A stretch of DNA of 64,000 bases from Roseobacter insulae (lineage in GTDB: Bacteria; Pseudomonadota; Alphaproteobacteria; Rhodobacterales; Rhodobacteraceae): contig NZ_JAHXDN010000001.1 in assembly GCF_019375555.1 (NCBI RefSeq), forward strand, positions 186,001 through 250,000. The letters are read 5' to 3'. Below, piece after piece: positions 1 to 64,000 of this stretch; the first letter of the stretch is position 1, and each line of letters begins with the position of its first letter. The translations under genes and the position numbers were made by a program. The notes beneath the pieces were generated by a model. The model had not been told where the DNA came from. It ran no database searches and was given only the letters and a program-made list of their open reading frames with translations.

Positions 1-383
1 TTCGCGCCGGCGGTGCCGGAATCCCCGCCTTTTATACGCCAACAAGCTTTGGAACCGACCTGGCAATTGGCAAAGCGACAGAAGAGTTCGAAGGCAAAAT
101 GTATGTCCGCGAACGTTGGCTCAAGGCCGACTTTGCCCTGATCAAAGCGGAATGCGCAGACAGGCTGGGCAACCTCACATACCGTATGGCTGCGCGGAAT
201 TTCGCTCCGCTTATGGCGATGGCCGCAGAGGTCACGATTGCACAGACGCGCACCCTGTTGGACCCGGGCGGGATCGACCCGCAAGAGGTGATCACGCAGG
301 GCATCTTTGTCGACCGGCTGATCGCTGTGCCGTCCCCTGAACAGGAAGAGGCCTTAGTGCGCGACGAAGTGAACTACGCATGA
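1..383 (+). CDS. pcaI: 3-oxoadipate CoA-transferase subunit A, C-terminal part (5' end outside window)
   Basis: The open frame enters from the left edge and ends at the TGA at 381-383, giving about 127 C-terminal residues. The fragment contains AGGAGIPAFYTPTSFGTDLA, then a segment with ADFALIKA, ADRLGNLTYR and GIFVDRL, typical of the alpha subunit of family I CoA-transferases. With subunit B it moves CoA from succinyl-CoA to 3-oxoadipate in the beta-ketoadipate pathway. The stop overlaps the next start (ATGA at 380-383), so the two subunits are translationally coupled. An acetoacetate (ScoA-type) transferase would look similar; the thiolase two genes downstream is of the PcaF type and favours PcaI. 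Confidence 0.88.
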   Translation, partial: RAGGAGIPAFYTPTSFGTDLAIGKATEEFEGKMYVRERWLKADFALIKAECADRLGNLTYRMAARNFAPLMAMAAEVTIAQTRTLLDPGGIDPQEVITQGIFVDRLIAVPSPEQEEALVRDEVNYA

Positions 384-1054
384 CATTGCCAAAACTCACT
401 GGCGCGCAGATTGCCTGGCGCGCCGCCCAAGACATAGAAGACGGAGCCTATGTAAACCTAGGAATCGGCTTGCCTGAACGCATCGCGCAGTTTCAACCCG
501 AAGGGCGCACAGTCACCTATCATACCGAAAACGGTGTTTTGGGATTTGGCGATGCACCTGCCCCCGGTCAAGAAGACTGGGACCTGATCAATGCCGGGAA
601 AAAGGCGATTACCATCAAGCCTGGTGCGTCCTTTTTTAACCACGCCGACAGTTTCGCGATGGTACGCGGCGGGCACTTGGACCTCGCTGTTCTGGGCGCT
701 TATCAGGTCGCCGAAAACGGTGATCTGGCCAATTGGAGTGTGGGGTCCAAGGGCGTGCCTGCGGTGGGCGGCGCTATGGATCTTGTGCACGGCGCCAAGC
801 GTGTTGCGGTGATCACCGATCACGTCACCAAAGACGGAAAACCCAAGCTGATGCGTGAATGTACGCTGCCGCTGACAGGCAAAGCCTGCGTGACACGCAT
901 CTACACATCGCTGGCAGTACTCGACATCACCCCGATGGGATTTGTGCTTCGCGAGAAGGTGCCGGGCGTGTCCTTTGATCAGCTTCAAACGGTAACCGGC
1001 GCCCCACTTCACATCGACGAGACCGTTCAGGATCTCAAAGCTCCAGAGGTTTAA
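380..1054 (+). CDS. pcaJ: 3-oxoadipate CoA-transferase subunit B
   Basis: This 224-residue protein has the family length for a CoA-transferase beta subunit. It carries NLGIGLPERIAQF near the N-terminus and the active-site stretch YHTENGVLGFG, whose Glu (about residue 50) forms the glutamyl-CoA thioester in this family. A later segment with GAMDLVHGAKRVAVITDH is also characteristic. It overlaps pcaI by 4 bases and ends one base before pcaF, so pcaIJF are one operon. Substrate assignment (3-oxoadipate rather than acetoacetate) rests on the pcaF neighbour. Confidence 0.9.
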   Translation: MTLPKLTGAQIAWRAAQDIEDGAYVNLGIGLPERIAQFQPEGRTVTYHTENGVLGFGDAPAPGQEDWDLINAGKKAITIKPGASFFNHADSFAMVRGGHLDLAVLGAYQVAENGDLANWSVGSKGVPAVGGAMDLVHGAKRVAVITDHVTKDGKPKLMRECTLPLTGKACVTRIYTSLAVLDITPMGFVLREKVPGVSFDQLQTVTGAPLHIDETVQDLKAPEV

Positions 1055-1055
1055 G

Positions 1056-2261
1056 ATGCAAGACGCCTACATCTGCGCCTATGTCCGCACGCCCATCGGG
1101 CGCTATGGTGGCGCGCTCTCTTCAATTCGTGCCGATGATCTTGGCGCGGTCCCGCTTCGCGCTCTAATGGAGCGTGTGCCTACACTCGATCCTGCCGAGA
1201 TCGACGAGGTGATTATGGGCTGCGCCAATCAGGCGGGCGAGGACAATCGCAACGTCGCGCGTATGTCACTGCTTTTGGCCGGGTTGCCCGAGAGCGTGCC
1301 GGGTGTGACAGTCAACCGGCTGTGTGGCTCGGGGATGGAGGCGATAACCACGGCCGCTCGCCTGATCCGGTCGAATGAGGCGGATGTCGTTGTCGCAGGC
1401 GGAGTCGAAAGCATGTCGCGAGCACCCTTCGTGATGCCGAAGGCCACGAGTAGCTTTGCACGCACGAACGAAGTGCATGACACCACGATCGGCTGGCGCT
1501 TTGTCAATCAGATGATGCACGCGCGATATGGTACAGACAGCATGCCGGAGACGGCTGAAAATGTGGCCACCGATTATCAAATTTCGCGTGCCGATCAGGA
1601 CACTTTTGCGCTGCTGTCGCAACAAAAAGCCGCTGCTGCGCAGGCCAGCGGGCGCTTGGCAAATGAGATCACCCCTGTCACCATTCCCCGGCCACGCGGC
1701 GATCCAATCATCGTCGATACAGACGAGCACCCACGCGCAGACACAACCCTCGATACCTTGGCCAAGCTCAAGCCTATTGTACGGGTGGATGGGTTGGTCA
1801 CAGCCGGAAATGCTTCGGGCGTCAACGATGGCGCCGCGGCGCTGCTGATCGCGTCAGAGACCGCCATCAAAGCACATGGCTTGATACCGCTCGCCCGTTT
1901 TGTCGGGGGTGCAACTGCAGGTGTGCCACCGCGCGTGATGGGCATCGGCCCGGCGCCTGCTTCGCAAAAGCTGATGGATCGGCTTGGGATGTCACAAACA
2001 GATTTTGATGTCATCGAGCTGAACGAGGCTTTTGCCTCGCAAGCGCTCGCTACATTGCGCATGTTGGATATTGATGACGCAGACGTCCGGGTGAACCGCA
2101 ATGGGGGTGCCATTGCGCTTGGTCACCCCCTGGGCATGTCCGGTGCTCGGATCGTCGGTTCGGCTGCGACGGAGTTGCATGTCACAGGTGGCGTACGGGC
2201 ACTGGCTACGATGTGCATTGGTGTCGGACAAGGCATTTCCATGGTCATCGAGAGGTGCTGA
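1056..2261 (+). CDS. pcaF: 3-oxoadipyl-CoA thiolase
   Basis: At 401 residues this thiolase has the usual PcaF length. It starts AYICAYVRTPIGRYGGALSS, a PcaF-like N-terminus. It has the acylated Cys in VNRLCGSGMEAI (C90), the NEAFASQAL segment, His in GGAIALGHPLGMSG (H357) and the second Cys in TMCIGVGQG (C387), so all catalytic residues are present. It cleaves 3-oxoadipyl-CoA to succinyl-CoA and acetyl-CoA, the last step of aromatic breakdown through protocatechuate or catechol. It follows pcaJ by one base. Confidence 0.92.
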   Translation: MQDAYICAYVRTPIGRYGGALSSIRADDLGAVPLRALMERVPTLDPAEIDEVIMGCANQAGEDNRNVARMSLLLAGLPESVPGVTVNRLCGSGMEAITTAARLIRSNEADVVVAGGVESMSRAPFVMPKATSSFARTNEVHDTTIGWRFVNQMMHARYGTDSMPETAENVATDYQISRADQDTFALLSQQKAAAAQASGRLANEITPVTIPRPRGDPIIVDTDEHPRADTTLDTLAKLKPIVRVDGLVTAGNASGVNDGAAALLIASETAIKAHGLIPLARFVGGATAGVPPRVMGIGPAPASQKLMDRLGMSQTDFDVIELNEAFASQALATLRMLDIDDADVRVNRNGGAIALGHPLGMSGARIVGSAATELHVTGGVRALATMCIGVGQGISMVIERC

Positions 2262-2263
2262 AC

Positions 2264-2818
2264 ATGCAACGAGACTGCTTTATCCTAAACCGATGGGTCA
2301 CTCTCGCGATGGCTTTCCTGATTGTGCTGGGGGCGACCGGCGTGGCTGCCGCGCAGGCCTTGCCGCAAGTAAAGCTGACCAACGATCTGGACAGACCCGG
2401 CGAAGGATATTGCATCGACATTCTGGGGGTTGGCCCGACGGCACGTGCAGATCTGCCCCTAGTGGCGCACAATTGCCTACCTGACCTGCCGCGTGTGGAC
2501 CGGCACGCCGTGTTTACCGATGGTCGCATCCGGTTCCCAGCCTTCGAGGCCTGCGTGACCGCCTTTGGGGTTGTAACACCTTTGCCCGGCGCGCCAGTGA
2601 TTTTGCGGCCTTGCGGCGCGTCAGAGAGCTTTTTGCCAGCCGCCGATCTCCAGCGATTCACATTCAACCTGGCGGGGCAATTTCAGCTTGTCGGATCGGA
2701 CCTGTGCCTGACTGTAGGCGCAATGTCCGCCCGAACCTTTAGCGCATCTGATCGTTGGCGGACGCTTACCATGCAGATGTGTAGCGACGGGCCCGCCGAA
2801 CTTTCCAAATGGAATTAA
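2264..2818 (+). CDS. secreted cysteine-rich protein, possibly beta-trefoil
   Basis: I take the ATG at 2264, two bases after the pcaF stop and behind an AGAGGTG ribosome site, not the longer frame from 2213 that would run inside pcaF. The 184-residue product begins with a signal peptide (hydrophobic MAFLIVLGATGVAAAQA). The mature part holds several Cys, with repeated patterns such as GYCIDILG and SDLCLTVG that resemble the CL-type repeats of ricin-B-like lectins. That fold is an inference from pattern only. It is cotranscribed with pcaIJF by spacing, but no link to aromatic breakdown is evident. Confidence 0.72.
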   Translation: MQRDCFILNRWVTLAMAFLIVLGATGVAAAQALPQVKLTNDLDRPGEGYCIDILGVGPTARADLPLVAHNCLPDLPRVDRHAVFTDGRIRFPAFEACVTAFGVVTPLPGAPVILRPCGASESFLPAADLQRFTFNLAGQFQLVGSDLCLTVGAMSARTFSASDRWRTLTMQMCSDGPAELSKWN

Positions 2819-2840
2819 CTGTCTGTCGAAAGGACAAGCA

Positions 2841-3827
2841 ATGGGACTACTTGTAAACGGAAAATGGGTCGACAAGTGGTACGATACCAAGAGCACTGGT
2901 GGCCGGTTCGAGAGATGGACGTCCGGTTTTCGAAACTGGGTTACCGCTGACGGAACTGCTGGACCGACAGGACAGGCGGGTTTTCCGGCAGAGAGCGGAA
3001 GATATCATCTTTATGCTGCTCAGGCCTGTCCTTGGGCTCACCGGACTCTCATATTCCGAAAACTAAAAGGGCTTGAGCCGCACATCGGTGTTTCTGTTGT
3101 GCATCCCGACATGCTTCAAGATGGGTGGACATTCGACAAAGACTGGCCAGGGCTAACGGGGGACCATCTGTATGATTACCCCTTTCTCCGCGACATCTAC
3201 ACGCGCGCCGAAAGCGCATTTTCCGGCCGCGTGACGGTGCCGGTGCTTTGGGACAAAAAAACCGAGACCATTGTATCGAATGAAAGCTCCGAGATCGTCC
3301 GGATGTTCAACTCTGCCTTTGACACGATCACCGGCAACGAGGTGGATTTTTATCCCGAAAACCTCAGAGCAGAGATTAATGAAGTCAATGAGCGCATCTA
3401 CAAAACAATCAACAACGGCGTCTACCAGTCCGGTTTCGCAACGACACAAGAGGCTTATGACGAAGCTGTAACAGCGCTGTTTGACACTCTGGAATGGCTT
3501 GAGGCACGGTTGAGCCGATCAAGCTATCTTGTTGGAAATCACGCCACCGAAGCTGACTGGCGCCTGTTCACAACGCTGATCCGGTTCGATTTGGTGTATC
3601 ACCTTCACTTCAAGTGTAACAAAATGCGTTTGGTCGACTTTCCAAATCTTTGGTCCTACACCCGAGAGCTTTACCAGTGGCCAGGGGTTCGAGAGACCAT
3701 CGATTTCGATCAAGTCGTGCGCCACTACCATTACAGCCATGACAGCATTAACCCGAGCCGGATCATTCCGATAAATCCTGATCTCGATTTCGACCAACCG
3801 CAAACGCGAAAAGGGCTGGTAGCATGA
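2841..3827 (+). CDS. glutathionyl-hydroquinone reductase (xi-class GST)
   Basis: The 328-residue length and the ACPWAHRTL motif (catalytic Cys about residue 63) mark this as a glutathionyl-hydroquinone reductase of the YqjG/ECM4 type. The conserved VSNESSEIVRMFNSAF, YKTINNGVYQSGFATTQEAY and TEADWRLFTTLIRFD blocks follow. Such enzymes remove glutathione from glutathionyl-hydroquinones in the cytoplasm. An AAGGAC ribosome site precedes the ATG. It overlaps the next SDR gene by 4 bases. A second member of the family is at 10431-11474, so quinone or chlorinated-aromatic detoxification is a likely theme here. Confidence 0.9.
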   Translation: MGLLVNGKWVDKWYDTKSTGGRFERWTSGFRNWVTADGTAGPTGQAGFPAESGRYHLYAAQACPWAHRTLIFRKLKGLEPHIGVSVVHPDMLQDGWTFDKDWPGLTGDHLYDYPFLRDIYTRAESAFSGRVTVPVLWDKKTETIVSNESSEIVRMFNSAFDTITGNEVDFYPENLRAEINEVNERIYKTINNGVYQSGFATTQEAYDEAVTALFDTLEWLEARLSRSSYLVGNHATEADWRLFTTLIRFDLVYHLHFKCNKMRLVDFPNLWSYTRELYQWPGVRETIDFDQVVRHYHYSHDSINPSRIIPINPDLDFDQPQTRKGLVA

Positions 3828-4525
3828 CATCACAAGCTGCATTGATCGTCGGAGCAGGTTCTGGCCTGTCCGCAGCACTTGCAAGAGCACTGTCAAAAAG
3901 GGGCTACAAGGTAGTTTTGGCAGCACGAAACCCAGATAAGTTAGAACAATTGGTCGAAGAGACTGGTGCACTAGCTGTTGCTTGTGACGCTAGTGATGCA
4001 AAGAGCGTCGAAGCTCTTTTCGAAAAGATTGACCAACTCGACGAGACGCTGGCTGTCGTCGTCTACAATCCCAGTGCGCGCGCTCAAGGGGAATTCCATA
4101 CCCTTGATCCGGACCTTGTCAAAAACGCGATAATGGTGACCGCGTATGGTGCGTTTCTTGTCGCCCAAGAGGCTGTTAAACGCATGTTGATCACCGGGAC
4201 CGGCATGCTTTTGTTCACTGGAGCATCGGCAGGCGTAAAAGGTTTCCCGCGTTCGGCACCCTTTGCCATGGGCAAGTTCGCTTTGCGGGGGCTTTGCCAG
4301 TCATTGGCCCGCGAGTTACATCCGAAGAACATTCACATCGCCCACGTCGTTATTGACGGCGGTATTGACGGAACCCCTCAGAAGGGTCGGTTCAATGAGG
4401 TGGATGGCGAAGACAACTTGCTTGACCCTCAGCAGATTGCGGAAACGTACATGCATCTGATGGACCAGCACCGTTCGACATGGTCGTGGGAAATTGAGCT
4501 TCGGCCTTGGGTTGAGAAGTTCTAG
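3824..4525 (+). CDS. atypical short-chain dehydrogenase/reductase with Phe in place of the catalytic Tyr
   Basis: A 233-residue Rossmann protein starting with LIVGAGSGLSAALARALS, a nucleotide-binding loop lacking the third Gly of the usual GxxxGxG. The canonical SDR catalytic YxxxK is replaced by FAMGK (F147, K151) within SAPFAMGKFALRGL. The NAG motif is replaced by YNPSARAQG. The Phe seems a feature of this SDR subfamily rather than a mutation, from my memory of similar sequences. It is coupled by a 4-base overlap (ATGA) to the glutathionyl-hydroquinone reductase upstream. Function is unknown; it may be non-catalytic or use altered chemistry. Confidence 0.85.
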   Translation: MTSQAALIVGAGSGLSAALARALSKRGYKVVLAARNPDKLEQLVEETGALAVACDASDAKSVEALFEKIDQLDETLAVVVYNPSARAQGEFHTLDPDLVKNAIMVTAYGAFLVAQEAVKRMLITGTGMLLFTGASAGVKGFPRSAPFAMGKFALRGLCQSLARELHPKNIHIAHVVIDGGIDGTPQKGRFNEVDGEDNLLDPQQIAETYMHLMDQHRSTWSWEIELRPWVEKF

Positions 4526-4627
4526 GATACCAATGGCCTCCTGAGCGCAAAAGGACTTACCTGAGCAAGCTATGTGCGAACGCTGACTCTAGTGTACCAG
4601 AGCTACGCTGCTGATTTTACTTGTAAT

Positions 4628-5239
4628 TTAGGCTAGAACAGCCTCAACTCGGGTCGAGAGCTCGGACAAGACTTCTGCGCGACTCGCACCAGAACGGGCG
4701 CGCACTGCCTGAGCGCGCATAAAATCACCCAGCAACACAGCGCGAGCTTCAGGTGTTGGCCGCTCAGACAACGCGCCGCGCGCGACCTCTCGGGCAAACC
4801 GCGCCGAAAGAAAGGCCGTCAGTTCTTGGGTCTGCTTCTGCAGCTTGGTTTTGAGCAAGGGTGTGGTTTCAGCGGTCAAGGCTGCGCAGCATGCAATCAG
4901 GCAGCCGGACGGCGCATCAATCTTGGTGTTTCCTTCAGCGGAGACTGTCAGAAAGGCCGTTACAGCCGCCCTTATGTCCGTGGCTTCGGCAAAAGCGTGG
5001 GCTGGTGCCGCACCTGTCGTCTTCGCATAGTGATCGAGTGCCGCGTCAAATAGCGCATCCTTATCGCCAAAGGCCGCATATAGTGTAGGCCGCGAAACAC
5101 CGGTGGCTTTTGTCAGCTCGCCCAGCGACGCCCCATCATAGCCCAGACGCCAAAAAGCCTGCGTCGCCGCCTCAAGAATTTCGGTCTTGTCGATACTCGC
5201 CGGGCGCCCGCGCGCCCGTTTTTCCGTCTGCTTCGGCAT
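4628..5239 (-). CDS. TetR/AcrR family repressor
   Basis: A 203-residue regulator with an N-terminal TetR helix-turn-helix (IDKTEILEAATQAFWRLGYD then ASLGELTKATGVSRPTLYAAF) and a larger C-terminal ligand domain. The KRARGRPASID lead is typical of this family. It is transcribed away from the SDR at 5327, and the 87-base gap holds a palindromic site. It probably represses itself and the SDR/azoreductase pair, sensing an electrophile or quinone; the ligand is inferred from the neighbours. Confidence 0.92.
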   Translation of the reverse strand: MPKQTEKRARGRPASIDKTEILEAATQAFWRLGYDGASLGELTKATGVSRPTLYAAFGDKDALFDAALDHYAKTTGAAPAHAFAEATDIRAAVTAFLTVSAEGNTKIDAPSGCLIACCAALTAETTPLLKTKLQKQTQELTAFLSARFAREVARGALSERPTPEARAVLLGDFMRAQAVRARSGASRAEVLSELSTRVEAVLA

Positions 5240-5289
5240 TTACCTTACCGATCCGAATTTAATTCTGGACATTCCAGTCACTACGTTTA

Positions 5290-5307
5290 CTTTACCGATC
5301 AGTAAAG
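5290..5307. promoter_or_regulatory. operator-like palindrome in tetR/SDR divergent promoter
   Basis: CTTTACCGATCAGTAAAG is an imperfect 18-bp palindrome (16 of 18 positions symmetric) centred on GATC, 20 bases before the SDR start. A related half, CTTACCGATC, sits at 5244-5253 close to the tetR start. The spacing suggests the binding site of the adjacent TetR protein. It has the same layout as the site at 15565-15582. Confidence 0.6.
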
Positions 5308-5326
5308 CAATAATAGAGACAATGCA

Positions 5327-6085
5327 ATGCAGCTCAACGACAAGATTGCTCTGATCACCGGTGGCACCACCGGCATCGGACGTGCGACGGCCCAGGCTTT
5401 TCTGGATGAAGGGATCAAAGCGCTTATCATCACTGGTCAAGACCAGGCGCGTCTTGAGACCGCTCGCGCCGAACTGTCGAGCAATGGTTCACAGGTCCTC
5501 GCTCTTCTCTGGCGCGCTGATATGCCTGAAGACAGCACGGCGGTTGCTGCCAAAATCCAAGAGGAATTTGGCAGACTTGATGTGGTCTTTGCCAACGCTG
5601 GTGTAACGTGGCCCGCTCCGTTGGGTCAAATCGAAGCTGACGCCGCGCAAGCCCAATTCATGGTCAACGTCACCGGTCCGCTGCTGCTGCTGCAAGCACT
5701 CTCCCCGCTGCTGACCAAAGGTGCCTCTGTCATTTTGAACACATCGTGTTTGGACGTTTTGGGCGAACCGGGAATGGCCGTTTACTCCGCAACCAAGGCG
5801 GCGCTGCGATCAGTGGCACGCACGCTGTCTGTCGAACTCGGCGAACGTGGCATTCGCGTGAACACAGTTGCCCCAGGCCCGATTGAAACACCAATCTATG
5901 GCAAACTCGGCATGTCCGACGAGGATTTGACACAGATGAGCCAGGCCGTCATGGCCAAGGTTCCGGCAGGTCGATTTGGAAAGCCTGAAGAAATCGCGTC
6001 TGCGGTGACATTCCTGGCCTCCGACGGGTCATCCTTTATGCGCGGGGCCGAAATCGCCGTCGATGGCGGATGGTCAAATCTATGA
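5327..6085 (+). CDS. classical SDR family oxidoreductase
   Basis: A 252-residue classical short-chain dehydrogenase: TGGTTGIGRATAQAF cofactor loop near residue 11, VFANAGV, and the catalytic YSATKAAL (Tyr-x-x-x-Lys). The end GAEIAVDGGWSNL is typical. It would be an NAD(P)H-dependent cytoplasmic reductase or dehydrogenase of unknown substrate. It is divergent from tetR and followed by the azoreductase gene, whose likely start lies 53 bases downstream. Confidence 0.88.
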   Translation: MQLNDKIALITGGTTGIGRATAQAFLDEGIKALIITGQDQARLETARAELSSNGSQVLALLWRADMPEDSTAVAAKIQEEFGRLDVVFANAGVTWPAPLGQIEADAAQAQFMVNVTGPLLLLQALSPLLTKGASVILNTSCLDVLGEPGMAVYSATKAALRSVARTLSVELGERGIRVNTVAPGPIETPIYGKLGMSDEDLTQMSQAVMAKVPAGRFGKPEEIASAVTFLASDGSSFMRGAEIAVDGGWSNL

Positions 6086-6138
6086 CCCTGTTGTCCCGCT
6101 TCTTCTCCATCTTTTCCAGCAGCAACGAGGCTTACCCT

Positions 6139-6777
6139 ATGACTGAAACCGCCCCCACAATCCTGCGCATCGACAGCTCCGGCCGTCAGGGCAAATCCTA
6201 TTCCCGCCCACTGGCGGACCGTTTGATTGCCGGGCTCGAAGGAAAGATCCCGGGTGCCAAAGTGGTCTCCCGCGATCTTACGGCCACCGTACCTCCCGTC
6301 GTGGACGAAGCTTGGTTTGATGCCGCTTACACTCCAGAAGATGATCGCGACGCTACCGCCAAGGCCGCTCTCGCAGTCTCTGATGAGATCGTTGATGAGT
6401 TCCTGTCGGCCGATGCCGTCGTGATCACCGTGCCGATTTACAACTTTTCGGTGTCGGCACAACTGAAACTGTGGATTGATCAGGTGGCCCGCTTCGGTCG
6501 CACGTTCACCTATACCGAGAACGGTCCCAAAGGCCTTGGTGCGGATCGACCAACATACCTGATCGTAGCCTCAGGCGGTACGAAGGTGGACAGCGACATC
6601 GATTTTGCCACTGGCTACATGCGCCATGTGCTGAGTTTTGTCGGGATAACGAACGTACATGTGATTGAGGCAGACCAACTGATGCAAATGGCAGATACAA
6701 AAATCCCCGCCGCCGAGGCGCAGATTGATACGATCATCAAAAACTTCAGCTATGACATGCCAATGGTTTCGGCCTAG
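6139..6777 (+). CDS. azoR: FMN-dependent NADH-azoreductase / quinone reductase
   Basis: A flavodoxin-fold protein with ILRIDSSGRQGKSYSRPLA at the N-terminus (phosphate-binding loop) and the VPIYNFSVSAQLKLWIDQV segment that is diagnostic for AzoR. I chose the ATG at 6139, with GAGG eight bases upstream, giving 212 residues, the usual AzoR size; the frame is open from 6070 but that part overlaps the SDR. AzoR-type enzymes reduce quinones and azo dyes by two-electron transfer, which fits the neighbouring glutathionyl-hydroquinone reductase. It probably forms an operon with the SDR under the divergent TetR. Confidence 0.87.
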   Translation: MTETAPTILRIDSSGRQGKSYSRPLADRLIAGLEGKIPGAKVVSRDLTATVPPVVDEAWFDAAYTPEDDRDATAKAALAVSDEIVDEFLSADAVVITVPIYNFSVSAQLKLWIDQVARFGRTFTYTENGPKGLGADRPTYLIVASGGTKVDSDIDFATGYMRHVLSFVGITNVHVIEADQLMQMADTKIPAAEAQIDTIIKNFSYDMPMVSA

Positions 6778-6801
6778 ATAGAGAGCATTTTAGGGTGTTG
6801 G

Positions 6802-6837
6802 GCGTTCCGCACAGTCGTGCGGGGCGCTATTTTCTTG
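6802..6837 (+). terminator. intrinsic terminator after azoR
   Basis: An 11-bp stem (6802-6812 with 6817-6827, two G-U pairs) closes an AGTC loop and is followed by TATTTTCTT. It lies 24 bases after the azoR stop and ends the SDR-azoR unit. Confidence 0.8.
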
Positions 6838-7289
6838 GCGCGCATTCGTTGCATGGAAATAAAGCGATTTGATCTCTTGCGAATTGCGCTGAACCTAAGA
6901 GTTGATGAGGGTATTTTGTTCAATCGGGCATGACTAGAAGCAGGAAGTTGCATTTTGAGTGCGACGCCATTCAGAGACTGGATGCGGATATCGCATACAA
7001 CGCTGAATGCCGGTGCAAAGCGTATTTAAGACGTTAAGCCCGGGTAATCATTTCCAACGTACTCCATTTTTACACGCTCGCGCAGTGCGGAAGAGGACAG
7101 CGCAGCGAGCAATGCGAGAGCGCATGCTTGAAACTCAACGAATTGAGGGCTGCCGATCTGCAATAGGTTTTCAACCTTCATCGTCAAACAATCCCTGTGC
7201 GACTATTAACGTACTTTTGAGTATCTTAATATTGTAGCCAATCGATACACATGATTTCCTCAAGTTGTAACCATCAACTGGAGGTAAAA
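6838..7289. other. gap without a convincing gene
   Basis: About 450 bases with only a short open frame (7007-7237) of unlikely composition. The right end must hold the promoter of the secreted-protein pair. TTGTA at 7232-7236 and TACA at 7246-7249 flank an AATCGA core and could be a regulator site, but the spacing differs from the other sites in the window. A GGAGG ribosome site is at 7280-7284. Confidence 0.5.
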
Positions 7290-8552
7290 ATGCCCTACAC
7301 TATGACTGCAAAATTTCACTCCTCGCGCCAAGCAATCCGCTTGGCCACAAGCCTTTTCGGCCTCTCTGTGCTGACCGCAATAGCTGCACCCGCAGCCGCG
7401 CAATCCGCCGCGCCAGTATTGAAATCGGCTGGTGCAATCGAATTTTCCGATGACGTGCTTTTTGTTGGCGACAGCGCAGGCAATCAGGTTGTGGCATTCC
7501 AACTTGGTGCTGAGACGTTAACCGACCAAGCAAATTACCAACTTGGCCGTCCTCAGACTTTCGAGGGCCGTACCATTGTGGAGGACCTGCCAGCCGATAT
7601 CGGTCGGTTGACCGGCGCGCCAGCAGACCAAATCACGATCAACGATGTGGCCGTTCACGCAGCCACCCAGCAAATTGTCGTTTCTGCGCATCGGGGACTG
7701 GGGCCTGACGCAGTGCCAGTGCTGGCCCGTATTAACGACGGGGCCGTGGAACTGATCGACCACGCAGGTCTTTCGGCGACGGTGCATGCTCTCGGGGCGC
7801 CGCCAGCGCAGGCTGCATTGGAGTTCGGCCAACCCGCCGCTTTTTATACCATCACCGACATCGACCACTACAATGGCGAACTCTTCGTGTCGGGTGTCTC
7901 TGGCGAAGACTTTGACAGCACCCTGCGGCGGATCGCATACCCTTTCACCGGGGAACAGAGCGAAACTCAGATCGAGATCTGGCACGCGGTGCACGCGCAG
8001 TGGGAAACGCGGGCGCCCATTATCTCGCAGACAATTGCCGAGGTTGACGGAGTGCCAACGCTGGTGGCCGTCTACGCTTGCACCCCACTGGTTCGTATCC
8101 CCCTCAGTGATTTGACCGATGGGGCGCAAATCCGGGGTGAGATGATCGGCGAACTCGGCTATGGCAACACGCCGATCGATATATTCGCCTATAACAACCC
8201 GATGGACGGATCGGACAATGTTTTGGTGACCAACACCAACAGGTCTGCAAATGCGATCCCGCTTCAATTGATTGCAGATGCTGAACCGATGGCAGTTGAC
8301 GTGCCTAACAATTTCGGACCCGCCGGTTTGACCGGTTTTCCCGTGCCACTCTCCGGCGTGCAGCACATTGACTTGATCAATGATAACTGGGCTGTTGCCG
8401 TGCGTCCCGATCCGAAAGATCCGACACGTATTCAGGTGCAATCGCTACTGGTTCCGTTCTTTTTTAACCGGGCGGACCACATGGTTGAGATGAATTGGCC
8501 CGGTACGGCCGACCCGTTCGGCTACCGTCAGTTCCCGCCACTGGATCTGTGA
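7290..8552 (+). CDS. secreted protein of unknown function, propeller-like
   Basis: I use the ATG at 7290, six bases after a strong GGAGG, giving 420 residues; the frame is open from 7251. The N-terminus is a Sec-type signal peptide (ATSLFGLSVLTAIAAPAAAQ). The mature protein has repeated blade-like strands (DDVLFVGDSAGNQVVAFQL, YNGELFVSGVSGEDF, LVAVYACTPLVRIPLSDL) suggesting a beta-propeller; this fold is inferred. There is no catalytic motif I recognise. Its stop overlaps the next start by one base, so the two secreted proteins are made together. Confidence 0.82.
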   Translation: MPYTMTAKFHSSRQAIRLATSLFGLSVLTAIAAPAAAQSAAPVLKSAGAIEFSDDVLFVGDSAGNQVVAFQLGAETLTDQANYQLGRPQTFEGRTIVEDLPADIGRLTGAPADQITINDVAVHAATQQIVVSAHRGLGPDAVPVLARINDGAVELIDHAGLSATVHALGAPPAQAALEFGQPAAFYTITDIDHYNGELFVSGVSGEDFDSTLRRIAYPFTGEQSETQIEIWHAVHAQWETRAPIISQTIAEVDGVPTLVAVYACTPLVRIPLSDLTDGAQIRGEMIGELGYGNTPIDIFAYNNPMDGSDNVLVTNTNRSANAIPLQLIADAEPMAVDVPNNFGPAGLTGFPVPLSGVQHIDLINDNWAVAVRPDPKDPTRIQVQSLLVPFFFNRADHMVEMNWPGTADPFGYRQFPPLDL

Positions 8553-9628
8553 TGTTGAGCCTTCGTCAAAAATGGAAGGTGGCGCTGCTGGCCACCTTCC
8601 TACCCCTCGCGACTCTTTCCGAACAAACACTGGCGCAGGAAGCACGCGCAAATGAAAGCGGTGACCGGATATGGGTCACGAACCTCGATGTGACGGAAGT
8701 GGGCCATGGCGCCGTCGAGGCAACTTTGGCCGATGGAGGGCGTCTGAAGCTTGAGCCCGTTGAGGCAACGGACGCTGACCCTGCCGGCGCATTGGTTTTT
8801 GTTCCGCGCTTTCCGCTTTCGATAGGTGCGGAGTATACGCTTCACCTGAACGGGCTGGGTTTGGCACTCCCTCTAGAACGGTCTGCATCGCGGACCGGCC
8901 TGACAAAAGTCGCAGCCATTCTACCGGAGCAAGTCACGCTCCCAGCTAATACGCTGCGGATGTATGTGACCTTTGACCAGCCAATGGCACGGGGCAATGT
9001 CATGCGCCATATTTCGCTTTTTGATGGCGACGGGCGTCAGATCGAGAACGCTTTTCTCAATCTCGGCATCGAGCTCTGGAACGCGGAACAGACGCAACTG
9101 ACGCTACTTTTTGACCCCGGCCGGCTCAAGTTGGGGGTGAGGCCTAATACCACCCATGGCGCGCCTTTTGACGAGGGGCAAACCTACCGTCTTGTTGTAC
9201 ATGACCAGATGCGCGCGGCGGATGGCCAGACACTCTCAGAATCGTTCGAGCTCATGTTCACCGTTGGCCCAGCGGAGCGTCGCCCCATAGATGTCGCGGC
9301 GTGGCAGCTTTCAGAGCCTCCAACCGAAAGCCTTGAGCCGCTTGTCGTTGAATTTGCCCGTGTGATGGACCCCGCACTGTCTCGACGCACCGTGGCGCTG
9401 ATCAATGCCGACGGCGGACCCTTAGCTGGCACTTGGGCAAGCATGGGCTCCTCCATGGTCTTCACGCCGAGCGCACCCTGGAGCGCCGAGGCAACCCCAT
9501 ACCTCTTTGTTGCGCCGCATGCCGAAGATATCGCCGGGAACCGGACTTGCGGCGCCTTTGATGTCGAGACGCGAACCGAGGCGCAGTGCGATGAGCCCGT
9601 TCTCCGACCAATCAAGTTCGGCTCATAA
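8552..9628 (+). CDS. secreted Ig-like (SbsA-type) domain protein
   Basis: The ATG at 8552 overlaps the previous stop (TGATG). The 358-residue product has a signal peptide (ALLATFLPLATLSEQTLAQE) and two stretches resembling bacterial Ig-like SbsA repeats: LRMYVTFDQPMARGNVMRHI with a later FDEGQTYRLVVHDQMRAADG, and LVVEFARVMDPALSRRTVAL with the end DIAGNRTCGAF. Such domains sit in surface or periplasmic proteins and often act as scaffolds. It is presumably a partner of the propeller-like protein upstream. No function is assignable. Confidence 0.82.
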   Translation: MLSLRQKWKVALLATFLPLATLSEQTLAQEARANESGDRIWVTNLDVTEVGHGAVEATLADGGRLKLEPVEATDADPAGALVFVPRFPLSIGAEYTLHLNGLGLALPLERSASRTGLTKVAAILPEQVTLPANTLRMYVTFDQPMARGNVMRHISLFDGDGRQIENAFLNLGIELWNAEQTQLTLLFDPGRLKLGVRPNTTHGAPFDEGQTYRLVVHDQMRAADGQTLSESFELMFTVGPAERRPIDVAAWQLSEPPTESLEPLVVEFARVMDPALSRRTVALINADGGPLAGTWASMGSSMVFTPSAPWSAEATPYLFVAPHAEDIAGNRTCGAFDVETRTEAQCDEPVLRPIKFGS

Positions 9629-9735
9629 AAAAAGAACCATCCGTCACATCTATCGTCGATCCATACTTTGGATCGACGCAAGTCTTTGTAGACCAAGGAC
9701 TGATCGACTAGTGGGTGCGAGTCAAAGAGCGGCCC

Positions 9736-10344
9736 CTACCCAAGCACCAGGTCGACAACGCCAACTAAACGATCGGATAGCTCGCCGCGGGTCTCGCCAG
9801 CGCGTGCGCGGATCGACAAACTGTGCATTGCGGCCAAGAGTACTGCAGCCCGCTCGCGTCCTGAGACGCGGTCCGACAACCGCCCATCATCAATTGCCGC
9901 CGAAAATCGATCGGCGAGTAGGCTTTCTGTCGCTGTGTGGCCTGCCCTACAGAACGTGCCGACGTCTTGTACTCGACCCGCGATCTCCGCCGCCGCACCG
10001 GCAATCATACATCCCGGTGGGGTGTCCGGGTCGGTGGCGTTGCGAAGCGAAGTCTCCAAGAACCCACGAACGGCTAGGGTCAAATCGTCTTCAGCGTTGA
10101 ATGCTGCTAAAGGCTCGGCTCCAACCGTCGACGCATATCGGTCGAGAGCTGCAAGAAACAATCTCTCTTTGTTGCCGAAGCGCCGGTAGATGCTTGGCTT
10201 CGTCGCCCCAAGATCACGCGCAATGTCATCAATATCGGTCTTGGCATATCCGTAACGCCAAAACCGAAGCATTGCAGCGTCTAACGCTTCGTCTCGACCA
10301 AAGGCCTGCGGGCGGCCGCGTCGTTTTGGAGTGTTTTGGTCCAA
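9736..10344 (-). CDS. TetR/AcrR family repressor
   Basis: A 202-residue regulator with a TetR helix-turn-helix (EALDAAMLRFWRYGYAKTDI, then DDIARDLGATKPSIYRRF). A KRRGRPQAFGRD lead precedes it. It lies 86 bases downstream of the glutathionyl-hydroquinone reductase gene on the same strand, so it may regulate that gene or be cotranscribed with it. It resembles the TetR at 4628 in length and layout. Confidence 0.9.
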   Translation of the reverse strand: MDQNTPKRRGRPQAFGRDEALDAAMLRFWRYGYAKTDIDDIARDLGATKPSIYRRFGNKERLFLAALDRYASTVGAEPLAAFNAEDDLTLAVRGFLETSLRNATDPDTPPGCMIAGAAAEIAGRVQDVGTFCRAGHTATESLLADRFSAAIDDGRLSDRVSGRERAAVLLAAMHSLSIRARAGETRGELSDRLVGVVDLVLG

Positions 10345-10372
10345 GTCCTACCTCTGATTTGGTATTTTGAAT

Positions 10373-10389
10373 TCCGAAGGGCCTTCGGA
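10373..10389. promoter_or_regulatory. perfect inverted repeat before tetR
   Basis: TCCGAAGG and CCTTCGGA flank a single G. It sits 29 bases upstream of the tetR start at 10344 and after the reductase stop at 10431. There is no T-run on either side, so a regulator site is more likely than a terminator. Confidence 0.4.
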
Positions 10390-10430
10390 GTTGGACGCGC
10401 AAAGCGGCCGCCACTGCGCTTTACCCCATT

Positions 10431-11474
10431 CTAGGTTTCAACTAAATCAGGATGGCGATAAGCCTCCGGGTAGCGCATCGGCTTGATCGGGCCGCTTGGG
10501 ATTACTTTGTTCCATGTGCGCCCAAAATAACCTTGGCGACAATGGATCAGAGATCCACTTTCCACCACTCCTGGCAGCGCGTAAACGCGGCAGAGCCAAT
10601 GCCAGAGATGCGGGTAGTCGAGGAGACGGGCGCCGTTGAGCTTCATACGAACATAGTAAACTGGGTCGTGGCGATATAGAGTCGGGAAAAGCCGCAGATC
10701 AACCTCGGTGAAACGCTCCCCAGTCAGAAAAGGTCGACCATCCTTGAGCTTGGCCTCAAGCTCATCAAAAGCCGCGAAGTAGTTCTCAAATGCCGTCGCG
10801 TAGACAGCTTGGTCGCTCGAAAACCCAGCTTTGTAGGAGCCATTGTTGATGTTGACATAAATGAAGGTGTTCAGCTCATCAATCTCGCGCCGTAGCTCCG
10901 CACTTTCCGCTTCGTTTGGGTAGAGGTTTGGCAGCGCATCGCCGGTCAGGTCGCTGCCCAAAGCTCGAGCATGCGCGCCAAGCATGCGAACAATTTCAGC
11001 GCTTTCATTTGAGACGATCCGTTTGGTCCGCTTGTCGTACAGGATCGGCACCGACCGTTCTTCGGACCCTTCCGCGGCGTAGATCTCCTGCGCCAGGCGG
11101 TATCCTTGCCCCGTTCCAGTCTCAGCGGTGCATTCGGGTAACACCTCGCCGGTCAGGGGCGACCGACGCTCCGGTGCAAATTGCCAGAAATTCGGGCCCG
11201 CCGGATCGTATTCATCCGTCCGATTTGGATAGGCCACATCCATCGAGACCGATTGGGTCAAGCCCAAGACACCCCGCGCGAGGGTGACACGGTGGCACCA
11301 GGGGCAATTGAGCGCGACAAACAGGTGATAGCGACCCGGTTCCGCCGGGAAGACGCCGCTTTCACCAATCACATGGCGAAACTGGCTAACCCCGCGCACG
11401 AATTCGCCCCGCGCGCGGCGGGCATCGGCGGCGGCCTGGTTTTCCTCTTTTGAATTATCGACGACACTTTTCAT
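10431..11474 (-). CDS. glutathionyl-hydroquinone reductase (xi-class GST), second copy
   Basis: A 347-residue enzyme with ALNCPWCHRVTLARG (Cys about residue 57; here CPWC, versus CPWA in the copy at 2841). The family blocks RIVSNESAEIVRMLGAHA, FIYVNINNGSYKAGFSSDQ and FTEVDLRLFPTLYRHDPVYY follow. It is the bacterial PcpF/YqjG type that reduces glutathionyl-hydroquinones. A small frame ending in a 4-base overlap lies just upstream. The two copies in the window are clearly diverged from each other. Confidence 0.9.
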   Translation of the reverse strand: MKSVVDNSKEENQAAADARRARGEFVRGVSQFRHVIGESGVFPAEPGRYHLFVALNCPWCHRVTLARGVLGLTQSVSMDVAYPNRTDEYDPAGPNFWQFAPERRSPLTGEVLPECTAETGTGQGYRLAQEIYAAEGSEERSVPILYDKRTKRIVSNESAEIVRMLGAHARALGSDLTGDALPNLYPNEAESAELRREIDELNTFIYVNINNGSYKAGFSSDQAVYATAFENYFAAFDELEAKLKDGRPFLTGERFTEVDLRLFPTLYRHDPVYYVRMKLNGARLLDYPHLWHWLCRVYALPGVVESGSLIHCRQGYFGRTWNKVIPSGPIKPMRYPEAYRHPDLVET

Positions 11475-11737
11475 GCCTTACCTTCGTCTGCGAAATTGAA
11501 ACATAATGGACCCAGCCAGGAGTTTTTCATCCGCCAGATGACTTTGTCCGCAGCCTTAGCCGGATCATATAGCTCTGCCTTGAGCATCCGACCAACCACC
11601 CAAACGTCAGACGTGCGACTAAACACTTGCACGTTGAATGGTGAATCCCGGACGGCCTTTCCGTCCGTCGCAAAGATGGAGGACCAACAGAAGCCGGTAT
11701 CGAAAAAGCATCCCGTTGTTTCGAATTTACAGATCAA
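11471..11737 (-). CDS. possible small protein coupled to the GST gene
   Basis: An 88-residue frame whose TGA overlaps the start of the reductase gene by 4 bases (ATGA), an arrangement usually seen between real genes. I do not recognise the sequence; it contains a run such as DVWVVGRMLKAELYDPAKAA and two N-terminal Cys. No clear ribosome site precedes its ATG. It could be a decayed gene or a chance frame. Confidence 0.35.
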   Translation of the reverse strand: MICKFETTGCFFDTGFCWSSIFATDGKAVRDSPFNVQVFSRTSDVWVVGRMLKAELYDPAKAADKVIWRMKNSWLGPLCFNFADEGKA

Positions 11738-11923
11738 ATCCTGTTCTGCGCAAATTTCTGTTCGTCCCGGAATATGGCCATTGCTTGGTCATTTTCTGAA
11801 CCCCACGGTTTGGAGCGCGGAAGCGGGTCTTGACATATTACCATCCGTAGCCATTTCGTACTAATACGTACTTAAATGTAGTTTGAATGTATGGCAATAC
11901 AATCCGGAAAGAGAAGCAACAAT
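11738..11923. promoter_or_regulatory. promoter region of the exported MBL hydrolase
   Basis: TTGACA lies at 11830-11835 and two GTAC tetramers flank TAATAC near 11858-11871, a possible operator. No good -10 at 17 bases was found. Ribosome site GGAAAGAG precedes the ATG at 11924. Confidence 0.35.
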
Positions 11924-12913
11924 ATGTCACCGAAGACAATGACACGACGGACTGCATTCGGCTTACTGAGCGGAAGCGCTGCCGCGGCACTGGTTCATCC
12001 AACTCCAACCATTGCACAGAGTATGCCAGCAACGACCCTACAAGTCCCAGGTGTGTATCGGACACAGGTCGGGAATATGACTGTCACCACGCTATACGAT
12101 GGGGAAATCCGTCGCGAAGTGACAGAAGATTACATCCGCAACGCCTCCCTTGAAGATCTGCAAACGTCCCTTGAGGAGGCGTTTCTTCCCACCACCCATT
12201 TCAACAATCCCTACACTTTCACCGCCGTGGAAATCGACGGTCGCCACATCTTGATCGACGCGGGTACAGGTGATCTTCTGGCACCTAGCATTGACGACGG
12301 CGCCCGCGCCATGGCTGCCGCGGGCCTTGACCCCAACGCGGTGGAATTGGTCGTACTCACGCATTTTCATCCCGATCACGTTGGTGGTATCGCGGATGCC
12401 GATGGCAGGCCCACCTTTCCAAATGCGGTCGTTCTGTTTCCGGAGGTCGAATACGCGTTCATTCACAACGATCAGGCTGTAAGTGCCTTGCCAGCGACGA
12501 TGCAGGATTTCGCCGCCGCTGCGCGGGCAAAGCTTTCAGCCTATGGTGACGCACTGAGGTTGTTTGCGGATGGGGAAATCCTCGCGCCAGGCATACGGGC
12601 ATCCGCAAGCCCCGGTCACACACCCGGTCACATGTCCGTCGTGCTGGAAAGCGAGGGCGAGATATTGATCGTTGTGGGGGATGCGATCACTTATCCGGCA
12701 CTGTTTGTCCCCAATCCGGGATGGCATGTGGTTTTTGATGCTGACGGACCGCGGGCCGAAGCCACGCGCCGAGACCTACTTCGCCGCGCACAAACAAGCT
12801 GTGCGCGTGTCATTGGGACCCATTTTCCGTTCCCGTCCATCGGCAGGATCTTTGTACGCAACGGTCGTTTCGCATACGTCCCAGAGCAATGGACAAATGC
12901 GCTCGGAGGGTAG
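11924..12913 (+). CDS. exported MBL-fold metallohydrolase
   Basis: I prefer the ATG at 11924 because GGAAAGAG precedes it and because it puts a twin-arginine signal (TRRTAFGLLSG) at the N-terminus; the frame is open from 11891. The 329-residue product holds the zinc motif LTHFHPDHVGGI (HxHxDH), a later SPGHTPGHMSV His and VVGDAITY Asp, which is the complete metallo-beta-lactamase ligand set. It resembles periplasmic lactonase-type members of the family. Substrate is unknown. It is convergent with a second MBL gene. Confidence 0.88.
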   Translation: MSPKTMTRRTAFGLLSGSAAAALVHPTPTIAQSMPATTLQVPGVYRTQVGNMTVTTLYDGEIRREVTEDYIRNASLEDLQTSLEEAFLPTTHFNNPYTFTAVEIDGRHILIDAGTGDLLAPSIDDGARAMAAAGLDPNAVELVVLTHFHPDHVGGIADADGRPTFPNAVVLFPEVEYAFIHNDQAVSALPATMQDFAAAARAKLSAYGDALRLFADGEILAPGIRASASPGHTPGHMSVVLESEGEILIVVGDAITYPALFVPNPGWHVVFDADGPRAEATRRDLLRRAQTSCARVIGTHFPFPSIGRIFVRNGRFAYVPEQWTNALGG

Positions 12914-12946
12914 GAGCGGCTCACGGCCACGCCTGCGCGTTTGTCA

Positions 12947-13978
12947 TCAATTCTCGCGAAACTGCCGAGGATTGCTGCTGCTCTGGCCGGATAAGCGCCA
13001 TCCCTGAAGCGTCCAGCCGATGTTCAGCTCAATCAAGCGATCGCGGCTTGGAACGCCAGCGGATGTGCGCCAGTCCGGGAACGCGTCGACGATAGTTGAT
13101 TTGATACGGGAAACGCCGTCTTCCAGAATTGCGCCATCTCCTACCTCCAATTCGGCCTCGACAAGGCTGCGGAAAGTTTCGAGGTAGGCGATCTGATCCG
13201 CGACGAGAGTGTCGAAGTCGCCTGCAGGCCCGTGGCCGGGGGCGATCACCTGTGCATCCGGGAACAGACTCCGCAACTTCTTCAACTGATTAAGCCAGCT
13301 GTCGAGTTCACCTTGATAGAAGACCGGAGTTGTCTTGTTGTTAACCAGATCTGCCGAAAATAGCACGCGCTCTTCGGGCGCATATAGAAGGGCCGTTTCG
13401 AGCGCCTCGTTGGCCCGCAGAACCGAGACGTCGAGTTCGACTCCACCGCTTTCGAAGGTTTGTGCATGTTCGAGGCCGACCTCCGGTACAGGTATCTCGG
13501 AGGGGATATCCGATCCGAAGTCTTCAATCCGGTTGGCGTAAAAGCCGTGTTCGTCGTTCTGGATCACACGGCGCACCACATCAGTCGAAAAGGCCGGAGC
13601 GCCCGAAGCCGCTGCACGATAGGTCTCAAGACCGCCGTAATGGTCTGAATGCATGTGTGTTATGAGGATCGCTGAGATTTCGGAGGTCGCACGACCGGTC
13701 AAAGCAGGAAACGCATTCAGAGCCTCTTCGGCCTCAGGGATGCGCCAGAGTGTGTCGATGGCCACCGTGCCCTCCGACCCTCCGATAAAGTAGGTGTTTA
13801 TGGAATGGTTGCGCACCGAGTCGACGCGGTAACCCCGGATGCGTCCAGTGACGTCGAACGGGCTGGCCGTCGGACCGGACGGTCCAACCGAGGCGTCCTG
13901 CTGTGCCCAGGCAGTCTGCACAAATGGGGTGGCCAGTGTTGCAGCGGCCGACGCCATCAAGAATTGTCGTTTGTTCAC
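12947..13978 (-). CDS. exported MBL-fold metallohydrolase
   Basis: A 343-residue protein with a signal peptide (KRQFLMASAAATLATPFVQT). It carries the metal motif ITHMHSDHYGGL (HxHxDH), ADLVNNKTTPVF and the distal APGHGPAGDFD His. It follows the mandelate-racemase-type gene by 37 bases on the same strand, so it is likely the third gene of that operon and may open a lactone or ester outside the cytoplasm. The two MBL proteins are not close copies of each other. Confidence 0.87.
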   Translation of the reverse strand: MNKRQFLMASAAATLATPFVQTAWAQQDASVGPSGPTASPFDVTGRIRGYRVDSVRNHSINTYFIGGSEGTVAIDTLWRIPEAEEALNAFPALTGRATSEISAILITHMHSDHYGGLETYRAAASGAPAFSTDVVRRVIQNDEHGFYANRIEDFGSDIPSEIPVPEVGLEHAQTFESGGVELDVSVLRANEALETALLYAPEERVLFSADLVNNKTTPVFYQGELDSWLNQLKKLRSLFPDAQVIAPGHGPAGDFDTLVADQIAYLETFRSLVEAELEVGDGAILEDGVSRIKSTIVDAFPDWRTSAGVPSRDRLIELNIGWTLQGWRLSGQSSSNPRQFREN

Positions 13979-14015
13979 GATGAAACTCCCTTGGTGTGAT
14001 CAATAGTATCCGATT

Positions 14016-15143
14016 TCATTCAACGGTGCGGTCCGATTTCAGGAAGCGCACAACCTCGTCCTCGTTCCATTCGATGCCGGAACCGGGGCGATCGGGTGGT
14101 ACGGCGAACCCGGAGGTGACGGTCAACGGGTCCCGGATTAGGTCGCTACCCCAGTCCACGTATTCCAGCCAACCTGCCGTCGGGGTCGCGGACAGCAAAT
14201 GAACTGAGAATTCTGGAGATAGATGACTTGAAACTTCGATGCCGCGCTCGGCGGAAAACTGAGCGGTGTGCATCCATCCTGATACGCCTCCAATGCGCAA
14301 CACATCGGGCATGAGTTGGGAAAATGCTCGTGCGTCGGAGGCGCGCTTCACGCTGTCAAAGCCGTAGTAATTTTCGCCCATCATGATGGGCGTCGAGAGG
14401 CTGTCGACAAGCTCGGCCGACAGTGCCGTGTCGTCCGACGGTACGGGTTCCTCGATCCACAGCAAATCGAGATCGTCGAGCGCCAGCACGCGCTCCTTGG
14501 CATTTGAAGGCGTCAGGTGCTGGTTGAAATCGATCGACACACTGACGTTCTGCGGGATCGCGCGGCGGATGGTTCGCACAGCATCGACATCGTCTCGCCC
14601 GCTTTCCCTTCCCCCGCGGCATTTGATGTGGGTAAATCCGCCCTCGTCGATCAGTTCACCAGCCTCACGCGCCAATTCGTCGAGAGAAGCCAAACCCAAC
14701 CCGTTGCTGTTGTAGGCACGGATTGATTTGGGTTGAGCACCGAGGGCAGCGTAGAGTGGCATGTCTGCCGACCGTGCCATTGCATCGTGAAGCACCATAT
14801 CCAGGATCGATTGCGCAAAGCGCACGATCCCCTGCCGCCCAAGCAGCTGAAACCTGTTCAGCAAGTCTTCAGTGATCTGAGGAAGATCTCCCGGAGAGAT
14901 GTGTCTTCCAATGAGGTCTTGGGCCAGCGCGCCAATGGCGGCTCCTATGAGATGCGGCCCTTGCTCGTGGAAGCCAAAGGCCGGGACCCGCCCGACGACG
15001 CCTTCATTCGTGTGAAGGTCTACAAGCAGAATAGGTGCCCTTTCAAAAAAACCGGCCCGCGTTGCGAGCGGGCGTCGAAACGGTACCAGAACTTCTCTCA
15101 GGCGCACCGAGCTGACCGTGACCCCGGCGGTTTCCAAGGTCAC
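14016..15143 (-). CDS. mandelate racemase / muconate lactonizing family enzyme (enolase superfamily)
   Basis: This 375-residue protein has the capping domain and TIM barrel of the enolase superfamily. Visible catalytic residues are HIKCRGG (K174, R176), metal ligands D205 (SIDFNQ), E231/232 (WIEEP) and E257 (MGENYY), and the base pair D280 (MPDVLRIGG) and H307 (VSSHLSPEF). The last motif and the ATPTAGWLEYVDW end are mandelate-racemase-subgroup features. It would abstract an alpha-proton from a carboxylate, as a racemase or acid-sugar dehydratase. Its ATG overlaps the preceding stop by 4 bases. Confidence 0.9.
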   Translation of the reverse strand: MTLETAGVTVSSVRLREVLVPFRRPLATRAGFFERAPILLVDLHTNEGVVGRVPAFGFHEQGPHLIGAAIGALAQDLIGRHISPGDLPQITEDLLNRFQLLGRQGIVRFAQSILDMVLHDAMARSADMPLYAALGAQPKSIRAYNSNGLGLASLDELAREAGELIDEGGFTHIKCRGGRESGRDDVDAVRTIRRAIPQNVSVSIDFNQHLTPSNAKERVLALDDLDLLWIEEPVPSDDTALSAELVDSLSTPIMMGENYYGFDSVKRASDARAFSQLMPDVLRIGGVSGWMHTAQFSAERGIEVSSHLSPEFSVHLLSATPTAGWLEYVDWGSDLIRDPLTVTSGFAVPPDRPGSGIEWNEDEVVRFLKSDRTVE

Positions 15144-15532
15144 GTCGTTGTCCTTGCGTCGATGACGTCCAGCGCGACACTGAAGGCACCCTGGCCTGCA
15201 GGGAAACCGCCATATGCAGTAATCTGCAATAATACTTCGCGGAGCTCAGCGATATCCATGCCGTTGTCCAACGCGACGCTCATGTAGTTGGCGAGTTCCC
15301 TCGATTGACCGCGGTAGGCTAGGATTGCGATGGCAACTATGATCCTGCTTTTCAGCGGAGCGCCCTCGCGCGCCCACACACGCCCAAAAAGATGTTCTGT
15401 GACCATCTCCTGAAAGTCAGGTCCCAATGGGTGGCTGGACGCACGTTCCATCGCTCCGTCGACCCATTCAGATCCCAGAAGTTTCCGGCGAAGTTGTAAG
15501 CCTCTTTTGAAATCGGATGAACCGTCCGCCAC
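15140..15532 (-). CDS. carboxymuconolactone decarboxylase family protein
   Basis: A 130-residue protein of PcaC/CMD type: FGRVWAREGAPLKSRIIVAI, the ELANYMSVALDNGMDIAELR block and LLQITAYGGFPAGQGAF. True AhpD-like members have a CxxC, which is absent here, so it is closer to the decarboxylase branch. It is the first gene of a leftward operon with the mandelate-racemase-type enzyme and probably the MBL protein. Activity on gamma-carboxymuconolactone is not certain, since the neighbours suggest another ring or sugar acid. Confidence 0.86.
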   Translation of the reverse strand: MADGSSDFKRGLQLRRKLLGSEWVDGAMERASSHPLGPDFQEMVTEHLFGRVWAREGAPLKSRIIVAIAILAYRGQSRELANYMSVALDNGMDIAELREVLLQITAYGGFPAGQGAFSVALDVIDARTTT

Positions 15533-15564
15533 TGAAAAACCTCCTTGTCAGCGTTTGAATCATC

Positions 15565-15582
15565 TTGTATCGATCAGTACAA
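15565..15582. promoter_or_regulatory. operator-like palindrome in the divergent CMD/FAH promoter
   Basis: TTGTATCGATCAGTACAA (14 of 18 symmetric) lies midway between the two divergent operons. A near copy, CTGTATATATCAGTACAA, is at 19243-19260 before tetR; downstream of each, AATACGT also recurs. This is the probable site of the TetR protein encoded at 19333. Confidence 0.7.
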
Positions 15583-15625
15583 CAATACGTCAAGTCGAAA
15601 TCTTTGGAAGTCAGGGAGGCACCTC

Positions 15626-16471
15626 ATGAAAATCGTTCGCTGGGGAAAATTGGGTCAGGAGACATTTGGGATTATCGATGATTCGCGGATCGCGGACCTA
15701 TCGGAAGTCTCCGAGCTGGATGGTATCGCGCCATTCACCAGCGACTGGTTTGCGGCCATTCGGACTACGAAATTGGATACCTTGCCGACCGTGGAGGATG
15801 GCGTCCGTATTGGGGCGTGCATTCCTCGGCCTGGAACGTTGTTGTGCATTGGTCTGAACTATTCCGACCACGCCGCAGAAGCTGGGATGAGCGCGCCTGC
15901 TGAGCCGGTAATGTTTATGAAGGCATCTAACGCAATCACCGGACCCTTCGACCCAGTGCCGATGCCAGCCGGCACATTGAAGCTGGATTGGGAGGTGGAG
16001 CTGGGCGTTGTCATTGGCACGGGCGGATCGAACATCGCTCGTGCGGACGCATTGGCGCACGTCGCTGGCTATTGCACCGTAAATGATCTTTCGGCTCGTG
16101 ACTGGCAGCTCGAGGGAACTGGTCAATGGGTTAAGGGCAAGTCCTTCCCCGGAGCTGCGCCCGTGGGGCCTTGGCTGGTCACACCAGACGAAGTTGGTGA
16201 TCCCCAGAGCCTATCCCTTAGTCTTCAGGTTGACGGCTCGCAAAGACAGTCTGGCTCGACACGAAAGATGATCTTCGATGTTGCCACGATCATCGCAGAA
16301 GCCAGCCGTTACATGGCGCTTGAACCGGGCGACCTGATCGCCACGGGTACGCCGGCCGGTGTGGGCATGGGCCACACGCCTCCGGTGTATTTGCGGGCAG
16401 GTCAAAGAGTGCGCACCGAGGTCGAGGGGCTGGGTGCGCAAGACGTCATGATCACTGCGAAAGCAGGCTAA
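15626..16471 (+). CDS. fumarylacetoacetate hydrolase family protein
   Basis: The ATG at 15626 follows GGGAGG by six bases; the frame is open from 15545, but that stretch contains the operator. The 281-residue product has the FAH core: LLCIGLNYSDHAAEAG, DWEVELGVVIGTGG (Glu metal ligands), VNDLSARDWQ and GDLIATGTPAGVGMG. FAH members cleave C-C bonds or decarboxylate 2-oxo acids. As first gene of an operon with a TAXI-TRAP transporter it likely acts on a product of the imported acid. Confidence 0.9.
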   Translation: MKIVRWGKLGQETFGIIDDSRIADLSEVSELDGIAPFTSDWFAAIRTTKLDTLPTVEDGVRIGACIPRPGTLLCIGLNYSDHAAEAGMSAPAEPVMFMKASNAITGPFDPVPMPAGTLKLDWEVELGVVIGTGGSNIARADALAHVAGYCTVNDLSARDWQLEGTGQWVKGKSFPGAAPVGPWLVTPDEVGDPQSLSLSLQVDGSQRQSGSTRKMIFDVATIIAEASRYMALEPGDLIATGTPAGVGMGHTPPVYLRAGQRVRTEVEGLGAQDVMITAKAG

Positions 16472-16507
16472 CAATACCACTTTTTACGTCAATCAAGGGA
16501 GGACAAT

Positions 16508-17440
16508 ATGTCAAAATTTATAGGGTATGTGCTGTGTATTGGGCTGCTCGCCGGAGCAGCAACTGTTTCCGCGGAGACACTGAAGGTAGTCACGGGATCA
16601 CAGGGGGGGCAATGGTACCCCTTGGGTGGCGCGCTGAAAGCCGTGGTGGAGGAGCGGAACCCTGAGCTCCGCCTGCAGGTTCTGCCCGGGGGAGGCGTGA
16701 GCAACGTGATCGCAATCGATCAGGGCAAAGCCGACATCGGGATCACGTTCAACGTGTCGACTGTTGACGGTATGGCGGGGGCTGATCCCTTTCCAGAGGC
16801 GACACAGGACGTCTGTCATCTCGCCACACTGTTTCCAAGTTTCTACCAGCTGGTGACGATCTCGGGCAGCGGGATTGGTGACCTCGGTGATGTCGGAAAC
16901 GCATCGCTGACGACGTCCAAGCGCGGCTCCACGACCGAAGGGATCAACCGGCAATTGCTAGGCGTGCTTGGCCTTGACTATGACGATCTGAATGGAACCA
17001 GTTTCACGTCGTTCACGGATTCAGTTTCATTGATGAAAGACGGCAACGCGGACCTTTTCATCGTGGGCACGAGTGTGCCGACTGCCGCTGTTATGGATCT
17101 GGCCTCTTCGCGCTCAGTGTCGCTGCTGCCCATGACAGGTGACATTATGGCGCGGATGCGTGAAATCAATGCAGGATACATCGAAGGTGTCATTCCCGCT
17201 GGCACATATCCAGGTCACGATACCGACGTCCCAGCGATCGAATTCGCAACGCAAATCATCGTCCGTTGCTCTCTCGAAAACGATATCGTCGCGGCATTGG
17301 CCAACGCGCTCCACGAAGGAGTCGAGGACCTCGTTTCGGTCAATGCTGGGATGCGCGGCCTCGGGCCGGTGGAGTTCTCAAGGGATGTGGGCGTTCCGCT
17401 TCACCCGGCCGCGGCCAAATACTGGGCCGAGGCGCAGTAA
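16508..17440 (+). CDS. TAXI family TRAP transporter substrate-binding protein
   Basis: A 310-residue periplasmic protein with a signal peptide ending near VSAETLKVV. The TGSQGGQWYPLGGALKAVV N-terminus, GGGVSNVIAIDQGKADIGIT and YIEGVIPAGTYPGHDTDVP blocks are typical of the TAXI (TRAP-associated extracytoplasmic immunogenic) family. It delivers substrate, usually an organic acid, to the fused permease starting three bases after its stop. RBS AGGGAGG precedes the ATG. Confidence 0.93.
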   Translation: MSKFIGYVLCIGLLAGAATVSAETLKVVTGSQGGQWYPLGGALKAVVEERNPELRLQVLPGGGVSNVIAIDQGKADIGITFNVSTVDGMAGADPFPEATQDVCHLATLFPSFYQLVTISGSGIGDLGDVGNASLTTSKRGSTTEGINRQLLGVLGLDYDDLNGTSFTSFTDSVSLMKDGNADLFIVGTSVPTAAVMDLASSRSVSLLPMTGDIMARMREINAGYIEGVIPAGTYPGHDTDVPAIEFATQIIVRCSLENDIVAALANALHEGVEDLVSVNAGMRGLGPVEFSRDVGVPLHPAAAKYWAEAQ

Positions 17441-17443
17441 AAG

Positions 17444-19318
17444 ATGCGGTGTTCTCCTCTCGACAAGGGGCTTGTGTCCCTTGTCACCGCAATCGGGGTC
17501 GCTATGGCGATCGTACATATGTCGGTCGCGGCCTTTGGTGGACCAGCCCCTCTTGTGTTCAGATCGGAGCATCTGGCCTTTGCCATAGCACTTGCGTTTC
17601 TTCCAGATGTCCGGATGGGCAGGCTTCCCGACCGATTTTTGTCGCTCAGCTTGACTGTCTTCGGTCTTTGCGCGACCGCATACATCGTACTCGCTGCGGA
17701 CCATATTTTTCAGCGCATTGCGTACATCGATCCTCTCACATCGGTACAGCTTGTGCTCGGCAGCGCTCTTGTTCTCGTTATACTCGAGGCCACGCGGCGC
17801 AGAGTTGGCCTGCCGCTCGCCCTGACGGCAGCCACGTTCATCGCTTATGCTCTCGCGATTGGGGACATCGAATACGGCGCTTTAATGGAGCAGCTCTACC
17901 TCACGACCGATGGTATTTTCGGAATTCCGATGGGTGTGTCGGCCACCTATGTCAGCCTGTTCATCATCTTTGGTGTCATGGTCGAGCGGTCAGGTGCTGG
18001 TCGACTGTTCATGGATGCAAGCCTTGCCCTTGTGGGGCATACCTCTGGCGGGCCCGCAAAAGTTGCGTGCGTGACAAGCGCGTTTTTTGGGTCGGTTTCC
18101 GGATCCGCCGTAGCGAACGTCATGACCACTGGCGCCTTCACGATCCCGCTGATGAAGCGTACCGGATATCGGCCAGCTTTTTCGGGTGCCGTTGAGGCGG
18201 TTGCGTCGACCGGCGGGCAGTTCATGCCACCTATCATGGGCGCCACCGCGTTTGTGATGGCGGAGTTTCTCGGGGTTAGCTACCTGCAGGTGGCCGCATA
18301 CGCTGCAGTCCCAGCACTGCTATATTTTCTTGCGCTTTTTGCTGCTCTACACTTTGAAGCCAAACGCAACGGGCTGTCCGGGTTGCCACGTGCCGATCTG
18401 CCGCAGTTCGGCAAGGTTTTGCGCCGCGAAGGACACCTCGCACTGCCTCTCGTGCTTTTGATCTTCGTGCTTGGCTCCGGCTACTCGGCTGGTCTCGCTG
18501 CGCTGAGTGGCATTCTCGCGGTCGTGCCTGCGACATGGCTGCGTGCACACACGCGGCAAGTCTTTAATCCATTATCCTTGATCGAAGCGCTTGCGGCTTC
18601 GGCGAAGGCTGTCGTGCCTGTCGCGCTGGCCTGTGCTTGTGCGGGGATCGTGATCGGTGTTGTCACGCTGACCGGATTGGGGATCGAGTTTGCGAGCCTG
18701 GTGATTTCGGCGGCCGGCAGCAGCCTCATGCTCGCGCTAATCCTTACCATGCTGGCTGGCATCGTTCTTGGCATGGGTATGCCAACGACCCCTGCCTACG
18801 TCATTCAGGTGTCGTTACTCGTGCCGGCTGTCGTAAAACTGGGCGTCGAACCGGCAGCTGCGCATTTGTTCGTGCTCTACTTTGCCGTACTTTCGAACAT
18901 TACACCTCCGGTGGCGATGGCGTCGCTCGCTGCGAGCGCAATTTCCGGGGCGCGCCTTGGAGAGACGTCGAGGATAGCGCTGAAACTTGCAGCAACAGCA
19001 TATCTGGTGCCGTTCCTCTTCGCGCTTTATCCGGCGCTTCTTTTAATCGGTGAGCCGTCAGAGATTGTTTTGTCGACCGCTACGGCTTTGATTGGCGTCG
19101 TCGCCCTAGCCGCAGGTTTCACAGGTTGGCTGATCAACTCGCTACGACTATTTGAGCGTGTCATCATGCTCTGTGCATCTGGTGCATTTTTGCTGCCCGG
19201 AGTGGCAACTGATATCATCGGCACCGTGGTATTCTCTGCATTCTGTATATATCAGTACAAAATACGTGCACGCGACACCTCCGCTCTGGCTGTGCCGGCG
19301 CCTGAGAAAGCAAATTAG
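17444..19318 (+). CDS. TRAP transporter fused permease (DctQM type)
   Basis: A 624-residue integral membrane protein with many hydrophobic helices. The N-terminal part corresponds to the small 4-TM subunit and the rest to the DctM-like permease, the usual partner of TAXI proteins. Typical segments are FIIFGVMVERSGAGRLFMD, VACVTSAFFGSVSGSAVANV, GGQFMPPIMGATAFVMAEF and LGMGMPTTPAYV. It should be driven by a sodium gradient. The last 80 bases of the coding sequence also contain the operator-like palindrome for the next gene. Confidence 0.93.
   Translation: MRCSPLDKGLVSLVTAIGVAMAIVHMSVAAFGGPAPLVFRSEHLAFAIALAFLPDVRMGRLPDRFLSLSLTVFGLCATAYIVLAADHIFQRIAYIDPLTSVQLVLGSALVLVILEATRRRVGLPLALTAATFIAYALAIGDIEYGALMEQLYLTTDGIFGIPMGVSATYVSLFIIFGVMVERSGAGRLFMDASLALVGHTSGGPAKVACVTSAFFGSVSGSAVANVMTTGAFTIPLMKRTGYRPAFSGAVEAVASTGGQFMPPIMGATAFVMAEFLGVSYLQVAAYAAVPALLYFLALFAALHFEAKRNGLSGLPRADLPQFGKVLRREGHLALPLVLLIFVLGSGYSAGLAALSGILAVVPATWLRAHTRQVFNPLSLIEALAASAKAVVPVALACACAGIVIGVVTLTGLGIEFASLVISAAGSSLMLALILTMLAGIVLGMGMPTTPAYVIQVSLLVPAVVKLGVEPAAAHLFVLYFAVLSNITPPVAMASLAASAISGARLGETSRIALKLAATAYLVPFLFALYPALLLIGEPSEIVLSTATALIGVVALAAGFTGWLINSLRLFERVIMLCASGAFLLPGVATDIIGTVVFSAFCIYQYKIRARDTSALAVPAPEKAN
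19243..19260. promoter_or_regulatory. operator-like palindrome inside the permease gene, before tetR
   Basis: CTGTATATATCAGTACAA lies within the permease coding sequence, 73 bases before the tetR start. It matches 15565-15582 at 15 of 18 positions. It suggests an internal, autoregulated tetR promoter. Confidence 0.65.
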
Positions 19319-19332
19319 ATCGGACAGAAGAA

Positions 19333-19911
19333 ATGGTTGGCGTAAAGACCTTCGACACCGAAGAAGCTCTCACAACGATCATGGAAGTCTTTCGCGAGAA
19401 GGGCTACGCGGGTACGTCTCTGGGCGACCTGGAAAAGGCGACGGGCCTGCCGCGCACGAGCCTATACAATGCTTACGGGAATAAGAACGCACTCTACGAT
19501 GCAGCCATTCGGCTGCATCGTGTCAAACTGGGCTACCCTCTTCTGGCCGAGCTCAAGCACCCCGACATTCGCGTTGCTTTGAGAAACATGCTGTTCAAAC
19601 AGATTGAGGGCCTGTCGCAGCAGGACAAACCCGTCGGCTGTCTAGTGACAAATTCCTGCGCTGATCTTGGTGCTCTTTCCAGCGACCTCGACGACACCGT
19701 GCGTGAGATGATGGAGGAATTCGAAGACGCCCTGAAATCACGCTTCACGATAGCGTTGGCGTCTGGCGATCTCGACCCGAACACAGATGTGGTTTCAATG
19801 GCCCGTTACTTTCTGTCCATTTCACGAGTTATTCCCCTGATGTATAGGGCGAGCGGCGACCTTTCATACGTCAAACAGGTTGCCGAGACCGCTTTGTCCG
19901 TCCTACGCTAA
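19333..19911 (+). CDS. TetR/AcrR family repressor of the TRAP/FAH locus
   Basis: A 192-residue TetR protein with a helix-turn-helix in the first 55 residues (TIMEVFREKGYAGTSLGDLE, then KATGLPRTSLYNAYGNKNALY) and the common GCLVTNSCADLG stretch of this subfamily. It ends the FAH-TRAP operon. The near-identical palindromes at 15565 and 19243 indicate that it represses both divergent operons and itself. Its ligand is probably the transported acid or a metabolite of it. Confidence 0.9.
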   Translation: MVGVKTFDTEEALTTIMEVFREKGYAGTSLGDLEKATGLPRTSLYNAYGNKNALYDAAIRLHRVKLGYPLLAELKHPDIRVALRNMLFKQIEGLSQQDKPVGCLVTNSCADLGALSSDLDDTVREMMEEFEDALKSRFTIALASGDLDPNTDVVSMARYFLSISRVIPLMYRASGDLSYVKQVAETALSVLR

Positions 19912-20012
19912 AGCGCCGGCGCGGCACCCTCTTTTCCATCAGCTTACTGGTCCAAGATATGCTGCCGAACCAGGCAATTTTGGCGGGTTTCTGCTTGCAA
20001 TTGGCTAGTCGC

Positions 20013-20024
20013 GGGTATATACCC
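20013..20024. promoter_or_regulatory. perfect palindrome over the marR promoter
   Basis: GGGTATATACCC ends five bases before the marR ATG. TTGCAA at 19995-20000 and TATATA at 20016-20021 could be the -35 and -10, which would give a leaderless message with the operator on top of the -10. The same GGGTATATAC followed by ACAATATG occurs before the SDR at 20471. Confidence 0.6.
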
Positions 20025-20029
20025 ACAAT

Positions 20030-20434
20030 ATGGAAAACGGAAATTGCATCTGTACATCCCTCCGGCGCGCTGCGCGTTTCAGCAGCGAGCTTTATGACGA
20101 TGCTCTGGCCCCGTCCGGCCTCAAAGTCACGATGTACCGCCTCTTGAAACAGATCCGGGATCGCGAGTTTGAAAGCCTTACCGAACTGGCTGATCATCTT
20201 GATCTGGAGAGATCGACGCTCGGGCGCAACATCAAGGTGCTTGAACGCCGCGGACTGGTTGCGCGCCATCAAGGCGCGGACGAACGGGCGATGAATGTCG
20301 AACTGACCCAATCTGGAGAAGATGCTTTAGCGGAGGCGGAGCCGCTCTGGTTCGCTGCACAAAAAGAGATGCGCTCGCGGCTCGATGATTCAGTTGATGA
20401 TCTGCTGCGCTTACTCGACCAAATAGAAGCCTAA
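20030..20434 (+). CDS. MarR family regulator with N-terminal CxC
   Basis: A 134-residue winged-helix regulator. NCICTSLRRAARFSSELYDD at the N-terminus is a common MarR lead with two closely spaced Cys (possible redox or electrophile sensor). LTELADHLDLERSTLGRNIK is the recognition helix region and DERAMNVELTQSGEDAL the wing. No ribosome site precedes the ATG; the palindrome abuts it. It likely represses itself and the SDR gene downstream. Confidence 0.9.
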   Translation: MENGNCICTSLRRAARFSSELYDDALAPSGLKVTMYRLLKQIRDREFESLTELADHLDLERSTLGRNIKVLERRGLVARHQGADERAMNVELTQSGEDALAEAEPLWFAAQKEMRSRLDDSVDDLLRLLDQIEA

Positions 20435-20470
20435 ATGGAAAAGTTGGCCATACATCTTTTGCCCTAATGT

Positions 20471-20489
20471 GGGTATATACAACAATATG
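20471..20489. promoter_or_regulatory. second MarR-type site before the SDR gene
   Basis: GGGTATATACAACAATATG repeats the marR promoter element with the right arm degraded and one base shorter. It lies 34 bases before the SDR start. Confidence 0.55.
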
Positions 20490-20522
20490 CGTGAAGAACA
20501 AAATGCGCAGAGGAGAAATTAC

Positions 20523-21281
20523 ATGTCGTTTGATGCACTTTCGCTTGAAGGCAAGACCGCCGTCCTGACCGGTGGGTCCTCTGGAATAGGTCTGGAGACA
20601 GCGCGCCTAATGGTTTCGCGGGGAGCCCGTGTTTTGATAACTGGCCGCGATCAGAATAAACTGGATGAGGTCGGCAATCGCATTCCCGGTCTCTTAACTC
20701 TTCAATCAGATGCCGGTTCATCTGAGGACTGCAAGAACCTAGCCGCCGAAGCGAAGTCGCTCTTTGGCTCACTCGATATTTTCGTCGCGAATGCAGGTGT
20801 CACGCCATTTCAACCGCTTGGAAACTGGGACGCGAGCAAATTTGATGAGCTGATGGCGATCAATGTTCGCGGACCGTTCATGCAATTGCAGGAATTGAGG
20901 CCGCTCATGAACTCCGGTGGTTCGATTATTCTGATTTCGTCTATCGTCGCACGCAAGGCTGGTGAGGCGGTTGCGGCCTATGGCGCCAGCAAGAGTGCAG
21001 TCACTCTCATGTCGGCAGCGATGGTCAAACCCTTTGCCGAACGGGGTGTGCGCGTGAATACCGTTTCACCCGGTCCGATCGATACGCCTGCCTGGTCGAA
21101 AACCGGCCTGCCCGACGACGTAATTGCGAGCGTGCGTCAGGAACGAGTGACGAACAGCCCCCTGGGGCGGTACGGAACGCCAGAAGAGGTGGCCGAGGTC
21201 ATCGCGTTTCTTGCGTCTCCGGCTGCGTCGTATGTGGCTGGAGCCGACGTGTTGGTCGATGGCGGTATTCTCAACGCCTGA
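20523..21281 (+). CDS. classical SDR family oxidoreductase
   Basis: The ATG at 20523 has AGGAGA ten bases upstream; the frame is open from 20469 but that overlaps the operator. The 252-residue product has TGGSSGIGLETARLM, VANAGVTPF, the catalytic YGASKSAVT and the end GADVLVDGGILNA. It is similar in layout to the SDR at 5327. It is presumably induced through the MarR regulator. Confidence 0.89.
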   Translation: MSFDALSLEGKTAVLTGGSSGIGLETARLMVSRGARVLITGRDQNKLDEVGNRIPGLLTLQSDAGSSEDCKNLAAEAKSLFGSLDIFVANAGVTPFQPLGNWDASKFDELMAINVRGPFMQLQELRPLMNSGGSIILISSIVARKAGEAVAAYGASKSAVTLMSAAMVKPFAERGVRVNTVSPGPIDTPAWSKTGLPDDVIASVRQERVTNSPLGRYGTPEEVAEVIAFLASPAASYVAGADVLVDGGILNA

Positions 21282-21326
21282 GATCGGATCGCACGAAGTA
21301 AACCAGCAACAATAAGGAGAGCAATT

Positions 21327-21872
21327 GTGAAGATCGACAAACTGGTTGAGAGCGCCAGATATGCGGCGAGCAGCGCCGCACTGTGGGCGAACTTTCTTGA
21401 TCGGCTTAGAGAAGATCTGCCGGTCGATCGGATATGCGCGGCCCTCCGCGTTGATCAATACACCGCCTACCTCCCTCGCGTCGCACAGATAAAGGAGCTT
21501 GAGCCGCTGCTCGGCGGCGCCGGCCTCTATGCCGACAGAGAGGTCAGCCGAACGTTTGATGTAATCGCGTCTGGTCGACCTTATCTCGCGGCGGCAAATG
21601 ATTGGTTCGATTATCCCGACCTGGCATTCTACGCCGTAGCCGTCCGTTCGAACATCAAGCTTCCGGTCTCATTCGGCGGGTACCCCACTGTGCTCAACCT
21701 TTGGAGCCGGGAAGAAAATGCTTTCACGCAAGACCATCTCGCCCAGTTGGCGCCCATAGCAACGGCAGTGTCGCAGTCGCCGTTCCAACTTCAACTCGAT
21801 CCGGTTGGCCTGGCTTTGCGCCGCACAAAGGATCTCATGACGTCGCGTGAAGACGCCCTGAAAGCAGCGTAG
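21327..21872 (+). CDS. GAF-like domain protein
   Basis: Starts at GTG 21327 with AAGGAG eight bases upstream. The 181-residue product ends its globular part with PVSFGGYPTVLNLWSREENA followed by FTQDHLAQLAPIA, a common last strand and helix of GAF domains. No output domain is attached, so it may bind a small molecule or act with another protein. It follows the SDR by 45 bases and may be in the same unit. Confidence 0.72.
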   Translation: MKIDKLVESARYAASSAALWANFLDRLREDLPVDRICAALRVDQYTAYLPRVAQIKELEPLLGGAGLYADREVSRTFDVIASGRPYLAAANDWFDYPDLAFYAVAVRSNIKLPVSFGGYPTVLNLWSREENAFTQDHLAQLAPIATAVSQSPFQLQLDPVGLALRRTKDLMTSREDALKAA

Positions 21873-22057
21873 AGAAGCATTACAGCGAGCCCATCTGGTG
21901 GGCGCCATGGGTGTGGGATGACAATCGGGCCACTCTGATTGACCAATACCACCACGCCCGCTCACTGAACATCGTTCCCATCGCAAAAACCGGTCTGCGC
22001 CGCGCGTCAGACCGAAGGATAGCTCCTTGTCTGTACATCAATGAAAGGACTCAACAT

Positions 22058-22684
22058 ATGCAAAGCAAAACAACCTTCGTATTGGCCGCAATCTCGTTCC
22101 TCAGCGCATCGGGACCTGGCTGGTCGGACGGCAGGCATCCTGCCTTCTTTGACACCCCATACTCGGTCGATTGGTCGAATGTGGAAAAACGACAGAACGC
22201 CCTAAGCGCCATGCCAGAATTCATGGCGCCGGGTGCGCGCGTCTGGGATTGGGCTCAAGACGAGTCTGGCAATTTCGTCGTTTTGCAGGAGGGTGATGGA
22301 AGTTGGACATGTTTTCCGGACCGGCCGCAGACACCCTCGAATGACCCGATGTGCCATGATCCTGTTTTTCTTGAATGGATGCTGGCCAATGCGACCGGGC
22401 GCACCGCAGAGATAACCAGCGCTGGGTTGTCATACATGTTGCAAGGCGGTTCGGCGTTCACTCAGGACAGTCCTTTCATTACCGGGCCGCTCGACAGCGA
22501 TGATTGGTATTACATGGGCCCTCACCTGATGGTCGTTCTTCCCGAGCGGTCGGACTGGGCGCTGGTCAATCGAGACACCTCGACAGGTCATCCGGTTATT
22601 GAAGCCCTCGCATTGGATCATCCCATCCTGCTCTTCCCGGTAGCGGCCCCGGATCAGGGGATCACTACTCACGGACTGCAGTGA
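22058..22684 (+). CDS. small secreted protein, unknown
   Basis: Start chosen at ATG 22058 behind AAAGGA; the frame is open from 21911. The 208-residue product has a signal peptide (TTFVLAAISFLSASGPGWSD) and a conserved-looking core (APGARVWDWAQDESGNFVVL, two Cys in DGSWTCFPD and PMCHDPVF). It has no motif I can name. It stands alone between the SDR group and the LacI gene. Confidence 0.7.
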   Translation: MQSKTTFVLAAISFLSASGPGWSDGRHPAFFDTPYSVDWSNVEKRQNALSAMPEFMAPGARVWDWAQDESGNFVVLQEGDGSWTCFPDRPQTPSNDPMCHDPVFLEWMLANATGRTAEITSAGLSYMLQGGSAFTQDSPFITGPLDSDDWYYMGPHLMVVLPERSDWALVNRDTSTGHPVIEALALDHPILLFPVAAPDQGITTHGLQ

Positions 22685-23061
22685 CTGAGTGTTTGGCCGG
22701 CGCCGCGTCGGCGTTGGCCTCCCCTGCCTGCACTACGGATCACATTGTTGACGCTGAAAAGGGCAATACTGTCGGATCTTTTATGTTTCGGAGAACGGAA
22801 CATGCGAACTATTTCGGCTGAATAGTAAGCGGTCAGATGTTCTTGTTCCATCTCAATGAACCGCTTATATGCGCACTCTGTGCCTGTGCGGGCAGACGCA
22901 ACAGGTGCGGCGCTGACGCGGTTCTGTCTACCGTGTCGACTCGGTCATTTAGGCTGACCGATGTGCGCAAACAGGCTGCCAACAACGGGCAAGATTTGGC
23001 ATGGTTACGGAAATGCGCTATTCGGTGCGCAGGTTACGAGCAACGCGAAAGTGACAAGCTT
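22685..23061. other. upstream region of the lacI-type gene
   Basis: Nearly 380 bases with no convincing gene. The lacI frame is open from 22837, but this stretch does not resemble a LacI N-terminus. No operator copy of the 18-bp palindrome was seen here. Confidence 0.5.
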
Positions 23062-24072
23062 ATGCCACCTAAGATATCGGATGTTGCCCGACTAGCCAAC
23101 GTGCACCCGTCGACTGTTTCCCGCGCGCTGGATCCAACAAAACGATCCAGAATTTCTGACGAAATCGTGGCCCGCGTGACCAAGATTGCGAATGACATCG
23201 GTTATCGCCCGAACGCTGTCGCCGCCAGTATGCGGACGGGGTCGACCCGAACGATTGGTGTGGTTGTTCATGATGTTAACGACCCGATTTATCCACCTCT
23301 GATCAAGGGACTTGAAGATGCCGTGCTGGACACTGGGCTCATGGTGATGCTTGGCAATGGCGGGTTCTCGGCCGACCGTGCAAGTGGTCTCGTGGATCGC
23401 ATGATTGCGCGTGCGGTTGACGGCATTGTACTGGCGACAACTGTGCTTGACGATCCGCTTGTGGAGAAGTGCCTTGCGGCCAAGATTCCGACTGTATCGA
23501 TGGTGCGGTATCCGCGCGATGGCAGCGTCACTTCGGTGGTGAACGACTGTGTTTCGGGGATGGAGCAGATGACCCAACATGTCATCGAGTGTGGCCATCA
23601 GCGCGTTGCCTGCATTGCTGGCCCGCAAACTTCGTCCGCGGGGCACAACCGTTTGATCGGGGTTCGATCAAGCCTGCACCGATCAGGGATCGATTTGCCG
23701 CCTGAGTTTCTGAAGATCACAGACCAACCCCGGATGGAGGCAGGATATGCTGCAACGATGGAACTGTTGTCATTGGCGACACCGCCCACTGCAATCATTT
23801 GCGTGAACGATGTTGTAGCGATGGGCGCGATGCGAGCCTGCCGAGAATTGGGAGTTTCCTGCCCGGAAGATGTGTCCATCACCGGGTTCAACAACGTTGC
23901 TTTTACCGAATTCGTAGCCCCTGGACTGACAACTGTGGCGGTTGATTTCCAGCGGATTGGTGATCTTGCCGGTCGCGCTTTGCTGTCAGAAATCGAAGGT
24001 AAATGCCCACAGAAAAATATCCAGACGGTACCTTGTCACGTTGTTTCCCGCGACTCACTCCGCGTGATTTAA
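23062..24072 (+). CDS. LacI family transcriptional regulator
   Basis: I begin at ATG 23062, which places the LacI helix-turn-helix at the N-terminus (KISDVARLANVHPSTVSRAL). The hinge SRISDEIVARVTKIANDIGY and the periplasmic-binding-protein-like core (TIGVVVHDVNDPIYPPLIKG, FNNVAFTEFVAPGLTTVAVD) follow; the product has 336 residues. The ribosome site is weak. It lies just upstream of the TRAP operon whose promoter has a perfect 18-bp palindrome of LacI-site type, and an identical copy lies at 29985, so it probably controls both. Confidence 0.92.
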   Translation: MPPKISDVARLANVHPSTVSRALDPTKRSRISDEIVARVTKIANDIGYRPNAVAASMRTGSTRTIGVVVHDVNDPIYPPLIKGLEDAVLDTGLMVMLGNGGFSADRASGLVDRMIARAVDGIVLATTVLDDPLVEKCLAAKIPTVSMVRYPRDGSVTSVVNDCVSGMEQMTQHVIECGHQRVACIAGPQTSSAGHNRLIGVRSSLHRSGIDLPPEFLKITDQPRMEAGYAATMELLSLATPPTAIICVNDVVAMGAMRACRELGVSCPEDVSITGFNNVAFTEFVAPGLTTVAVDFQRIGDLAGRALLSEIEGKCPQKNIQTVPCHVVSRDSLRVI

Positions 24073-24146
24073 GCTCTGTGAATCCGGCTTTCAGTAGAAA
24101 ATAGACTTTCAAATTAAGAGCTTATGGATTGAACCAATTCTGTATG

Positions 24147-24182
24147 TTGACAGGTTAATGTGGCTGTGCAATCGATTGCACA
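24147..24182 (+). promoter_or_regulatory. promoter with LacI-type operator (TRAP operon)
   Basis: TTGACA at 24147-24152 is followed, starting 18 bases from its first base, by the perfect palindrome TGTGCAATCGATTGCACA (24165-24182), which would cover the -10. The central CG pair is typical of LacI-family sites. The same sequence and geometry recur at 29967-30002. Confidence 0.8.
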
Positions 24183-24248
24183 TGATGCGACGCTGGAGGA
24201 ATGATCGCAGCCAACCAAAAAATAGAAGTAGTCTTGGGAGGATTATTC

Positions 24249-25304
24249 ATGAAACGACTTACAAGCCGTGTGGCTGCTATCGCCCTATGCACGATGCCAT
24301 TTACCGCAACCGCAGAAACGCTGGATTTCACGATTGGGTCGCCTTTGGCACCGGTGCTGCCTTGGGTTGGAGCGCTGCCCAACTCGTTTGTTGCAAATGC
24401 CAACACGTACCTTGAGGAAGCGGGCTCGGAGTTGCGCATCGACTGGACAGAAGCCTACTCAGGTACCCTCTACAAATTCCAGGACACCCTGGAGTCTGTT
24501 GAAAGCGGTATTGCGGATGTTGGCTGGGTCGGCACGATCTGGGAAGTCTCCAACATGCCCCTGATGCAAATGACATTCAGTACGCCGTTCGCAAGTCAGG
24601 ATTTGGGCGTGTCGTTGTCGGTTGTGAACGATATCCACCGAGAGATTCCTGAGATGCAGGCCGCTTGGGAAGATTTCAACCAAGTATTCCTTGGTGCAGC
24701 AGGGGTCGAAACCTATCACATCTATTCTGTCGAGCCGATTGAAACGCTGGACGATCTGCAAGGTCTCAAACTCCTCGGCGGTGGAGCCGTGGGCTCATGG
24801 ATTCAAGCCGCCGGTGCCACATGGGTCGAAGGCAGCACGGGAACCTTCTACCAACAAATGCAAACGGGTGTTGCGGATGGCGCAGTGATCATTCTGTCGG
24901 CGGGCTATCCGAACCGGTTCCATGAAGTTGCACCAAACCTCACCTTGGTCGGCCTGGGCGCACAAGTCATCGGGGGCGCAACCATTAACCTTGATCGTTG
25001 GAACGCCATGACCGAGGTCGAGCAAGACGTCTTTCGCCGCCTTGGTGAGGAATACAGCCTTTATAACTCAACCAAAGTTGAGAGCGTTCTCGAGGATTAC
25101 ATGTCCAAGACTATTGCCGAGGGCGGCATCGTGACGGAGATGGCAGATGCGGAAAAACTGCGGTGGGCTGAAGCCATGTCCCATCTTCCGCAACTCTACC
25201 TCGAACAAGGTGGCGACATCGCCTCAAAGGTGCTGAGCGCCTATATGTCCGGTGTTCGTGCTGCTGGGCAGACTCCGCTTGTGAACTGGGACGAGAACCT
25301 CTGA
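24249..25304 (+). CDS. TRAP transporter substrate-binding protein (DctP type)
   Basis: ATG at 24249 follows GGGAGG; 351 residues. A signal peptide (RVAAIALCTMPFTATAETLD) precedes a DctP core with LYKFQDTLESVESGIADVGW, ETLDDLQGLKLLGGGAVGSW and QQMQTGVADGAVIILSAGY. In this family the substrate carboxylate is usually bound by an Arg; I did not confirm which. It feeds the fused permease downstream. It is the first gene of the LacI-type operon. Confidence 0.92.
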   Translation: MKRLTSRVAAIALCTMPFTATAETLDFTIGSPLAPVLPWVGALPNSFVANANTYLEEAGSELRIDWTEAYSGTLYKFQDTLESVESGIADVGWVGTIWEVSNMPLMQMTFSTPFASQDLGVSLSVVNDIHREIPEMQAAWEDFNQVFLGAAGVETYHIYSVEPIETLDDLQGLKLLGGGAVGSWIQAAGATWVEGSTGTFYQQMQTGVADGAVIILSAGYPNRFHEVAPNLTLVGLGAQVIGGATINLDRWNAMTEVEQDVFRRLGEEYSLYNSTKVESVLEDYMSKTIAEGGIVTEMADAEKLRWAEAMSHLPQLYLEQGGDIASKVLSAYMSGVRAAGQTPLVNWDENL

Positions 25305-25366
25305 GAGTTTAGCGTTCGCCGTTAACCAGAGAAATCGCAAACAGTCTATCAATGGGAGATACGCTT

Positions 25367-27361
25367 ATGGGTGAAAAGCCTTCAGGCAAAGCGCGCCTCG
25401 GCGTATTTGTAGCATCTTCTTCAAGCTGCAAAGTGAACAGAGCTCATCGCTACTACGGTGCGTTCACTCAAGGGATCAATAACATCGGGACCCTTTGGAC
25501 CTTCTTTCTGATGGCCCTGATCCTAACGGATGTTTCGGGACGTTTCTTGTTCAACGCACCTTTGGTGGGTGTACCTGAAATAGTCTCGTACTCGATCGTT
25601 GCGATTGTCTTCCTCCAGTTGTCCAATACACTTTTCGTGGGACGCGTGACACAAACGACGCTCTTGTTGGATTATCAAAGACGCGCCGCGCCGATGGCGT
25701 GGCGCGTCTACAACCTTTTCTTTGCGACTATCGGCTTCGTCGTGTTCGTCTTGATCGTGAACGGGACGCTTCCTGTCTTCCTGAAAGCATGGGATCGCGG
25801 GACATTTTTTGGTAATCCTGCCGTGTTTACCGTGCCCCTTTGGCCCGTTTACGGTGTTGTCGTCTTTGGAGCCATGCTTGCCACGATTGAGTACCTGTTC
25901 AAGGCGGTGGTTTTTCTGAAGTCGCGCGCTTCCGAAGATGCGAACGGCCGCGATGTGCCGGCGGTGGGACCGCTTGGCGTTGCGGACTACACGCTGATCG
26001 CAGCGCTCGGCATCTTCTTTTTGGCCTGCATCGCGCTTATCGCGTCTGATCCGTCCCAACTACAGGTGGCTGTCACCTCGATTTTTGGTATCATCCTTCT
26101 AATTTATGCGGGTATGCCCGTTGCGATCTCATTGATCGCGATTTCGCTGCTGGGGATTTACTCGCTGAAAGGGCTGAAGCTGACAATCAGCACATTGGCG
26201 CTTTCGTCGACAGGCACCATCACGGAGTACATCTTTGGTGTCATCCCGCTCTTTGTTTTGATGGGGTTGGTCGTTAATGCGACCGGCGTTGGCAAAGACA
26301 CCTTTAGCGTCGCGCAATGGCTCGTAGGTCGAATCAAGGGTGGTCTGGGCATATCAACCGTATTGGCGAATGCGATCTTTGCTGCCGTGACAGGTGTTTC
26401 GATTGCGTCTGCTGCAGTTTTCACTCGCGTGGCCACGCCCGAAATGATGCGCCACGGCTACAATACGCGGTTTTCTGTTGGTGTGGTCGCGGGATCGTCG
26501 ATCTTGGGAATGCTTATCCCACCGTCCCTCTTGTTGATCGTTTATGCTGTGCTGGCCGAGGTCTCTGTCGGCAGTCTGTTTGTTGGGGCCATTGCGCCGG
26601 GATTGTTGATGGCGGTGTGTTTTGCGCTGGCGATATATTTGATGGCCAGGTTCACACCCAAGGCGATCTTTGACCGAGAAGCGCCCCTTGCAGAGGCTGA
26701 GCACATGACTGCGGCAACAGCTATGCTCATGATAACTCCCATTGCCATGTTGATACTTGTTGTGCTGGGCGGGATATATGGCGGGGTTTTCACGCCAACC
26801 GAAGCTGGAGCCGCTGGTGCGTTTGGTGCCATTCTCATTGGAGTTCTGAAGCGACGGCTGTCTTTCAAAAGCCTTTGGCGCGTGATGGTTGAGACTGGCC
26901 ATATCTCTGTCAGCATTCTGTTCATGGTTATCGCGGCATCGGTCTACGGGCGTTTGCTGACCTTCACTGGCATCCCCAACGATATCGGCCATTGGGTGGC
27001 CGCTGCAGATCTTGGTCTACTCAGCTTCTTGATGATCTATTTGCTGATTATCGTGTTGATGGGGATGTTGCTCGATTCCGTGTCGATCATGCTTATCCTA
27101 TTGCCCCTTGCCGTTCCGATTGCTTCGCTGCTTGGAGCAGATCTCATTTGGTTTGGTATCCTGACCGTAATCGCCGTTGAGGTCGGGTTACTGACACCGC
27201 CCCTCGGTATGGCGGTCTTCGTGGTCCATTCGACGCTGGACAGGGCTACCAATATCTCGGTTGGCGATATCTTCGTGGGTACATTCCCCTTCGTCATCGT
27301 GATGTTGCTGGTGACAGGCCTTTTAATTGCGTTTCCGCAAATCGTACTCTTCGCGCTTTAA
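25367..27361 (+). CDS. TRAP transporter fused small-large permease (DctQ-DctM)
   Basis: ATG 25367 has GGGAGA ten bases upstream, better than the ATG at 25352. The 664-residue protein combines a DctQ-like N-terminal 4-TM part (LTDVSGRFLFNAPLVGVPEI) with a full DctM permease (IFGVIPLFVLMGLVVNATGV, SILGMLIPPSLLLIVYAVLA, EVGLLTPPLGMAVFVV). The fusion is known for some DctQM systems. It is unrelated in close sequence to the TAXI permease at 17444. Confidence 0.92.
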   Translation: MGEKPSGKARLGVFVASSSSCKVNRAHRYYGAFTQGINNIGTLWTFFLMALILTDVSGRFLFNAPLVGVPEIVSYSIVAIVFLQLSNTLFVGRVTQTTLLLDYQRRAAPMAWRVYNLFFATIGFVVFVLIVNGTLPVFLKAWDRGTFFGNPAVFTVPLWPVYGVVVFGAMLATIEYLFKAVVFLKSRASEDANGRDVPAVGPLGVADYTLIAALGIFFLACIALIASDPSQLQVAVTSIFGIILLIYAGMPVAISLIAISLLGIYSLKGLKLTISTLALSSTGTITEYIFGVIPLFVLMGLVVNATGVGKDTFSVAQWLVGRIKGGLGISTVLANAIFAAVTGVSIASAAVFTRVATPEMMRHGYNTRFSVGVVAGSSILGMLIPPSLLLIVYAVLAEVSVGSLFVGAIAPGLLMAVCFALAIYLMARFTPKAIFDREAPLAEAEHMTAATAMLMITPIAMLILVVLGGIYGGVFTPTEAGAAGAFGAILIGVLKRRLSFKSLWRVMVETGHISVSILFMVIAASVYGRLLTFTGIPNDIGHWVAAADLGLLSFLMIYLLIIVLMGMLLDSVSIMLILLPLAVPIASLLGADLIWFGILTVIAVEVGLLTPPLGMAVFVVHSTLDRATNISVGDIFVGTFPFVIVMLLVTGLLIAFPQIVLFAL

Positions 27362-27376
27362 CTCAAGGACACTCAA

Positions 27377-27658
27377 ATGCTTTACGTTATCCACGCTTTG
27401 GATCATCCAAACATGATCAACACACGCGCCTTGCACATCGATGCGCATCGGGCTTACGCCAAAGCTGCTACAACAATTGAGATCGCGATTTCAGGCCCGA
27501 TGCTGGCGGACAATGGCACCGATATCATCGGTTCGTTGCTGATCGTAGAGGCTCCGGACCGGGCTACGGCGGAGGATTTCGCCAACAACGACCCGCTGAA
27601 CAAAAAAGGTATCTGGCGTCAATTGGATATCACCGCCTTCAACCGCCGTGTCGGCTAG
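27377..27658 (+). CDS. YciI-like protein
   Basis: A 93-residue YCII-related protein: MLYVIHALDHPNMINTRALH at the N-terminus, then AYAKAATTIEIAISGPMLAD and a DRATAEDFANNDPLNKKGIW segment. The conserved His-Asp pair of the family seems to be present (D9, and His of AHRAY). These ferredoxin-like proteins are linked to muconolactone isomerase-type chemistry but are mostly uncharacterised. AAGGAC precedes the ATG. It is in the TRAP operon. Confidence 0.85.
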   Translation: MLYVIHALDHPNMINTRALHIDAHRAYAKAATTIEIAISGPMLADNGTDIIGSLLIVEAPDRATAEDFANNDPLNKKGIWRQLDITAFNRRVG

Positions 27659-27679
27659 GCCTTAGTAAGGAGTGATGCC

Positions 27680-28687
27680 ATGAAAGTAGCCGTTATTGGT
27701 CTTGGGTGGTGGGGCAAGCAGATCGTGACATGCCTTGAACCGAGCCCGCATCTTGATGTGACCCATGGGGTTGATATGGATCTGGAGGCCGTTGCACCTT
27801 TTGCGCTAGCGCATGATCTCGTCCTACTTAACAGTCTTGAGGCCGTTCTGGCGCACCCTGACGTGGATGGTGTTATCCTTGCGACACCCCATTCACTGCA
27901 CGAGCAGCAGGTTCTGGCATGTGTGAACGCAGGCAAACAGGTCTTTTGTGAGAAACCTTTGGCGCTGAAGAAGGAAAGCGTCGATCGGATGCTGGCGCTG
28001 TGTCATGAAAAGGGGGTTGTTCTCGGCGTTGGCCATGAGAGACGCTATGAGCCCGCGATGGAGCACATCGCGCGACTGTTGCAAGACGGGACTATCGGAA
28101 CGCTGCTTGCGATGGAAGCGAACTTCAGCCACGACAACTTCAAAAAGTTCACCGGAACCAATTGGCGGCTTAACAAGGCTGATAGTCCCGCTGGAGCGAT
28201 GACAGCATTGGGTATCCACCTCACTGATATGTTCATCTCTCTGGCGGGACCGGTGCGAACCGTTTGGGCACAAACTGCAAGCCGTTCCTTTCAGGAACCT
28301 GCGGTCGATGTCGTCAGTGTCCTGCTGACCTTTGAGAGCGGGGTAACCGCGACGATGACCTGCCTGTCCAGCACGCCGTTTTATGGGCGGTTCACCGTGT
28401 TCGGAGACAAGGCTTGGGCTGAGTTGACCGAAATTTCGAATGTTGACGTCGATGACCCTGCGACAGTTGTGGTGCGCAAGGATGACGGTACCCGGGATGT
28501 GTTTGAATACGAGGCGATAAACACGGTTCTGGCCAACTTTGAAGCTTGGGCCGCCGCAGTGGAAAACCGCGCTGACTACCGTTTCACGGATGTGGAGAAA
28601 GCCCACAACGTGGAGATCCTCGAAGCGATTACACGCTCTGCGCACTCCGGTCGTCCTATTGAACTGGGGCGTGTCCATGGCGCTTAG
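27680..28687 (+). CDS. Gfo/Idh/MocA family oxidoreductase
   Basis: A 335-residue dehydrogenase with an N-terminal Rossmann domain (KVAVIGLGWWGKQIVTCLEP) and the diagnostic EKP motif in GKQVFCEKPLALKKESVDRM. The C-terminal domain includes LGIHLTDMFISLAGPV with the likely catalytic His. It would oxidise a sugar, inositol-like polyol or related compound with NAD(P). AAGGAG precedes the start. It overlaps the next gene by 11 bases. Confidence 0.92.
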   Translation: MKVAVIGLGWWGKQIVTCLEPSPHLDVTHGVDMDLEAVAPFALAHDLVLLNSLEAVLAHPDVDGVILATPHSLHEQQVLACVNAGKQVFCEKPLALKKESVDRMLALCHEKGVVLGVGHERRYEPAMEHIARLLQDGTIGTLLAMEANFSHDNFKKFTGTNWRLNKADSPAGAMTALGIHLTDMFISLAGPVRTVWAQTASRSFQEPAVDVVSVLLTFESGVTATMTCLSSTPFYGRFTVFGDKAWAELTEISNVDVDDPATVVVRKDDGTRDVFEYEAINTVLANFEAWAAAVENRADYRFTDVEKAHNVEILEAITRSAHSGRPIELGRVHGA

Positions 28688-29462
28688 ATTCGCGGCAAAC
28701 ATCCACTTTCTCTACCTCGAATATGATTTTCTTGATCGGTTTAAGGCCGCTGCGGACGACGGGTTCGAGGGGATCGAGATGACCTTCCCATACGACGTGA
28801 CCGCCGAGAAAACTGCACGCGCAGCGGCAGCGGCGGGCCTGCCGATTGTGGAATTTAACACTCCAGCGGGCGATCTTATACCCGGCAAACACCGGGGCCA
28901 TGCGCCTAATCCAGGCGAAGGGGACATCTTTCTGAAGCATATCCAGAAAGGGGCCCGTTACGCGCGCGATGTTGGATGCCGTAAGGTGCTGACGCTTTCA
29001 GGTCTGAAGCGGCCTAACATCGCGTTTGCGGACCAACGGGCGTGTTACATAGACAACCTCAAGCGCGGAGCGGAGCTGTGCGCGAGCTATGACACCAAAC
29101 TTTTGATCGAGCCGAACAACGTTGTCGATTTTCCCGGATACTTCCTTGAGACTATGGCTGACGTGCGCGCCTACATCGCCGCCGTGGATCACCCCAACCT
29201 CGGCGCTGTGTTCGACTTCTTTCATTCGCAGATCAACGAAGGTGACGTCACGCGGTGCTTTTCCGACAGCCTTGACCTGATCGACCATGTTCAGTTTGGC
29301 GATAATCCTGGCCGGCATGAGCCTGGTACCGGGGAATTGAACTTCGACCACCTGTTCAACGTGGTCGAAAACAGCGGCTACACCGGCTGGGTCGGCGCCG
29401 AGTACTTTCCCAGCGGCGCCTCCACGCACGCAAGTCTTGATTGGCTACGTCGCAGGCAGTGA
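28677..29462 (+). CDS. hydroxypyruvate isomerase-like TIM-barrel protein
   Basis: I take ATG 28677 (MALRFAANIHFLYLEYDFLD), within the end of the preceding gene, giving 261 residues, the size of Hyi/OtnI proteins. Metal-binding stretches include LLIEPNNVVDFPGYFLE, VFDFFHSQINEGDV and HVQFGDNPGRHEPGTGELNF. The family isomerises hydroxypyruvate/tartronate semialdehyde or 2-oxo-tetronates. It ends the TRAP operon and is convergent with the DMT gene 13 bases away. Confidence 0.88.
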   Translation: MALRFAANIHFLYLEYDFLDRFKAAADDGFEGIEMTFPYDVTAEKTARAAAAAGLPIVEFNTPAGDLIPGKHRGHAPNPGEGDIFLKHIQKGARYARDVGCRKVLTLSGLKRPNIAFADQRACYIDNLKRGAELCASYDTKLLIEPNNVVDFPGYFLETMADVRAYIAAVDHPNLGAVFDFFHSQINEGDVTRCFSDSLDLIDHVQFGDNPGRHEPGTGELNFDHLFNVVENSGYTGWVGAEYFPSGASTHASLDWLRRRQ

Positions 29463-29475
29463 TCCATATCCGATG

Positions 29476-29937
29476 CTACCGGCCTGCATTGGCCACAACA
29501 GGCAGGTTGAACACCACCACACCAGCCACCACCAAAATCAGTCCGGCAACGCGGTTCAGCGTCAGCATGCGCATCTCTGTGCCGAACAGCCCGAAATGGT
29601 CTGCGAGGGCTGCGCCAAGCGTCATGCCGCAAAGAAAAACTACGATATACGCCGCGCCACCGATCTTTGCCACAGTCACGACAGAACCGAGGACGAAAAT
29701 CGCGCCGATCACTCCTCCTAAGAAACTCCACTTGGGAACATCCGCCAAGCCGCCAAGCCGCAGCGTTCCCGATACCAACGCAAAGCACAACAAGATCGAC
29801 CCTGTTAGAATCGCCGAGACAACAGAACTGGAAATGGCGCTCCCCAAACGTCGCGCGAGGTCGGCGTTAATGATCGGCTGCCATGCCACGACAACACCGA
29901 TCGCTACTCCAACCAGAGAAAATATAGCAAATTTCAT
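29476..29937 (-). CDS. DMT family transporter (YdcZ/DUF606 type)
   Basis: A 153-residue membrane protein of about five hydrophobic helices, starting FAIFSLVGVAIGVVVAWQPI. The NADLARRLGSAISSSVVSAI and GGAAYIVVFLCGMTLGAALA blocks are typical of the YdcZ branch of the drug/metabolite transporter superfamily. It is transcribed away from the bicupin gene and shares the 91-base region that contains the LacI-type operator, so it may belong to the same regulon. Confidence 0.85.
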   Translation of the reverse strand: MKFAIFSLVGVAIGVVVAWQPIINADLARRLGSAISSSVVSAILTGSILLCFALVSGTLRLGGLADVPKWSFLGGVIGAIFVLGSVVTVAKIGGAAYIVVFLCGMTLGAALADHFGLFGTEMRMLTLNRVAGLILVVAGVVVFNLPVVANAGR

Positions 29938-29966
29938 GTGTTAGGACCCTTCACCAAAAATGCATA

Positions 29967-30002
29967 TTGACCGTACTAGATAGATGTGCAATCGATTGCA
30001 CA
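29967..30002 (+). promoter_or_regulatory. promoter with second LacI-type operator (bicupin operon)
   Basis: TTGACC at 29967-29972 and the perfect palindrome TGTGCAATCGATTGCACA at 29985-30002 repeat the geometry of the TRAP promoter exactly (18 bases from start to start). Confidence 0.8.
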
Positions 30003-30028
30003 AGTTATTTCTCTGGGAGGGCGAAATC

Positions 30029-30910
30029 ATGAAAAAGTATTTTGTGGGCCGGGTGAACGGCGCGGATTTTTGCACTCCTGCCGCTTACCACGGGCGGTCT
30101 GAAGGGTATGTCTGCAATGCCTTGATCGGTGCAGAAACCAACCCGGCCTGTGTTCTGACGGGAGTCGGCCTGGTGCGGATCGCGCCGGCGGGGGGGCACG
30201 ACCCTGTATTCCACGCGTTTGAAAAGGGCTTCTACATTTTGAAGGGCGAGGTCGTGCTTGAGTTTCACGGACGCGCACACCGCCTGAAAGAAGGCCACTA
30301 CGGAGTGATCCACAAGGCGGTTCCCTATACGTTGCACAATCCCGGTGACGGAGAATGCGAAATCCTCGAGATGTGCGCCCCGCAGCCAAAGGCCGAGGAT
30401 CACAGCTTCACCGACACCTTCTTTCGCAGCGGTTCACGCAGCAAAGACGCACCAGTGGTTGACTTGGAAGATCCGACAATCAAATTTCTTGGCTTCCTGC
30501 CCAATGAAAACATGAAGGCCGATGGCGAGAGCATTTCTGCGGTGGGCGTACGCTCTTCTTCAATTTGGGGGATCAGCCTGAAGGAGCTGGTCGACCGTAT
30601 GCTAGGGGCCGAACATCAGGCGTTGTTCATGGTACAATTCGCGCCCGGCGGTGCGGGCACAACCCACGATCACCCACTCGAAGAGATCTACTTCATCATG
30701 TCAGGTCAGGCGAAGGCAACGCTGGACGGGGAAGAGTTCATCGTCGGGCCGGGCGATTATGTTTGGACCGGGGTTGGCTGCTTTCATCAGTTTGAATGCT
30801 ACGGCGACGAGCCTGTGCGTTGGATCGAGACGCAGGCGCCTTTGCCCGCCGGCTTCGAGACCTTCAGATTTCGTCGTGAGTGGGACCCACTCGCGACCGC
30901 AACTTCCTAA
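30029..30910 (+). CDS. bicupin protein
   Basis: ATG at 30029 follows GGGAGGG; the product has 293 residues with two cupin domains. The first has GLVRIAPAGGHDPVFHAFEK and KEGHYGVIHKAVPYTLHNPG; the second has VQFAPGGAGTTHDHPLEEIY and GPGDYVWTGVGCFHQFECYG with a full His/His/Glu/His metal set. The layout resembles ureidoglycine aminohydrolase (AllE) and similar bicupins, but no other purine gene is near. It is the first gene of the second LacI-type operon. Confidence 0.87.
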   Translation: MKKYFVGRVNGADFCTPAAYHGRSEGYVCNALIGAETNPACVLTGVGLVRIAPAGGHDPVFHAFEKGFYILKGEVVLEFHGRAHRLKEGHYGVIHKAVPYTLHNPGDGECEILEMCAPQPKAEDHSFTDTFFRSGSRSKDAPVVDLEDPTIKFLGFLPNENMKADGESISAVGVRSSSIWGISLKELVDRMLGAEHQALFMVQFAPGGAGTTHDHPLEEIYFIMSGQAKATLDGEEFIVGPGDYVWTGVGCFHQFECYGDEPVRWIETQAPLPAGFETFRFRREWDPLATATS

Positions 30911-30925
30911 ACTCGGAACCTTTCC

Positions 30926-31453
30926 ATGACCGTTACTGCTGCTCCTACCACGCCAAAGGCACTCAATCACATCGGCATCGTTGTCGATGACATCCATCGC
31001 GCAATCGAATGGTACGGTGAAGTGATGGGCTTTCGCCTAATTATGGGGCCGCGCACCCTCAAGCCACAGGCAGCTGCGACCGCCGAAACCGGCAACATTT
31101 TCGATGCGCGATTCAAGGAAGCGCTTCAGGCGCATCTGGTGACAGGCAACAGCATCGGTCTTGAGTTGTTCCAATTCGTCGAACCAGTGTCTGTGCGCAG
31201 CCATGATGGGCTCAAAGATTATGAACACCCCGGCTATTTCCACATCTGTTTCACCGATCCCGACATCGAGGGCCTGGCACAGCGGATTGTGGCCACAGGC
31301 GGAAAGATGCGGACCCCCGTCTTTGAGTTCATCCCGGGGACGGATCGCAAGCTGGTCTATTGCGAGGATCCGTTTGGAAACATCATCGAACTTTTCTCTC
31401 ACACGTATGAGCAAACGTTCGCGAATTGGCCTTTGGAAGGCCAGGTCACTTAA
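30926..31453 (+). CDS. VOC family (glyoxalase/dioxygenase-like) protein
   Basis: A 175-residue protein beginning ALNHIGIVVDDIHRAIEWYG, a classical vicinal-oxygen-chelate motif with the metal His. The second half carries HPGYFHICFTDPDIEGLAQ and KLVYCEDPFGNIIELFSH with the ligands His and Glu. It may be an isomerase, lyase or dioxygenase; the substrate is unknown. It lies 15 bases after the bicupin gene. Confidence 0.9.
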   Translation: MTVTAAPTTPKALNHIGIVVDDIHRAIEWYGEVMGFRLIMGPRTLKPQAAATAETGNIFDARFKEALQAHLVTGNSIGLELFQFVEPVSVRSHDGLKDYEHPGYFHICFTDPDIEGLAQRIVATGGKMRTPVFEFIPGTDRKLVYCEDPFGNIIELFSHTYEQTFANWPLEGQVT

Positions 31454-31476
31454 CTGCCTGTGCGAAAGGAATGGAA

Positions 31477-32349
31477 ATGAAAATCGGATTTATCGGCTTG
31501 GGGACGATGGGCGGCGGTATGGCTGCCAATATCCTCGAAGCGGGCCTGAGCCTGACAGTTTACAACCGAACTGAGGCAAAGGCGAAAGCCTTGGTTGATA
31601 AAGGGGCCACGTTCGCGGCGACGATCGCGGACCTAGGTGACTGCGATGTCGTGGTCACAATGGTATCGGACGACAAGGCAATCTCTGCGATCTGTTTTGA
31701 TGGCGGGCTTGTCGATGCAATGAAGCCCGGCGCAATTCATTTGTCATCCTCTACGGTCAGCGTGCAAATGGCCCGCAAACTTGAAGCCGCACATGCAGAG
31801 GCTGGTCAGGTTTTGGTCTCGGCGCCAGTGAACGGGCGCGGGGATCTGGCGGCTGCGGGCAACTTGTTCGTGATTTCTGCAGGACCCTCGGAGGCGCGGG
31901 CCACCTGCGCGCCAGTCTTCGATGCAATCGGTCAGAAAACCCTCGACTTCGGGGCGGATCAGGTCGCTGCCGTTGTGGTGAAACTGGCGGTGAACTGCAT
32001 GATTGCGGACAGCATCGGGGTCATGGCCGAAGCCTACAACATGGTCGAGCGTTGGGGCGTCGACAAGACCGCCTTCCACGCCTTCATCTCCAACGGGTTG
32101 TTCGGAGCGCCGATCTTCAAGATTTACGGGGCCATGATCGCGGAGGACACCTATCAGCCCGCAAACTTCCCGGTCCCGCTGGGATTGAAAGACGTCAACC
32201 TAGCCGTGGCTGCGGGCGAAGAGGTGAATATGCCGATGCCGATCGCATCTTCGGTGCGCAACGGGCTGCTGATGGCACTCGCGCAGGGCTTGGAAGCGGA
32301 AGACTGGTCCGTTCTGAGCAAAGCCACATCCAATTCCCTGAAGCCGTGA
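31477..32349 (+). CDS. beta-hydroxyacid dehydrogenase (3-hydroxyisobutyrate dehydrogenase family)
   Basis: ATG 31477 has AAAGGA eight bases upstream. The 290-residue product starts KIGFIGLGTMGGGMAANILE, the NAD(P) loop, and contains VSAPVNGRGDLAAAGNLFVI and the catalytic Lys segment VVVKLAVNCMIADSIGVMAE. It oxidises a 3-hydroxyacid or reduces a semialdehyde such as tartronate semialdehyde, which would link it to the Hyi-like protein. The canonical substrate-binding GGxxGA stretch is here GRGDLAA. Confidence 0.9.
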   Translation: MKIGFIGLGTMGGGMAANILEAGLSLTVYNRTEAKAKALVDKGATFAATIADLGDCDVVVTMVSDDKAISAICFDGGLVDAMKPGAIHLSSSTVSVQMARKLEAAHAEAGQVLVSAPVNGRGDLAAAGNLFVISAGPSEARATCAPVFDAIGQKTLDFGADQVAAVVVKLAVNCMIADSIGVMAEAYNMVERWGVDKTAFHAFISNGLFGAPIFKIYGAMIAEDTYQPANFPVPLGLKDVNLAVAAGEEVNMPMPIASSVRNGLLMALAQGLEAEDWSVLSKATSNSLKP

Positions 32350-32358
32350 GGATTGCAC

Positions 32359-32895
32359 ATGACCCACTCCGTTGGAACCACATACGACATGACCGAAAAA
32401 GCCAGCGACACGCCCATGTTCGAGGTCATCTTTGATGTTCAGGCAAAGGCTGTTGGGAAGATGCGGGCCGAAATGCGAATCGAAGCGTTCGAGCCTTTCA
32501 AATCGGTCAATCATCTTGCGATTGACGAAGGGACCTTTCAAGGCGGCGAAGGCACCGCGCCTACACCCCTTGAATTTTTCCTAACTGGGTTTGCGGGCTG
32601 CTTGATGGTTCAAATCAAAGCCTTCGCCAAGAAGAAACGCATTCAGATCGACGCTCTGGATGTGCAGCTCAAGGCGAAATGGGAAGCACATAAGGGTGTC
32701 CATGTCCCCTATATAGGCGCCCCCGTCGGGTTCGAGTTGTTCATAGACATCGACAGCCCATCGTCCGAAGCCGAGATCCAGGAGTTGGTCAAATCTGCCC
32801 AGCTTGGCTGCTTTGTCGAGCAGACGATGGCGCAGATCAATTCCATTGGACACACCGTCCGAAAATCCGGCGGCGACTGGGTCGAACTGACCTGA
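32359..32895 (+). CDS. OsmC family protein
   Basis: I use ATG 32359 behind TGAGG (a TTG two codons upstream is possible); the product has 178 residues. It has TPLEFFLTGFAGCLMVQIKA and AQLGCFVEQTMAQI, giving the two Cys of the OsmC/Ohr peroxidase fold. Such proteins reduce organic hydroperoxides or bind thiol-reactive compounds. Its place in a catabolic operon suggests that a reactive intermediate is made here. Confidence 0.88.
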   Translation: MTHSVGTTYDMTEKASDTPMFEVIFDVQAKAVGKMRAEMRIEAFEPFKSVNHLAIDEGTFQGGEGTAPTPLEFFLTGFAGCLMVQIKAFAKKKRIQIDALDVQLKAKWEAHKGVHVPYIGAPVGFELFIDIDSPSSEAEIQELVKSAQLGCFVEQTMAQINSIGHTVRKSGGDWVELT

Positions 32896-32956
32896 ACCCA
32901 CAGACCCAAAACGCAGCCCTCAAAAGAGCGGATTGCGAGCAATAGAGGAAGAAAAA

Positions 32957-34255
32957 TTGTCCAGAGCTCTTACCCCGAATGTTCTTCAACCCGTTGATCT
33001 CGAACCAAACTGGCGATGGGAGGGCAAGCTACCAGCCTTTGGCCATTCTTCGGTAGATTTTGAACGCCGGATCGATCACGACCGTCTGCGCAGGTATCGT
33101 CTGAGCCGGACGCGCGAGGCGCTCAAGGCGTCCGATTGCGGTACGCTGCTGCTGTTTGACGTGAACAATATTCGTTACGTCTCCGCCACAAAAATCGGCG
33201 AATGGGAGCGTGACAAGATGTGTCGCTTTTGTCTACTGACCGGCGATGACAGCCCCTATGTCTGGGATTTTGGTTCCGCCGCTGTGCACCACCAGAAATA
33301 CTCGGACTGGCTGGTACCCGATCACTGTCGCGCCGGGGTCGTCGGGATGCGTGGAACAATCCCGCCAAGCTTTGGGCTGATGAAACGCTATGCCGAAGAG
33401 ATCGCGGGGCTGATCCGCGATGCAGGAATGATCGACATGCCCGTGGGTGTGGACTACGCCGAAACCGCTATGTTTCATGCGCTCAAAGAGGCAGGTCTGA
33501 ACGTGGTTGACGGGCAGCAGATCATGCTTTCGGCGCGCGAGATCAAGAACTGGGACGAAATCCAGCTTCTGACTCAAGCCGCCAGCATGGTCGATGGTGT
33601 TTACCACATGATTTATGAGGAGCTAAAGCCAGGCGTGCGCGAGAACGAGATCGTCGCGATGTCCAACAAACTGCTCTATGAGTGGGGCTCGGACGATGTC
33701 GAGGCAATCAATGCCGTTTCGGGGGAGCGGTGCAACCCGCACCCACACAATTTCACAGACCGCATGTTCCGCCCCGGCGATCAGGCCTTCTTTGACATTC
33801 TGCAAAGCTATCAGGGGTATCGGACCTGCTACTACCGAACGTTTAACATAGGAATGTCTACGCCATCGCAGGTGGATGCCTATACCAAAGCGCGCGAATG
33901 GATTGATGTGTCCATTGCCGCAATCAAGCCCGGTGTCACTACGGATCAGGTTGCGAAACTTTGGCCCAAGGCAGAGGAATTTGGCTTCCCCGATGAGCTG
34001 TCAGCCTTTGGGCTCCAGTTTGGCCACGGTCTAGGTTTGGCACTTCACGAGCGTCCGATCATCAGCCGCGCGATCAGTCTCGAAAACCCGATGGAAATCA
34101 AAACGGGTATGGTGTTCGCGCTGGAAACCTATTGCCCGGCGACGGACGGCTATTCCGCTGCGCGGATCGAGGAAGAAGTGGTTGTCACGGACACGGGTTG
34201 CGAGGTGATATCGCTCTTTCCAGCCCAGGAACTGCCGATCGCAAACCGATACTGA
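32957..34255 (+). CDS. M24 (creatinase/Xaa-Pro peptidase fold) family enzyme with altered metal site
   Basis: TTG at 32957 has AGAGGAAG just upstream and gives 432 residues (frame open from 32933). N-terminal creatinase domain LLLFDVNNIRYVSATKIGEW; C-terminal pita-bread domain with FGHGLGLALHE (His), FALETYCP (Glu) and ARIEEEVVVT (Glu). The first metal Asp is in AFFDILQSY, but the second, usually SDxTRTF, reads GYRTCYYRTF, with Cys in the Asp position. The N-terminal part recalls the DMSP lyase DddP, yet the DddP metal residues are not all kept. Function is unknown; a hydrolase or lyase on a small molecule is likely. Confidence 0.87.
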   Translation: MSRALTPNVLQPVDLEPNWRWEGKLPAFGHSSVDFERRIDHDRLRRYRLSRTREALKASDCGTLLLFDVNNIRYVSATKIGEWERDKMCRFCLLTGDDSPYVWDFGSAAVHHQKYSDWLVPDHCRAGVVGMRGTIPPSFGLMKRYAEEIAGLIRDAGMIDMPVGVDYAETAMFHALKEAGLNVVDGQQIMLSAREIKNWDEIQLLTQAASMVDGVYHMIYEELKPGVRENEIVAMSNKLLYEWGSDDVEAINAVSGERCNPHPHNFTDRMFRPGDQAFFDILQSYQGYRTCYYRTFNIGMSTPSQVDAYTKAREWIDVSIAAIKPGVTTDQVAKLWPKAEEFGFPDELSAFGLQFGHGLGLALHERPIISRAISLENPMEIKTGMVFALETYCPATDGYSAARIEEEVVVTDTGCEVISLFPAQELPIANRY

Positions 34256-34268
34256 TCCTCCCCGACTT

Positions 34269-34297
34269 ACCCGGTCCTTCGGGACCGGGTGCCTTTC
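34269..34297 (+). terminator. strong UUCG hairpin between M24 and E1-alpha genes
   Basis: ACCCGGTCC and GGACCGGGT (9-bp perfect stem) close a TTCG tetraloop, followed by a short T-rich stretch (GCCTTTCT). It could be a partial terminator or an RNA-stability element separating the front of the operon from the dehydrogenase genes. Confidence 0.65.
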
Positions 34298-34312
34298 TCA
34301 TGGAGTGGCCCA

Positions 34313-35299
34313 ATGCCCGCAAAGTCCAAGACCCCGTCCAACACCGAATCCTATTTGCAGATGTACCGCCAAATGGTGCGCATTCGGGCCTTTGAAGATC
34401 AGGCCAACAAGCTGTATCTATCCGCCAAGATGCCAGGTCTGACCCACATGTATTCGGGCGAAGAGGCCGTCGCCGTCGGTATCTGTGAAGCGTTGACCAA
34501 CGAAGACCGCATCACCTCGACTCATCGCGGCCATGGCCATTGCGTCGCCAAGGGCGCTGACTTCAAAGCGATGTTCTGTGAACTCCTTGGCAAAGAAGAA
34601 GGCTATTGCCGCGGCAAAGGGGGATCGATGCATATCGCCGATCAAAGCCATGGAAATCTTGGAGCGAATGCAATTGTGGGTGGTTCGATGGGGATCGCCA
34701 CGGGCTCTGCGTTGCGGGCAAAATTGCAAGGCTCCGATGATGTGACCGTGTGCTTTTTCGGCGATGGGGCGACCGCTCAAGGCCTTATGTATGAGGTCAT
34801 GAACATGGCGGCGCTCTGGAAACTGCCCGTGATATATGCCTGCGAGAACAACGGTTACTCGGAATACACAAAGACCGAAGAAATTGCCGCAGGCTCGATC
34901 ACCGCGCGCGCTGAAGCCTTCGGGATAGAAGCGTTCAAGGTTGATGGTCAGGACGTACTGGCAGTGAACGATCTGAGCCAAAGCCTCGTTGCGCGCTGCC
35001 GAAAGGGCGAGGGGCCGTTCTTCATTGAGCTTGAAACGTACCGCTACCATGGCCACCACGTTGGCGACATCAACCGTGAGTACTATCGGTCCAAAGAAGA
35101 AGAGACCGATTGGAAAACAAATCGCGATCCGATCACGCGCTTCCGCGCGACCTTGTTGGAGCAGGGGATCGTCACAGAGGAACAGGTCGAAGCGATCAAT
35201 GCCGAGATCGCTCAGGATGCAGCCGATGCTGTCGCCTATGCGCTTGAGGCTCCGTACCCGGACGTCTCCGAAGTTGACATGCACGTTTATGCGGCCTGA
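34313..35299 (+). CDS. 2-oxoacid dehydrogenase E1 alpha subunit (PDH/acetoin type)
   Basis: ATG 34313 is preceded by GGAG at seven bases; the frame is open from a GTG at 34289 within the hairpin. The 328-residue protein binds thiamine diphosphate: HMYSGEEAVAVGICEALTNE, HRGHGHCVAKGA, GSMHIADQSHGNLGANAIVG and the GDGATAQGLMYEVMNMAALW/ENNGYSEYT metal-cofactor motif. The short form and sequence resemble acetoin dehydrogenase or plant-type PDH E1 alpha. It is followed 12 bases later by E1 beta. Confidence 0.92.
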   Translation: MPAKSKTPSNTESYLQMYRQMVRIRAFEDQANKLYLSAKMPGLTHMYSGEEAVAVGICEALTNEDRITSTHRGHGHCVAKGADFKAMFCELLGKEEGYCRGKGGSMHIADQSHGNLGANAIVGGSMGIATGSALRAKLQGSDDVTVCFFGDGATAQGLMYEVMNMAALWKLPVIYACENNGYSEYTKTEEIAAGSITARAEAFGIEAFKVDGQDVLAVNDLSQSLVARCRKGEGPFFIELETYRYHGHHVGDINREYYRSKEEETDWKTNRDPITRFRATLLEQGIVTEEQVEAINAEIAQDAADAVAYALEAPYPDVSEVDMHVYAA

Positions 35300-35311
35300 G
35301 GAGAGACAGTC

Positions 35312-36307
35312 ATGCGCGAGATAACTTTATCTAAAGCCGTGAACGAAGCGTTGGCGGAAGAGATGCGTCGTGACCCGACGGTCTTGATTCTAGGCGAAGA
35401 CGTTGCCGAGGCCGGAACGCCTTTCAAGGTCATGTCTGGTCTGGTTGAGGAATTTGGAACCGAGAGAGTGATCGACACACCTATTTCCGAGCCAGGCTTT
35501 GTTGGAATGGCCGTCGGTGCCGCGATGACCGGCGCACGCCCTGTCGTTGACCTGATGTTCGGTGACTTTCTGTTTTTGATAATGGACCAGCTTTGCAACC
35601 AGGCCGCCAAAACCCACTACATGTCCGGTGGAAAACTCAACGTTCCGATGGTTCTTCGTACCAACCTTGGTGCAACCCGGAGGTCAGCCGCGCAGCACAG
35701 CCAGTCCTTGCAGGCGTTGGTTGCCCATATTCCGGGTCTCAAAGTGGCCATGCCCTCTTCGGCCTATGAGGCCAAGGGTTTGATGAAGACCGCCATCCGT
35801 GACAACAACCCGGTGGTCATTTTCGAAGACAAGCTGATGTACCAGGACAAGGCCCCCGTGCCGGAGGAAGAATTTCTGATCCCGTTCGGCGAGGCCCACG
35901 TGAAGCGCGAAGGCAGCGATATTACGCTCATCGCAACTTCCTCGATGGTGCAGGTGGCCGAAGGGGTTGCCGATCTTCTTGAGACTGAAGGCGTCTCGGT
36001 TGAAGTCATCGATCCTCGGACGATTGTGCCACTAGATGAAGACACGCTGCTTAAGAGCGTGCGCAAAACATCTCTCGCGATTGTCATCGATGAGGGCCAC
36101 CAGAGCTACGGCGTGACGGCGGAGATCGCCAGCCGCCTGAATGAGAAATCGTTCTACCATCTTGATGCTCCGGTGCAGCGGATGGGCGCAATGGACGTGC
36201 CGGTGCCGTTCTCCCCGGCGCTTGAAGACGTGACGGTGCCGACGGTTGAAACCGTTGCGCAAACCGCTCGAAAACTGATCGCGCGTGAGATGTTCGATGC
36301 CGCATGA
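35312..36307 (+). CDS. 2-oxoacid dehydrogenase E1 beta subunit
   Basis: A 331-residue transketolase-like beta chain: TVLILGEDVAEAGTPFKVMS with the thiamine Glu, RVIDTPISEPGFVGMAVGAA, MVLRTNLGATRRSAAQHSQS and VIDEGHQSYGVTAEIASRL. GAGGAGAG precedes the ATG. With E1 alpha it decarboxylates a 2-oxo acid or cleaves acetoin, passing the acyl group to the lipoyl domains of the next gene. The end overlaps the next start by 11 bases. Confidence 0.93.
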   Translation: MREITLSKAVNEALAEEMRRDPTVLILGEDVAEAGTPFKVMSGLVEEFGTERVIDTPISEPGFVGMAVGAAMTGARPVVDLMFGDFLFLIMDQLCNQAAKTHYMSGGKLNVPMVLRTNLGATRRSAAQHSQSLQALVAHIPGLKVAMPSSAYEAKGLMKTAIRDNNPVVIFEDKLMYQDKAPVPEEEFLIPFGEAHVKREGSDITLIATSSMVQVAEGVADLLETEGVSVEVIDPRTIVPLDEDTLLKSVRKTSLAIVIDEGHQSYGVTAEIASRLNEKSFYHLDAPVQRMGAMDVPVPFSPALEDVTVPTVETVAQTARKLIAREMFDAA

Positions 36308-37637
36308 TGTGACGATGCCTCAGCTTGGCATGGCTCAGGATGCCGGCACGATTGTGTCATGGCTCAAAGACGAAGGGGCCGAAGTTGCTGAGGGTGACCT
36401 GCTGTTCGAGGTCGAAACCGACAAAGCCACGCTGGAGGTCGAAGCATTGGCCAGTGGGTTCTTGACTAACATCGCGGCCACTGTTGGTGAGGAAGTTGCA
36501 GTTGGTGCGGTTATTGCGCGCATTTCCGAGACCGCCGCAGACACCGAAGATGCTGCGCCGGGGCAAGCCAGTCCCGCTCCAGTAGAAGCGCCAGCGGAAA
36601 AACCTGCCGGCACCCATGTCGCCATGCCCCAATTGGGCATGGCCCAAGATGCAGGCCTCCTTGTCGCTTGGCACAAACGGCCGGGCGACGCTGTCTCCGC
36701 GGATGACATTTTGTTTGAGGTCGAAACCGACAAAAGCACGATGGAAGTTGAGGCGGGCATTGATGGTTTTCTGGCGGCGACCTTCGCCCATGCCGGAGAG
36801 AACGTCCTTGTCGGGGAAACGGTCGCAATTATCTCCTCCACCTCGCCGTCCGAACCCTTTGCTTCAGCGGTCACAGAAAGCGTATCCGGTGCCGTGCCCA
36901 AGACTGCACCCGAAGAACCGAGCGCAGATGCGGTCGCATCCCCCGCAGCGCCGCCTATCACTCAGGCTCAGGCGCCTGTGACGCCGCAACCGCCGCGCGC
37001 CCGTGCCAGCCAAAACGGCAGGATATTGGCGTCGCCCAAGCTTCGCCGCCTTGCAGCAGCGGAAAACCTCGATCTGGCGCTCTTGGCTGATGCTGGTCAT
37101 CTGCACCCCTACCACACGCGCGATCTTGAGACTTTGCGGCGTTTGTCGCTGGAAGCAGCGCAAGAAACCACACCTTCTGTTGCGACAGCGTCGGTCCACC
37201 TCGTTGCCGAGACAGCGGTAGATGGCTCTCATGCCATCGCGGAATGGGCCGCATCAACACACGGTGTTTCGGCCCGACGCTGTTTGGCCAGCCTTTTCGC
37301 CGGTGCCTTGCACGAGGACGCCCCTTTTTCTGTCGCAGTGGAAACACGGCAGGGACGCGAAACCTATCTTGTCTCGAAAGCATCAGGGTTTTCGCAAGTC
37401 GTACCAAGCGACGAGGACCCTATCTGGGTTCTGCGTGACTACCGTGGCAGCAGATTGAAAACGGTCGCATTGGGGGCCGAGGCGCATCCGGTGGTCACGC
37501 TGACTGATCTGCCGACGAGCGGCGGTGTGCGCATCACACTGGAAAGTGCACCTAACCGCATCACACCATCCGAAGCGCTCATGCTCATCACAACTTTTGC
37601 GGATTGTATCGAAGAACCGCTGCGGCACATTTTGTAA
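36297..37637 (+). CDS. E2 component without a functional catalytic domain: two lipoyl domains plus subunit-binding domain
   Basis: ATG 36297 gives 446 residues. Two tandem lipoyl domains carry the lipoylated Lys in VETDKATLEVEA (K43) and VETDKSTMEVEA (K146). After an Ala/Pro linker comes a subunit-binding domain (RILASPKLRRLAAAENLDLA). The C-terminal part, ending SALMLI-like SEALMLITTFADCIEEPLRH, keeps only remnants of an acyltransferase fold: no DHRxxxG and no catalytic His is visible. The missing acyltransferase is encoded separately at 39087, so the E2 function seems split in two. Confidence 0.88.
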   Translation: MPHDVTMPQLGMAQDAGTIVSWLKDEGAEVAEGDLLFEVETDKATLEVEALASGFLTNIAATVGEEVAVGAVIARISETAADTEDAAPGQASPAPVEAPAEKPAGTHVAMPQLGMAQDAGLLVAWHKRPGDAVSADDILFEVETDKSTMEVEAGIDGFLAATFAHAGENVLVGETVAIISSTSPSEPFASAVTESVSGAVPKTAPEEPSADAVASPAAPPITQAQAPVTPQPPRARASQNGRILASPKLRRLAAAENLDLALLADAGHLHPYHTRDLETLRRLSLEAAQETTPSVATASVHLVAETAVDGSHAIAEWAASTHGVSARRCLASLFAGALHEDAPFSVAVETRQGRETYLVSKASGFSQVVPSDEDPIWVLRDYRGSRLKTVALGAEAHPVVTLTDLPTSGGVRITLESAPNRITPSEALMLITTFADCIEEPLRHIL

Positions 37638-37652
37638 CCACTCGAGGACCCC

Positions 37653-39077
37653 ATGGAATTCACGAACCTTTATATCAATGGCACTTGGGTCGAGAGCACG
37701 GATCGTTTTGACGTTTATAACCCGGCAACCGAAGAGATCCTGGCCTCGGTTGCCTCGGCGGAAACATTCCACGCCGATCTCGCTCTTGATGCGGCTCAAA
37801 GCGCCATGGCCGACTGGGCCGCGCGCACGCCGCGCGCCCGTTCCGAAGTGCTGCGCAAGGCGTGGGAGCTGATGTCGGCGCAGCTTGATGAGTTTGCGCG
37901 TATCATCACGCTTGAGAACGGCAAGGCTCGTGCAGACGCGATGGGCGAGGCCACCTATGCCGCCGAGTTTTTCCGCTGGTTTGCCGAAGAAGCCGTGCGT
38001 GCAGACGGACTCATCACCCATGCGCCAGCATCCGGCGCCCGCATTATGGTTCAGCACAAGCCCGCTGGTTTGGCTGTCTTGGTGACGCCATGGAATTACC
38101 CGGCCGCCATGGGCACGCGCAAGATTGCGCCCGCACTGGCCGCAGGATGCGGCGTGATCATCAAGCCCGCGTCCGAGACGCCGCTGACCATGCTTGCCCT
38201 GATGCCGCTTTTGGAAGAGGCCGGTGTGCCCAAAGGGCTCGTCAACGTGCTGCCCTCACGGCGGACCGGTCCGCTGGTCGATCACTTGATGCATGATCCG
38301 CGCGTTCGCGTGATCAGTTTTACAGGCTCAACCGGCGTTGGTCGGGTTTTGCTTAAATCCGCCGCCGATCAGGTGCTCAAGCCCGCTATGGAGCTGGGCG
38401 GAAATGCACCCGTGGTGATCTTGGAGGATGCCGATCTCGACGTTGCAATCGAAGGCACGATGTTGGCGAAAATGCGTAATCTGGGAGAGGCCTGCACCGC
38501 AGCCAACAGGATTTACGTCCACGAGAACATTGTGGACGAATTCACTAAGCGGCTTTCCGCTGAAATGTCTTCGCTGAAGGTTGGCAATGGCACCGACCCA
38601 ACCGTGGATGTCGGTCCCTTGGTTAACGCCGACACCCGCGACAAGGTCGCCGCGTTTGTTGCCGACGCTGTGGCAAAAGGCGCGAAGCTGGAATGCGGCG
38701 GTGAAGTGCCAAGCGGAAAGGGGTTCTTTTACCCACCTACGGTGTTGTCTGCAGTGCCCGAAACAGCTGATTGTGTGCATGATGAAATCTTTGGTCCTGT
38801 CGCCGCGATTCAGACGTTCGCGGAGGAGCAAGACGCGATCACCCGCGCGAACAACACGGAATATGGTCTCGTGGCCTACGTGTTTTCCAGTGACTTCAAG
38901 CGCGGTTTGCAAGTCTCTGAACAACTTGATTACGGCATGGTCGGCCTGAACCGTGGCCTTGTCAGCGACCCAGCGGCTCCCTTTGGCGGCACAAAGCAGT
39001 CCGGATTAGGACGCGAGGGCGGGCATGAAGGCATGCTAGAGTTCATGGAGACGCAGTATATTTCGGCCGAGTGGTAG
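37653..39077 (+). CDS. aldehyde dehydrogenase, succinate-semialdehyde type
   Basis: A 474-residue NAD(P)-dependent aldehyde dehydrogenase. Conserved parts: TPWNYPAAMGTRKIAPALAA, ISFTGSTGVGRVLLKS, ELGGNAPVVILEDADLD (general-base Glu) and the Cys of RNLGEACTAANRIYV. The end PFGGTKQSGLGREGGHEGML is typical of GabD-like members. GAGGA precedes the ATG. The operon suggests oxidation of a semialdehyde, but the exact substrate cannot be read from sequence. It separates the two E2 genes. Confidence 0.92.
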   Translation: MEFTNLYINGTWVESTDRFDVYNPATEEILASVASAETFHADLALDAAQSAMADWAARTPRARSEVLRKAWELMSAQLDEFARIITLENGKARADAMGEATYAAEFFRWFAEEAVRADGLITHAPASGARIMVQHKPAGLAVLVTPWNYPAAMGTRKIAPALAAGCGVIIKPASETPLTMLALMPLLEEAGVPKGLVNVLPSRRTGPLVDHLMHDPRVRVISFTGSTGVGRVLLKSAADQVLKPAMELGGNAPVVILEDADLDVAIEGTMLAKMRNLGEACTAANRIYVHENIVDEFTKRLSAEMSSLKVGNGTDPTVDVGPLVNADTRDKVAAFVADAVAKGAKLECGGEVPSGKGFFYPPTVLSAVPETADCVHDEIFGPVAAIQTFAEEQDAITRANNTEYGLVAYVFSSDFKRGLQVSEQLDYGMVGLNRGLVSDPAAPFGGTKQSGLGREGGHEGMLEFMETQYISAEW

Positions 39078-39086
39078 GAGCGTTGG

Positions 39087-39962
39087 ATGTCAAATGTGAT
39101 TGCCAGCCCAACCACACGAAGAATGGCGCGCGAAATGAACGTAGACATTCAGCAATTAGCAGACAGATTGGGGCGCCAGACCATGGGACCTGAAGACTTG
39201 ATCAATTCGGGAGCCGTAAGAGGCAACACCGACCATGGCTATTGGGATATAGACCATAGCGAGTATGGCCCGGTGAGACACGAACCGATGACACGCATTG
39301 CAAAACTTGCCGCGCGAAATCTTGCGGCGGCGCACCGGCACATTCCAGCCGTAACGCACCACGACCAAGCCGATGTATCCGCGCTACAGGAACTGCGGAA
39401 AAGCTGGGCGCCAGAGGCTAACGCGCAAGGCGTGAAGCTGACGGCCCTCTCCTTCTATGTAGCCGCACTGGCACGGTGTTTGCGGGTTTTCCCCAACTTC
39501 AATGCCTCTCTGTCTCCTGATGAAGAGACGTTGACCTTCAAGGAGTACATCCACGTTGGCATCGCGGTGGACACATCGCATGGATTGCTCGTGCCCGTCA
39601 TCCGCGATGCGGATTGCAAAGGTCTGCTCCAGATCGCAGCCGAGATTTCTGACCTGGCCAAACGTGCACATGACCGCAAACTCCCGCCAAGCGATATGGG
39701 CGGCGCGTCAATGTCGATCTCGAACCTCGGTGGGATCGGCGGGACGGCATTTACCCCAATCGTGAACCCACCAGAGGTTGCGATCCTCGGAATCACCCGC
39801 ACGAAAACTGTGACAGCTTGGGACGGCAATGTCCCAAAGCCCGTCCCGGTAGTCCCGCTCGATCTGAGCTATGACCACCGTGTGATAAACGGCGCAGATG
39901 CCGCCCGCTTCCTTGCGCATTTTGGCCAACTGATCTCGGACCCACGAAACTTTCTAATTTAA
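39087..39962 (+). CDS. 2-oxoacid dehydrogenase E2 acyltransferase lacking lipoyl domains
   Basis: A 291-residue protein with a subunit-binding domain at the very N-terminus (IASPTTRRMAREMNVDIQQL) followed by the complete acyltransferase domain. The catalytic DHRVINGADAARF has His264 and, in the place of the usual Asp, Asn268; Asn there is known from the Azotobacter pyruvate dehydrogenase E2. SISNLGGIGGTAFTPIVNPP is also typical. There is no lipoyl domain. AGGAGC lies just before the ATG. Together with the gene at 36297 it would make a two-chain E2. Confidence 0.9.
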   Translation: MSNVIASPTTRRMAREMNVDIQQLADRLGRQTMGPEDLINSGAVRGNTDHGYWDIDHSEYGPVRHEPMTRIAKLAARNLAAAHRHIPAVTHHDQADVSALQELRKSWAPEANAQGVKLTALSFYVAALARCLRVFPNFNASLSPDEETLTFKEYIHVGIAVDTSHGLLVPVIRDADCKGLLQIAAEISDLAKRAHDRKLPPSDMGGASMSISNLGGIGGTAFTPIVNPPEVAILGITRTKTVTAWDGNVPKPVPVVPLDLSYDHRVINGADAARFLAHFGQLISDPRNFLI

Positions 39963-40057
39963 GTCTGCCTGGTTTCGAGAAGTGGGCCGCCGATTTAATC
40001 GACGCGCGGGTGAGGGAAGCTCGTTCAAAAAAGATTAACAGAACTGGGGCTACATTC

Positions 40058-41632
40058 GTGAAAATCGGGGCACCGAAAGAGACATTCGAGGGGGAAGCGC
40101 GCGTCGCGATCACTCCCGAAAGCGCGCTCCAGCTGCAAAAGCTGGGCTATGACGTGGTTGTGGAGAGCAAAGCGGGCCAGGCCGCTGGCTTCTCGGACGC
40201 CGCCTTCAAGGAGGCTGGTGTTGAGGTGGTGAAAACCGCTGCGGCGCTGTTCAAGGCCGCCGATGTCATCGCCAAGGTGCGCCCGCCCAGCGAGGCCGAA
40301 GCCAAGCGCCTGACCAAAGGCCAGACGCTGATCTCCTTCTTCTACCCTGCCTCCAACGAAAAGCTGATGGAGCTGGCCAAGGGCAAGGGCGCGAACGTCA
40401 TTGCGATGGACATGGTCCCCCGGATCAGCCGCGCCCAGAAGATGGATGCGCTGTCGTCGATGGCCAACATAGCGGGCTACCGCGCCGTGATCGAGGCGGG
40501 CAACAACTTCGGCCGCTTTTTCACCGGTCAGGTGACCGCCGCCGGTAAAGTGCCCCCTGCGAAAGTGCTGGTTGTGGGTGCGGGTGTGGCGGGCCTTGCC
40601 GCCATCGGTACCTCCACCTCGCTCGGTGCGATCACTTACGCCTTCGATGTGCGCCCGGAAGTGGCGGAACAGATCGAGTCGATGGGTGCCGAGTTCGTGT
40701 TCCTTGAGTTCGAGGACAGCGAATTGCCCGACGGTGCGGAAACAGGCGGCTATGCGCCTCCCTCATCGCCTGAGTTCCAAGCCAAACAGCTTGAGAAGTT
40801 CCGCGAAATCGCGCCGGACATGGACATCGTGATTACCACCGCGCTGATCCCGAACCGTGCGGCCCCCGTCCTTTGGACCAAAGACATGGTCGACGCGATG
40901 AAGCCGGGCTCCGTGATCGTGGACCTTGCCGCCGAGAAGGGCGGCAACTGTGAGCTGACCCAGATGGACAAGCGCGTTGTCACCGACAACGGCGTGATCA
41001 TCATCGGCTACACAGACTTCCCCTCGCGCATGGCCACGCAAGCCTCCACCCTCTATGGTAACAACATTCGCCACATGATGGCTGACCTCACGCCCGAGAA
41101 GGACGGTCAAGTCAACCACAACATGGAAGATGACGTGATCCGTGGCGCGACGATCACCTATGAGGGTGACATCACGTTCCCGCCGCCGCCGCCCAAAGTG
41201 GCCGCGATCGCGGTGCAGAAGAAAGAAAAGCACAAGGAGCTGACGCCGGAAGAAAAGCACGAGGCAGAGATTGCGGCGTTCAAGGCGCAAACCAAGCAGC
41301 AGGTCACCCTGCTCGGCGTGGGTGCCGCGCTTGTGCTGATGGTCGGCATGATCGCGCCCGCCTCCTTCATGCAGCACTTCATCGTGTTTGTCCTGTCGGT
41401 GTTCATCGGCTTCCAGGTGATCTGGAACGTGGCGCACTCGCTCCACACGCCGCTCATGGCCGTCACGAACGCGATTTCCTCGATCATTATTCTGGGTGCG
41501 CTGATCCAGATCGGGTCGAGCAGTTTCCTCATAACACTACTCGCTGCGTTGGGGGTCTTTTTGGCCTCGATCAACATCTTCGGCGGCTTCCTCGTGACAC
41601 GGCGCATGCTCGCCATGTTCCAAAAATCTTAA
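40058..41632 (+). CDS. pntA: NAD(P)+ transhydrogenase subunit alpha
   Basis: Start chosen at GTG 40058, which gives the canonical N-terminus [20 protein letters not shown]; the frame is open from 40010. The 524-residue protein has the NAD-binding domain I ([40 protein letters not shown]) and C-terminal membrane helices of domain II. It is the undivided alpha subunit found in E. coli, not the split PntAA/PntAB form. It uses the proton gradient to make NADPH from NADH. Confidence 0.95.
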
Positions 41633-41645
41633 GGAGACGAGGACA

Positions 41646-43127
41646 ATGGATTACGGATTTACGATTGCGGCCTATGCGGTCGCGGGCGCCCTCTTCATCC
41701 TCTCTCTGGGCGGATTGAGCGGACAGGAAAGCGCAAAACGCGCGGTGTGGTACGGCATTGCAGGCATGGCGCTAGCGGTGTCCGCCACGATTGCGGGCCC
41801 GGGCCAAGGGCTTGCGGCGCTGTCGATCGTGCTGATCGCAGCGGGCGGCGCGGTGGGCTACCAGCTTGCCACCAAAGTGCAAATGACCCAGATGCCTGAG
41901 CTTGTGGCGATCATGCACTCGCTCGTGGGCCTCGCGGCTGTGTTCGTGGGCTTCAACGCGGACATTGAGCTGGCCCGTGTAGCGGCCACAATGGCGGCGG
42001 CTGATCTGCCCTTCCCAGCGCTGGATTACGGGCAGAAAGTGCCAGCAGCGGTCGCCGGTGAGTTTGGCTCCTTTGCCTCGCTTCTGGCCAAGAAGACGGC
42101 TGTGGAAGTGGGGATCCTGCGGGTCGAGCTGGTGCTCGGCATCTGGATCGGCGCGGTGACCTTCACGGGCTCCGTCATCGCCTACGGCAAGCTGGCCGGT
42201 AAGGTCGACTCGGCGGCCAAGAAGCTGCCCGGCGGCCATATGCTCAACATCGCCGCTGCCGCAGGTTCGGTGCTGCTGACGATGGTCTACCTGAGCGGCG
42301 GCGGCACCTTCACGCTGGTCCTCCTGACCCTTCTGGGCCTTTTCATTGGCTACCACCTGATCATGGGCATCGGCGGTGCGGACATGCCCGTGGTCGTCTC
42401 AATGCTCAACAGCTACTCCGGCTGGGCGGCGGCAGCCATCGGCTTCTCGCTCGGCAACGACCTACTGATTGTAGTGGGTGCGCTTGTTGGCTCCTCGGGC
42501 GCAATCCTATCCTACATCATGTGTAAGGCCATGAACCGCTCGTTCATCTCCGTGATCCTCGGGGGCTTCGGCGGCCCGGCAGGGGAGCAAATGGCGGTGG
42601 AAGGCAAGCAGGTCGCGATTGAAGCCGATAGCGTTGCAACCGCTCTCAATGAAGCCGACAGCATCATCATCATCCCCGGCTACGGCATGGCGGTGGCACA
42701 GGCCCAGCAGACGGTGGCAGAGCTCACCCGCAAGCTGCGTGCCAAGGGCAAAGATGTGCGCTTCGCGATCCACCCGGTTGCGGGGCGCTTGCCCGGCCAC
42801 ATGAACGTGCTGCTCGCAGAAGCCAAGGTGCCCTACGACATCGTGCTGGAAATGGACGAGATCAACGAGGATTTCCCCGAGACGGATGTCGCCATCGTGA
42901 TCGGGTCGAACGACATCGTGAACCCAGCCGCTCAGGACGATCCCAACAGTCCCATTGCTGGCATGCCGGTGCTCGAATGCTGGAAGGCCAAACAAGTGTT
43001 CGTGTCCAAACGCGGGCAAGGCACGGGTTATTCCGGGATCGAGAACCCGCTGTTCTTCAAGGACAACACGCGGATGTTCTATGGCGACGCGAAAGCGAGC
43101 TTCGATACGCTTCTGCCGATGATTTAA
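41646..43127 (+). CDS. pntB: NAD(P)+ transhydrogenase subunit beta
   Basis: A 493-residue protein with N-terminal membrane helices (domain II) and the NADP-binding domain [43 protein letters not shown] and [31 protein letters not shown] precedes the ATG, 13 bases after pntA. It completes the proton-pumping transhydrogenase. Confidence 0.96.
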
Positions 43128-43143
43128 TGAGGATCAGTTTTGC

Positions 43144-43818
43144 ATGGTTGGAGGTCATTACATAACAGCTATCGTTCGTAAATTAACGCCTGAATCAAGG
43201 TTGGGTCTAGCGATACTGTCCTTTACGGCAGGTTTTGCAGATGCAGCCTGCTTCGTATTCTTCTCAGGGCTATTTGCTGCTCATGTCACGGGAAATATTG
43301 TACTCTTGGCGGCTTCGCTGTCGCAAGATATGGATGACACTTCGTTGCTCAAGATCGCTTCTTTTCCCGCCTTTGTGGTTGCAGTTTGGTTAACCGCACA
43401 GATTTCAAGAAATTTAAAACTGACAGCGTCGATTCTCTTTACATTGGAAGGTGCAATTCTTGTCATAGTCGGCCTTGTGGGATTGTTAGCGTCAGACGAG
43501 CCAAGCCATGGGGTCATTAATTTTGCGATGGCTGTTGCGGTTGTTTTTGCTTTGGGCATACAAAACCAAGCGCAAGTCGCTTTAGATACGCCTCCAACTA
43601 CTGTCATGACCGGAAATGTTACAAGGCTGATAGGAAGTCTGTTTGCCCAGGGTAGTAAAGACGATCAACTCGACGAAATCATATTGGAAATTTCAGCGTT
43701 CACGATTGGGTGCATTGGTGGAGCGGCGGGCGTCATGGTGTTCGGACTGTCAAGTTTCTTACCTGTAGGTCTGATTTTGTGCTGTCTGTTTTTTGGAACG
43801 TCAAAGGGACAAATCTGA
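43144..43818 (+). CDS. YoaK/DUF1275 family membrane protein
   Basis: A 224-residue membrane protein with six or so hydrophobic segments. GFADAACFVFFSGLFAAHVT, GNIVLLAASLSQD and QAQVALDTPPTTVMTGNVTR match DUF1275, whose function is unknown (possibly transport). Codon use is visibly more A/T-rich than in pntAB. It may be a later insertion downstream of pntB. Confidence 0.88.
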   Translation: MVGGHYITAIVRKLTPESRLGLAILSFTAGFADAACFVFFSGLFAAHVTGNIVLLAASLSQDMDDTSLLKIASFPAFVVAVWLTAQISRNLKLTASILFTLEGAILVIVGLVGLLASDEPSHGVINFAMAVAVVFALGIQNQAQVALDTPPTTVMTGNVTRLIGSLFAQGSKDDQLDEIILEISAFTIGCIGGAAGVMVFGLSSFLPVGLILCCLFFGTSKGQI

Positions 43819-43883
43819 ATTCATTCTATCTAATCGATGTATTCGGAGACGTGACATACATAGCAAACCGAAAAGGAACGAAA

Positions 43884-43967
43884 ATGACGTTTGGACTGCC
43901 TGAGATTATTATTGTTGGTGTTGTCTCTGGCATTTTAGCGGCCCTGATATGGGCTTACTACTTCTAG
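43884..43967 (+). CDS. 27-residue membrane peptide
   Basis: Too short for usual gene calls. An ATG with AAAGGA eight bases upstream opens a 27-codon frame that starts MTFGLPEIIIVGVVSGILAA and ends with a Trp-Ala-Tyr-Tyr-Phe tail. It is a single transmembrane helix with an aromatic interface, the typical shape of small membrane proteins that bind larger ones or of type I toxins. No antisense RNA was identified. Reality rests on the ribosome site and composition. Confidence 0.5.
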   Translation: MTFGLPEIIIVGVVSGILAALIWAYYF

Positions 43968-44776
43968 AAATTGGCTTGATCCTTGGTGGCGTTTGGAGAG
44001 CAAGTCGAAAGATGAGCTCAAGCATTTTGGTGGCGTTCCGTGTGACTTGAGATGCCTGATCTGTCGGGTTTTGCTCAGGGGGATAAAGTCCCGTTTATAC
44101 AATCAGATCAACAAATTTGCGAAGTATTCGCGCGAGGACATCAGTTGCGCGCTTGCCTCCCAGATACTTCGGGCGTGACGTGGCCCTTGACCAAAGCGAG
44201 TTTGAAATGATCCATCAAAATGCGGCGTTTGCGTCGCAAGGTTTGGCCAGCTTGCATCTACTGGCGGATTTTTTTGACGCTGACGAGCGGGTTCATCAAA
44301 TCAGCGGGCCATCGCGTTGGAGCCTCTTTTCAGGATGTTCGACGAACGTATCGCTAACTCCGCTGTATTGGACTTTGCCGAAATGACAGGAAAAACGCCA
44401 TTGGCTTCTTGAATAGATCAACTTAAGAAGTCTTACACTGTTTGCGACACTTCAAAATGAGGCTCACAAGTTTCTCCTCCGGGAACAGATTATCTGTTGG
44501 TCTCTAAGCACTCGCCACTTCCGTGCCCCCTGCTAGCCAAACAATCGCTGTGTCACTTTTTGCTTCTGTCTAACGTCCCGGCAATTTCGAAGCTGAGGTA
44601 CAGCATTTGATCTGCTGAACTAATCCCTTTTAATCTGCATCGAGCAAGTCCAGTTCACCTATTCGAACAAACCACTGGCCCGAGAGGATATCCGAGCATT
44701 CGCCACGCAACCTATGTTTGGAGCAAGTCGAACTCACGGGTTGCGGACATATTTCTGCCTCTCAAACCCAGACGGG
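43968..44776. other. about 800-base gap without a convincing gene
   Basis: Only short frames are present (for example 44117-44386, 89 codons with no family I recognise). Composition and broken frames suggest decayed DNA. No tRNA, terminator or repeat was identified with confidence. Confidence 0.5.
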
Positions 44777-45727
44777 CTAAGTCCGCTTTCGCTCGAACTC
44801 TTGCTCGATAACCTCGGTGCCCCATTGCTTGCCCCGATTTTCACGAACAAGTTCGAAACCATGCTTTTCATATAGGTGGCGCGCCGCATCCAGCCCTTTG
44901 AAAGTCCACAGACGCGTCCGTTCGAAACCTGCCGCATCGACAAACAACGTCACCTCTTCAAGAAGCACATTACCGATACCCGTTCCTTGGGCCTCGGGAC
45001 TGACGATGAACCACCTGAGATGGCAGACACCTTCCCCAAGGTCCTCTCCATCAAGCGATACCGATCCAAGAAGTGTATCGCCAAGAAAAGCAGAGAATGT
45101 CGTGTTCGCAGGGTTCTCTAGGCGCCCCATGAACTCCGACATTTCGGTTGCAACCTTCCTCTCAAAGACGGCCCCGAACCCATAGTTGGTCGCGTAATAC
45201 GAGGCGTGTAGGCCAACGACGGAAGCAATCACACCCGGGCAATAACCCTTGCGAATTTCCACGGCACTGGCGCGCGAAGCGTGGCTTTCATCTCCTCGCA
45301 GTGCCTTGGCGAAGAGCGTCAAACCTGTTTCGACCTTTGTGAGATCATCCTTCGCAAGATGTTCAGAGGCGTACCTCATTTGCTGGCGTCCGAAGTCTTC
45401 AAGTGTTTTCAGGAGAGCCTTGCCGTCCCCGGTCAGAGCGAGTTTCCGAGACCGCCGGTCAGCGGGGTTTGACTTGGCCTCAACTAATCCGTCTTCGATG
45501 AGTTTCTGGACAAGGCGACTGATCGAGGACTTCTCCAGACGAAGCATGTCGCCCAGATCACTTGCAGTTGTGACTGTGCCGTAACCCAATTCTATGATGG
45601 TGTGCACGGCTGACGGCGACAGCGCGGTTCCAGCTAGTCCTTTCTGCATAAATCCAAGTGCCCGCACGATGTCACGTGAAGCTGACAGCAGTGTGTCGAT
45701 GCGCTGTATGGAAACTGACTGGCTCAT
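44777..45727 (-). CDS. MarR-GNAT fusion regulator/acetyltransferase
   Basis: A two-domain protein of 316 residues from the ATG at 45727 (an in-frame TTG lies at 45742). The MarR part has TASDLGDMLRLEKSSISRLV with the wing SNPADRRSRKLALTGDGKAL; the GNAT part has LRWFIVSPEAQGTGIGNVLL (acetyl-CoA loop) and AARHLYEKHGFELVRENRG. Such fusions are widespread but little studied, and may couple acyl-CoA-dependent chemistry to DNA binding. An operator-like palindrome directly abuts the start. Confidence 0.9.
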   Translation of the reverse strand: MSQSVSIQRIDTLLSASRDIVRALGFMQKGLAGTALSPSAVHTIIELGYGTVTTASDLGDMLRLEKSSISRLVQKLIEDGLVEAKSNPADRRSRKLALTGDGKALLKTLEDFGRQQMRYASEHLAKDDLTKVETGLTLFAKALRGDESHASRASAVEIRKGYCPGVIASVVGLHASYYATNYGFGAVFERKVATEMSEFMGRLENPANTTFSAFLGDTLLGSVSLDGEDLGEGVCHLRWFIVSPEAQGTGIGNVLLEEVTLFVDAAGFERTRLWTFKGLDAARHLYEKHGFELVRENRGKQWGTEVIEQEFERKRT

Positions 45728-45744
45728 AGTTGTATTATGCAACT
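45728..45744. promoter_or_regulatory. palindrome over the MarR-GNAT promoter
   Basis: AGTTG and CAACT arms flank TATTATG. Read on the minus strand it contains CATAAT, a plausible -10 with TAGACG 16 bases upstream; transcription would then start at or near the ATG, giving a leaderless message with an autorepressor site. Confidence 0.5.
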
Positions 45745-46199
45745 AATTTGTCATCCGTCTACCGACGGCTAGAGTCTGTTTTGGTACGACATTGCGGAAG
45801 TATGGGATCTCTGCAATCGTCTGATCGAAGGCAGTATATCGAAAGAAGCAAAAAAACTCCCCCAAGTTAGGCTGGCCCAAACCTGCCGTTCCACCGTCAC
45901 AAGGAATTCTACGGCGCGAACTTCATTGCCGCCATTCGCTGCATCCGCGAGATTCATGTACTGGCGGATGCACACTTTGTGGAACAAGCCGGTTCACAGC
46001 TACTGTTGACGTAGCGTTGGTTCACAGGTTCGGCACTATTTTGGCCGTACTGCGCAGTGCGGTCTTTTTTTTGGGGAGCCCTTTGCGACGCTCAGTCAGT
46101 GACCGATCTGTGAGCCTTTCTGCGCGCTGGAGATACCCAACAGAACGCCTCCCGACAATTCCGAAACGGACGAGGACTGTTCATATGCGCCCCTGGTGC
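45745..46199. other. gap containing an orphan terminator, no recognised gene
   Basis: About 450 bases with no gene I can support on either strand. It contains the strong plus-strand terminator at 46045. Upstream sequence 45760-46040 may encode a small RNA or the remains of a gene. Confidence 0.45.
46045..46072 (+). terminator. strong intrinsic terminator without an upstream gene
   Basis: CCGTACT and AGTGCGG (one G-U pair) close a GCGC loop, followed by TCTTTTTTTT. It points along the plus strand, while both flanking genes run on the minus strand. Confidence 0.7.
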
Positions 46200-48395
46200 T
46201 TAGTTTTCCAAGGCCTCGAGCACCCGGTCCGGTGTGAACGGCAGGTGCCGGAGACGCTTGCCCGTAAGAGCGTGGAACCCGTTAGCAATGGCAGCCGCGA
46301 CCATGGGCGTGCCTGCTTCGCCAATGCCAGTCGGCGGTGTGGTGCCTTGGGCCAGATCGAGGGTGATCTCCGGCACCTCATGTGCGCGCAAGATCTCGTA
46401 GTCGTAGTAGTTTGATTGATCAACACGGCCGCCCGTCATAGTGATCCGCTCCTTGAGACTGCTGCTGACGCCAAAGACGATTCCACCTTCGATCTGGTTA
46501 CGGGCATTGTCCGGGGCCACAACAAGCCCTGCGTCAACAGCGGCCCAGAAGCGCGGCACAGTGATGATCCCGCGGTCGCGGTCCAGCGCGACTTCGGCAA
46601 CGCCAGCGGCCATGGAACTGCCGTAGCCTGCGAACGATAGGCCAAGGGCTGTGTCCGGCCGCGCGCCATCCCAATCTGACATTTCAGAAACGCGGCGCAG
46701 CAAGGCTACCCCTCTGGGATTGTGCTGAAGCAGATCCATGCGGAAATCCAGTGGATCCCGACCTGCCTCGGCAGCCAGTTCGTCCATGAACGCTTCGGCG
46801 GCAAAGCTGGTGTAACTTGCCCCAATGCCGCGCCATGGGGCCAGGCGGGCGTGGGTAGGCGTGATCACATGTTCGGCGTGCATGTCCGGCAGATCGTAGA
46901 ATGGGCTTTCCGACCCGCGCATCGAGATGATGTCATTCGGGGCAACTTGAGACCACCGCAGGGGGTTGAAATAGGAGATGACTGACGGTGCAGCGACGCG
47001 GTGTTCCCAGCCTTGCAATGTGCCCTCTGCTGTCAGGCCGGCGCGGAGGCGCTGCACGGCGGCGGGCCGGAAGGCACCGTTTTGAACGTCATCCTCGCGT
47101 GTCCAGACTAGCTTGACCGGCAGGCCAACGGTCTTCGACAACAAGAGCGCGTCACGCAAGTATTCTTGATCAAGCGCGGTACGGCGGCCAAAGCTGCCAC
47201 CCATGGTCATCACGTTAAGCCGGACGCGATCCGGCGTCGTGCCCAAGGTCTCTGTCATTGTGCGAGTGGACCAGCTTTGCGTCTGGGTGCCGACCCATGC
47301 TTCAGCGCCTAAACCGTCGGCATCAACAGACGCAACCGCGGCCATCGGTTCGATCTGCGCATGGTAGGCGTAGTCGGACCGATATTCCGCAGTGACGGTA
47401 CGGTCTGCCGCCGCGATCGAGGTCGCGGCATCGCCGTTTTCGCGCCACGTCGCACGGTCAATGCCTGGATCATCTAGCGCTGCGGCATAGGCATCCAGCG
47501 TGGCATCGCTGTCCATCGTCCACCAAGGGTCTGGCGTGCCCCATGTGACGTCGAGCGTCTCCTTGGCCCGGAACGCAGCCTCGATGTGATCGGCGATCAC
47601 CGCGACCCCTTCGGGCAGCACTATAACATCGCGCACGCCGAGGACGGTTCGGGCCGCGGCGTCATCTATACGTTCCGGCCCTACACCGTCAAAGGGCGTG
47701 CAGGCCACGGCTGCAAAGACCATGCCCGGCACCGTGATGTCGATGGCGTAAGTCTCGGTCCCGGTACTCTTTGCTGGAATGTCGATGCGGGGGTGATCCT
47801 GGCCAATGAGGCGATAATCCTCGGGGCGTTTGAGGTCCGCTTGGCTTCTCTCGGGCACTGTCACATCAAGGTCGGGCAAGGCAGCAACGCCGCCATAGCT
47901 GAGCACGCGCCCGGTTGGGTCGTGCCGGACTGTTCCAGCGAGCGTGCTGACCTCGGCGGCAGGCACGTCCCAGGCCTTTGCCGCTTCGCGTATCAGCACC
48001 GCGCGCACCTGAGCACCTGCTTGGCGCAGCGTGTCGAAATAGCCCGACACCCCGGTGCTGCCGGCTGTATAGAGAACGTTGCCAAAGAGCGGGTTGCCGA
48101 AGCTGCGGTCGTCAGTATCCAGTTGTTCAACGGTGACACGGTCCCAATCGGCGTCCATTTCTTCGGCCAGGATCAGCGGAAGGGCCGTTGAACTGCCTTG
48201 TCCCATTTCGGTCGAGGGGAACAGGATGTGCACTTCACCCTCGGTCGTGATGGTGACCCAGCCAGTAATGTCCGCTTGCGTTGCGGTGGTCGCCGCACGT
48301 GAGATTGATGCGAGGCCGCTGGCCCCGATGACAAAGCTCAGCGCAGCGCCTGTTGCGAGGAACCCGCGACGGGTCAGGTGCATATGTGCGGTCAT
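46200..48395 (-). CDS. molybdopterin-binding subunit of a xanthine-dehydrogenase-family hydroxylase (IorB/aldehyde oxidoreductase type)
   Basis: A 731-residue exported protein with a twin-arginine signal (HLTRRGFLATGAALSFVIG). It has the molybdenum cofactor domains of the IorB branch: FPSTEMGQGSSTALPLILAE, MGGSFGRRTALDQEYLRDAL, APWRGIGASYTSFAAEAFMD and GIGEAGTPMVAAAIANGFHA (the Glu base). It works with the small iron-sulfur subunit upstream to hydroxylate N-heterocycles or oxidise aldehydes. AAGGAGG precedes the ATG. A cytochrome third subunit was not seen next to it. Confidence 0.93.
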   Translation of the reverse strand: MTAHMHLTRRGFLATGAALSFVIGASGLASISRAATTATQADITGWVTITTEGEVHILFPSTEMGQGSSTALPLILAEEMDADWDRVTVEQLDTDDRSFGNPLFGNVLYTAGSTGVSGYFDTLRQAGAQVRAVLIREAAKAWDVPAAEVSTLAGTVRHDPTGRVLSYGGVAALPDLDVTVPERSQADLKRPEDYRLIGQDHPRIDIPAKSTGTETYAIDITVPGMVFAAVACTPFDGVGPERIDDAAARTVLGVRDVIVLPEGVAVIADHIEAAFRAKETLDVTWGTPDPWWTMDSDATLDAYAAALDDPGIDRATWRENGDAATSIAAADRTVTAEYRSDYAYHAQIEPMAAVASVDADGLGAEAWVGTQTQSWSTRTMTETLGTTPDRVRLNVMTMGGSFGRRTALDQEYLRDALLLSKTVGLPVKLVWTREDDVQNGAFRPAAVQRLRAGLTAEGTLQGWEHRVAAPSVISYFNPLRWSQVAPNDIISMRGSESPFYDLPDMHAEHVITPTHARLAPWRGIGASYTSFAAEAFMDELAAEAGRDPLDFRMDLLQHNPRGVALLRRVSEMSDWDGARPDTALGLSFAGYGSSMAAGVAEVALDRDRGIITVPRFWAAVDAGLVVAPDNARNQIEGGIVFGVSSSLKERITMTGGRVDQSNYYDYEILRAHEVPEITLDLAQGTTPPTGIGEAGTPMVAAAIANGFHALTGKRLRHLPFTPDRVLEALEN

Positions 48396-48396
48396 C

Positions 48397-48849
48397 TCAA
48401 ACCTCCTTTGCGGCGCGTTCTACCGCATTGAAGATGCGCGTGTAGGTGCCACAGCGGCAGAGGTTCGTGCTCATATGGTCCGCGATATCGTCACGCGTGG
48501 GGTTGGGATTGAAGTCCAGAAGCTCAGCCGCCTTCATAATTTGGCCAGACTGACAATAGCCGCATTGCGGGACCTGTTCTGCGATCCATGCCTGTTGCAG
48601 CGGGTGCGAGCCATCCTCTGACAACCCCTCGATGGTGGTCACCTCGGCCCCTTCGACTGCCGACACCGGTGTCAGGCAGGAGAAAGTCGCGATACCGTCC
48701 ACATGCACCGTGCAGGCGCCGCACTGGCCCGCGCCGCAGCCGAATTTGGTCCCGGTCAGCCCCATGTGATCACGCAATGCCCAGAGCAATGGGGTGTCGG
48801 GCGCGGCTGCAAACTCGATTTCGGTCTGATTGACGGATAATCTGATCAT
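48397..48849 (-). CDS. (2Fe-2S) subunit of the molybdenum hydroxylase (IorA type)
   Basis: Start taken at ATG 48849 ([20 protein letters not shown]), giving 150 residues; the open frame reaches 49332 but the upstream part is not protein-like. It has the plant-type ferredoxin cluster [16 protein letters not shown] with a distal Cys, and the second cluster [13 protein letters not shown] plus [11 protein letters not shown]. It passes electrons from the molybdenum subunit encoded one base downstream. Confidence 0.94.
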
Positions 48850-49355
48850 GGTCGGTCCTTTCTGTGCTATGGTGGCAATTCGTGTACGATCTGGCGTCGC
48901 TTCGCGGTGGCTGACGAGACGCTGATATGCCTGTAAGTTAGGATGCGGGGAGGACAGTTCATCGCACGCTTGCGCACAATTCATGTGCGCAAGACGCAGG
49001 GGACATCGATCTATTTGAATGAAAGCAGTACGACGAAGAATGCACGTGCAGCGATGGGACCGAATTGTTGGAAAGGGCTCCCTGCGCCCGTTGGATAGAA
49101 CGCAACATCCCCCTTTTGGCCTTTGACATCCCAAGATGTAGGCGGCCCGGAGCCGACCTTGACCATGCAACCGACACACTGCAGTGCGGCCCGTCGAAGG
49201 GGACATCGCTGCGAATGCAAAAATCAGTGGGTAGACCAACTCACAGTCTGCGGGACTGAGCGCTCTTTCGCTGCGGTTGCGCGAATGGCTGCTTCTACCG
49301 TGATGCTTAGTATCTCTGGCTCGCCAAGCCAAACGTGATGTGCTTTTTTAACTTC
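48850..49355. other. intergenic region with a diverged repeat
   Basis: No gene is supported. It holds the promoter of the hydroxylase operon and, at 49238-49281, one copy of a 44-bp repeat whose second copy is at 50247-50290. Confidence 0.5.
49238..49281 (+). repeat. diverged 44-bp intergenic repeat, copy A
   Basis: Begins AACTCACAGTCTGCGGGACT and ends TTCGCTGCGGTTGCG. It matches copy B (50247-50290) at 35 of 44 positions without gaps. Confidence 0.6.
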
Positions 49356-50006
49356 ATGCTAATTGATCCGATTACCCTCTCCGCCTTCTCGCTCGCTGTC
49401 GTTCTCTTGGCACTGACGCCAGGCCCCGATCTTTTCCTGATCGTCGGACGAGGGCTGGCGCAGGGACGCTCGGCAGCGATCTATACTGCGCTTGGCTTTT
49501 TTCTCGCTGGCACCGTTCAGGTGCCGCTCCTTGCTCTGGGCCTCGCGACCCTGATCTCTGAAAACCCTTTCCTCTTCGATCTGATCCGTTATGCGGGCGG
49601 GGCATATCTTATCTGGCGGGGCGCGAAGATGGTCTTTGGCCCGGTGCCTGATCCTTCAGGCGAGGGCTATGCGGTAGTGTCGCGAGGCGAGGCACTGCGC
49701 GAAGGGTTTGTGGCGAGCCTAGTGAACCCGAAGGGTCACGCTTTCATGCTCGCCTTTCTGCCGCAGTTCGTGGACCCTACAGCCGGGTCGGTCGCTTTTC
49801 AGTTTGTCATCCTTGGCCTCGTAATGCGCGCTGTCGCTCTCGTAGTGGAGGTAACGCTGGCCACATTTTCGGGAACCATCGGAGCTGTCCTGCGCCGTTC
49901 ACGTCGCGCGCGCATTATGTTGGAGCGCACGGCTGGCCTGCTAATTGTCGCTATCGGAGTCCGGCTACTCCTTCTGGAGCCACCCGAGCCGCGAGGCGTT
50001 CAGTAA
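49356..50006 (+). CDS. LysE family amino-acid exporter
   Basis: I prefer ATG 49356 (MLIDPITLSAFSLAVVLLAL), giving 216 residues, the usual LysE/RhtB size; GTG 49335 and ATG 49338 are also in frame, and no clear ribosome site helps. ALTPGPDLFLIVGRGLAQGR is the family signature, and FVASLVNPKGHAFMLAFLPQ follows. It has about six membrane helices and exports amino acids or related metabolites. It stands between two copies of an intergenic repeat. Confidence 0.88.
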   Translation: MLIDPITLSAFSLAVVLLALTPGPDLFLIVGRGLAQGRSAAIYTALGFFLAGTVQVPLLALGLATLISENPFLFDLIRYAGGAYLIWRGAKMVFGPVPDPSGEGYAVVSRGEALREGFVASLVNPKGHAFMLAFLPQFVDPTAGSVAFQFVILGLVMRAVALVVEVTLATFSGTIGAVLRRSRRARIMLERTAGLLIVAIGVRLLLLEPPEPRGVQ

Positions 50007-50246
50007 GAACCTCTTTACAGTATGCCCCACTCGTAGCGGCTCCGCTTAAGCCGCCATTCGCGTACCTTGCAGCATCCTGTACTCTGGGCTCGTTGCGGAC
50101 CTCGGAGGCAGCGCAGCATGTCGGAGTGCATGACCTGCCCTATCCGCCAGGACGGCCCTACCAGACATTGACTCACCCTCGGCCATGCTGCAATCGCAGC
50201 CCGCATTGCCGACATTCGCCGCAACCGCTAAATCCGATGGTGAGCG

Positions 50247-50290
50247 AACTCACAGATTGCGGGGCTTAGCTCCCATTCGCTGCGGCTGCA
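50247..50290 (+). repeat. diverged 44-bp intergenic repeat, copy B
   Basis: Begins AACTCACAGATTGCGGGGCT and ends TTCGCTGCGGCTGCA. A related end, CGCAACCGCCGCGAA in inverse orientation, occurs at 61335-61349. Confidence 0.6.
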
Positions 50291-50308
50291 CCAATGTCGG
50301 CTGTTGGC

Positions 50309-50350
50309 GATGGCCGCCCACTGTGGACGGCCATCAGCCTTTTATTTTTG
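50309..50350 (+). terminator. intrinsic terminator
   Basis: GATGGCCG (50309-50316) pairs with CGGCCATC (50328-50335), with an inner CCAC/GTGG, followed by AGCCTTTTATTTTTG. It would stop plus-strand transcription coming from the lysE side before the convergent MFS gene. Confidence 0.65.
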
Positions 50351-50354
50351 CATT

Positions 50355-51521
50355 CTACTCGGCAGGAACGGCGATGGTGCGCGATGCGCGGATCCCCAGT
50401 GCTATTATGGCCGCAACAACCAGTCCGGCAAACCCGATCATCGCATTAGCCGATCCGAGAGCTGCCAGGCCTTGCGCGTCAATCACGAGACCGCCAATCA
50501 ATGCTCCGAGGCCAATACCAACCTGTGCGATTGTTACGCTCAGGGCTGATGCAAACTCTTGCGCTTCCGGAGCCTGCTTCATGACACGCAACTGGTTGCC
50601 GATGAAGCCTGCTGACTGGGCTGCGCCCCAGATCGCCAGTGGGATCAGGAACAGGATGCCTTGCCCGGTCAGTGCGACCGTAGCGAAAGATGACAGCGCA
50701 AGCGCGGCAAGCGATACAGCCGTTACACCCATAGGACTTCGATCAACGTATTGGCCAGCCAGCCAATTACCGAACAGGCCGACGACACCGAAGCCCATCA
50801 ATACCCACGCCACCTGACTTGCAGGAACAGACGCCAGTGTTTGCAAAATGTCCGCCAGATAGGTGTAGGCCACAAACATCGACGTGAAGGCGAAAGCAGT
50901 CAGTACCAGATGACCGAGAAACATCGGACGTTTCAGGATCGACGCCTGTTTCAGCAACGAGGGAGCGGCTTGCTGTTTGGTTGTGGGGAAGAAGGCCAGG
51001 AGCGCCAGCGACATGATCGCCGACAGTGCACCGATTGCCCCAAACATGACGCGCCATCCCATCAGATCAGCCAAGAGTGTCCCAAGCGGAATGCCGATGA
51101 CCGTCCCTGCCGAGATACTGGCATAAAGGATGGCTACGGATTTACCGCCACCTTCTGGTCCTCCGAGTTGTGCTGCTGAAGCGGTGCCAACGGCCCAGAA
51201 GACAGGAAGGGCCAAAGCGCCGATGACTCGGGCGGCTGCAAGCGTTTCAAAAGTGGGTGCAAAAGCCGTCAGGACGTTCGACACGGCGATCATTGCCAGC
51301 AGCGTGGCGAACAGCTTTTTCCGTTCGAACTGCGCCACCAGGGCCGTCAGAAACGGAGCCGCAATGGCGACAGTAAAGGCGAAGATCGTCGCCAACAGAC
51401 CAGCTTGCGCGATAGTGACGCCAAGATCGGCTGCGAGTTGCGGCAGGACGCCGATAATCACGAACTCTGTCGTGACGACGGCGAATCCTGCCGCTGCAAG
51501 TGTGAGGATAGGAAGTTTCAT
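50355..51521 (-). CDS. MFS transporter (DHA1/AraJ-like)
   Basis: I use ATG 51521, seven bases behind AGGAGG, giving 388 residues. It starts LPILTLAAAGFAVVTTEFVI, the N-terminus of AraJ/PbuE-like 12-helix exporters. LADLMGWRVMFGAIGALSAI and a central basic loop follow. It likely exports a drug or sugar-like compound. It runs in the same direction as the aldo-keto reductase and the small membrane protein, probably one unit under the divergent LysR. Confidence 0.9.
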   Translation of the reverse strand: MKLPILTLAAAGFAVVTTEFVIIGVLPQLAADLGVTIAQAGLLATIFAFTVAIAAPFLTALVAQFERKKLFATLLAMIAVSNVLTAFAPTFETLAAARVIGALALPVFWAVGTASAAQLGGPEGGGKSVAILYASISAGTVIGIPLGTLLADLMGWRVMFGAIGALSAIMSLALLAFFPTTKQQAAPSLLKQASILKRPMFLGHLVLTAFAFTSMFVAYTYLADILQTLASVPASQVAWVLMGFGVVGLFGNWLAGQYVDRSPMGVTAVSLAALALSSFATVALTGQGILFLIPLAIWGAAQSAGFIGNQLRVMKQAPEAQEFASALSVTIAQVGIGLGALIGGLVIDAQGLAALGSANAMIGFAGLVVAAIIALGIRASRTIAVPAE

Positions 51522-51609
51522 TGTCATGCCTCCTTTGGGCAAAAGTGAACCGGTCCGCTTGCGAGAAGCGGAGAGGGGAAGTTGTGATTAGAGGTGAAGT
51601 CAGCGCGGC

Positions 51610-51822
51610 CTACGGGCCGGAGGGCAGGTGTCTATTTTCAAGGTGTCCGACGAAGCGATTCAGAGCTGGCACAACCAGCATAGTCATTAGTGGCACCATC
51701 AGACCTGTCAGAGCCAATGTCCTGACCGCCAGCGGCCACTGCCCGATCACCCCGTCCATGAGCAACAGCAGGACCGTAATCGTCGGCCATGCCGCTGCCC
51801 ACGTGATCAGCAGATCACGCAT
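51610..51822 (-). CDS. small two-helix membrane protein (DUF2798-like)
   Basis: ATG 51822 overlaps the end of the aldo-keto reductase gene by 8 bases and opens a 70-residue frame: RDLLITWAAAWPTITVLLLL, then a second helix LTGLMVPLMTMLVVPALNRF. The two-helix layout with a WPLAV loop resembles DUF2798 proteins, but the match is from memory only. The longer frame upstream to 51942 lies inside the reductase gene and is not believed. Confidence 0.65.
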   Translation of the reverse strand: MRDLLITWAAAWPTITVLLLLMDGVIGQWPLAVRTLALTGLMVPLMTMLVVPALNRFVGHLENRHLPSGP

Positions 51823-52618
51823 GTTGTATTTCCAACGCCGAAGCGTTGTCTTCCAGATGCGCGATGGTTGTCGTGCCCGGAATTGCGAGGATGTTTGGCG
51901 ACCGGGCGAGCAGCGTCCGCAATGCCTCCCCCGGATCGACAACGGCCCCCTGTTTCATCGGGTTAGCACCGAGCGGGCCATGCGGGACAAATGCAATGCC
52001 CTGTTCGTTCAGCCAGTCGATCATACTCTCCTGTTCTTCATCACGCGCGTCAGCGGGCGAGTAGCGATTTTGGACAGCCGCAATCGGCGCAACTTTCAGG
52101 GCTTGCTCGACCTGCACCCGCGAGACGTTGGACAACCCGATCATGTTGATCTTCCCGGCTTGTCGCATCTCTTCAAGCGCGGCCACACTCTCGATGATGG
52201 GCGTCACACCATCGGGGGAGTGGACGTAATAAAGGTCGATCTTGTCCGTTCGCAGACTGGCAAGGCTTTCCTCCAAATGCCGTTTCATCGTCGCGGCGGA
52301 TGTATCGCGGCTGATGCTTGTGGCGCTTTTTTCCACACCCCCTTTGGAGGCAATGAACATATCGCCATAGGTGCCATCGTCAGCAAGAAGCGCGTCGGCA
52401 ATCAGCTTTTCGTTTTCATGGGGTCCATAAGCGCGGGCTGTGTCGATGTGGGTAACGCCAAGGTCACGGGCGCGTTGTAGCAAATCAATGCCGCCCTGCC
52501 AGTCTGCGTAAGGTCCAAAGTTGCGGGGCTGGCCTGTGAGGCGCATCGCACCGTAGCCGATGCGATTGACTGTGCGTCCATTGAGGAAGGTGAAGGTGGT
52601 GTTCTGATCGTTGGTCAT
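51815..52618 (-). CDS. aldo/keto reductase
   Basis: A 267-residue TIM-barrel reductase. NRIGYGAMRLTGQPRNFGPY, THIDTARAYGPHENEKLIAD (Asp and Tyr of the catalytic tetrad), FIASKGGVEK (Lys) and DLYYVHSPDGVTP (His) are present. The NADPH-binding end LAIPGTTTIAHLEDNASAL is also typical. AAGGAACC precedes the ATG. It is divergent from the lysR gene, its probable activator. Confidence 0.92.
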   Translation of the reverse strand: MTNDQNTTFTFLNGRTVNRIGYGAMRLTGQPRNFGPYADWQGGIDLLQRARDLGVTHIDTARAYGPHENEKLIADALLADDGTYGDMFIASKGGVEKSATSISRDTSAATMKRHLEESLASLRTDKIDLYYVHSPDGVTPIIESVAALEEMRQAGKINMIGLSNVSRVQVEQALKVAPIAAVQNRYSPADARDEEQESMIDWLNEQGIAFVPHGPLGANPMKQGAVVDPGEALRTLLARSPNILAIPGTTTIAHLEDNASALEIQHA

Positions 52619-52699
52619 GTCATGGTTCCTTTCGTTTCGATTGAGATGAACATACGGACCTGACGATTTAACGGTAGCGGCATGGAGAGTAAGACTGCT

Positions 52700-52714
52700 A
52701 TACGCTTAGCGTAT
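52700..52714. promoter_or_regulatory. LysR-type site over the lysR start
   Basis: ATACGC-TTA-GCGTAT is a perfect inverted repeat of T-N11-A form, the common LysR recognition pattern. It covers the first two bases of the lysR start codon (52713), consistent with autorepression. Confidence 0.6.
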
Positions 52715-53612
52715 GAACACACGCTTTGATCGTCTCGCTCTGCTGGAAACTTTCGTGCGCATTGCCGAGCGCGGTTCGCTTTCGGAAGCCGCCCGTGACC
52801 TAGGCACATCGCAGCCGTCGATTTCCCGGCAGCTTGCGGCGCTAGAAACCCGCCTTGATGTCGTGCTGGCGCGGCGCACGACCCATAATGTTACCCTGAC
52901 GCCGGATGGTCTGGCTCTTTTGGAAGACGCGCGGCGCATGTTGGGCGAGTGGGAGGCAATCGAGGAACGACATTCAGAAGACGACGCATTGAAGGGCATG
53001 ATCCGTGTGATCGCACCGGTTGCCCTTGGACAGAGCTTGTTCGTGCGTGCGGCGTCGCAGTTCATGAAGGATCACTCCGGCGTCACTATTGATTGGCGCT
53101 TGCGCGACGACGCAATTCGTTTTGCCGAGGAAGGGTGTGATTGCTGGTTAAAGATCGGCGCGGTGCCAGACGATACGCTTGTCGTGCGGGAGCTGGCGCG
53201 AGTGGAGCGTCTGGTCGTCGGTACGCCAGAATGCCTTGCTGCAGATGCGACACAACCACTGAAAGACCTGCCGTGGCTGACCCTTGGGCCGTTTGAGGGC
53301 AACCGGATCGAGCTTTCAAACAGTGACGGTTCCGCGCAGGTTTTCTCCGTCACCCCAAAGATGGCCAGTGACAACATCTTTGCGATCTATGAGGCCTGCC
53401 TTCAGGGCGTTGGCGTCGCCATCCTGCCGCGCTGGTTCATTGCAGATGATTTGGTGCAAGGCAGGTTGATAGATGCGGAACCTGATCTGCGTGCCGCGCG
53501 TCTGCCCGTAAATCTCGCACTGGCACCAGGAACAAAACGCTCCGCCCGTGTTGAGAGGTTTTGTGAGGCCATACAAGTTTGGTGTCGTGATCAACTCCGC
53601 TCATCTGCTTAA
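52713..53612 (+). CDS. LysR family transcriptional regulator
   Basis: A 299-residue regulator: winged helix in the first 60 residues (LALLETFVRIAERGSLSEAA, DLGTSQPSISRQLAALETRL) and a periplasmic-binding-like effector domain from about residue 90 (MIRVIAPVALGQSLFVRAAS; YEACLQGVGVAILPRWFIAD). It is divergent from the aldo-keto reductase gene with 94 bases between them, which fits control of that unit. Confidence 0.93.
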   Translation: MNTRFDRLALLETFVRIAERGSLSEAARDLGTSQPSISRQLAALETRLDVVLARRTTHNVTLTPDGLALLEDARRMLGEWEAIEERHSEDDALKGMIRVIAPVALGQSLFVRAASQFMKDHSGVTIDWRLRDDAIRFAEEGCDCWLKIGAVPDDTLVVRELARVERLVVGTPECLAADATQPLKDLPWLTLGPFEGNRIELSNSDGSAQVFSVTPKMASDNIFAIYEACLQGVGVAILPRWFIADDLVQGRLIDAEPDLRAARLPVNLALAPGTKRSARVERFCEAIQVWCRDQLRSSA

Positions 53613-53769
53613 GATAGCGGTCGTTCAGGCATGACGCAGCATCGGTGAAATTTGTCTCGAAGCCACCATTGGGTACGGTACAGCGTCAGCCGTCTTGAAA
53701 GGCCTAGTGCCCGAAGGGAACGCCCATTGCGGACACCGAAGGTAATGCTAATTGCTGCGGATGTGATCC

Positions 53770-54660
53770 CCTGAAACGCCCCCGGTTTTGGTTAGAGTTT
53801 ACCGCATCGAATCCCTGGCTGGGAGAGGACGCTGGTCGATGAGATGCGGGCGGATTGGCAGGTGTCGATCCGCCGGGCCTGTGCGGTGATCCGGTTCGAT
53901 CCCAGGACCTATCGCTACAAGTCTCGTCGGCCTGGCCAGGCCGCGTTGGAACAGCGGATCAGGGAGATTTGCCAGACGCGTGTCCGGTTCGGATACCGGC
54001 GTGTCCATGTGCTGTTGAAGCGCGAGGGCTGGGAGATCAATGCCAAGAAGACCTATCGGATTTACAAGGAGTTGGGCATGCAGCTCAGGAACAAGACGCC
54101 GAAGCGCCGGGTGAAGGCGAAGCTTCGGGAGGACCGTGCGAAAGCCGTTGGGCCGAACGATGTCTGGGCCATGGACTTCGTGCATGACCAACTCGCAACG
54201 GGGCGTAAGATCAGGGTTCTGACGGTTGTCGACACCTTCTCACGCTTCGTGCCGGTGCTTGATCCGCGGTTCAGCTATCGAGGCGAGAATGTGGTCGCTA
54301 CGCTCGAGCGGGTATGCCGCCGTATCGGCTATCCGGCCACGATCCGCGTCGATCAGGGCAGCGAGTTCATCTCGCGCGATATGGACCTCTGGGCCTACCA
54401 GCGCGGCGTCACGCTCGACTTCTCGAGACCAGGCAAACCGACGGACAACGCCTTCATCGAGGCGTTCAATGGGCGATTCCGAGCAGAATGCCTGAACAGC
54501 CACTGGTTCATGAGCCTTGAAGATGCGGCCGAAAAGTTGGAGGCTTGGCGTAGAGACTACAACGAGGAACGGCCGCACAGCGCCATCGGGCACAAGGTCC
54601 CGGCGGACCTGATGAAATCAGCGCACGACACCAGCCCGTGCACCTGATCGAAGGGCGGAA
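53770..54660 (+). mobile_element. decayed IS3-family insertion sequence
   Basis: The left part, CCTGAAACGCCCCCGGTTTT near 53770, looks like an IS end. The orfA gene that should follow is missing: the sequence passes within about 70 bases into orfB. I could not identify a matching right inverted repeat or target duplication. The element marks the left edge of the A/T-richer defence region. Confidence 0.6.
53844..54647 (+). CDS. IS3-family transposase orfB (IS407-like), N-terminus uncertain
   Basis: A 267-residue integrase-type transposase with the DDE triad in DVWAMDFVHDQLATGRKIR, RVDQGSEFISRDMDLW and NAFIEAFNGRFRAECLNSHW. The N-terminal MRADWQVSIRRACAVIRFDP is a common orfB HTH_21 region. 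Without orfA no full OrfAB frameshift product can be made, so transposition by this copy is unlikely. The frame itself is intact. Confidence 0.9.
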   Translation: MRADWQVSIRRACAVIRFDPRTYRYKSRRPGQAALEQRIREICQTRVRFGYRRVHVLLKREGWEINAKKTYRIYKELGMQLRNKTPKRRVKAKLREDRAKAVGPNDVWAMDFVHDQLATGRKIRVLTVVDTFSRFVPVLDPRFSYRGENVVATLERVCRRIGYPATIRVDQGSEFISRDMDLWAYQRGVTLDFSRPGKPTDNAFIEAFNGRFRAECLNSHWFMSLEDAAEKLEAWRRDYNEERPHSAIGHKVPADLMKSAHDTSPCT

Positions 54661-54785
54661 ACTCCGACAACAGCCGAGGGCGCGTTGGGTAGCACATCAA
54701 ACACGGAACAGACTTAACTTCTGATCGAGGACAATCCCGGGAGCAGGTCACTGCAGCGCGGCTTCCCAGAAGCGGACATCGAATA

Positions 54786-55379
54786 CTAACACGTTCGTTT
54801 ACTAGACGCCTCCACGACCGAAGTCCTAACTGCGCCGCAAAAGGCCGATAAGAGCTCTGAACTAGTCGCAAGTTGATCACGTAAATCTTTTGACAACTCA
54901 AGCTGCACGCCCTCGCCAGAGCTCGTACGGTTGCAGATGTTCGTTGTGTTTTGGCCCTGAAGTCTACTGTTCAGTTCAGCTTTGAAACCTGCGTCAGCTA
55001 ATGACGCTCCAATGGCATCCCTCAACTCGACAGCCAGCCCTCCCAACCAAATTGAATCTGATCCTTCGTTGCGCCTACCATGGATGGCCACCGCAATGCG
55101 AGACCTGCTCAGAAGCTCGATCGCTTTTGGTTCGTCAAAGCGATGAGACGTGATGTGGTAGTGTCCGTGCGGAGCATTCTTCAGCGCCTCGAAAGCGTAG
55201 AAAGAAAAATCTTGTCCTGCGATCGCTTCGGCTAATTCGGCGGTGTTCGGTTCAATCCAACCACCGTGTGGCGCGAAAATGATTACTTCCGAATGCCTAT
55301 CAAGAATTCGAATTTGATAATCAATATGAAGCCGTTCATTGGCGGCGAGCTCACTGAACGAGCTATACTTATCGGCCAT
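54786..55379 (-). CDS. poly-gamma-glutamate hydrolase family protein
   Basis: A 197-residue protein matching the phage-type PghP/DUF867 family: KYSSFSELAANE at the N-terminus, IFAPHGGWIEPNTAELAEAI (metal His and Glu), YHITSHRFDEP, VAIHGRRNEGSD and NICNRTSSGEGVQLELSKDL. Known members are zinc hydrolases that cut gamma-polyglutamate and occur on phages and in bacteria. It lies 32 bases after the nuclease-like gene on the same strand, so it may be the last gene of the operon or a separate cargo gene. Confidence 0.85.
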   Translation of the reverse strand: MADKYSSFSELAANERLHIDYQIRILDRHSEVIIFAPHGGWIEPNTAELAEAIAGQDFSFYAFEALKNAPHGHYHITSHRFDEPKAIELLSRSRIAVAIHGRRNEGSDSIWLGGLAVELRDAIGASLADAGFKAELNSRLQGQNTTNICNRTSSGEGVQLELSKDLRDQLATSSELLSAFCGAVRTSVVEASSKRTC

Positions 55380-55411
55380 TACCTACCCTCGACGTTCTAA
55401 CTTGACCGAGC

Positions 55412-56521
55412 TCAATTCGCGTTCGACAGCTCTGATAGTTTGGGCTCAAGAAAGAAGCGCCGCGGCACATCGAAATCTGGCCTGAGCTTAGCGTGATCTG
55501 GATCATACGGGATTTCGGAGTCTCGATAGTGAGTAGCGTCACCTTGCCCCGGCCGATCATGACGGCTTTGAACCCCTTTTCGCCGCGCATCGAACACCAC
55601 CAGATATCCTCTAAGCGCACGCTCTGGAGCACTAGTCTTTTCATTGTCCAGATACTCCGCCAGTTGATCGGCACCGTCTCGCGCCCGCGAGGCCGAGTAC
55701 CTCGTGTACTTTTCAGAACCGTCTTTGCTCTCCGAAGTCGACATTCCCAACCACTTGATTTCGATTATTGCCGTCATAGCGGAGTTGAACCACTCCACAC
55801 GCAAATCCACGGGATGGCTTTCATCTGTGTTTTGCTCCGGTCTAACGTTTGTTCCCTGGGCGAGCCTACTCGACAGATGATTTTCGAGAGATTGGCGCAT
55901 GATGTGTTCAGGCTTGTTTGTAAGTACTAATCGTGGGCCATCGCCACCAAGAAACCAGGCCTCTTTCAGAATATGACACTTCGAAGTTCGAACCATGCCT
56001 ACGTAAGCATCTAGCGCTTCTTCAAGCGAAGCAGCAGTCGGTTCGCAATAGTTGCTCGGCAGTGACGGAGACAGCGACGGAACCTCTTGCACGGTCGATC
56101 CAAACACAAACCATTCCGAGCGATCCTCGTACCTGTAGACTACGGCCTCTTGGGAAAAATCAGATAGCTCAACGTTCTCTTCCAGCCGCCGAATCCGTAT
56201 CCCTCCCGAACGAAACTGAACTATCAGTGTTTCGCTCGAGCCAGGCGTGATATCAGCGTTCATAATGCTGGCAAAACTGTTGAAGTTCTGAATGCCGTCA
56301 CCAGCTTCGGGGATTGGATCAGGCAGCTCATCCACAATCGGCATCACCACAATTAGCGAGCCAGAAATACTCTCTGGTGGCACTCGCTGAAAGAACATCT
56401 TTAAGTTGTTGATCAAAGCTAGTACGGAGTTCACGCCATCTTCGCCGAAGACAGCGCGAGCATTGCGGGTCACGTCAACATCAACAACGCCGGCGATTAT
56501 TTCAGGGTTGAAGTCCATCAC
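55412..56521 (-). CDS. PD-(D/E)xK-type nuclease-like protein
   Basis: A 369-residue protein with an N-terminal part I do not recognise (about residues 1-200) and a C-terminal restriction-endonuclease-like region: Glu213 in RQSLENHLSSRL, Asp239 in DLRVEW and Glu254-x-Lys256 in AIIEIKWLG, followed by an Arg-Asp-Gly-Ala-Asp-Gln-Leu helix. This is the pattern expected of a PD-(D/E)xK nuclease. It overlaps the preceding gene by 20 bases. It would be the effector of the five-gene system. Confidence 0.72.
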   Translation of the reverse strand: MMDFNPEIIAGVVDVDVTRNARAVFGEDGVNSVLALINNLKMFFQRVPPESISGSLIVVMPIVDELPDPIPEAGDGIQNFNSFASIMNADITPGSSETLIVQFRSGGIRIRRLEENVELSDFSQEAVVYRYEDRSEWFVFGSTVQEVPSLSPSLPSNYCEPTAASLEEALDAYVGMVRTSKCHILKEAWFLGGDGPRLVLTNKPEHIMRQSLENHLSSRLAQGTNVRPEQNTDESHPVDLRVEWFNSAMTAIIEIKWLGMSTSESKDGSEKYTRYSASRARDGADQLAEYLDNEKTSAPERALRGYLVVFDARRKGVQSRHDRPGQGDATHYRDSEIPYDPDHAKLRPDFDVPRRFFLEPKLSELSNAN

Positions 56522-57125
56522 CAGCCCCTGCTTCTACATATGCAGACAACCAAACAACCGAAGGGGCCAAGTGATCTTCCGCATCCGATCCCAGAACTTC
56601 AGTGATTTTTTCCCATTCCTGGACAAGTCTGGCATTCTCGCCCGACATCAAGAGTGGCCTTCCAGACTCGACGTCAGTGGAGTGCTTTAGACCCGGAGAG
56701 CGCCCTACTGCCTGTTGTATCAAGCCTCTGGGGACCATTAGCGCGCATTGAGCAGCAGTTTTGGTCCAATCTCTTCTGTCTCTGCTTTGAGACAAAGTCC
56801 CATGTAGCTTTAGTTCTTTCGCAAAACTTTCTTCCCCTTCCGAAACCCGGCCAGAGTCTTCCCGCGATAGAATGCCGCGTTGCACAAAGTGATCGATCGT
56901 ATCGGAAACCGCACTGGCGTAAGGAAAGCCGTCCGGAGTAACTATGAACCCGTAGCCCCAATCGGAGGACGGTTTCTCATCGAACACGAAAATTAGGCAG
57001 CTGAGGTAGGTGAAAAGGTGTATTTCAGCCTCGAAGATGGGACGTAGAGAAGTGGGAAAATCCCTAATGAGATGGATTACGTCAGCCTGCGCTTGCCAAG
57101 GCAACTCCGCGATACGGTTTCTCAC
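56502..57125 (-). CDS. unknown protein of the defence-like operon
   Basis: A 207-residue protein of no family I recognise. It has a helical middle with FEAEIHLFTYLSCLIFVFDE and DTIDHFVQRGILSREDSGRV, and a C-terminus ending SAYVEAGAGDGLQP. Its ATG overlaps the ATPase stop by 4 bases and its end overlaps the nuclease gene by 20. Position and size fit the middle component of ABC-ATPase-based three-component systems, a suggestion from gene order only. Confidence 0.75.
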   Translation of the reverse strand: MRNRIAELPWQAQADVIHLIRDFPTSLRPIFEAEIHLFTYLSCLIFVFDEKPSSDWGYGFIVTPDGFPYASAVSDTIDHFVQRGILSREDSGRVSEGEESFAKELKLHGTLSQSRDRRDWTKTAAQCALMVPRGLIQQAVGRSPGLKHSTDVESGRPLLMSGENARLVQEWEKITEVLGSDAEDHLAPSVVWLSAYVEAGAGDGLQP

Positions 57126-59080
57126 TGCAAATGTCTTTCAATGTCCTTGTAGGCGCGCTCAAATCTGACTTCTTCTGCCTTCTGAACGGCCGATAACTCA
57201 GCCCACTCAGTCATCTTGACGAGTTGCATGCCTTCTTTACGCTGCAGTTGAGCGAGCTCCTCCAATAACGCAGAGCTACGCAAATTGGCCGTCATCAGTA
57301 TCCTATTGTTCGAACTAGCGAAGTCAGAAAACATCGCTCCCGCTTTCGCCTCGTAGGCGATGTCCAATGATCCCTCCGGCGTGTCTACAATCAAAGTAGC
57401 TTCATCAAATGCAACGAATTCGACTAATGCCATTCTCAAGGCAATATCGAGGAAAAACCGTTGGCTCTCAGACACCGTACTATCGTCGGCTCTCACCTGA
57501 TGATTCATCCGCAAATCAACGTCAAAGCCAGTTGTGACACCGGTCTTTTGCGAAAGATTAATCTCAATCGGCAATCCAATAAACGCACCGGCCAACTCAC
57601 TGAATCGCTTTACGAAAACGCCCCCGACCTCTTCATATTGACGGCTGGTGTTTGTCTCAAGAACGGACAGTTGCTTGCGTAGTTTATTGCGCTGCTTTCG
57701 ATGATTTACGGCGTCTTCGTTGAATTTGTCCTGTTGTTCGCGAAGTTCTTTCAGTCCTTTTGGAATGTTGCTGACACCGCCCTCAGCGAAACCCCAAGAC
57801 GCTTCCGGTCGCTCGCTCAGAAATTCCTCGAGCGCCGACTGTGCGGCCTGCCTTGCTAGGAAAGCAGACTCGCGCTCCGAAGCTACTCGGCTTCTTCGCT
57901 CAATGACTGCGTCTAGATCCATTCTGAGACGCTCGATACGCTGATCAAGCGCCGTGAGCCGTTCAATCAGATTTTCATCGGGTGATGGTGCCTCGAGGGA
58001 AGACGAACACAATGGACACTCGTTGCTGCTTTGAACCACTTCAATTTGTTTGCCGACGCCGTGAGTTCCACAAATCGCACACTTATCTTCGCTTATGGTT
58101 GCGCGAATAACTGGATGATGAAAAGCAATGGGAGTCGATGCCGATCTTTCTGCAAAGAGCGTTGAGTACTCAAGTCTCGCTTCACTCAGAGCGGCGCTCT
58201 TCGTGCCCCACTCACCTTCTATTTCCCTGAGCTGTTTATCCTTAGAATTCAAATGCGAAATTGCGTTCTCAACTTCTTGTTGCAACCGATTGTGTTGAAC
58301 CTCCAGTTCCGCGTCGGACAACGAGGAGTCTTCGTCGCCGTCTGAAAGTACTGCCTCGATGCTCTTGATCTGCTCTCTAGCTTTCGTGGCCATGAATTTT
58401 GCGTTTCTGGCCCTCGAGTCCTCTCGTCGGATCTCTTCGTTCAGTGCATCTTGTTCTTCCAATTTGCTTAGAGATTGCCCGAAGGCCAGCATAATTGCGC
58501 TGCTCAGTGCGCGCTGATCCCAAAGCAGTAGATGCCGATCCTCATCGAACACGCATACGAAATGCATAAGGAACAAGAAGTGCTCGAAGCTTTCTAGACC
58601 GCAGAGCCGTGCGACTTCCGTTTTGTAATCTCCAAAACCCTCATGTTTATCGGATTGCTTTCCATCCTCCGGCGCAATCGGGCGCTTCTCAAAACCGCCT
58701 TGGCCGCCTTCTTTGAAAATAGGCCTTTTGAGCACAATCCTACCGTCAGGCCACCTCAGCGTAAGCGAAACGGCAGCTCGAGTTCGACATGCTTCAGGCA
58801 AGCGGCCGCCAAAGTAGTCACGAACGTATCGTGGACGAGTAGCCTCTTTGGCGTACTCATCCATCGTAAGAAAACCTTTGGATCGAACAGGAATTGCGCC
58901 GGTAAGCGCATATAGTACAGCATTTAGAAACGTAGATTTCCCGAGGCCGTTTGCGCCTATAAGACAAAATACCGGTTTGTTGACCGGAACACTTGAACTT
59001 GGCTTCTTTTGATAGAGCTCGAAATCCGTGAACTCAATCTTCTCGATAACCGGAAGCTTTAGCTTTAGTCGACCTGCCAC
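57122..59080 (-). CDS. SMC/Rad50-like ATPase with two CxxC pairs
   Basis: A 652-residue ATPase: Walker A CLIGANGLGKSTFLNAVL (42-49), coiled coil from about 205 to 470, CAICG (334-337) and CPLCS (355-358) at the coil tip, ABC signature VSESQRFFLDIALRMA (536-550) and Walker B with D-loop LIVDTPEGSLD (563-573). The two CxxC pairs in one chain suggest a local four-Cys zinc site, not the single shared hook of Rad50. It would sense or hold DNA ends. It is separated by three bases from the methyltransferase gene and overlaps the next by four. Confidence 0.9.
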   Translation of the reverse strand: MAGRLKLKLPVIEKIEFTDFELYQKKPSSSVPVNKPVFCLIGANGLGKSTFLNAVLYALTGAIPVRSKGFLTMDEYAKEATRPRYVRDYFGGRLPEACRTRAAVSLTLRWPDGRIVLKRPIFKEGGQGGFEKRPIAPEDGKQSDKHEGFGDYKTEVARLCGLESFEHFLFLMHFVCVFDEDRHLLLWDQRALSSAIMLAFGQSLSKLEEQDALNEEIRREDSRARNAKFMATKAREQIKSIEAVLSDGDEDSSLSDAELEVQHNRLQQEVENAISHLNSKDKQLREIEGEWGTKSAALSEARLEYSTLFAERSASTPIAFHHPVIRATISEDKCAICGTHGVGKQIEVVQSSNECPLCSSSLEAPSPDENLIERLTALDQRIERLRMDLDAVIERRSRVASERESAFLARQAAQSALEEFLSERPEASWGFAEGGVSNIPKGLKELREQQDKFNEDAVNHRKQRNKLRKQLSVLETNTSRQYEEVGGVFVKRFSELAGAFIGLPIEINLSQKTGVTTGFDVDLRMNHQVRADDSTVSESQRFFLDIALRMALVEFVAFDEATLIVDTPEGSLDIAYEAKAGAMFSDFASSNNRILMTANLRSSALLEELAQLQRKEGMQLVKMTEWAELSAVQKAEEVRFERAYKDIERHLQ

Positions 59081-59083
59081 TAC

Positions 59084-60412
59084 TTAGCTCCCACCGCCTT
59101 TGAGTATGAATGAGACTGCCGTCTCGGCAAGCTCATTCTGGCCTCCGTGTTGAGCACTTGTTCTCATCGAACGTACTGCCTCTTCTCTACATCTCTCAAA
59201 TCCCAGAGGTTGAACGATCTCAGCCAGGATTTTCGGAACATCGATCGTCACATTCGCGTACCGACTGTTCCCAACTGCGAATATGACCTGCCCTCTAGGC
59301 TCAAGAAAACGCGTCGCGGAGTCAAACACCTTCCTCATGTCGTTAAAGTAGTGCGCAACCATGTCGGGTATGTTTCGGTCCCAGAGCTGGTCCTTCCGGT
59401 CGACTAGGTCACTTAGCGTTTCTTGAAGCGTTGAGGAACCCAGATCCTTCAGGAGACCATCGGCCGAAGGCCATCGGTACTGAACGTGTGACCTCACGGT
59501 GTCAGCGCGAAGCGCATGGTTATCTTCTGGTGACTGGAGATATCCCAGCATCCAAAGTTCTACATTATAAACATCAGTGTAGTCGAATGAGTTCGGGTAG
59601 GGTGGTGAGCAAATAACAGTGTCAGCCCAATCGATGCGTCCAAGCATCGCCCTGGAATCGCCCTGCAGCACAGATTGCTGTCCGTGAGGCAACAGCGCGA
59701 AGTCTAAAAGATCCTCACATATTCTGTTGCAAGCTTTCTCAAAGGCCCACATCAAACCGTTCGCCGTTGGTTCTTTGCTTTGCCAATTGCTCCGGTAACG
59801 CCTGCCTTTTCCGTTTACGCGAACGTTACTGTTGCCGACCAAACAAGACGCTAAGGCAATTTTGATCAAACGTGCTTCTGGTTCGTCCAGCTTCTTTGAC
59901 CGACGAAGGATTGCCCTTGCCAAAGCGAATACTTCCATTGGAAATATATATCGTCCTTTGACACCAGGTTCCGTGAAAGTTGGTGGCATTAGCTTTGGCA
60001 GCAGCTGATCTCGTTCCGTCGGCCGGAGCCTCCGTAGCACAATGTTGACTGCCTCGCGAAACTTGGCTGCTGAAACAGCTGTGATTTTTGCTCTCACCAA
60101 GTCAGCCATAAGTGGACTAACTTCAATCGAAGTAGAACGTTTCCCAAGCAGCCGAGAAGTTATCGCGGTGGTTCCGCTTCCCGCGAACGGATCCACGATA
60201 TGCTGTGGATCGTACGGAAGCCCTTCGATCACCTTGGCAACAAATTCAGGAGCAAAGGCCTCCTTGAAGTGAAACCATCGTTGAAATGGCAGTTCTGATG
60301 CCGCCATATTCGAGAGGACGGGGCGGGATAGATCTTGTGAGCCTAACCACTGAGCAGCCTTCTCATTCAGAGGTATCTTACGCTCCACGGCTTTGGAATT
60401 GCCCATAATCAT
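59084..60412 (-). CDS. DNA methyltransferase (motif I before SPPY)
   Basis: A 442-residue methyltransferase. The AdoMet-binding motif DPFAGSGTTAITSRLLGKRS (74-93) comes before the catalytic motif ICSPPYPNSFDYTDVY (SPPY 269-272). SPPY is seen in N4-cytosine and some N6-adenine enzymes, so the target base is not certain. The roughly 190 residues between the motifs hold a basic stretch (GKGRRYRSNW) and may be the target-recognition region. Its start overlaps the adenine methylase stop by 4 bases. Confidence 0.9.
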   Translation of the reverse strand: MIMGNSKAVERKIPLNEKAAQWLGSQDLSRPVLSNMAASELPFQRWFHFKEAFAPEFVAKVIEGLPYDPQHIVDPFAGSGTTAITSRLLGKRSTSIEVSPLMADLVRAKITAVSAAKFREAVNIVLRRLRPTERDQLLPKLMPPTFTEPGVKGRYIFPMEVFALARAILRRSKKLDEPEARLIKIALASCLVGNSNVRVNGKGRRYRSNWQSKEPTANGLMWAFEKACNRICEDLLDFALLPHGQQSVLQGDSRAMLGRIDWADTVICSPPYPNSFDYTDVYNVELWMLGYLQSPEDNHALRADTVRSHVQYRWPSADGLLKDLGSSTLQETLSDLVDRKDQLWDRNIPDMVAHYFNDMRKVFDSATRFLEPRGQVIFAVGNSRYANVTIDVPKILAEIVQPLGFERCREEAVRSMRTSAQHGGQNELAETAVSFILKGGGS

Positions 60413-61116
60413 AATCTACGACCAGGCTTTTCAAATTCACGCTTGATGGTATCGAGCAACTTGTCTGAAGCCAGAATGGCATCGACTACCACGTGCCTTT
60501 CGAGTTCTGTTAGGCGTTCAAGCTTGCGTACCCACCGTTTAGATCGCCTCCGGATCCTTTCGCGCTCACGAAAATCCGATCCAATGCATTGGTAGTCATG
60601 CCGCAACGGTGCAGGTTCGTAGTTCAGCCAGAGGCATTCTTCTTTTGCCCCGGCTTGAGTGGAATTTTTTACCTTTCTCAAGTGCCAATCGCTGAGTTGC
60701 TCATGATACTGAGTTCCGGGATAGCCAGATACGATCACTGGGCAGGGTAATTCCCGCAGCCTCAGAATTAGCTCTTCGTGATGAGTCTCTTGCGGCTCGC
60801 ACCGGTAATACTTTCTTCCGCCTCGAGAGGGTAACGGATACGGTGGGTCACAGTACAACATCTCGGTTCCAGAGAAACGATAGGAGCTAAGGAACTCAAT
60901 CGCGTCACGCTCGAAAAACTCGGTGTTCCTCAATCCCCACGTATGTGCTTCAGCAACAACACTTGGGTCAACATCGATGCCGATGCTATGTCTTGCTGGC
61001 AGCTTGTTTCTAAGCACTGCACCTCCACCGAGATGTGTCTCAATGTAGGTCTCGTGCGGCGGCATTAATGCGGCGATTTGCTGCCACAAACGCCCTTTTC
61101 CTCCGGGATATGTCAT
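60409..61116 (-). CDS. D12-class adenine-specific DNA methyltransferase
   Basis: A 235-residue enzyme with the D12 N-terminus MTYPGGKGRLWQQIAALMPP (PGGKG) and catalytic MLYCDPPYPLPSRGG (DPPY 90-93). It should methylate adenine N6. The insert with RERERIRRRSKRWVRKLERL near the C-terminus is strongly basic. It is the first gene of a five-gene overlapping unit, and a 20-bp palindrome lies seven bases upstream of its start. A protective role for the host genome is expected if the PD-(D/E)xK protein cuts unmodified DNA. Confidence 0.92.
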   Translation of the reverse strand: MTYPGGKGRLWQQIAALMPPHETYIETHLGGGAVLRNKLPARHSIGIDVDPSVVAEAHTWGLRNTEFFERDAIEFLSSYRFSGTEMLYCDPPYPLPSRGGRKYYRCEPQETHHEELILRLRELPCPVIVSGYPGTQYHEQLSDWHLRKVKNSTQAGAKEECLWLNYEPAPLRHDYQCIGSDFRERERIRRRSKRWVRKLERLTELERHVVVDAILASDKLLDTIKREFEKPGRRL

Positions 61117-61388
61117 ACCTACTCATCGCCAAAATTGGCGATGCAGGCAAGAAAAATCTCATATCGATGTCCATCTTTTTTAAACTGGTTGCGGCCATGT
61201 ATCAATTTTTCGGCTGTAGCCAACAACGCAACGAACCTATCTTTTTTGTCTCAGTGGAAACGCTGGTGATGTAGGGTGACGTCTCTTTCTCTCGCGTTTG
61301 AATGTCCGCTCTGAAAGAGCAGTTCCCTTGTTTTCGCAACCGCCGCGAACTTCCGCTTCCCGCCCTTTTTTTCAGGTTTTTCCGACAT
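61117..61388. promoter_or_regulatory. promoter region of the methylase operon
   Basis: It holds the palindrome at 61124 and, towards the hipA end, GCTCT-GAA-AGAGC (61308-61320) and the inverse repeat end at 61335-61349. No clear -35/-10 pair was found. Confidence 0.4.
61124..61143. promoter_or_regulatory. 20-bp palindrome just upstream of the methylase start
   Basis: Perfect 9-bp arms CATCGCCAA and TTGGCGATG flank AA. At seven bases from the ATG it would block transcription or translation initiation when bound, or fold in the message. It could be the operator of the system or contain its methylation site. Confidence 0.6.
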
Positions 61389-62612
61389 TTATACCCCTAA
61401 GGCTCGAGCGCTCTCCGAGTGCTCGAAGGCGTCTTCATAGAGCCGAACTTCGTTACCGGTCATGCCTTCTTCCCGCATGGCTCCGCGCCAGTTGCCCGAT
61501 AGTGTTGTGGCCATATCACGTGTAATCAGGCTCGCCTTCTCCTGCTTCAAGTCGAAAAACTCACACGCTTCCAGCGCGATTTCGAGTGACGCCTCAAATG
61601 CCCCCCCCTGAATGATGCCGGTTTCCAGAACGCGATGTCGGGACGGGGATGGATTGATGTCGAAGGCCGGGCAGAGCCGCCATCTGTCTCCACCGGCATA
61701 GATGAACCCGTGGTTCTTCAGGTGATCGTCCTTGTTCGACACCAGGATGGTGAACACGATCCGCCGCCAGAGTTCATGCAGGTCCTCGACCGGCTTGCTC
61801 GAAATCTGGCGGATCACGTCGGCGATGTCGGTGTAGAACCCGCCGTCCTCGCTCTGCCAGTCAAGCGCGGTGCGCGCCGAGATATAGGGAATGCGCGTGT
61901 CGCCGCGGCGATCAAACCGGCGGATCAACGCGATGGGACTGTCGCTGTCTCGCAGCTCAAGCCGGGCATCGGCCACGCGCAGCCCGCACATGCGCGCCAG
62001 TTTCAGTGTCGCCACCTCGGCGCGCTCGACCGGTTTGGTGTCCTGCGCGGAGGTGAACTTGGCGATCCAGAGATGCCCGTCACCTTCGACATTGGCCTTC
62101 GGGCGCGCACCACCCAGAGAACCAGCGACACCGGCAAGATCGCGCGCCTCCTCTTCCGCGCCGCCCGGATCCCGTTCGAAACGCTGCGCGAGCGTGCGCA
62201 AGCGTTCCAGCTCGACCAACCGGGGAATGGGCGGCGTGAGGTCCGACAGTGGCTCCATATCCTCGCCCAGGAACCGCAAAGCGCCTTGCCGGGTGCGATC
62301 GTCTGACAGGACGAGATAGTCGAACTCGCTGAGGCCGCCGCCAAGCGCCTTGGTCATCAGCGCACGTCCCCAGGAGTCCGGCGCGGCATCGCTGAAGCAT
62401 CCCGGCAGTGCCGAGCGCTTGTCATCCTTTCCGGATGAAAAATGACTGCCTTCGCGCAGCGGCAATCCCGGTGACAGTGCAAAGCGATCGTCCGCAGCAA
62501 GCCATTCTTCGGCATATTCGAACTGCGAATGCTGGCGCCGCCCGTCGCTTTCAAAGCGCAGGCGTCCCACAATCCGTTTTCCTTCGCCAAGCGCGACGAT
62601 GGCCTCGGGCAT
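61389..62612 (-). CDS. hipA: HipA-family kinase (type II toxin)
   Basis: A 407-residue HipA-domain protein: N-terminal barrel (VALGEGKRIVGRLRFESDGR), the GSLGGARPKANVEGDG glycine-rich loop, LWIAKFTSA with the ATP Lys, VSNKDDHLKNHGF (catalytic Asp and metal Asn) and LCPAFDINPSP. It is a Ser/Thr kinase that in known cases phosphorylates a translation factor or tRNA synthetase and arrests growth. It overlaps its antitoxin gene by one base. Confidence 0.93.
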   Translation of the reverse strand: MPEAIVALGEGKRIVGRLRFESDGRRQHSQFEYAEEWLAADDRFALSPGLPLREGSHFSSGKDDKRSALPGCFSDAAPDSWGRALMTKALGGGLSEFDYLVLSDDRTRQGALRFLGEDMEPLSDLTPPIPRLVELERLRTLAQRFERDPGGAEEEARDLAGVAGSLGGARPKANVEGDGHLWIAKFTSAQDTKPVERAEVATLKLARMCGLRVADARLELRDSDSPIALIRRFDRRGDTRIPYISARTALDWQSEDGGFYTDIADVIRQISSKPVEDLHELWRRIVFTILVSNKDDHLKNHGFIYAGGDRWRLCPAFDINPSPSRHRVLETGIIQGGAFEASLEIALEACEFFDLKQEKASLITRDMATTLSGNWRGAMREEGMTGNEVRLYEDAFEHSESARALGV

Positions 62613-62998
62613 CAGAAACCGACCCCTTCATCGTCATCCCCATCGGCAATCGGATCAGCCTTGTCCTGACCGCTGCTCGGCGACCTCGGCTTGCGCTTGC
62701 GATCGATCCGCTTGGGCAAGCTTTCCCGGTCGAGCAGCAATCCGGTGTCATCCGTGCCCGCGTCGAGGAACTCGGAGATGCGGTCGATTTCGCCAAGGAC
62801 AAGGCATGCCATGGCGAGCGTGCCGATGCTCACGCCGTCGTCGCCTTTCTCAAGGCGAGCCACGGTGCTTTCAGACACGCCGATCCGTTCCGCAAAGCCC
62901 TTCACGGAAATCCGCCGCTTCAGCCGCGCCGTCTTGATATTTGCGCCCAGAGCCTCCAGGGCTCGGCGTGCGCTTACTGAGTTCACTTTAACCGCCAT
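62612..62998 (-). CDS. HipB-type antitoxin (XRE family)
   Basis: A 128-residue protein with a helix-turn-helix (IKTARLKRRISVKGFAERIG, VSESTVARLEKGDDGVSIGT) and a polar, acidic C-terminal tail that probably binds HipA. It is cotranscribed with hipA (TGATG overlap). The HTH part should repress the pair by binding upstream. Confidence 0.9.
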   Translation of the reverse strand: MAVKVNSVSARRALEALGANIKTARLKRRISVKGFAERIGVSESTVARLEKGDDGVSIGTLAMACLVLGEIDRISEFLDAGTDDTGLLLDRESLPKRIDRKRKPRSPSSGQDKADPIADGDDDEGVGF

Positions 62999-63585
62999 AT
63001 CTGACGTCCAAACATCATTTAACCATCAAATATGACTGATAGTGGAGTCTTGGCTCCTTGGCAAGGTTATTGCCCTATCAGCGGCCGAAGCCACATCTGT
63101 CCGAAATCTGTCTACACGCTCCGGACAAGCCATGCCGAGTGTTATCCAGGGCTTGGCGAAACCAGAGGTCTGGTGCCGTCGGCGTCAGCGACGCCCTGGA
63201 ACCGGGGAGCAAGTGCCAACGAACTGAAGCTGAAATTCATAATCCTAAGTGCGCGCCAGACGCGGAGATCGCAGTATGATCCTGTGAAACCACGAATGAT
63301 ACCTTTCCTCCGACTCTGGGGGGCCGTTGTTGGAGGTTTCGTATCACAAGAGGATTCAGAGGAGCGTCTCCCTGCGGGTCGGGCTGTCGGCGAAGCGGAA
63401 GCCTCGGCGGGTCTTCCCCCTGAAGGGCGTCCATCCCTGACGCGGGTGTGCGGTCCGTGGTAGCGGTAAGGAGCCCGTCCACCATGGCGTACGATGCGAC
63501 CAGAGTGAGAGGCCTGAGGCTGTCGCCGTGACGGGTTTGGAGGTCGAGAGAGAGGCTCTCGGACCGCCCGTCATGGAGAACAGCC
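62999..63585. other. leader region between hipB and the DUF932 gene
   Basis: Nearly 590 bases with no supported gene. The last 150 bases, with GAGAGAGGCTCTC and GGACCGCCCGTCATGGAGAA, form the kind of leader I associate with DUF932 genes on mobile elements. Short frames on both strands are not believed. Confidence 0.5.
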
Positions 63586-64000
63586 ATGACAGCGATTGAG
63601 ATCATGAACGGCCGCCCTGAGAGCGGCGGCTATAAGGTGGATGTGTCCCGCGGCGGGCATAACGGGCGGGTATCTTCCGAATGGTTTTCCCGGCCCGACG
63701 ACGAGAAGTACCTCTCGCTCTCGGACCTCTACGCCTCGGTTAAGGGCCGGGCCGAGCGGAGCAAGACGCGGACGGTCGAGAGCGCGGCGATCCGGGTCGA
63801 GGCCCATCGCGACAAACCCGAGAAGCTCGCGCTCGTCCTGCCTGATACCGACGCGCCGGTCGCGCCGACCCATTGGAGCTTCAGCCAGCTCGCCAGCCTC
63901 GTCGGCGCGCCCGCAGCCTATTTGCGCCAGCTCCCGGCGCCGCTCGCCGGCATCAACCTGCAATACGGCCTGACCAATCACCGCGCCGAGCACGTGAAGA
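63586..64000 (+). CDS. DUF932 plasmid/ICE-type protein (3' end outside window)
   Basis: An ATG at 63586 opens a frame running off the right edge (138 residues visible): MTAIEIMNGRPESGG, then VSSEWFSRPDDEKYLSLSDL and PTHWSFSQLASLVGAPAAYL, GINLQYGLTNHRAEHVK. This is the start of a DUF932 (phage/plasmid-like TIGR03299) protein, common on alphaproteobacterial conjugative elements and plasmids. Its exact role is unknown. It shows that the window ends inside mobile DNA. Confidence 0.88.
   Translation, partial: MTAIEIMNGRPESGGYKVDVSRGGHNGRVSSEWFSRPDDEKYLSLSDLYASVKGRAERSKTRTVESAAIRVEAHRDKPEKLALVLPDTDAPVAPTHWSFSQLASLVGAPAAYLRQLPAPLAGINLQYGLTNHRAEHVK

Follow-up and report, generated by a model that had tools for sequence, protein, structure and literature searches.

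The closest described systems are the local catabolic repressors of the LacI family that resemble RbsR, CytR and PurR. In the operator statistics given in PMC4052901, the sites of 1251 among 1303 LacI-type regulators are even palindromes, and for 1173 a CG stands at the centre; more than 75% of the sites sit 140 to 30 bp upstream of a start, and autoregulation is recorded for 72% of the regulators studied. By an association given in PMC2978694, Arg at AA-20 of a TVSR recognition helix accompanies G at NT-6 of the operator. The locus described here lies in a window of 64,000 nucleotides, the whole stretch of Roseobacter insulae DNA that was analysed, and combines a lacI-type gene with a five-gene TRAP operon and a ten-gene catabolic operon, each preceded by the same 18-bp palindrome. 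The LacI-type repressor of the adjacent gene very probably docks at these two sites, and we put at roughly 85% the probability that this local repressor, encoded at 23062, controls both operons, which would be induced together. The regulator, the first operon and the elements around the operators are arranged as follows.

23062 to 24072, plus strand: lacI-type repressor gene coding for 336 aa, with a TVSR recognition helix in the HTH and a sensor domain of the sugar-binding type
24147 to 24152, plus strand: -35-like TTGACA of the TRAP operon
24165 to 24182, plus strand: operator 1, TGTGCAATCGATTGCACA, 92 bases past the lacI stop and 66 bases ahead of the dctP start
24249 to 25304, plus strand: dctP, TRAP solute-binding protein (Pfam DctP), operon 1, gene 1
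25358 to 27361, plus strand: dctQM, fused TRAP permease (Pfam DctQ and DctM)
27377 to 27658, plus strand: YciI-like protein (Pfam YCII)
27680 to 28687, plus strand: Gfo/Idh/MocA oxidoreductase, below the cut-off of the inositol 2-dehydrogenase model
28677 to 29462, plus strand: xylose-isomerase-like TIM barrel, operon 1, gene 5; hydroxypyruvate / 2-oxo-tetronate isomerase-like, below equivalog cut-offs
29476 to 29937, minus strand: divergent DMT_YdcZ transporter gene (Pfam), its start 47 bases from operator 2
29967 to 29972, plus strand: -35-like TTGACC of operon 2
29985 to 30002, plus strand: operator 2, identical to operator 1, 26 bases ahead of the bicupin start

A search of the window returned exact copies of TGTGCAATCGATTGCACA at these two places, 5.8 kb apart, just where the original prediction had put two identical 18-bp sites. 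Each is an even palindrome with all half-site positions matching (9/9) around a CG centre, as in a LacI-family operator, and the site centres lie about 75 (operator 1) and 35 (operator 2) bases before the start codons, within the positional range of the family. The window holds no further copy at up to three mismatches (0.04 expected), and none of 100 dinucleotide shuffles of it contains two or more matches at that tolerance. Many unrelated copies in the genome had been named in advance as the result that would speak against a regulon; the whole genome (4,882,487 bases, 17 contigs) contains no copy at up to three mismatches beyond the two, and a reversed control pattern gave 0 matches in the same search. 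The 12-base core GCAATCGATTGC has three other genomic copies, all inside open reading frames. No other site at up to three mismatches was found in the window or the genome, and nothing operator-like lies upstream of lacI, where autoregulation would place a site.

The LacI protein carries an N-terminal LacI HTH (PF00356, 45.3 bits against a cut-off of 27) and a C-terminal, periplasmic-binding-protein-like sensor domain (Peripla_BP_3, 9.2e-36). With numbering by alignment to PurR, it has the TVSR motif, Ala at AA-51 and a hydrophobic residue at AA-54, here Met where Leu is usual. Alongside TVSR in the protein, the operator has G at NT-6, as counted by us from the centre. The closest solved relatives are RbsR and PurR, and the GCAA half-site also belongs to the PurR operator. 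All 18 NCBIfam models that match the protein do so below their cut-offs, among them the equivalogs for CytR (207 against 436), the lactose_RbsR model (201 against 382), RbsR (192 against 531), PurR (176 against 501) and CcpA (159 against 442).

Each operator starts 18 bases downstream of the initial T in a TTGAC(A/C) box, the shared promoter geometry that had been claimed for the pair. With a spacer of 17 to 18 bases the -10 hexamer would fall within the operator; a -10 box is not recognisable, and a consensus promoter scan lists neither plus-strand promoter. We propose that a LacI dimer binds each 18-bp palindrome; in a TTGAC-type promoter, the -10 region would lie beneath this site. Binding would act by repression rather than activation, keeping both the TRAP operon (dctP to the TIM barrel) and the catabolic operon (bicupin to E2) from being transcribed. 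The repressor would let go once its sensor domain binds a small molecule, probably either the substrate brought in or a product of its breakdown, so that uptake and catabolism would be induced together. Tetramer-mediated DNA looping was weighed and set aside: E. coli LacI has a tetramerisation tail, whereas this protein stops shortly past the sensor domain and apparently has none, and the sites are kilobases apart.

Comparison of relatives associates the core of the operator with the LacI subgroup of the 23062 protein. All eight non-self LacI relatives found were compared (34–46% identity, mostly beside other genes), and this core, GCAAnCGnTTGC, occurs exactly 11 times in the 128,440 bp of their loci, spread over four of the eight, against a best score of 5 among 255 other half-sites and 0 or 1 for 11 halves of the same composition. 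Five of the eight loci have the core at up to one mismatch in the 350 bases upstream of lacI: exact in L019, L020 and L021, with two or three sites each, and with one mismatch in L017 and L018. In L014 and L016 it is present but not directly upstream of lacI, which brings the loci with a core at up to one mismatch to 7/8; L015 (43–44% identity) has no core. As a control, ten fetched TRAP-relative loci (191,524 bp) in which no LacI relative was detected show no core at up to one mismatch upstream of dctP (0/10) and no exact core anywhere (0/10). A one-mismatch core, common at that tolerance, stands somewhere in five of these ten and at six places in the window besides the operators, and the association is therefore claimed on exact cores and on their position.

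The closest relative of the LacI protein ends a gene run, OsmC-dctP-dctQ-dctM-lacI, in genome G117 (L014), with identities to the present locus of 45–46% for LacI, 33% for dctP, 35% for dctQ, 48% for dctM and 49% for OsmC. Between a one-mismatch core and the start of OsmC there are 26 bases, as there are between operator 2 and the bicupin. The TRAP importer-LacI switch module is thus linked to OsmC in another genome, and the run joins TRAP and OsmC genes that here sit in two operons. G117 differs in having a single gene run with a single operator, as against two operons here; a search of that genome for its own operator gave no second clean copy, it has no bicupin relative, and the nearby genes include, by eye, a sugar-type ABC transporter.

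Operon 2, predicted to be continuous from the bicupin to E2, comprises the following features.

30029 to 30910, plus strand: bicupin, two Cupin_2 stretches, operon 2, gene 1
30926 to 31453, plus strand: VOC/glyoxalase-fold protein
31477 to 32349, plus strand: 3-hydroxyisobutyrate/tartronate-semialdehyde-type dehydrogenase, below equivalog cut-offs
32353 to 32895, plus strand: OsmC-like protein, whose homologue heads the TRAP-lacI run in G117
32933 to 34255, plus strand: M24 hydrolase, at the head of a block that also occurs elsewhere in the family
34268 to 34291, plus strand: 10-pair hairpin in the gap between M24 and E1 alpha
34313 to 35299, plus strand: 2-oxoacid dehydrogenase E1 alpha, its start set by paralogue comparison, frame open from 34289
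35312 to 36307, plus strand: 2-oxoacid dehydrogenase E1 beta
36300 to 37637, plus strand: lipoyl-domain protein with two lipoyl domains, in which Pfam finds no catalytic domain
37653 to 39077, plus strand: aldehyde dehydrogenase, succinate-semialdehyde type
39087 to 39962, plus strand: separate E2 acyltransferase catalytic domain, operon 2, gene 10

The M24 protein resembles DddP (DMSP lyase), with a score of 113.6 bits against its NCBIfam equivalog that is far below the cut-off of 600. The hairpin at 34268–34291 may uncouple the distal genes, and with so strong a structure inside a long operon, equal control down to E2 is not to be assumed. The last six genes follow the same order as the M24-E1-lipoyl-aldehyde dehydrogenase-E2 block of the family. 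Of 17 fetched loci, representing 16 of the 45 other genomes matching M24 and the genome's own second copy, 16 have M24, E1 alpha and E1 beta side by side; these 17 loci hold no exact LacI core save one within the M24 gene of L059. The second copy, unlike operon 2, adjoins a sugar ABC transporter and has no LacI core.

Only one genome was found to have the full cluster, and the site pair itself therefore cannot be footprinted. At E<=1e-40 the bicupin is present in 1/295 family genomes, and a search of genome contigs gave one weak locus at 24% identity. Of the candidates scored in the 18 other genus genomes, 15 per genome, none was a DNA match to lacI, dctP or the bicupin, and the operator at up to one mismatch is confined to 1/19 genus genomes, its own. 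A class-wide LacI search (E<=1e-65) likewise returned its own genome (1/385) and no further relative. Among plasmids, 32 records have LacI relatives, with the 15 matches listed all below 39% identity, and four have bicupin relatives (31–33%, Streptomyces and Rhodococcus); neither of two plasmid neighbourhoods examined resembles the locus by annotation, and a near-identity search of plasmids gave nothing. Open-licence PubMed Central papers yielded nothing on the pathway or the exact operator.

The identity of the binder could be questioned, as the genome has 14 LacI-type HTH genes, another of which has a related core, GCAACCGGTTGC, nearby. A LacI-family protein encoded elsewhere is nonetheless an improbable binder: GCAATCGATTGC is absent from the loci (about 1.5 kb each side) of all 13 other LacI-type genes, the nearest of which on the contig is about 198 kb off (C1:12197), whereas relatives of the neighbouring LacI protein carry the core. 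A regulator of another type, such as a CRP/FNR-type activator, is suggested by the ends of the palindrome, since CRP sites have TGTG/CACA ends as well. These have N6 spacing, whereas the operator reads TGTGC-N8-GCACA, and a CRP-type site was rejected on this spacing; moreover, a global activator would be expected at many promoters rather than two, and the even CG-centred palindrome is the LacI pattern. We regard an activator of this type as highly improbable.

A recent promoter duplication that left one functional site, rather than two sites in use, would also produce two copies. In the 40 bases upstream of the operators, 19/40 positions agree in register, above random expectation (mean 10.2; 0.3% of 20,000 random pairs reach 19), and downstream 15/40 agree (6.8% of random pairs reach 15), so that likeness beyond the operator is modest. 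That the operators are identical at 18/18 positions while both flanks are less than 50% identical, and that an unused copy is not expected to remain a perfect palindrome, make such a duplication quite unlikely. With the same sites and the same LacI protein, the regulon might also take in the divergent DMT (YdcZ) gene, with operator 2 acting on either side. Its 47-base distance, in a 91-base intergenic space, is in the usual range of LacI sites, and TTGCAC inside the operator on the minus strand is, by eye, a possible -35 box. The promoter scan lists no consensus promoter on that strand, though it misses the plus-strand promoters too, and no DMT gene was noticed beside a LacI relative in the loci as read, without a dedicated search. 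Control of DMT by the LacI protein is thus possible but unsupported, and we hold the extension to be rather doubtful. The single regulon of the original prediction is supported for the operators ahead of the TRAP and bicupin-to-E2 operons, tied to the LacI subgroup by comparison, but not for DMT, a tentative member there, where only the distance is compatible.

Under control of both operons by the local repressor, the shared operator unites 15 genes in one predicted regulon and so pairs a transporter with the enzymes that it feeds; screening for what induces the repressor would give a direct route to the substrate. Of the two copies of a recurring M24/E1/E2 block, one is thereby predicted to stand under a new regulator. 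Tentatively, the operators could signal an inducible catabolic pathway not described before and put together from modules, in which a TRAP importer with its LacI switch would have captured, in operon 2, a diverged second copy of the M24/2-oxoacid-dehydrogenase block that recurs in the family. If this modular reading is true, the regulon would define a substrate class without assignment to any known route.

As a circuit this is nothing unusual: a familiar form of bacterial control, here in a new place. It resembles the RbsR/CytR/PurR-like local repressors in domain architecture, in the hinge helix, in the even CG-centred palindrome, and in the placement of a site near a promoter of adjacent genes for transport and catabolism. 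Unlike that group, it has two identical sites 5.8 kb apart and none upstream of its own gene.

The original prediction placed two identical 18-bp operators at 24165 and 29985, each 18 bases downstream of the start of a TTGAC(A/C) box. Exact copies of TGTGCAATCGATTGCACA occur at both positions with that spacing:

23062–24072, forward strand, gene for the 336-aa LacI-family regulator, ending 92 bases from site 1
24147, start of TTGACA
24165–24182, site 1, predicted operator of operon 1 (TRAP)
29967, start of TTGACC
29985–30002, site 2, predicted operator of operon 2 (bicupin to E2)
34268–34291, 10-pair hairpin with a TTCG loop, within the M24/E1 alpha gap (34256–34312)
36300–37637, two-lipoyl protein gene
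39087–39962, separate E2 catalytic protein gene

No third copy of TGTGCAATCGATTGCACA with up to 3 mismatches is present in the window (0.04 expected), and the search for further copies that the prediction called for returned the same two places across the whole genome (4,882,487 bases, up to 3 mismatches). The 40 bases upstream of the two sites are identical at 19 of 40 positions, a level reached by 0.3% of random pairs, and the 40 bases downstream at 15 of 40 (6.8% of random pairs). If the spacer is 17–18 bases, the −10 region would fall within the operator. The E. coli consensus is a poor guide here, since an E. coli-type promoter scan of the region returned fewer promoter-like sites than shuffles (2 versus 7.9) and neither operator promoter was among them.

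Five genes follow site 1 (dctP, fused dctQM, YciI, a Gfo/Idh/MocA oxidoreductase and a TIM-barrel isomerase-like gene), spaced by no more than 53 bases and overlapping once. Ten follow site 2 with gaps of at most 57 bases: bicupin, VOC, a 3-hydroxyisobutyrate-type dehydrogenase and OsmC, and then M24, E1 alpha, E1 beta, the two-lipoyl protein, aldehyde dehydrogenase and the E2 catalytic protein. From these gap lengths we infer a single transcript for each operon. The divergent DMT_YdcZ gene, which starts 47 bases from site 2, is a possible further regulon member. The E2 component is apparently split, the two-lipoyl protein having no Pfam catalytic domain, and both proteins have tblastn matches in 12 of 17 fetched M24 loci.

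Which regulator owns the sites has to be decided among 14 LacI-type HTH genes in the genome, of which the gene at 23062 is the one adjoining site 1. GCAATCGATTGC is absent from the ~3.1-kb loci of the other 13. The core of the palindrome, GCAAnCGnTTGC, occurs at 13 places in the genome versus 6 for a reversed control; GCAATCGATTGC is the sequence at five of the 13, both operators plus three places within candidate open reading frames. Another LacI gene of this genome apparently has a matching site pair of its own, TTTGCAACCGGTTGCAAA (C12:149132 and C12:153448), with one site upstream of that gene and one upstream of a Gfo/Idh-like gene, as judged by eye.

The motif could instead belong to TRAP transporter genes in general, and relatives of the two proteins separate these readings. 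Among the candidates scored (295 family genomes, E ≤ 1e-60, up to 7 per genome), eight non-self LacI relatives were found at 34–46% identity. Across the eight loci (128,440 bp) the exact core occurs 11 times, confined to four of them; over the same DNA the best of 255 alternative half-sites reaches 5, and the 11 halves of the same composition reach 0 or 1. Three loci (L019, L020, L021) carry 2–3 exact cores each within 350 bases upstream of lacI, two (L017, L018) a one-mismatch core in that interval, L014 a one-mismatch core ahead of a gene run whose last gene is lacI, and L016 an intergenic exact core at about 1 kb from the lacI end; no core is present in L015. Relatives of dctP turned up in 101 of 295 genomes at E ≤ 1e-35, and ten of the 14 top-ranking non-self matches (those in G092, G296, G083 and G101 left out) served as control loci, with dctP relatives at 36–48% identity and no LacI relative by tblastn at E ≤ 1e-6. 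There the exact core is absent from 191,524 bp, and even with one mismatch allowed, none of the 10 has a core in the 350 bases ahead of dctP. One-mismatch cores lie elsewhere in five control loci, and six lie in the window itself, so such matches off promoters carry little weight; this control takes weight from the one-mismatch count and adds weight to the positional contrast, leaving the overall odds as they were. Because the core is found in LacI-relative loci and is absent upstream of control dctP genes, the motif tracks the LacI protein, not the transporter.

One relative also joins the two operons. In G117 (L014), a co-directional run encodes OsmC (49% identity), dctP (33%), dctQ (35%), dctM (48%) and LacI (45%) behind the coding-strand operator TGCGCAAACGTTTGTGCA, whose end lies 26 bases ahead of the OsmC start; this gap and the next letters, AGTTAT, are shared with the bicupin gene. 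Since OsmC belongs to operon 2 and TRAP to operon 1 here, G117 places genes of both behind one operator, a link from one genome and one comparison. No TTGAC box lies at the 18-base distance upstream of the G117 operator. A solute-binding protein without an HTH match is encoded near this locus; a similar one, with a sub-threshold MarR-like HTH match, lies beside a second M24-E1-lipoyl-aldehyde dehydrogenase block of the R. insulae genome (L062, G000:C1:56001–76000; M24 86% identical), which adjoins an ABC transporter, sugar-type by eye. Contigs G092:C11 and G183:C42 (L052, L053) start with M24 and stop inside E2 or shortly beyond it, so that their edges almost coincide with those of the block, as would be expected if the assembly had failed at another near-identical copy. 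In both genomes a LacI relative likewise sits at the edge of a contig.

How far the regulon extends into operon 2 is a real question because the hairpin between M24 and E1 alpha may lower or uncouple E1–E2 expression. In the 15 loci compared (the window and 14 of 17 fetched M24 loci, leaving out L054, L055 and L068), stems of at least 8 pairs, unlike each other in sequence, occupy this gap in 13: the window, L052, L053, L056, L058–L065 and L067. L057 and L066 have none of that length, and no other gap of the block in these loci has a stem above 6 pairs. A longer gap is likelier to contain a long stem by chance, but stems reach just 4 pairs in two lipoyl/aldehyde dehydrogenase gaps that span 55–59 bases. 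The hairpin is possibly a conserved terminator, attenuator or processing site.

A search of 295 family genomes at E ≤ 1e-40 yielded the bicupin in one. In 18 other genomes of the genus, the 15 candidates scored for each included no DNA match to lacI, dctP or the bicupin gene; the TRAP permease gene was matched in G011 and G014 and the M24 gene in several. The two-site arrangement is therefore beyond footprinting. Isomerase and dehydrogenase relatives here may point to a sugar-acid substrate, while two loci with dctP/dctQM relatives at 46–48% and no LacI (L136, L137) have neighbours that resemble aromatic-acid catabolism genes by eye.

Proximity, specificity, the LacI relatives and the dctP control support the proposed tie of both operons to LacI. 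We read the pair as real, well-placed LacI-type operators that define a local regulon, with putative binding and repression by LacI and a presumed inducer and substrate. According to PMC4052901, even palindromes with a central CG are the rule for LacI-type sites, more than 75% of sites lie 140–30 bp upstream, and 72% of regulators are autoregulated; the missing autoregulatory site at lacI speaks against this commonest arrangement. PMC2978694 has Arg at AA-20 pairing with G at NT-6 in the TVSR subgroup, and NT-5/NT-4 set by AA-15/AA-16, with AA-16 strongest. By alignment, AA-15/AA-16 of LacI are Pro-Ser, and operator NT-5/NT-4, counted from the centre, are C-A; Ser occupies AA-16 in 8 of 9 aligned proteins (Ala in L020), and the C-A of the cores fits this. 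This local LacI regulon is ordinary in kind and new in place.
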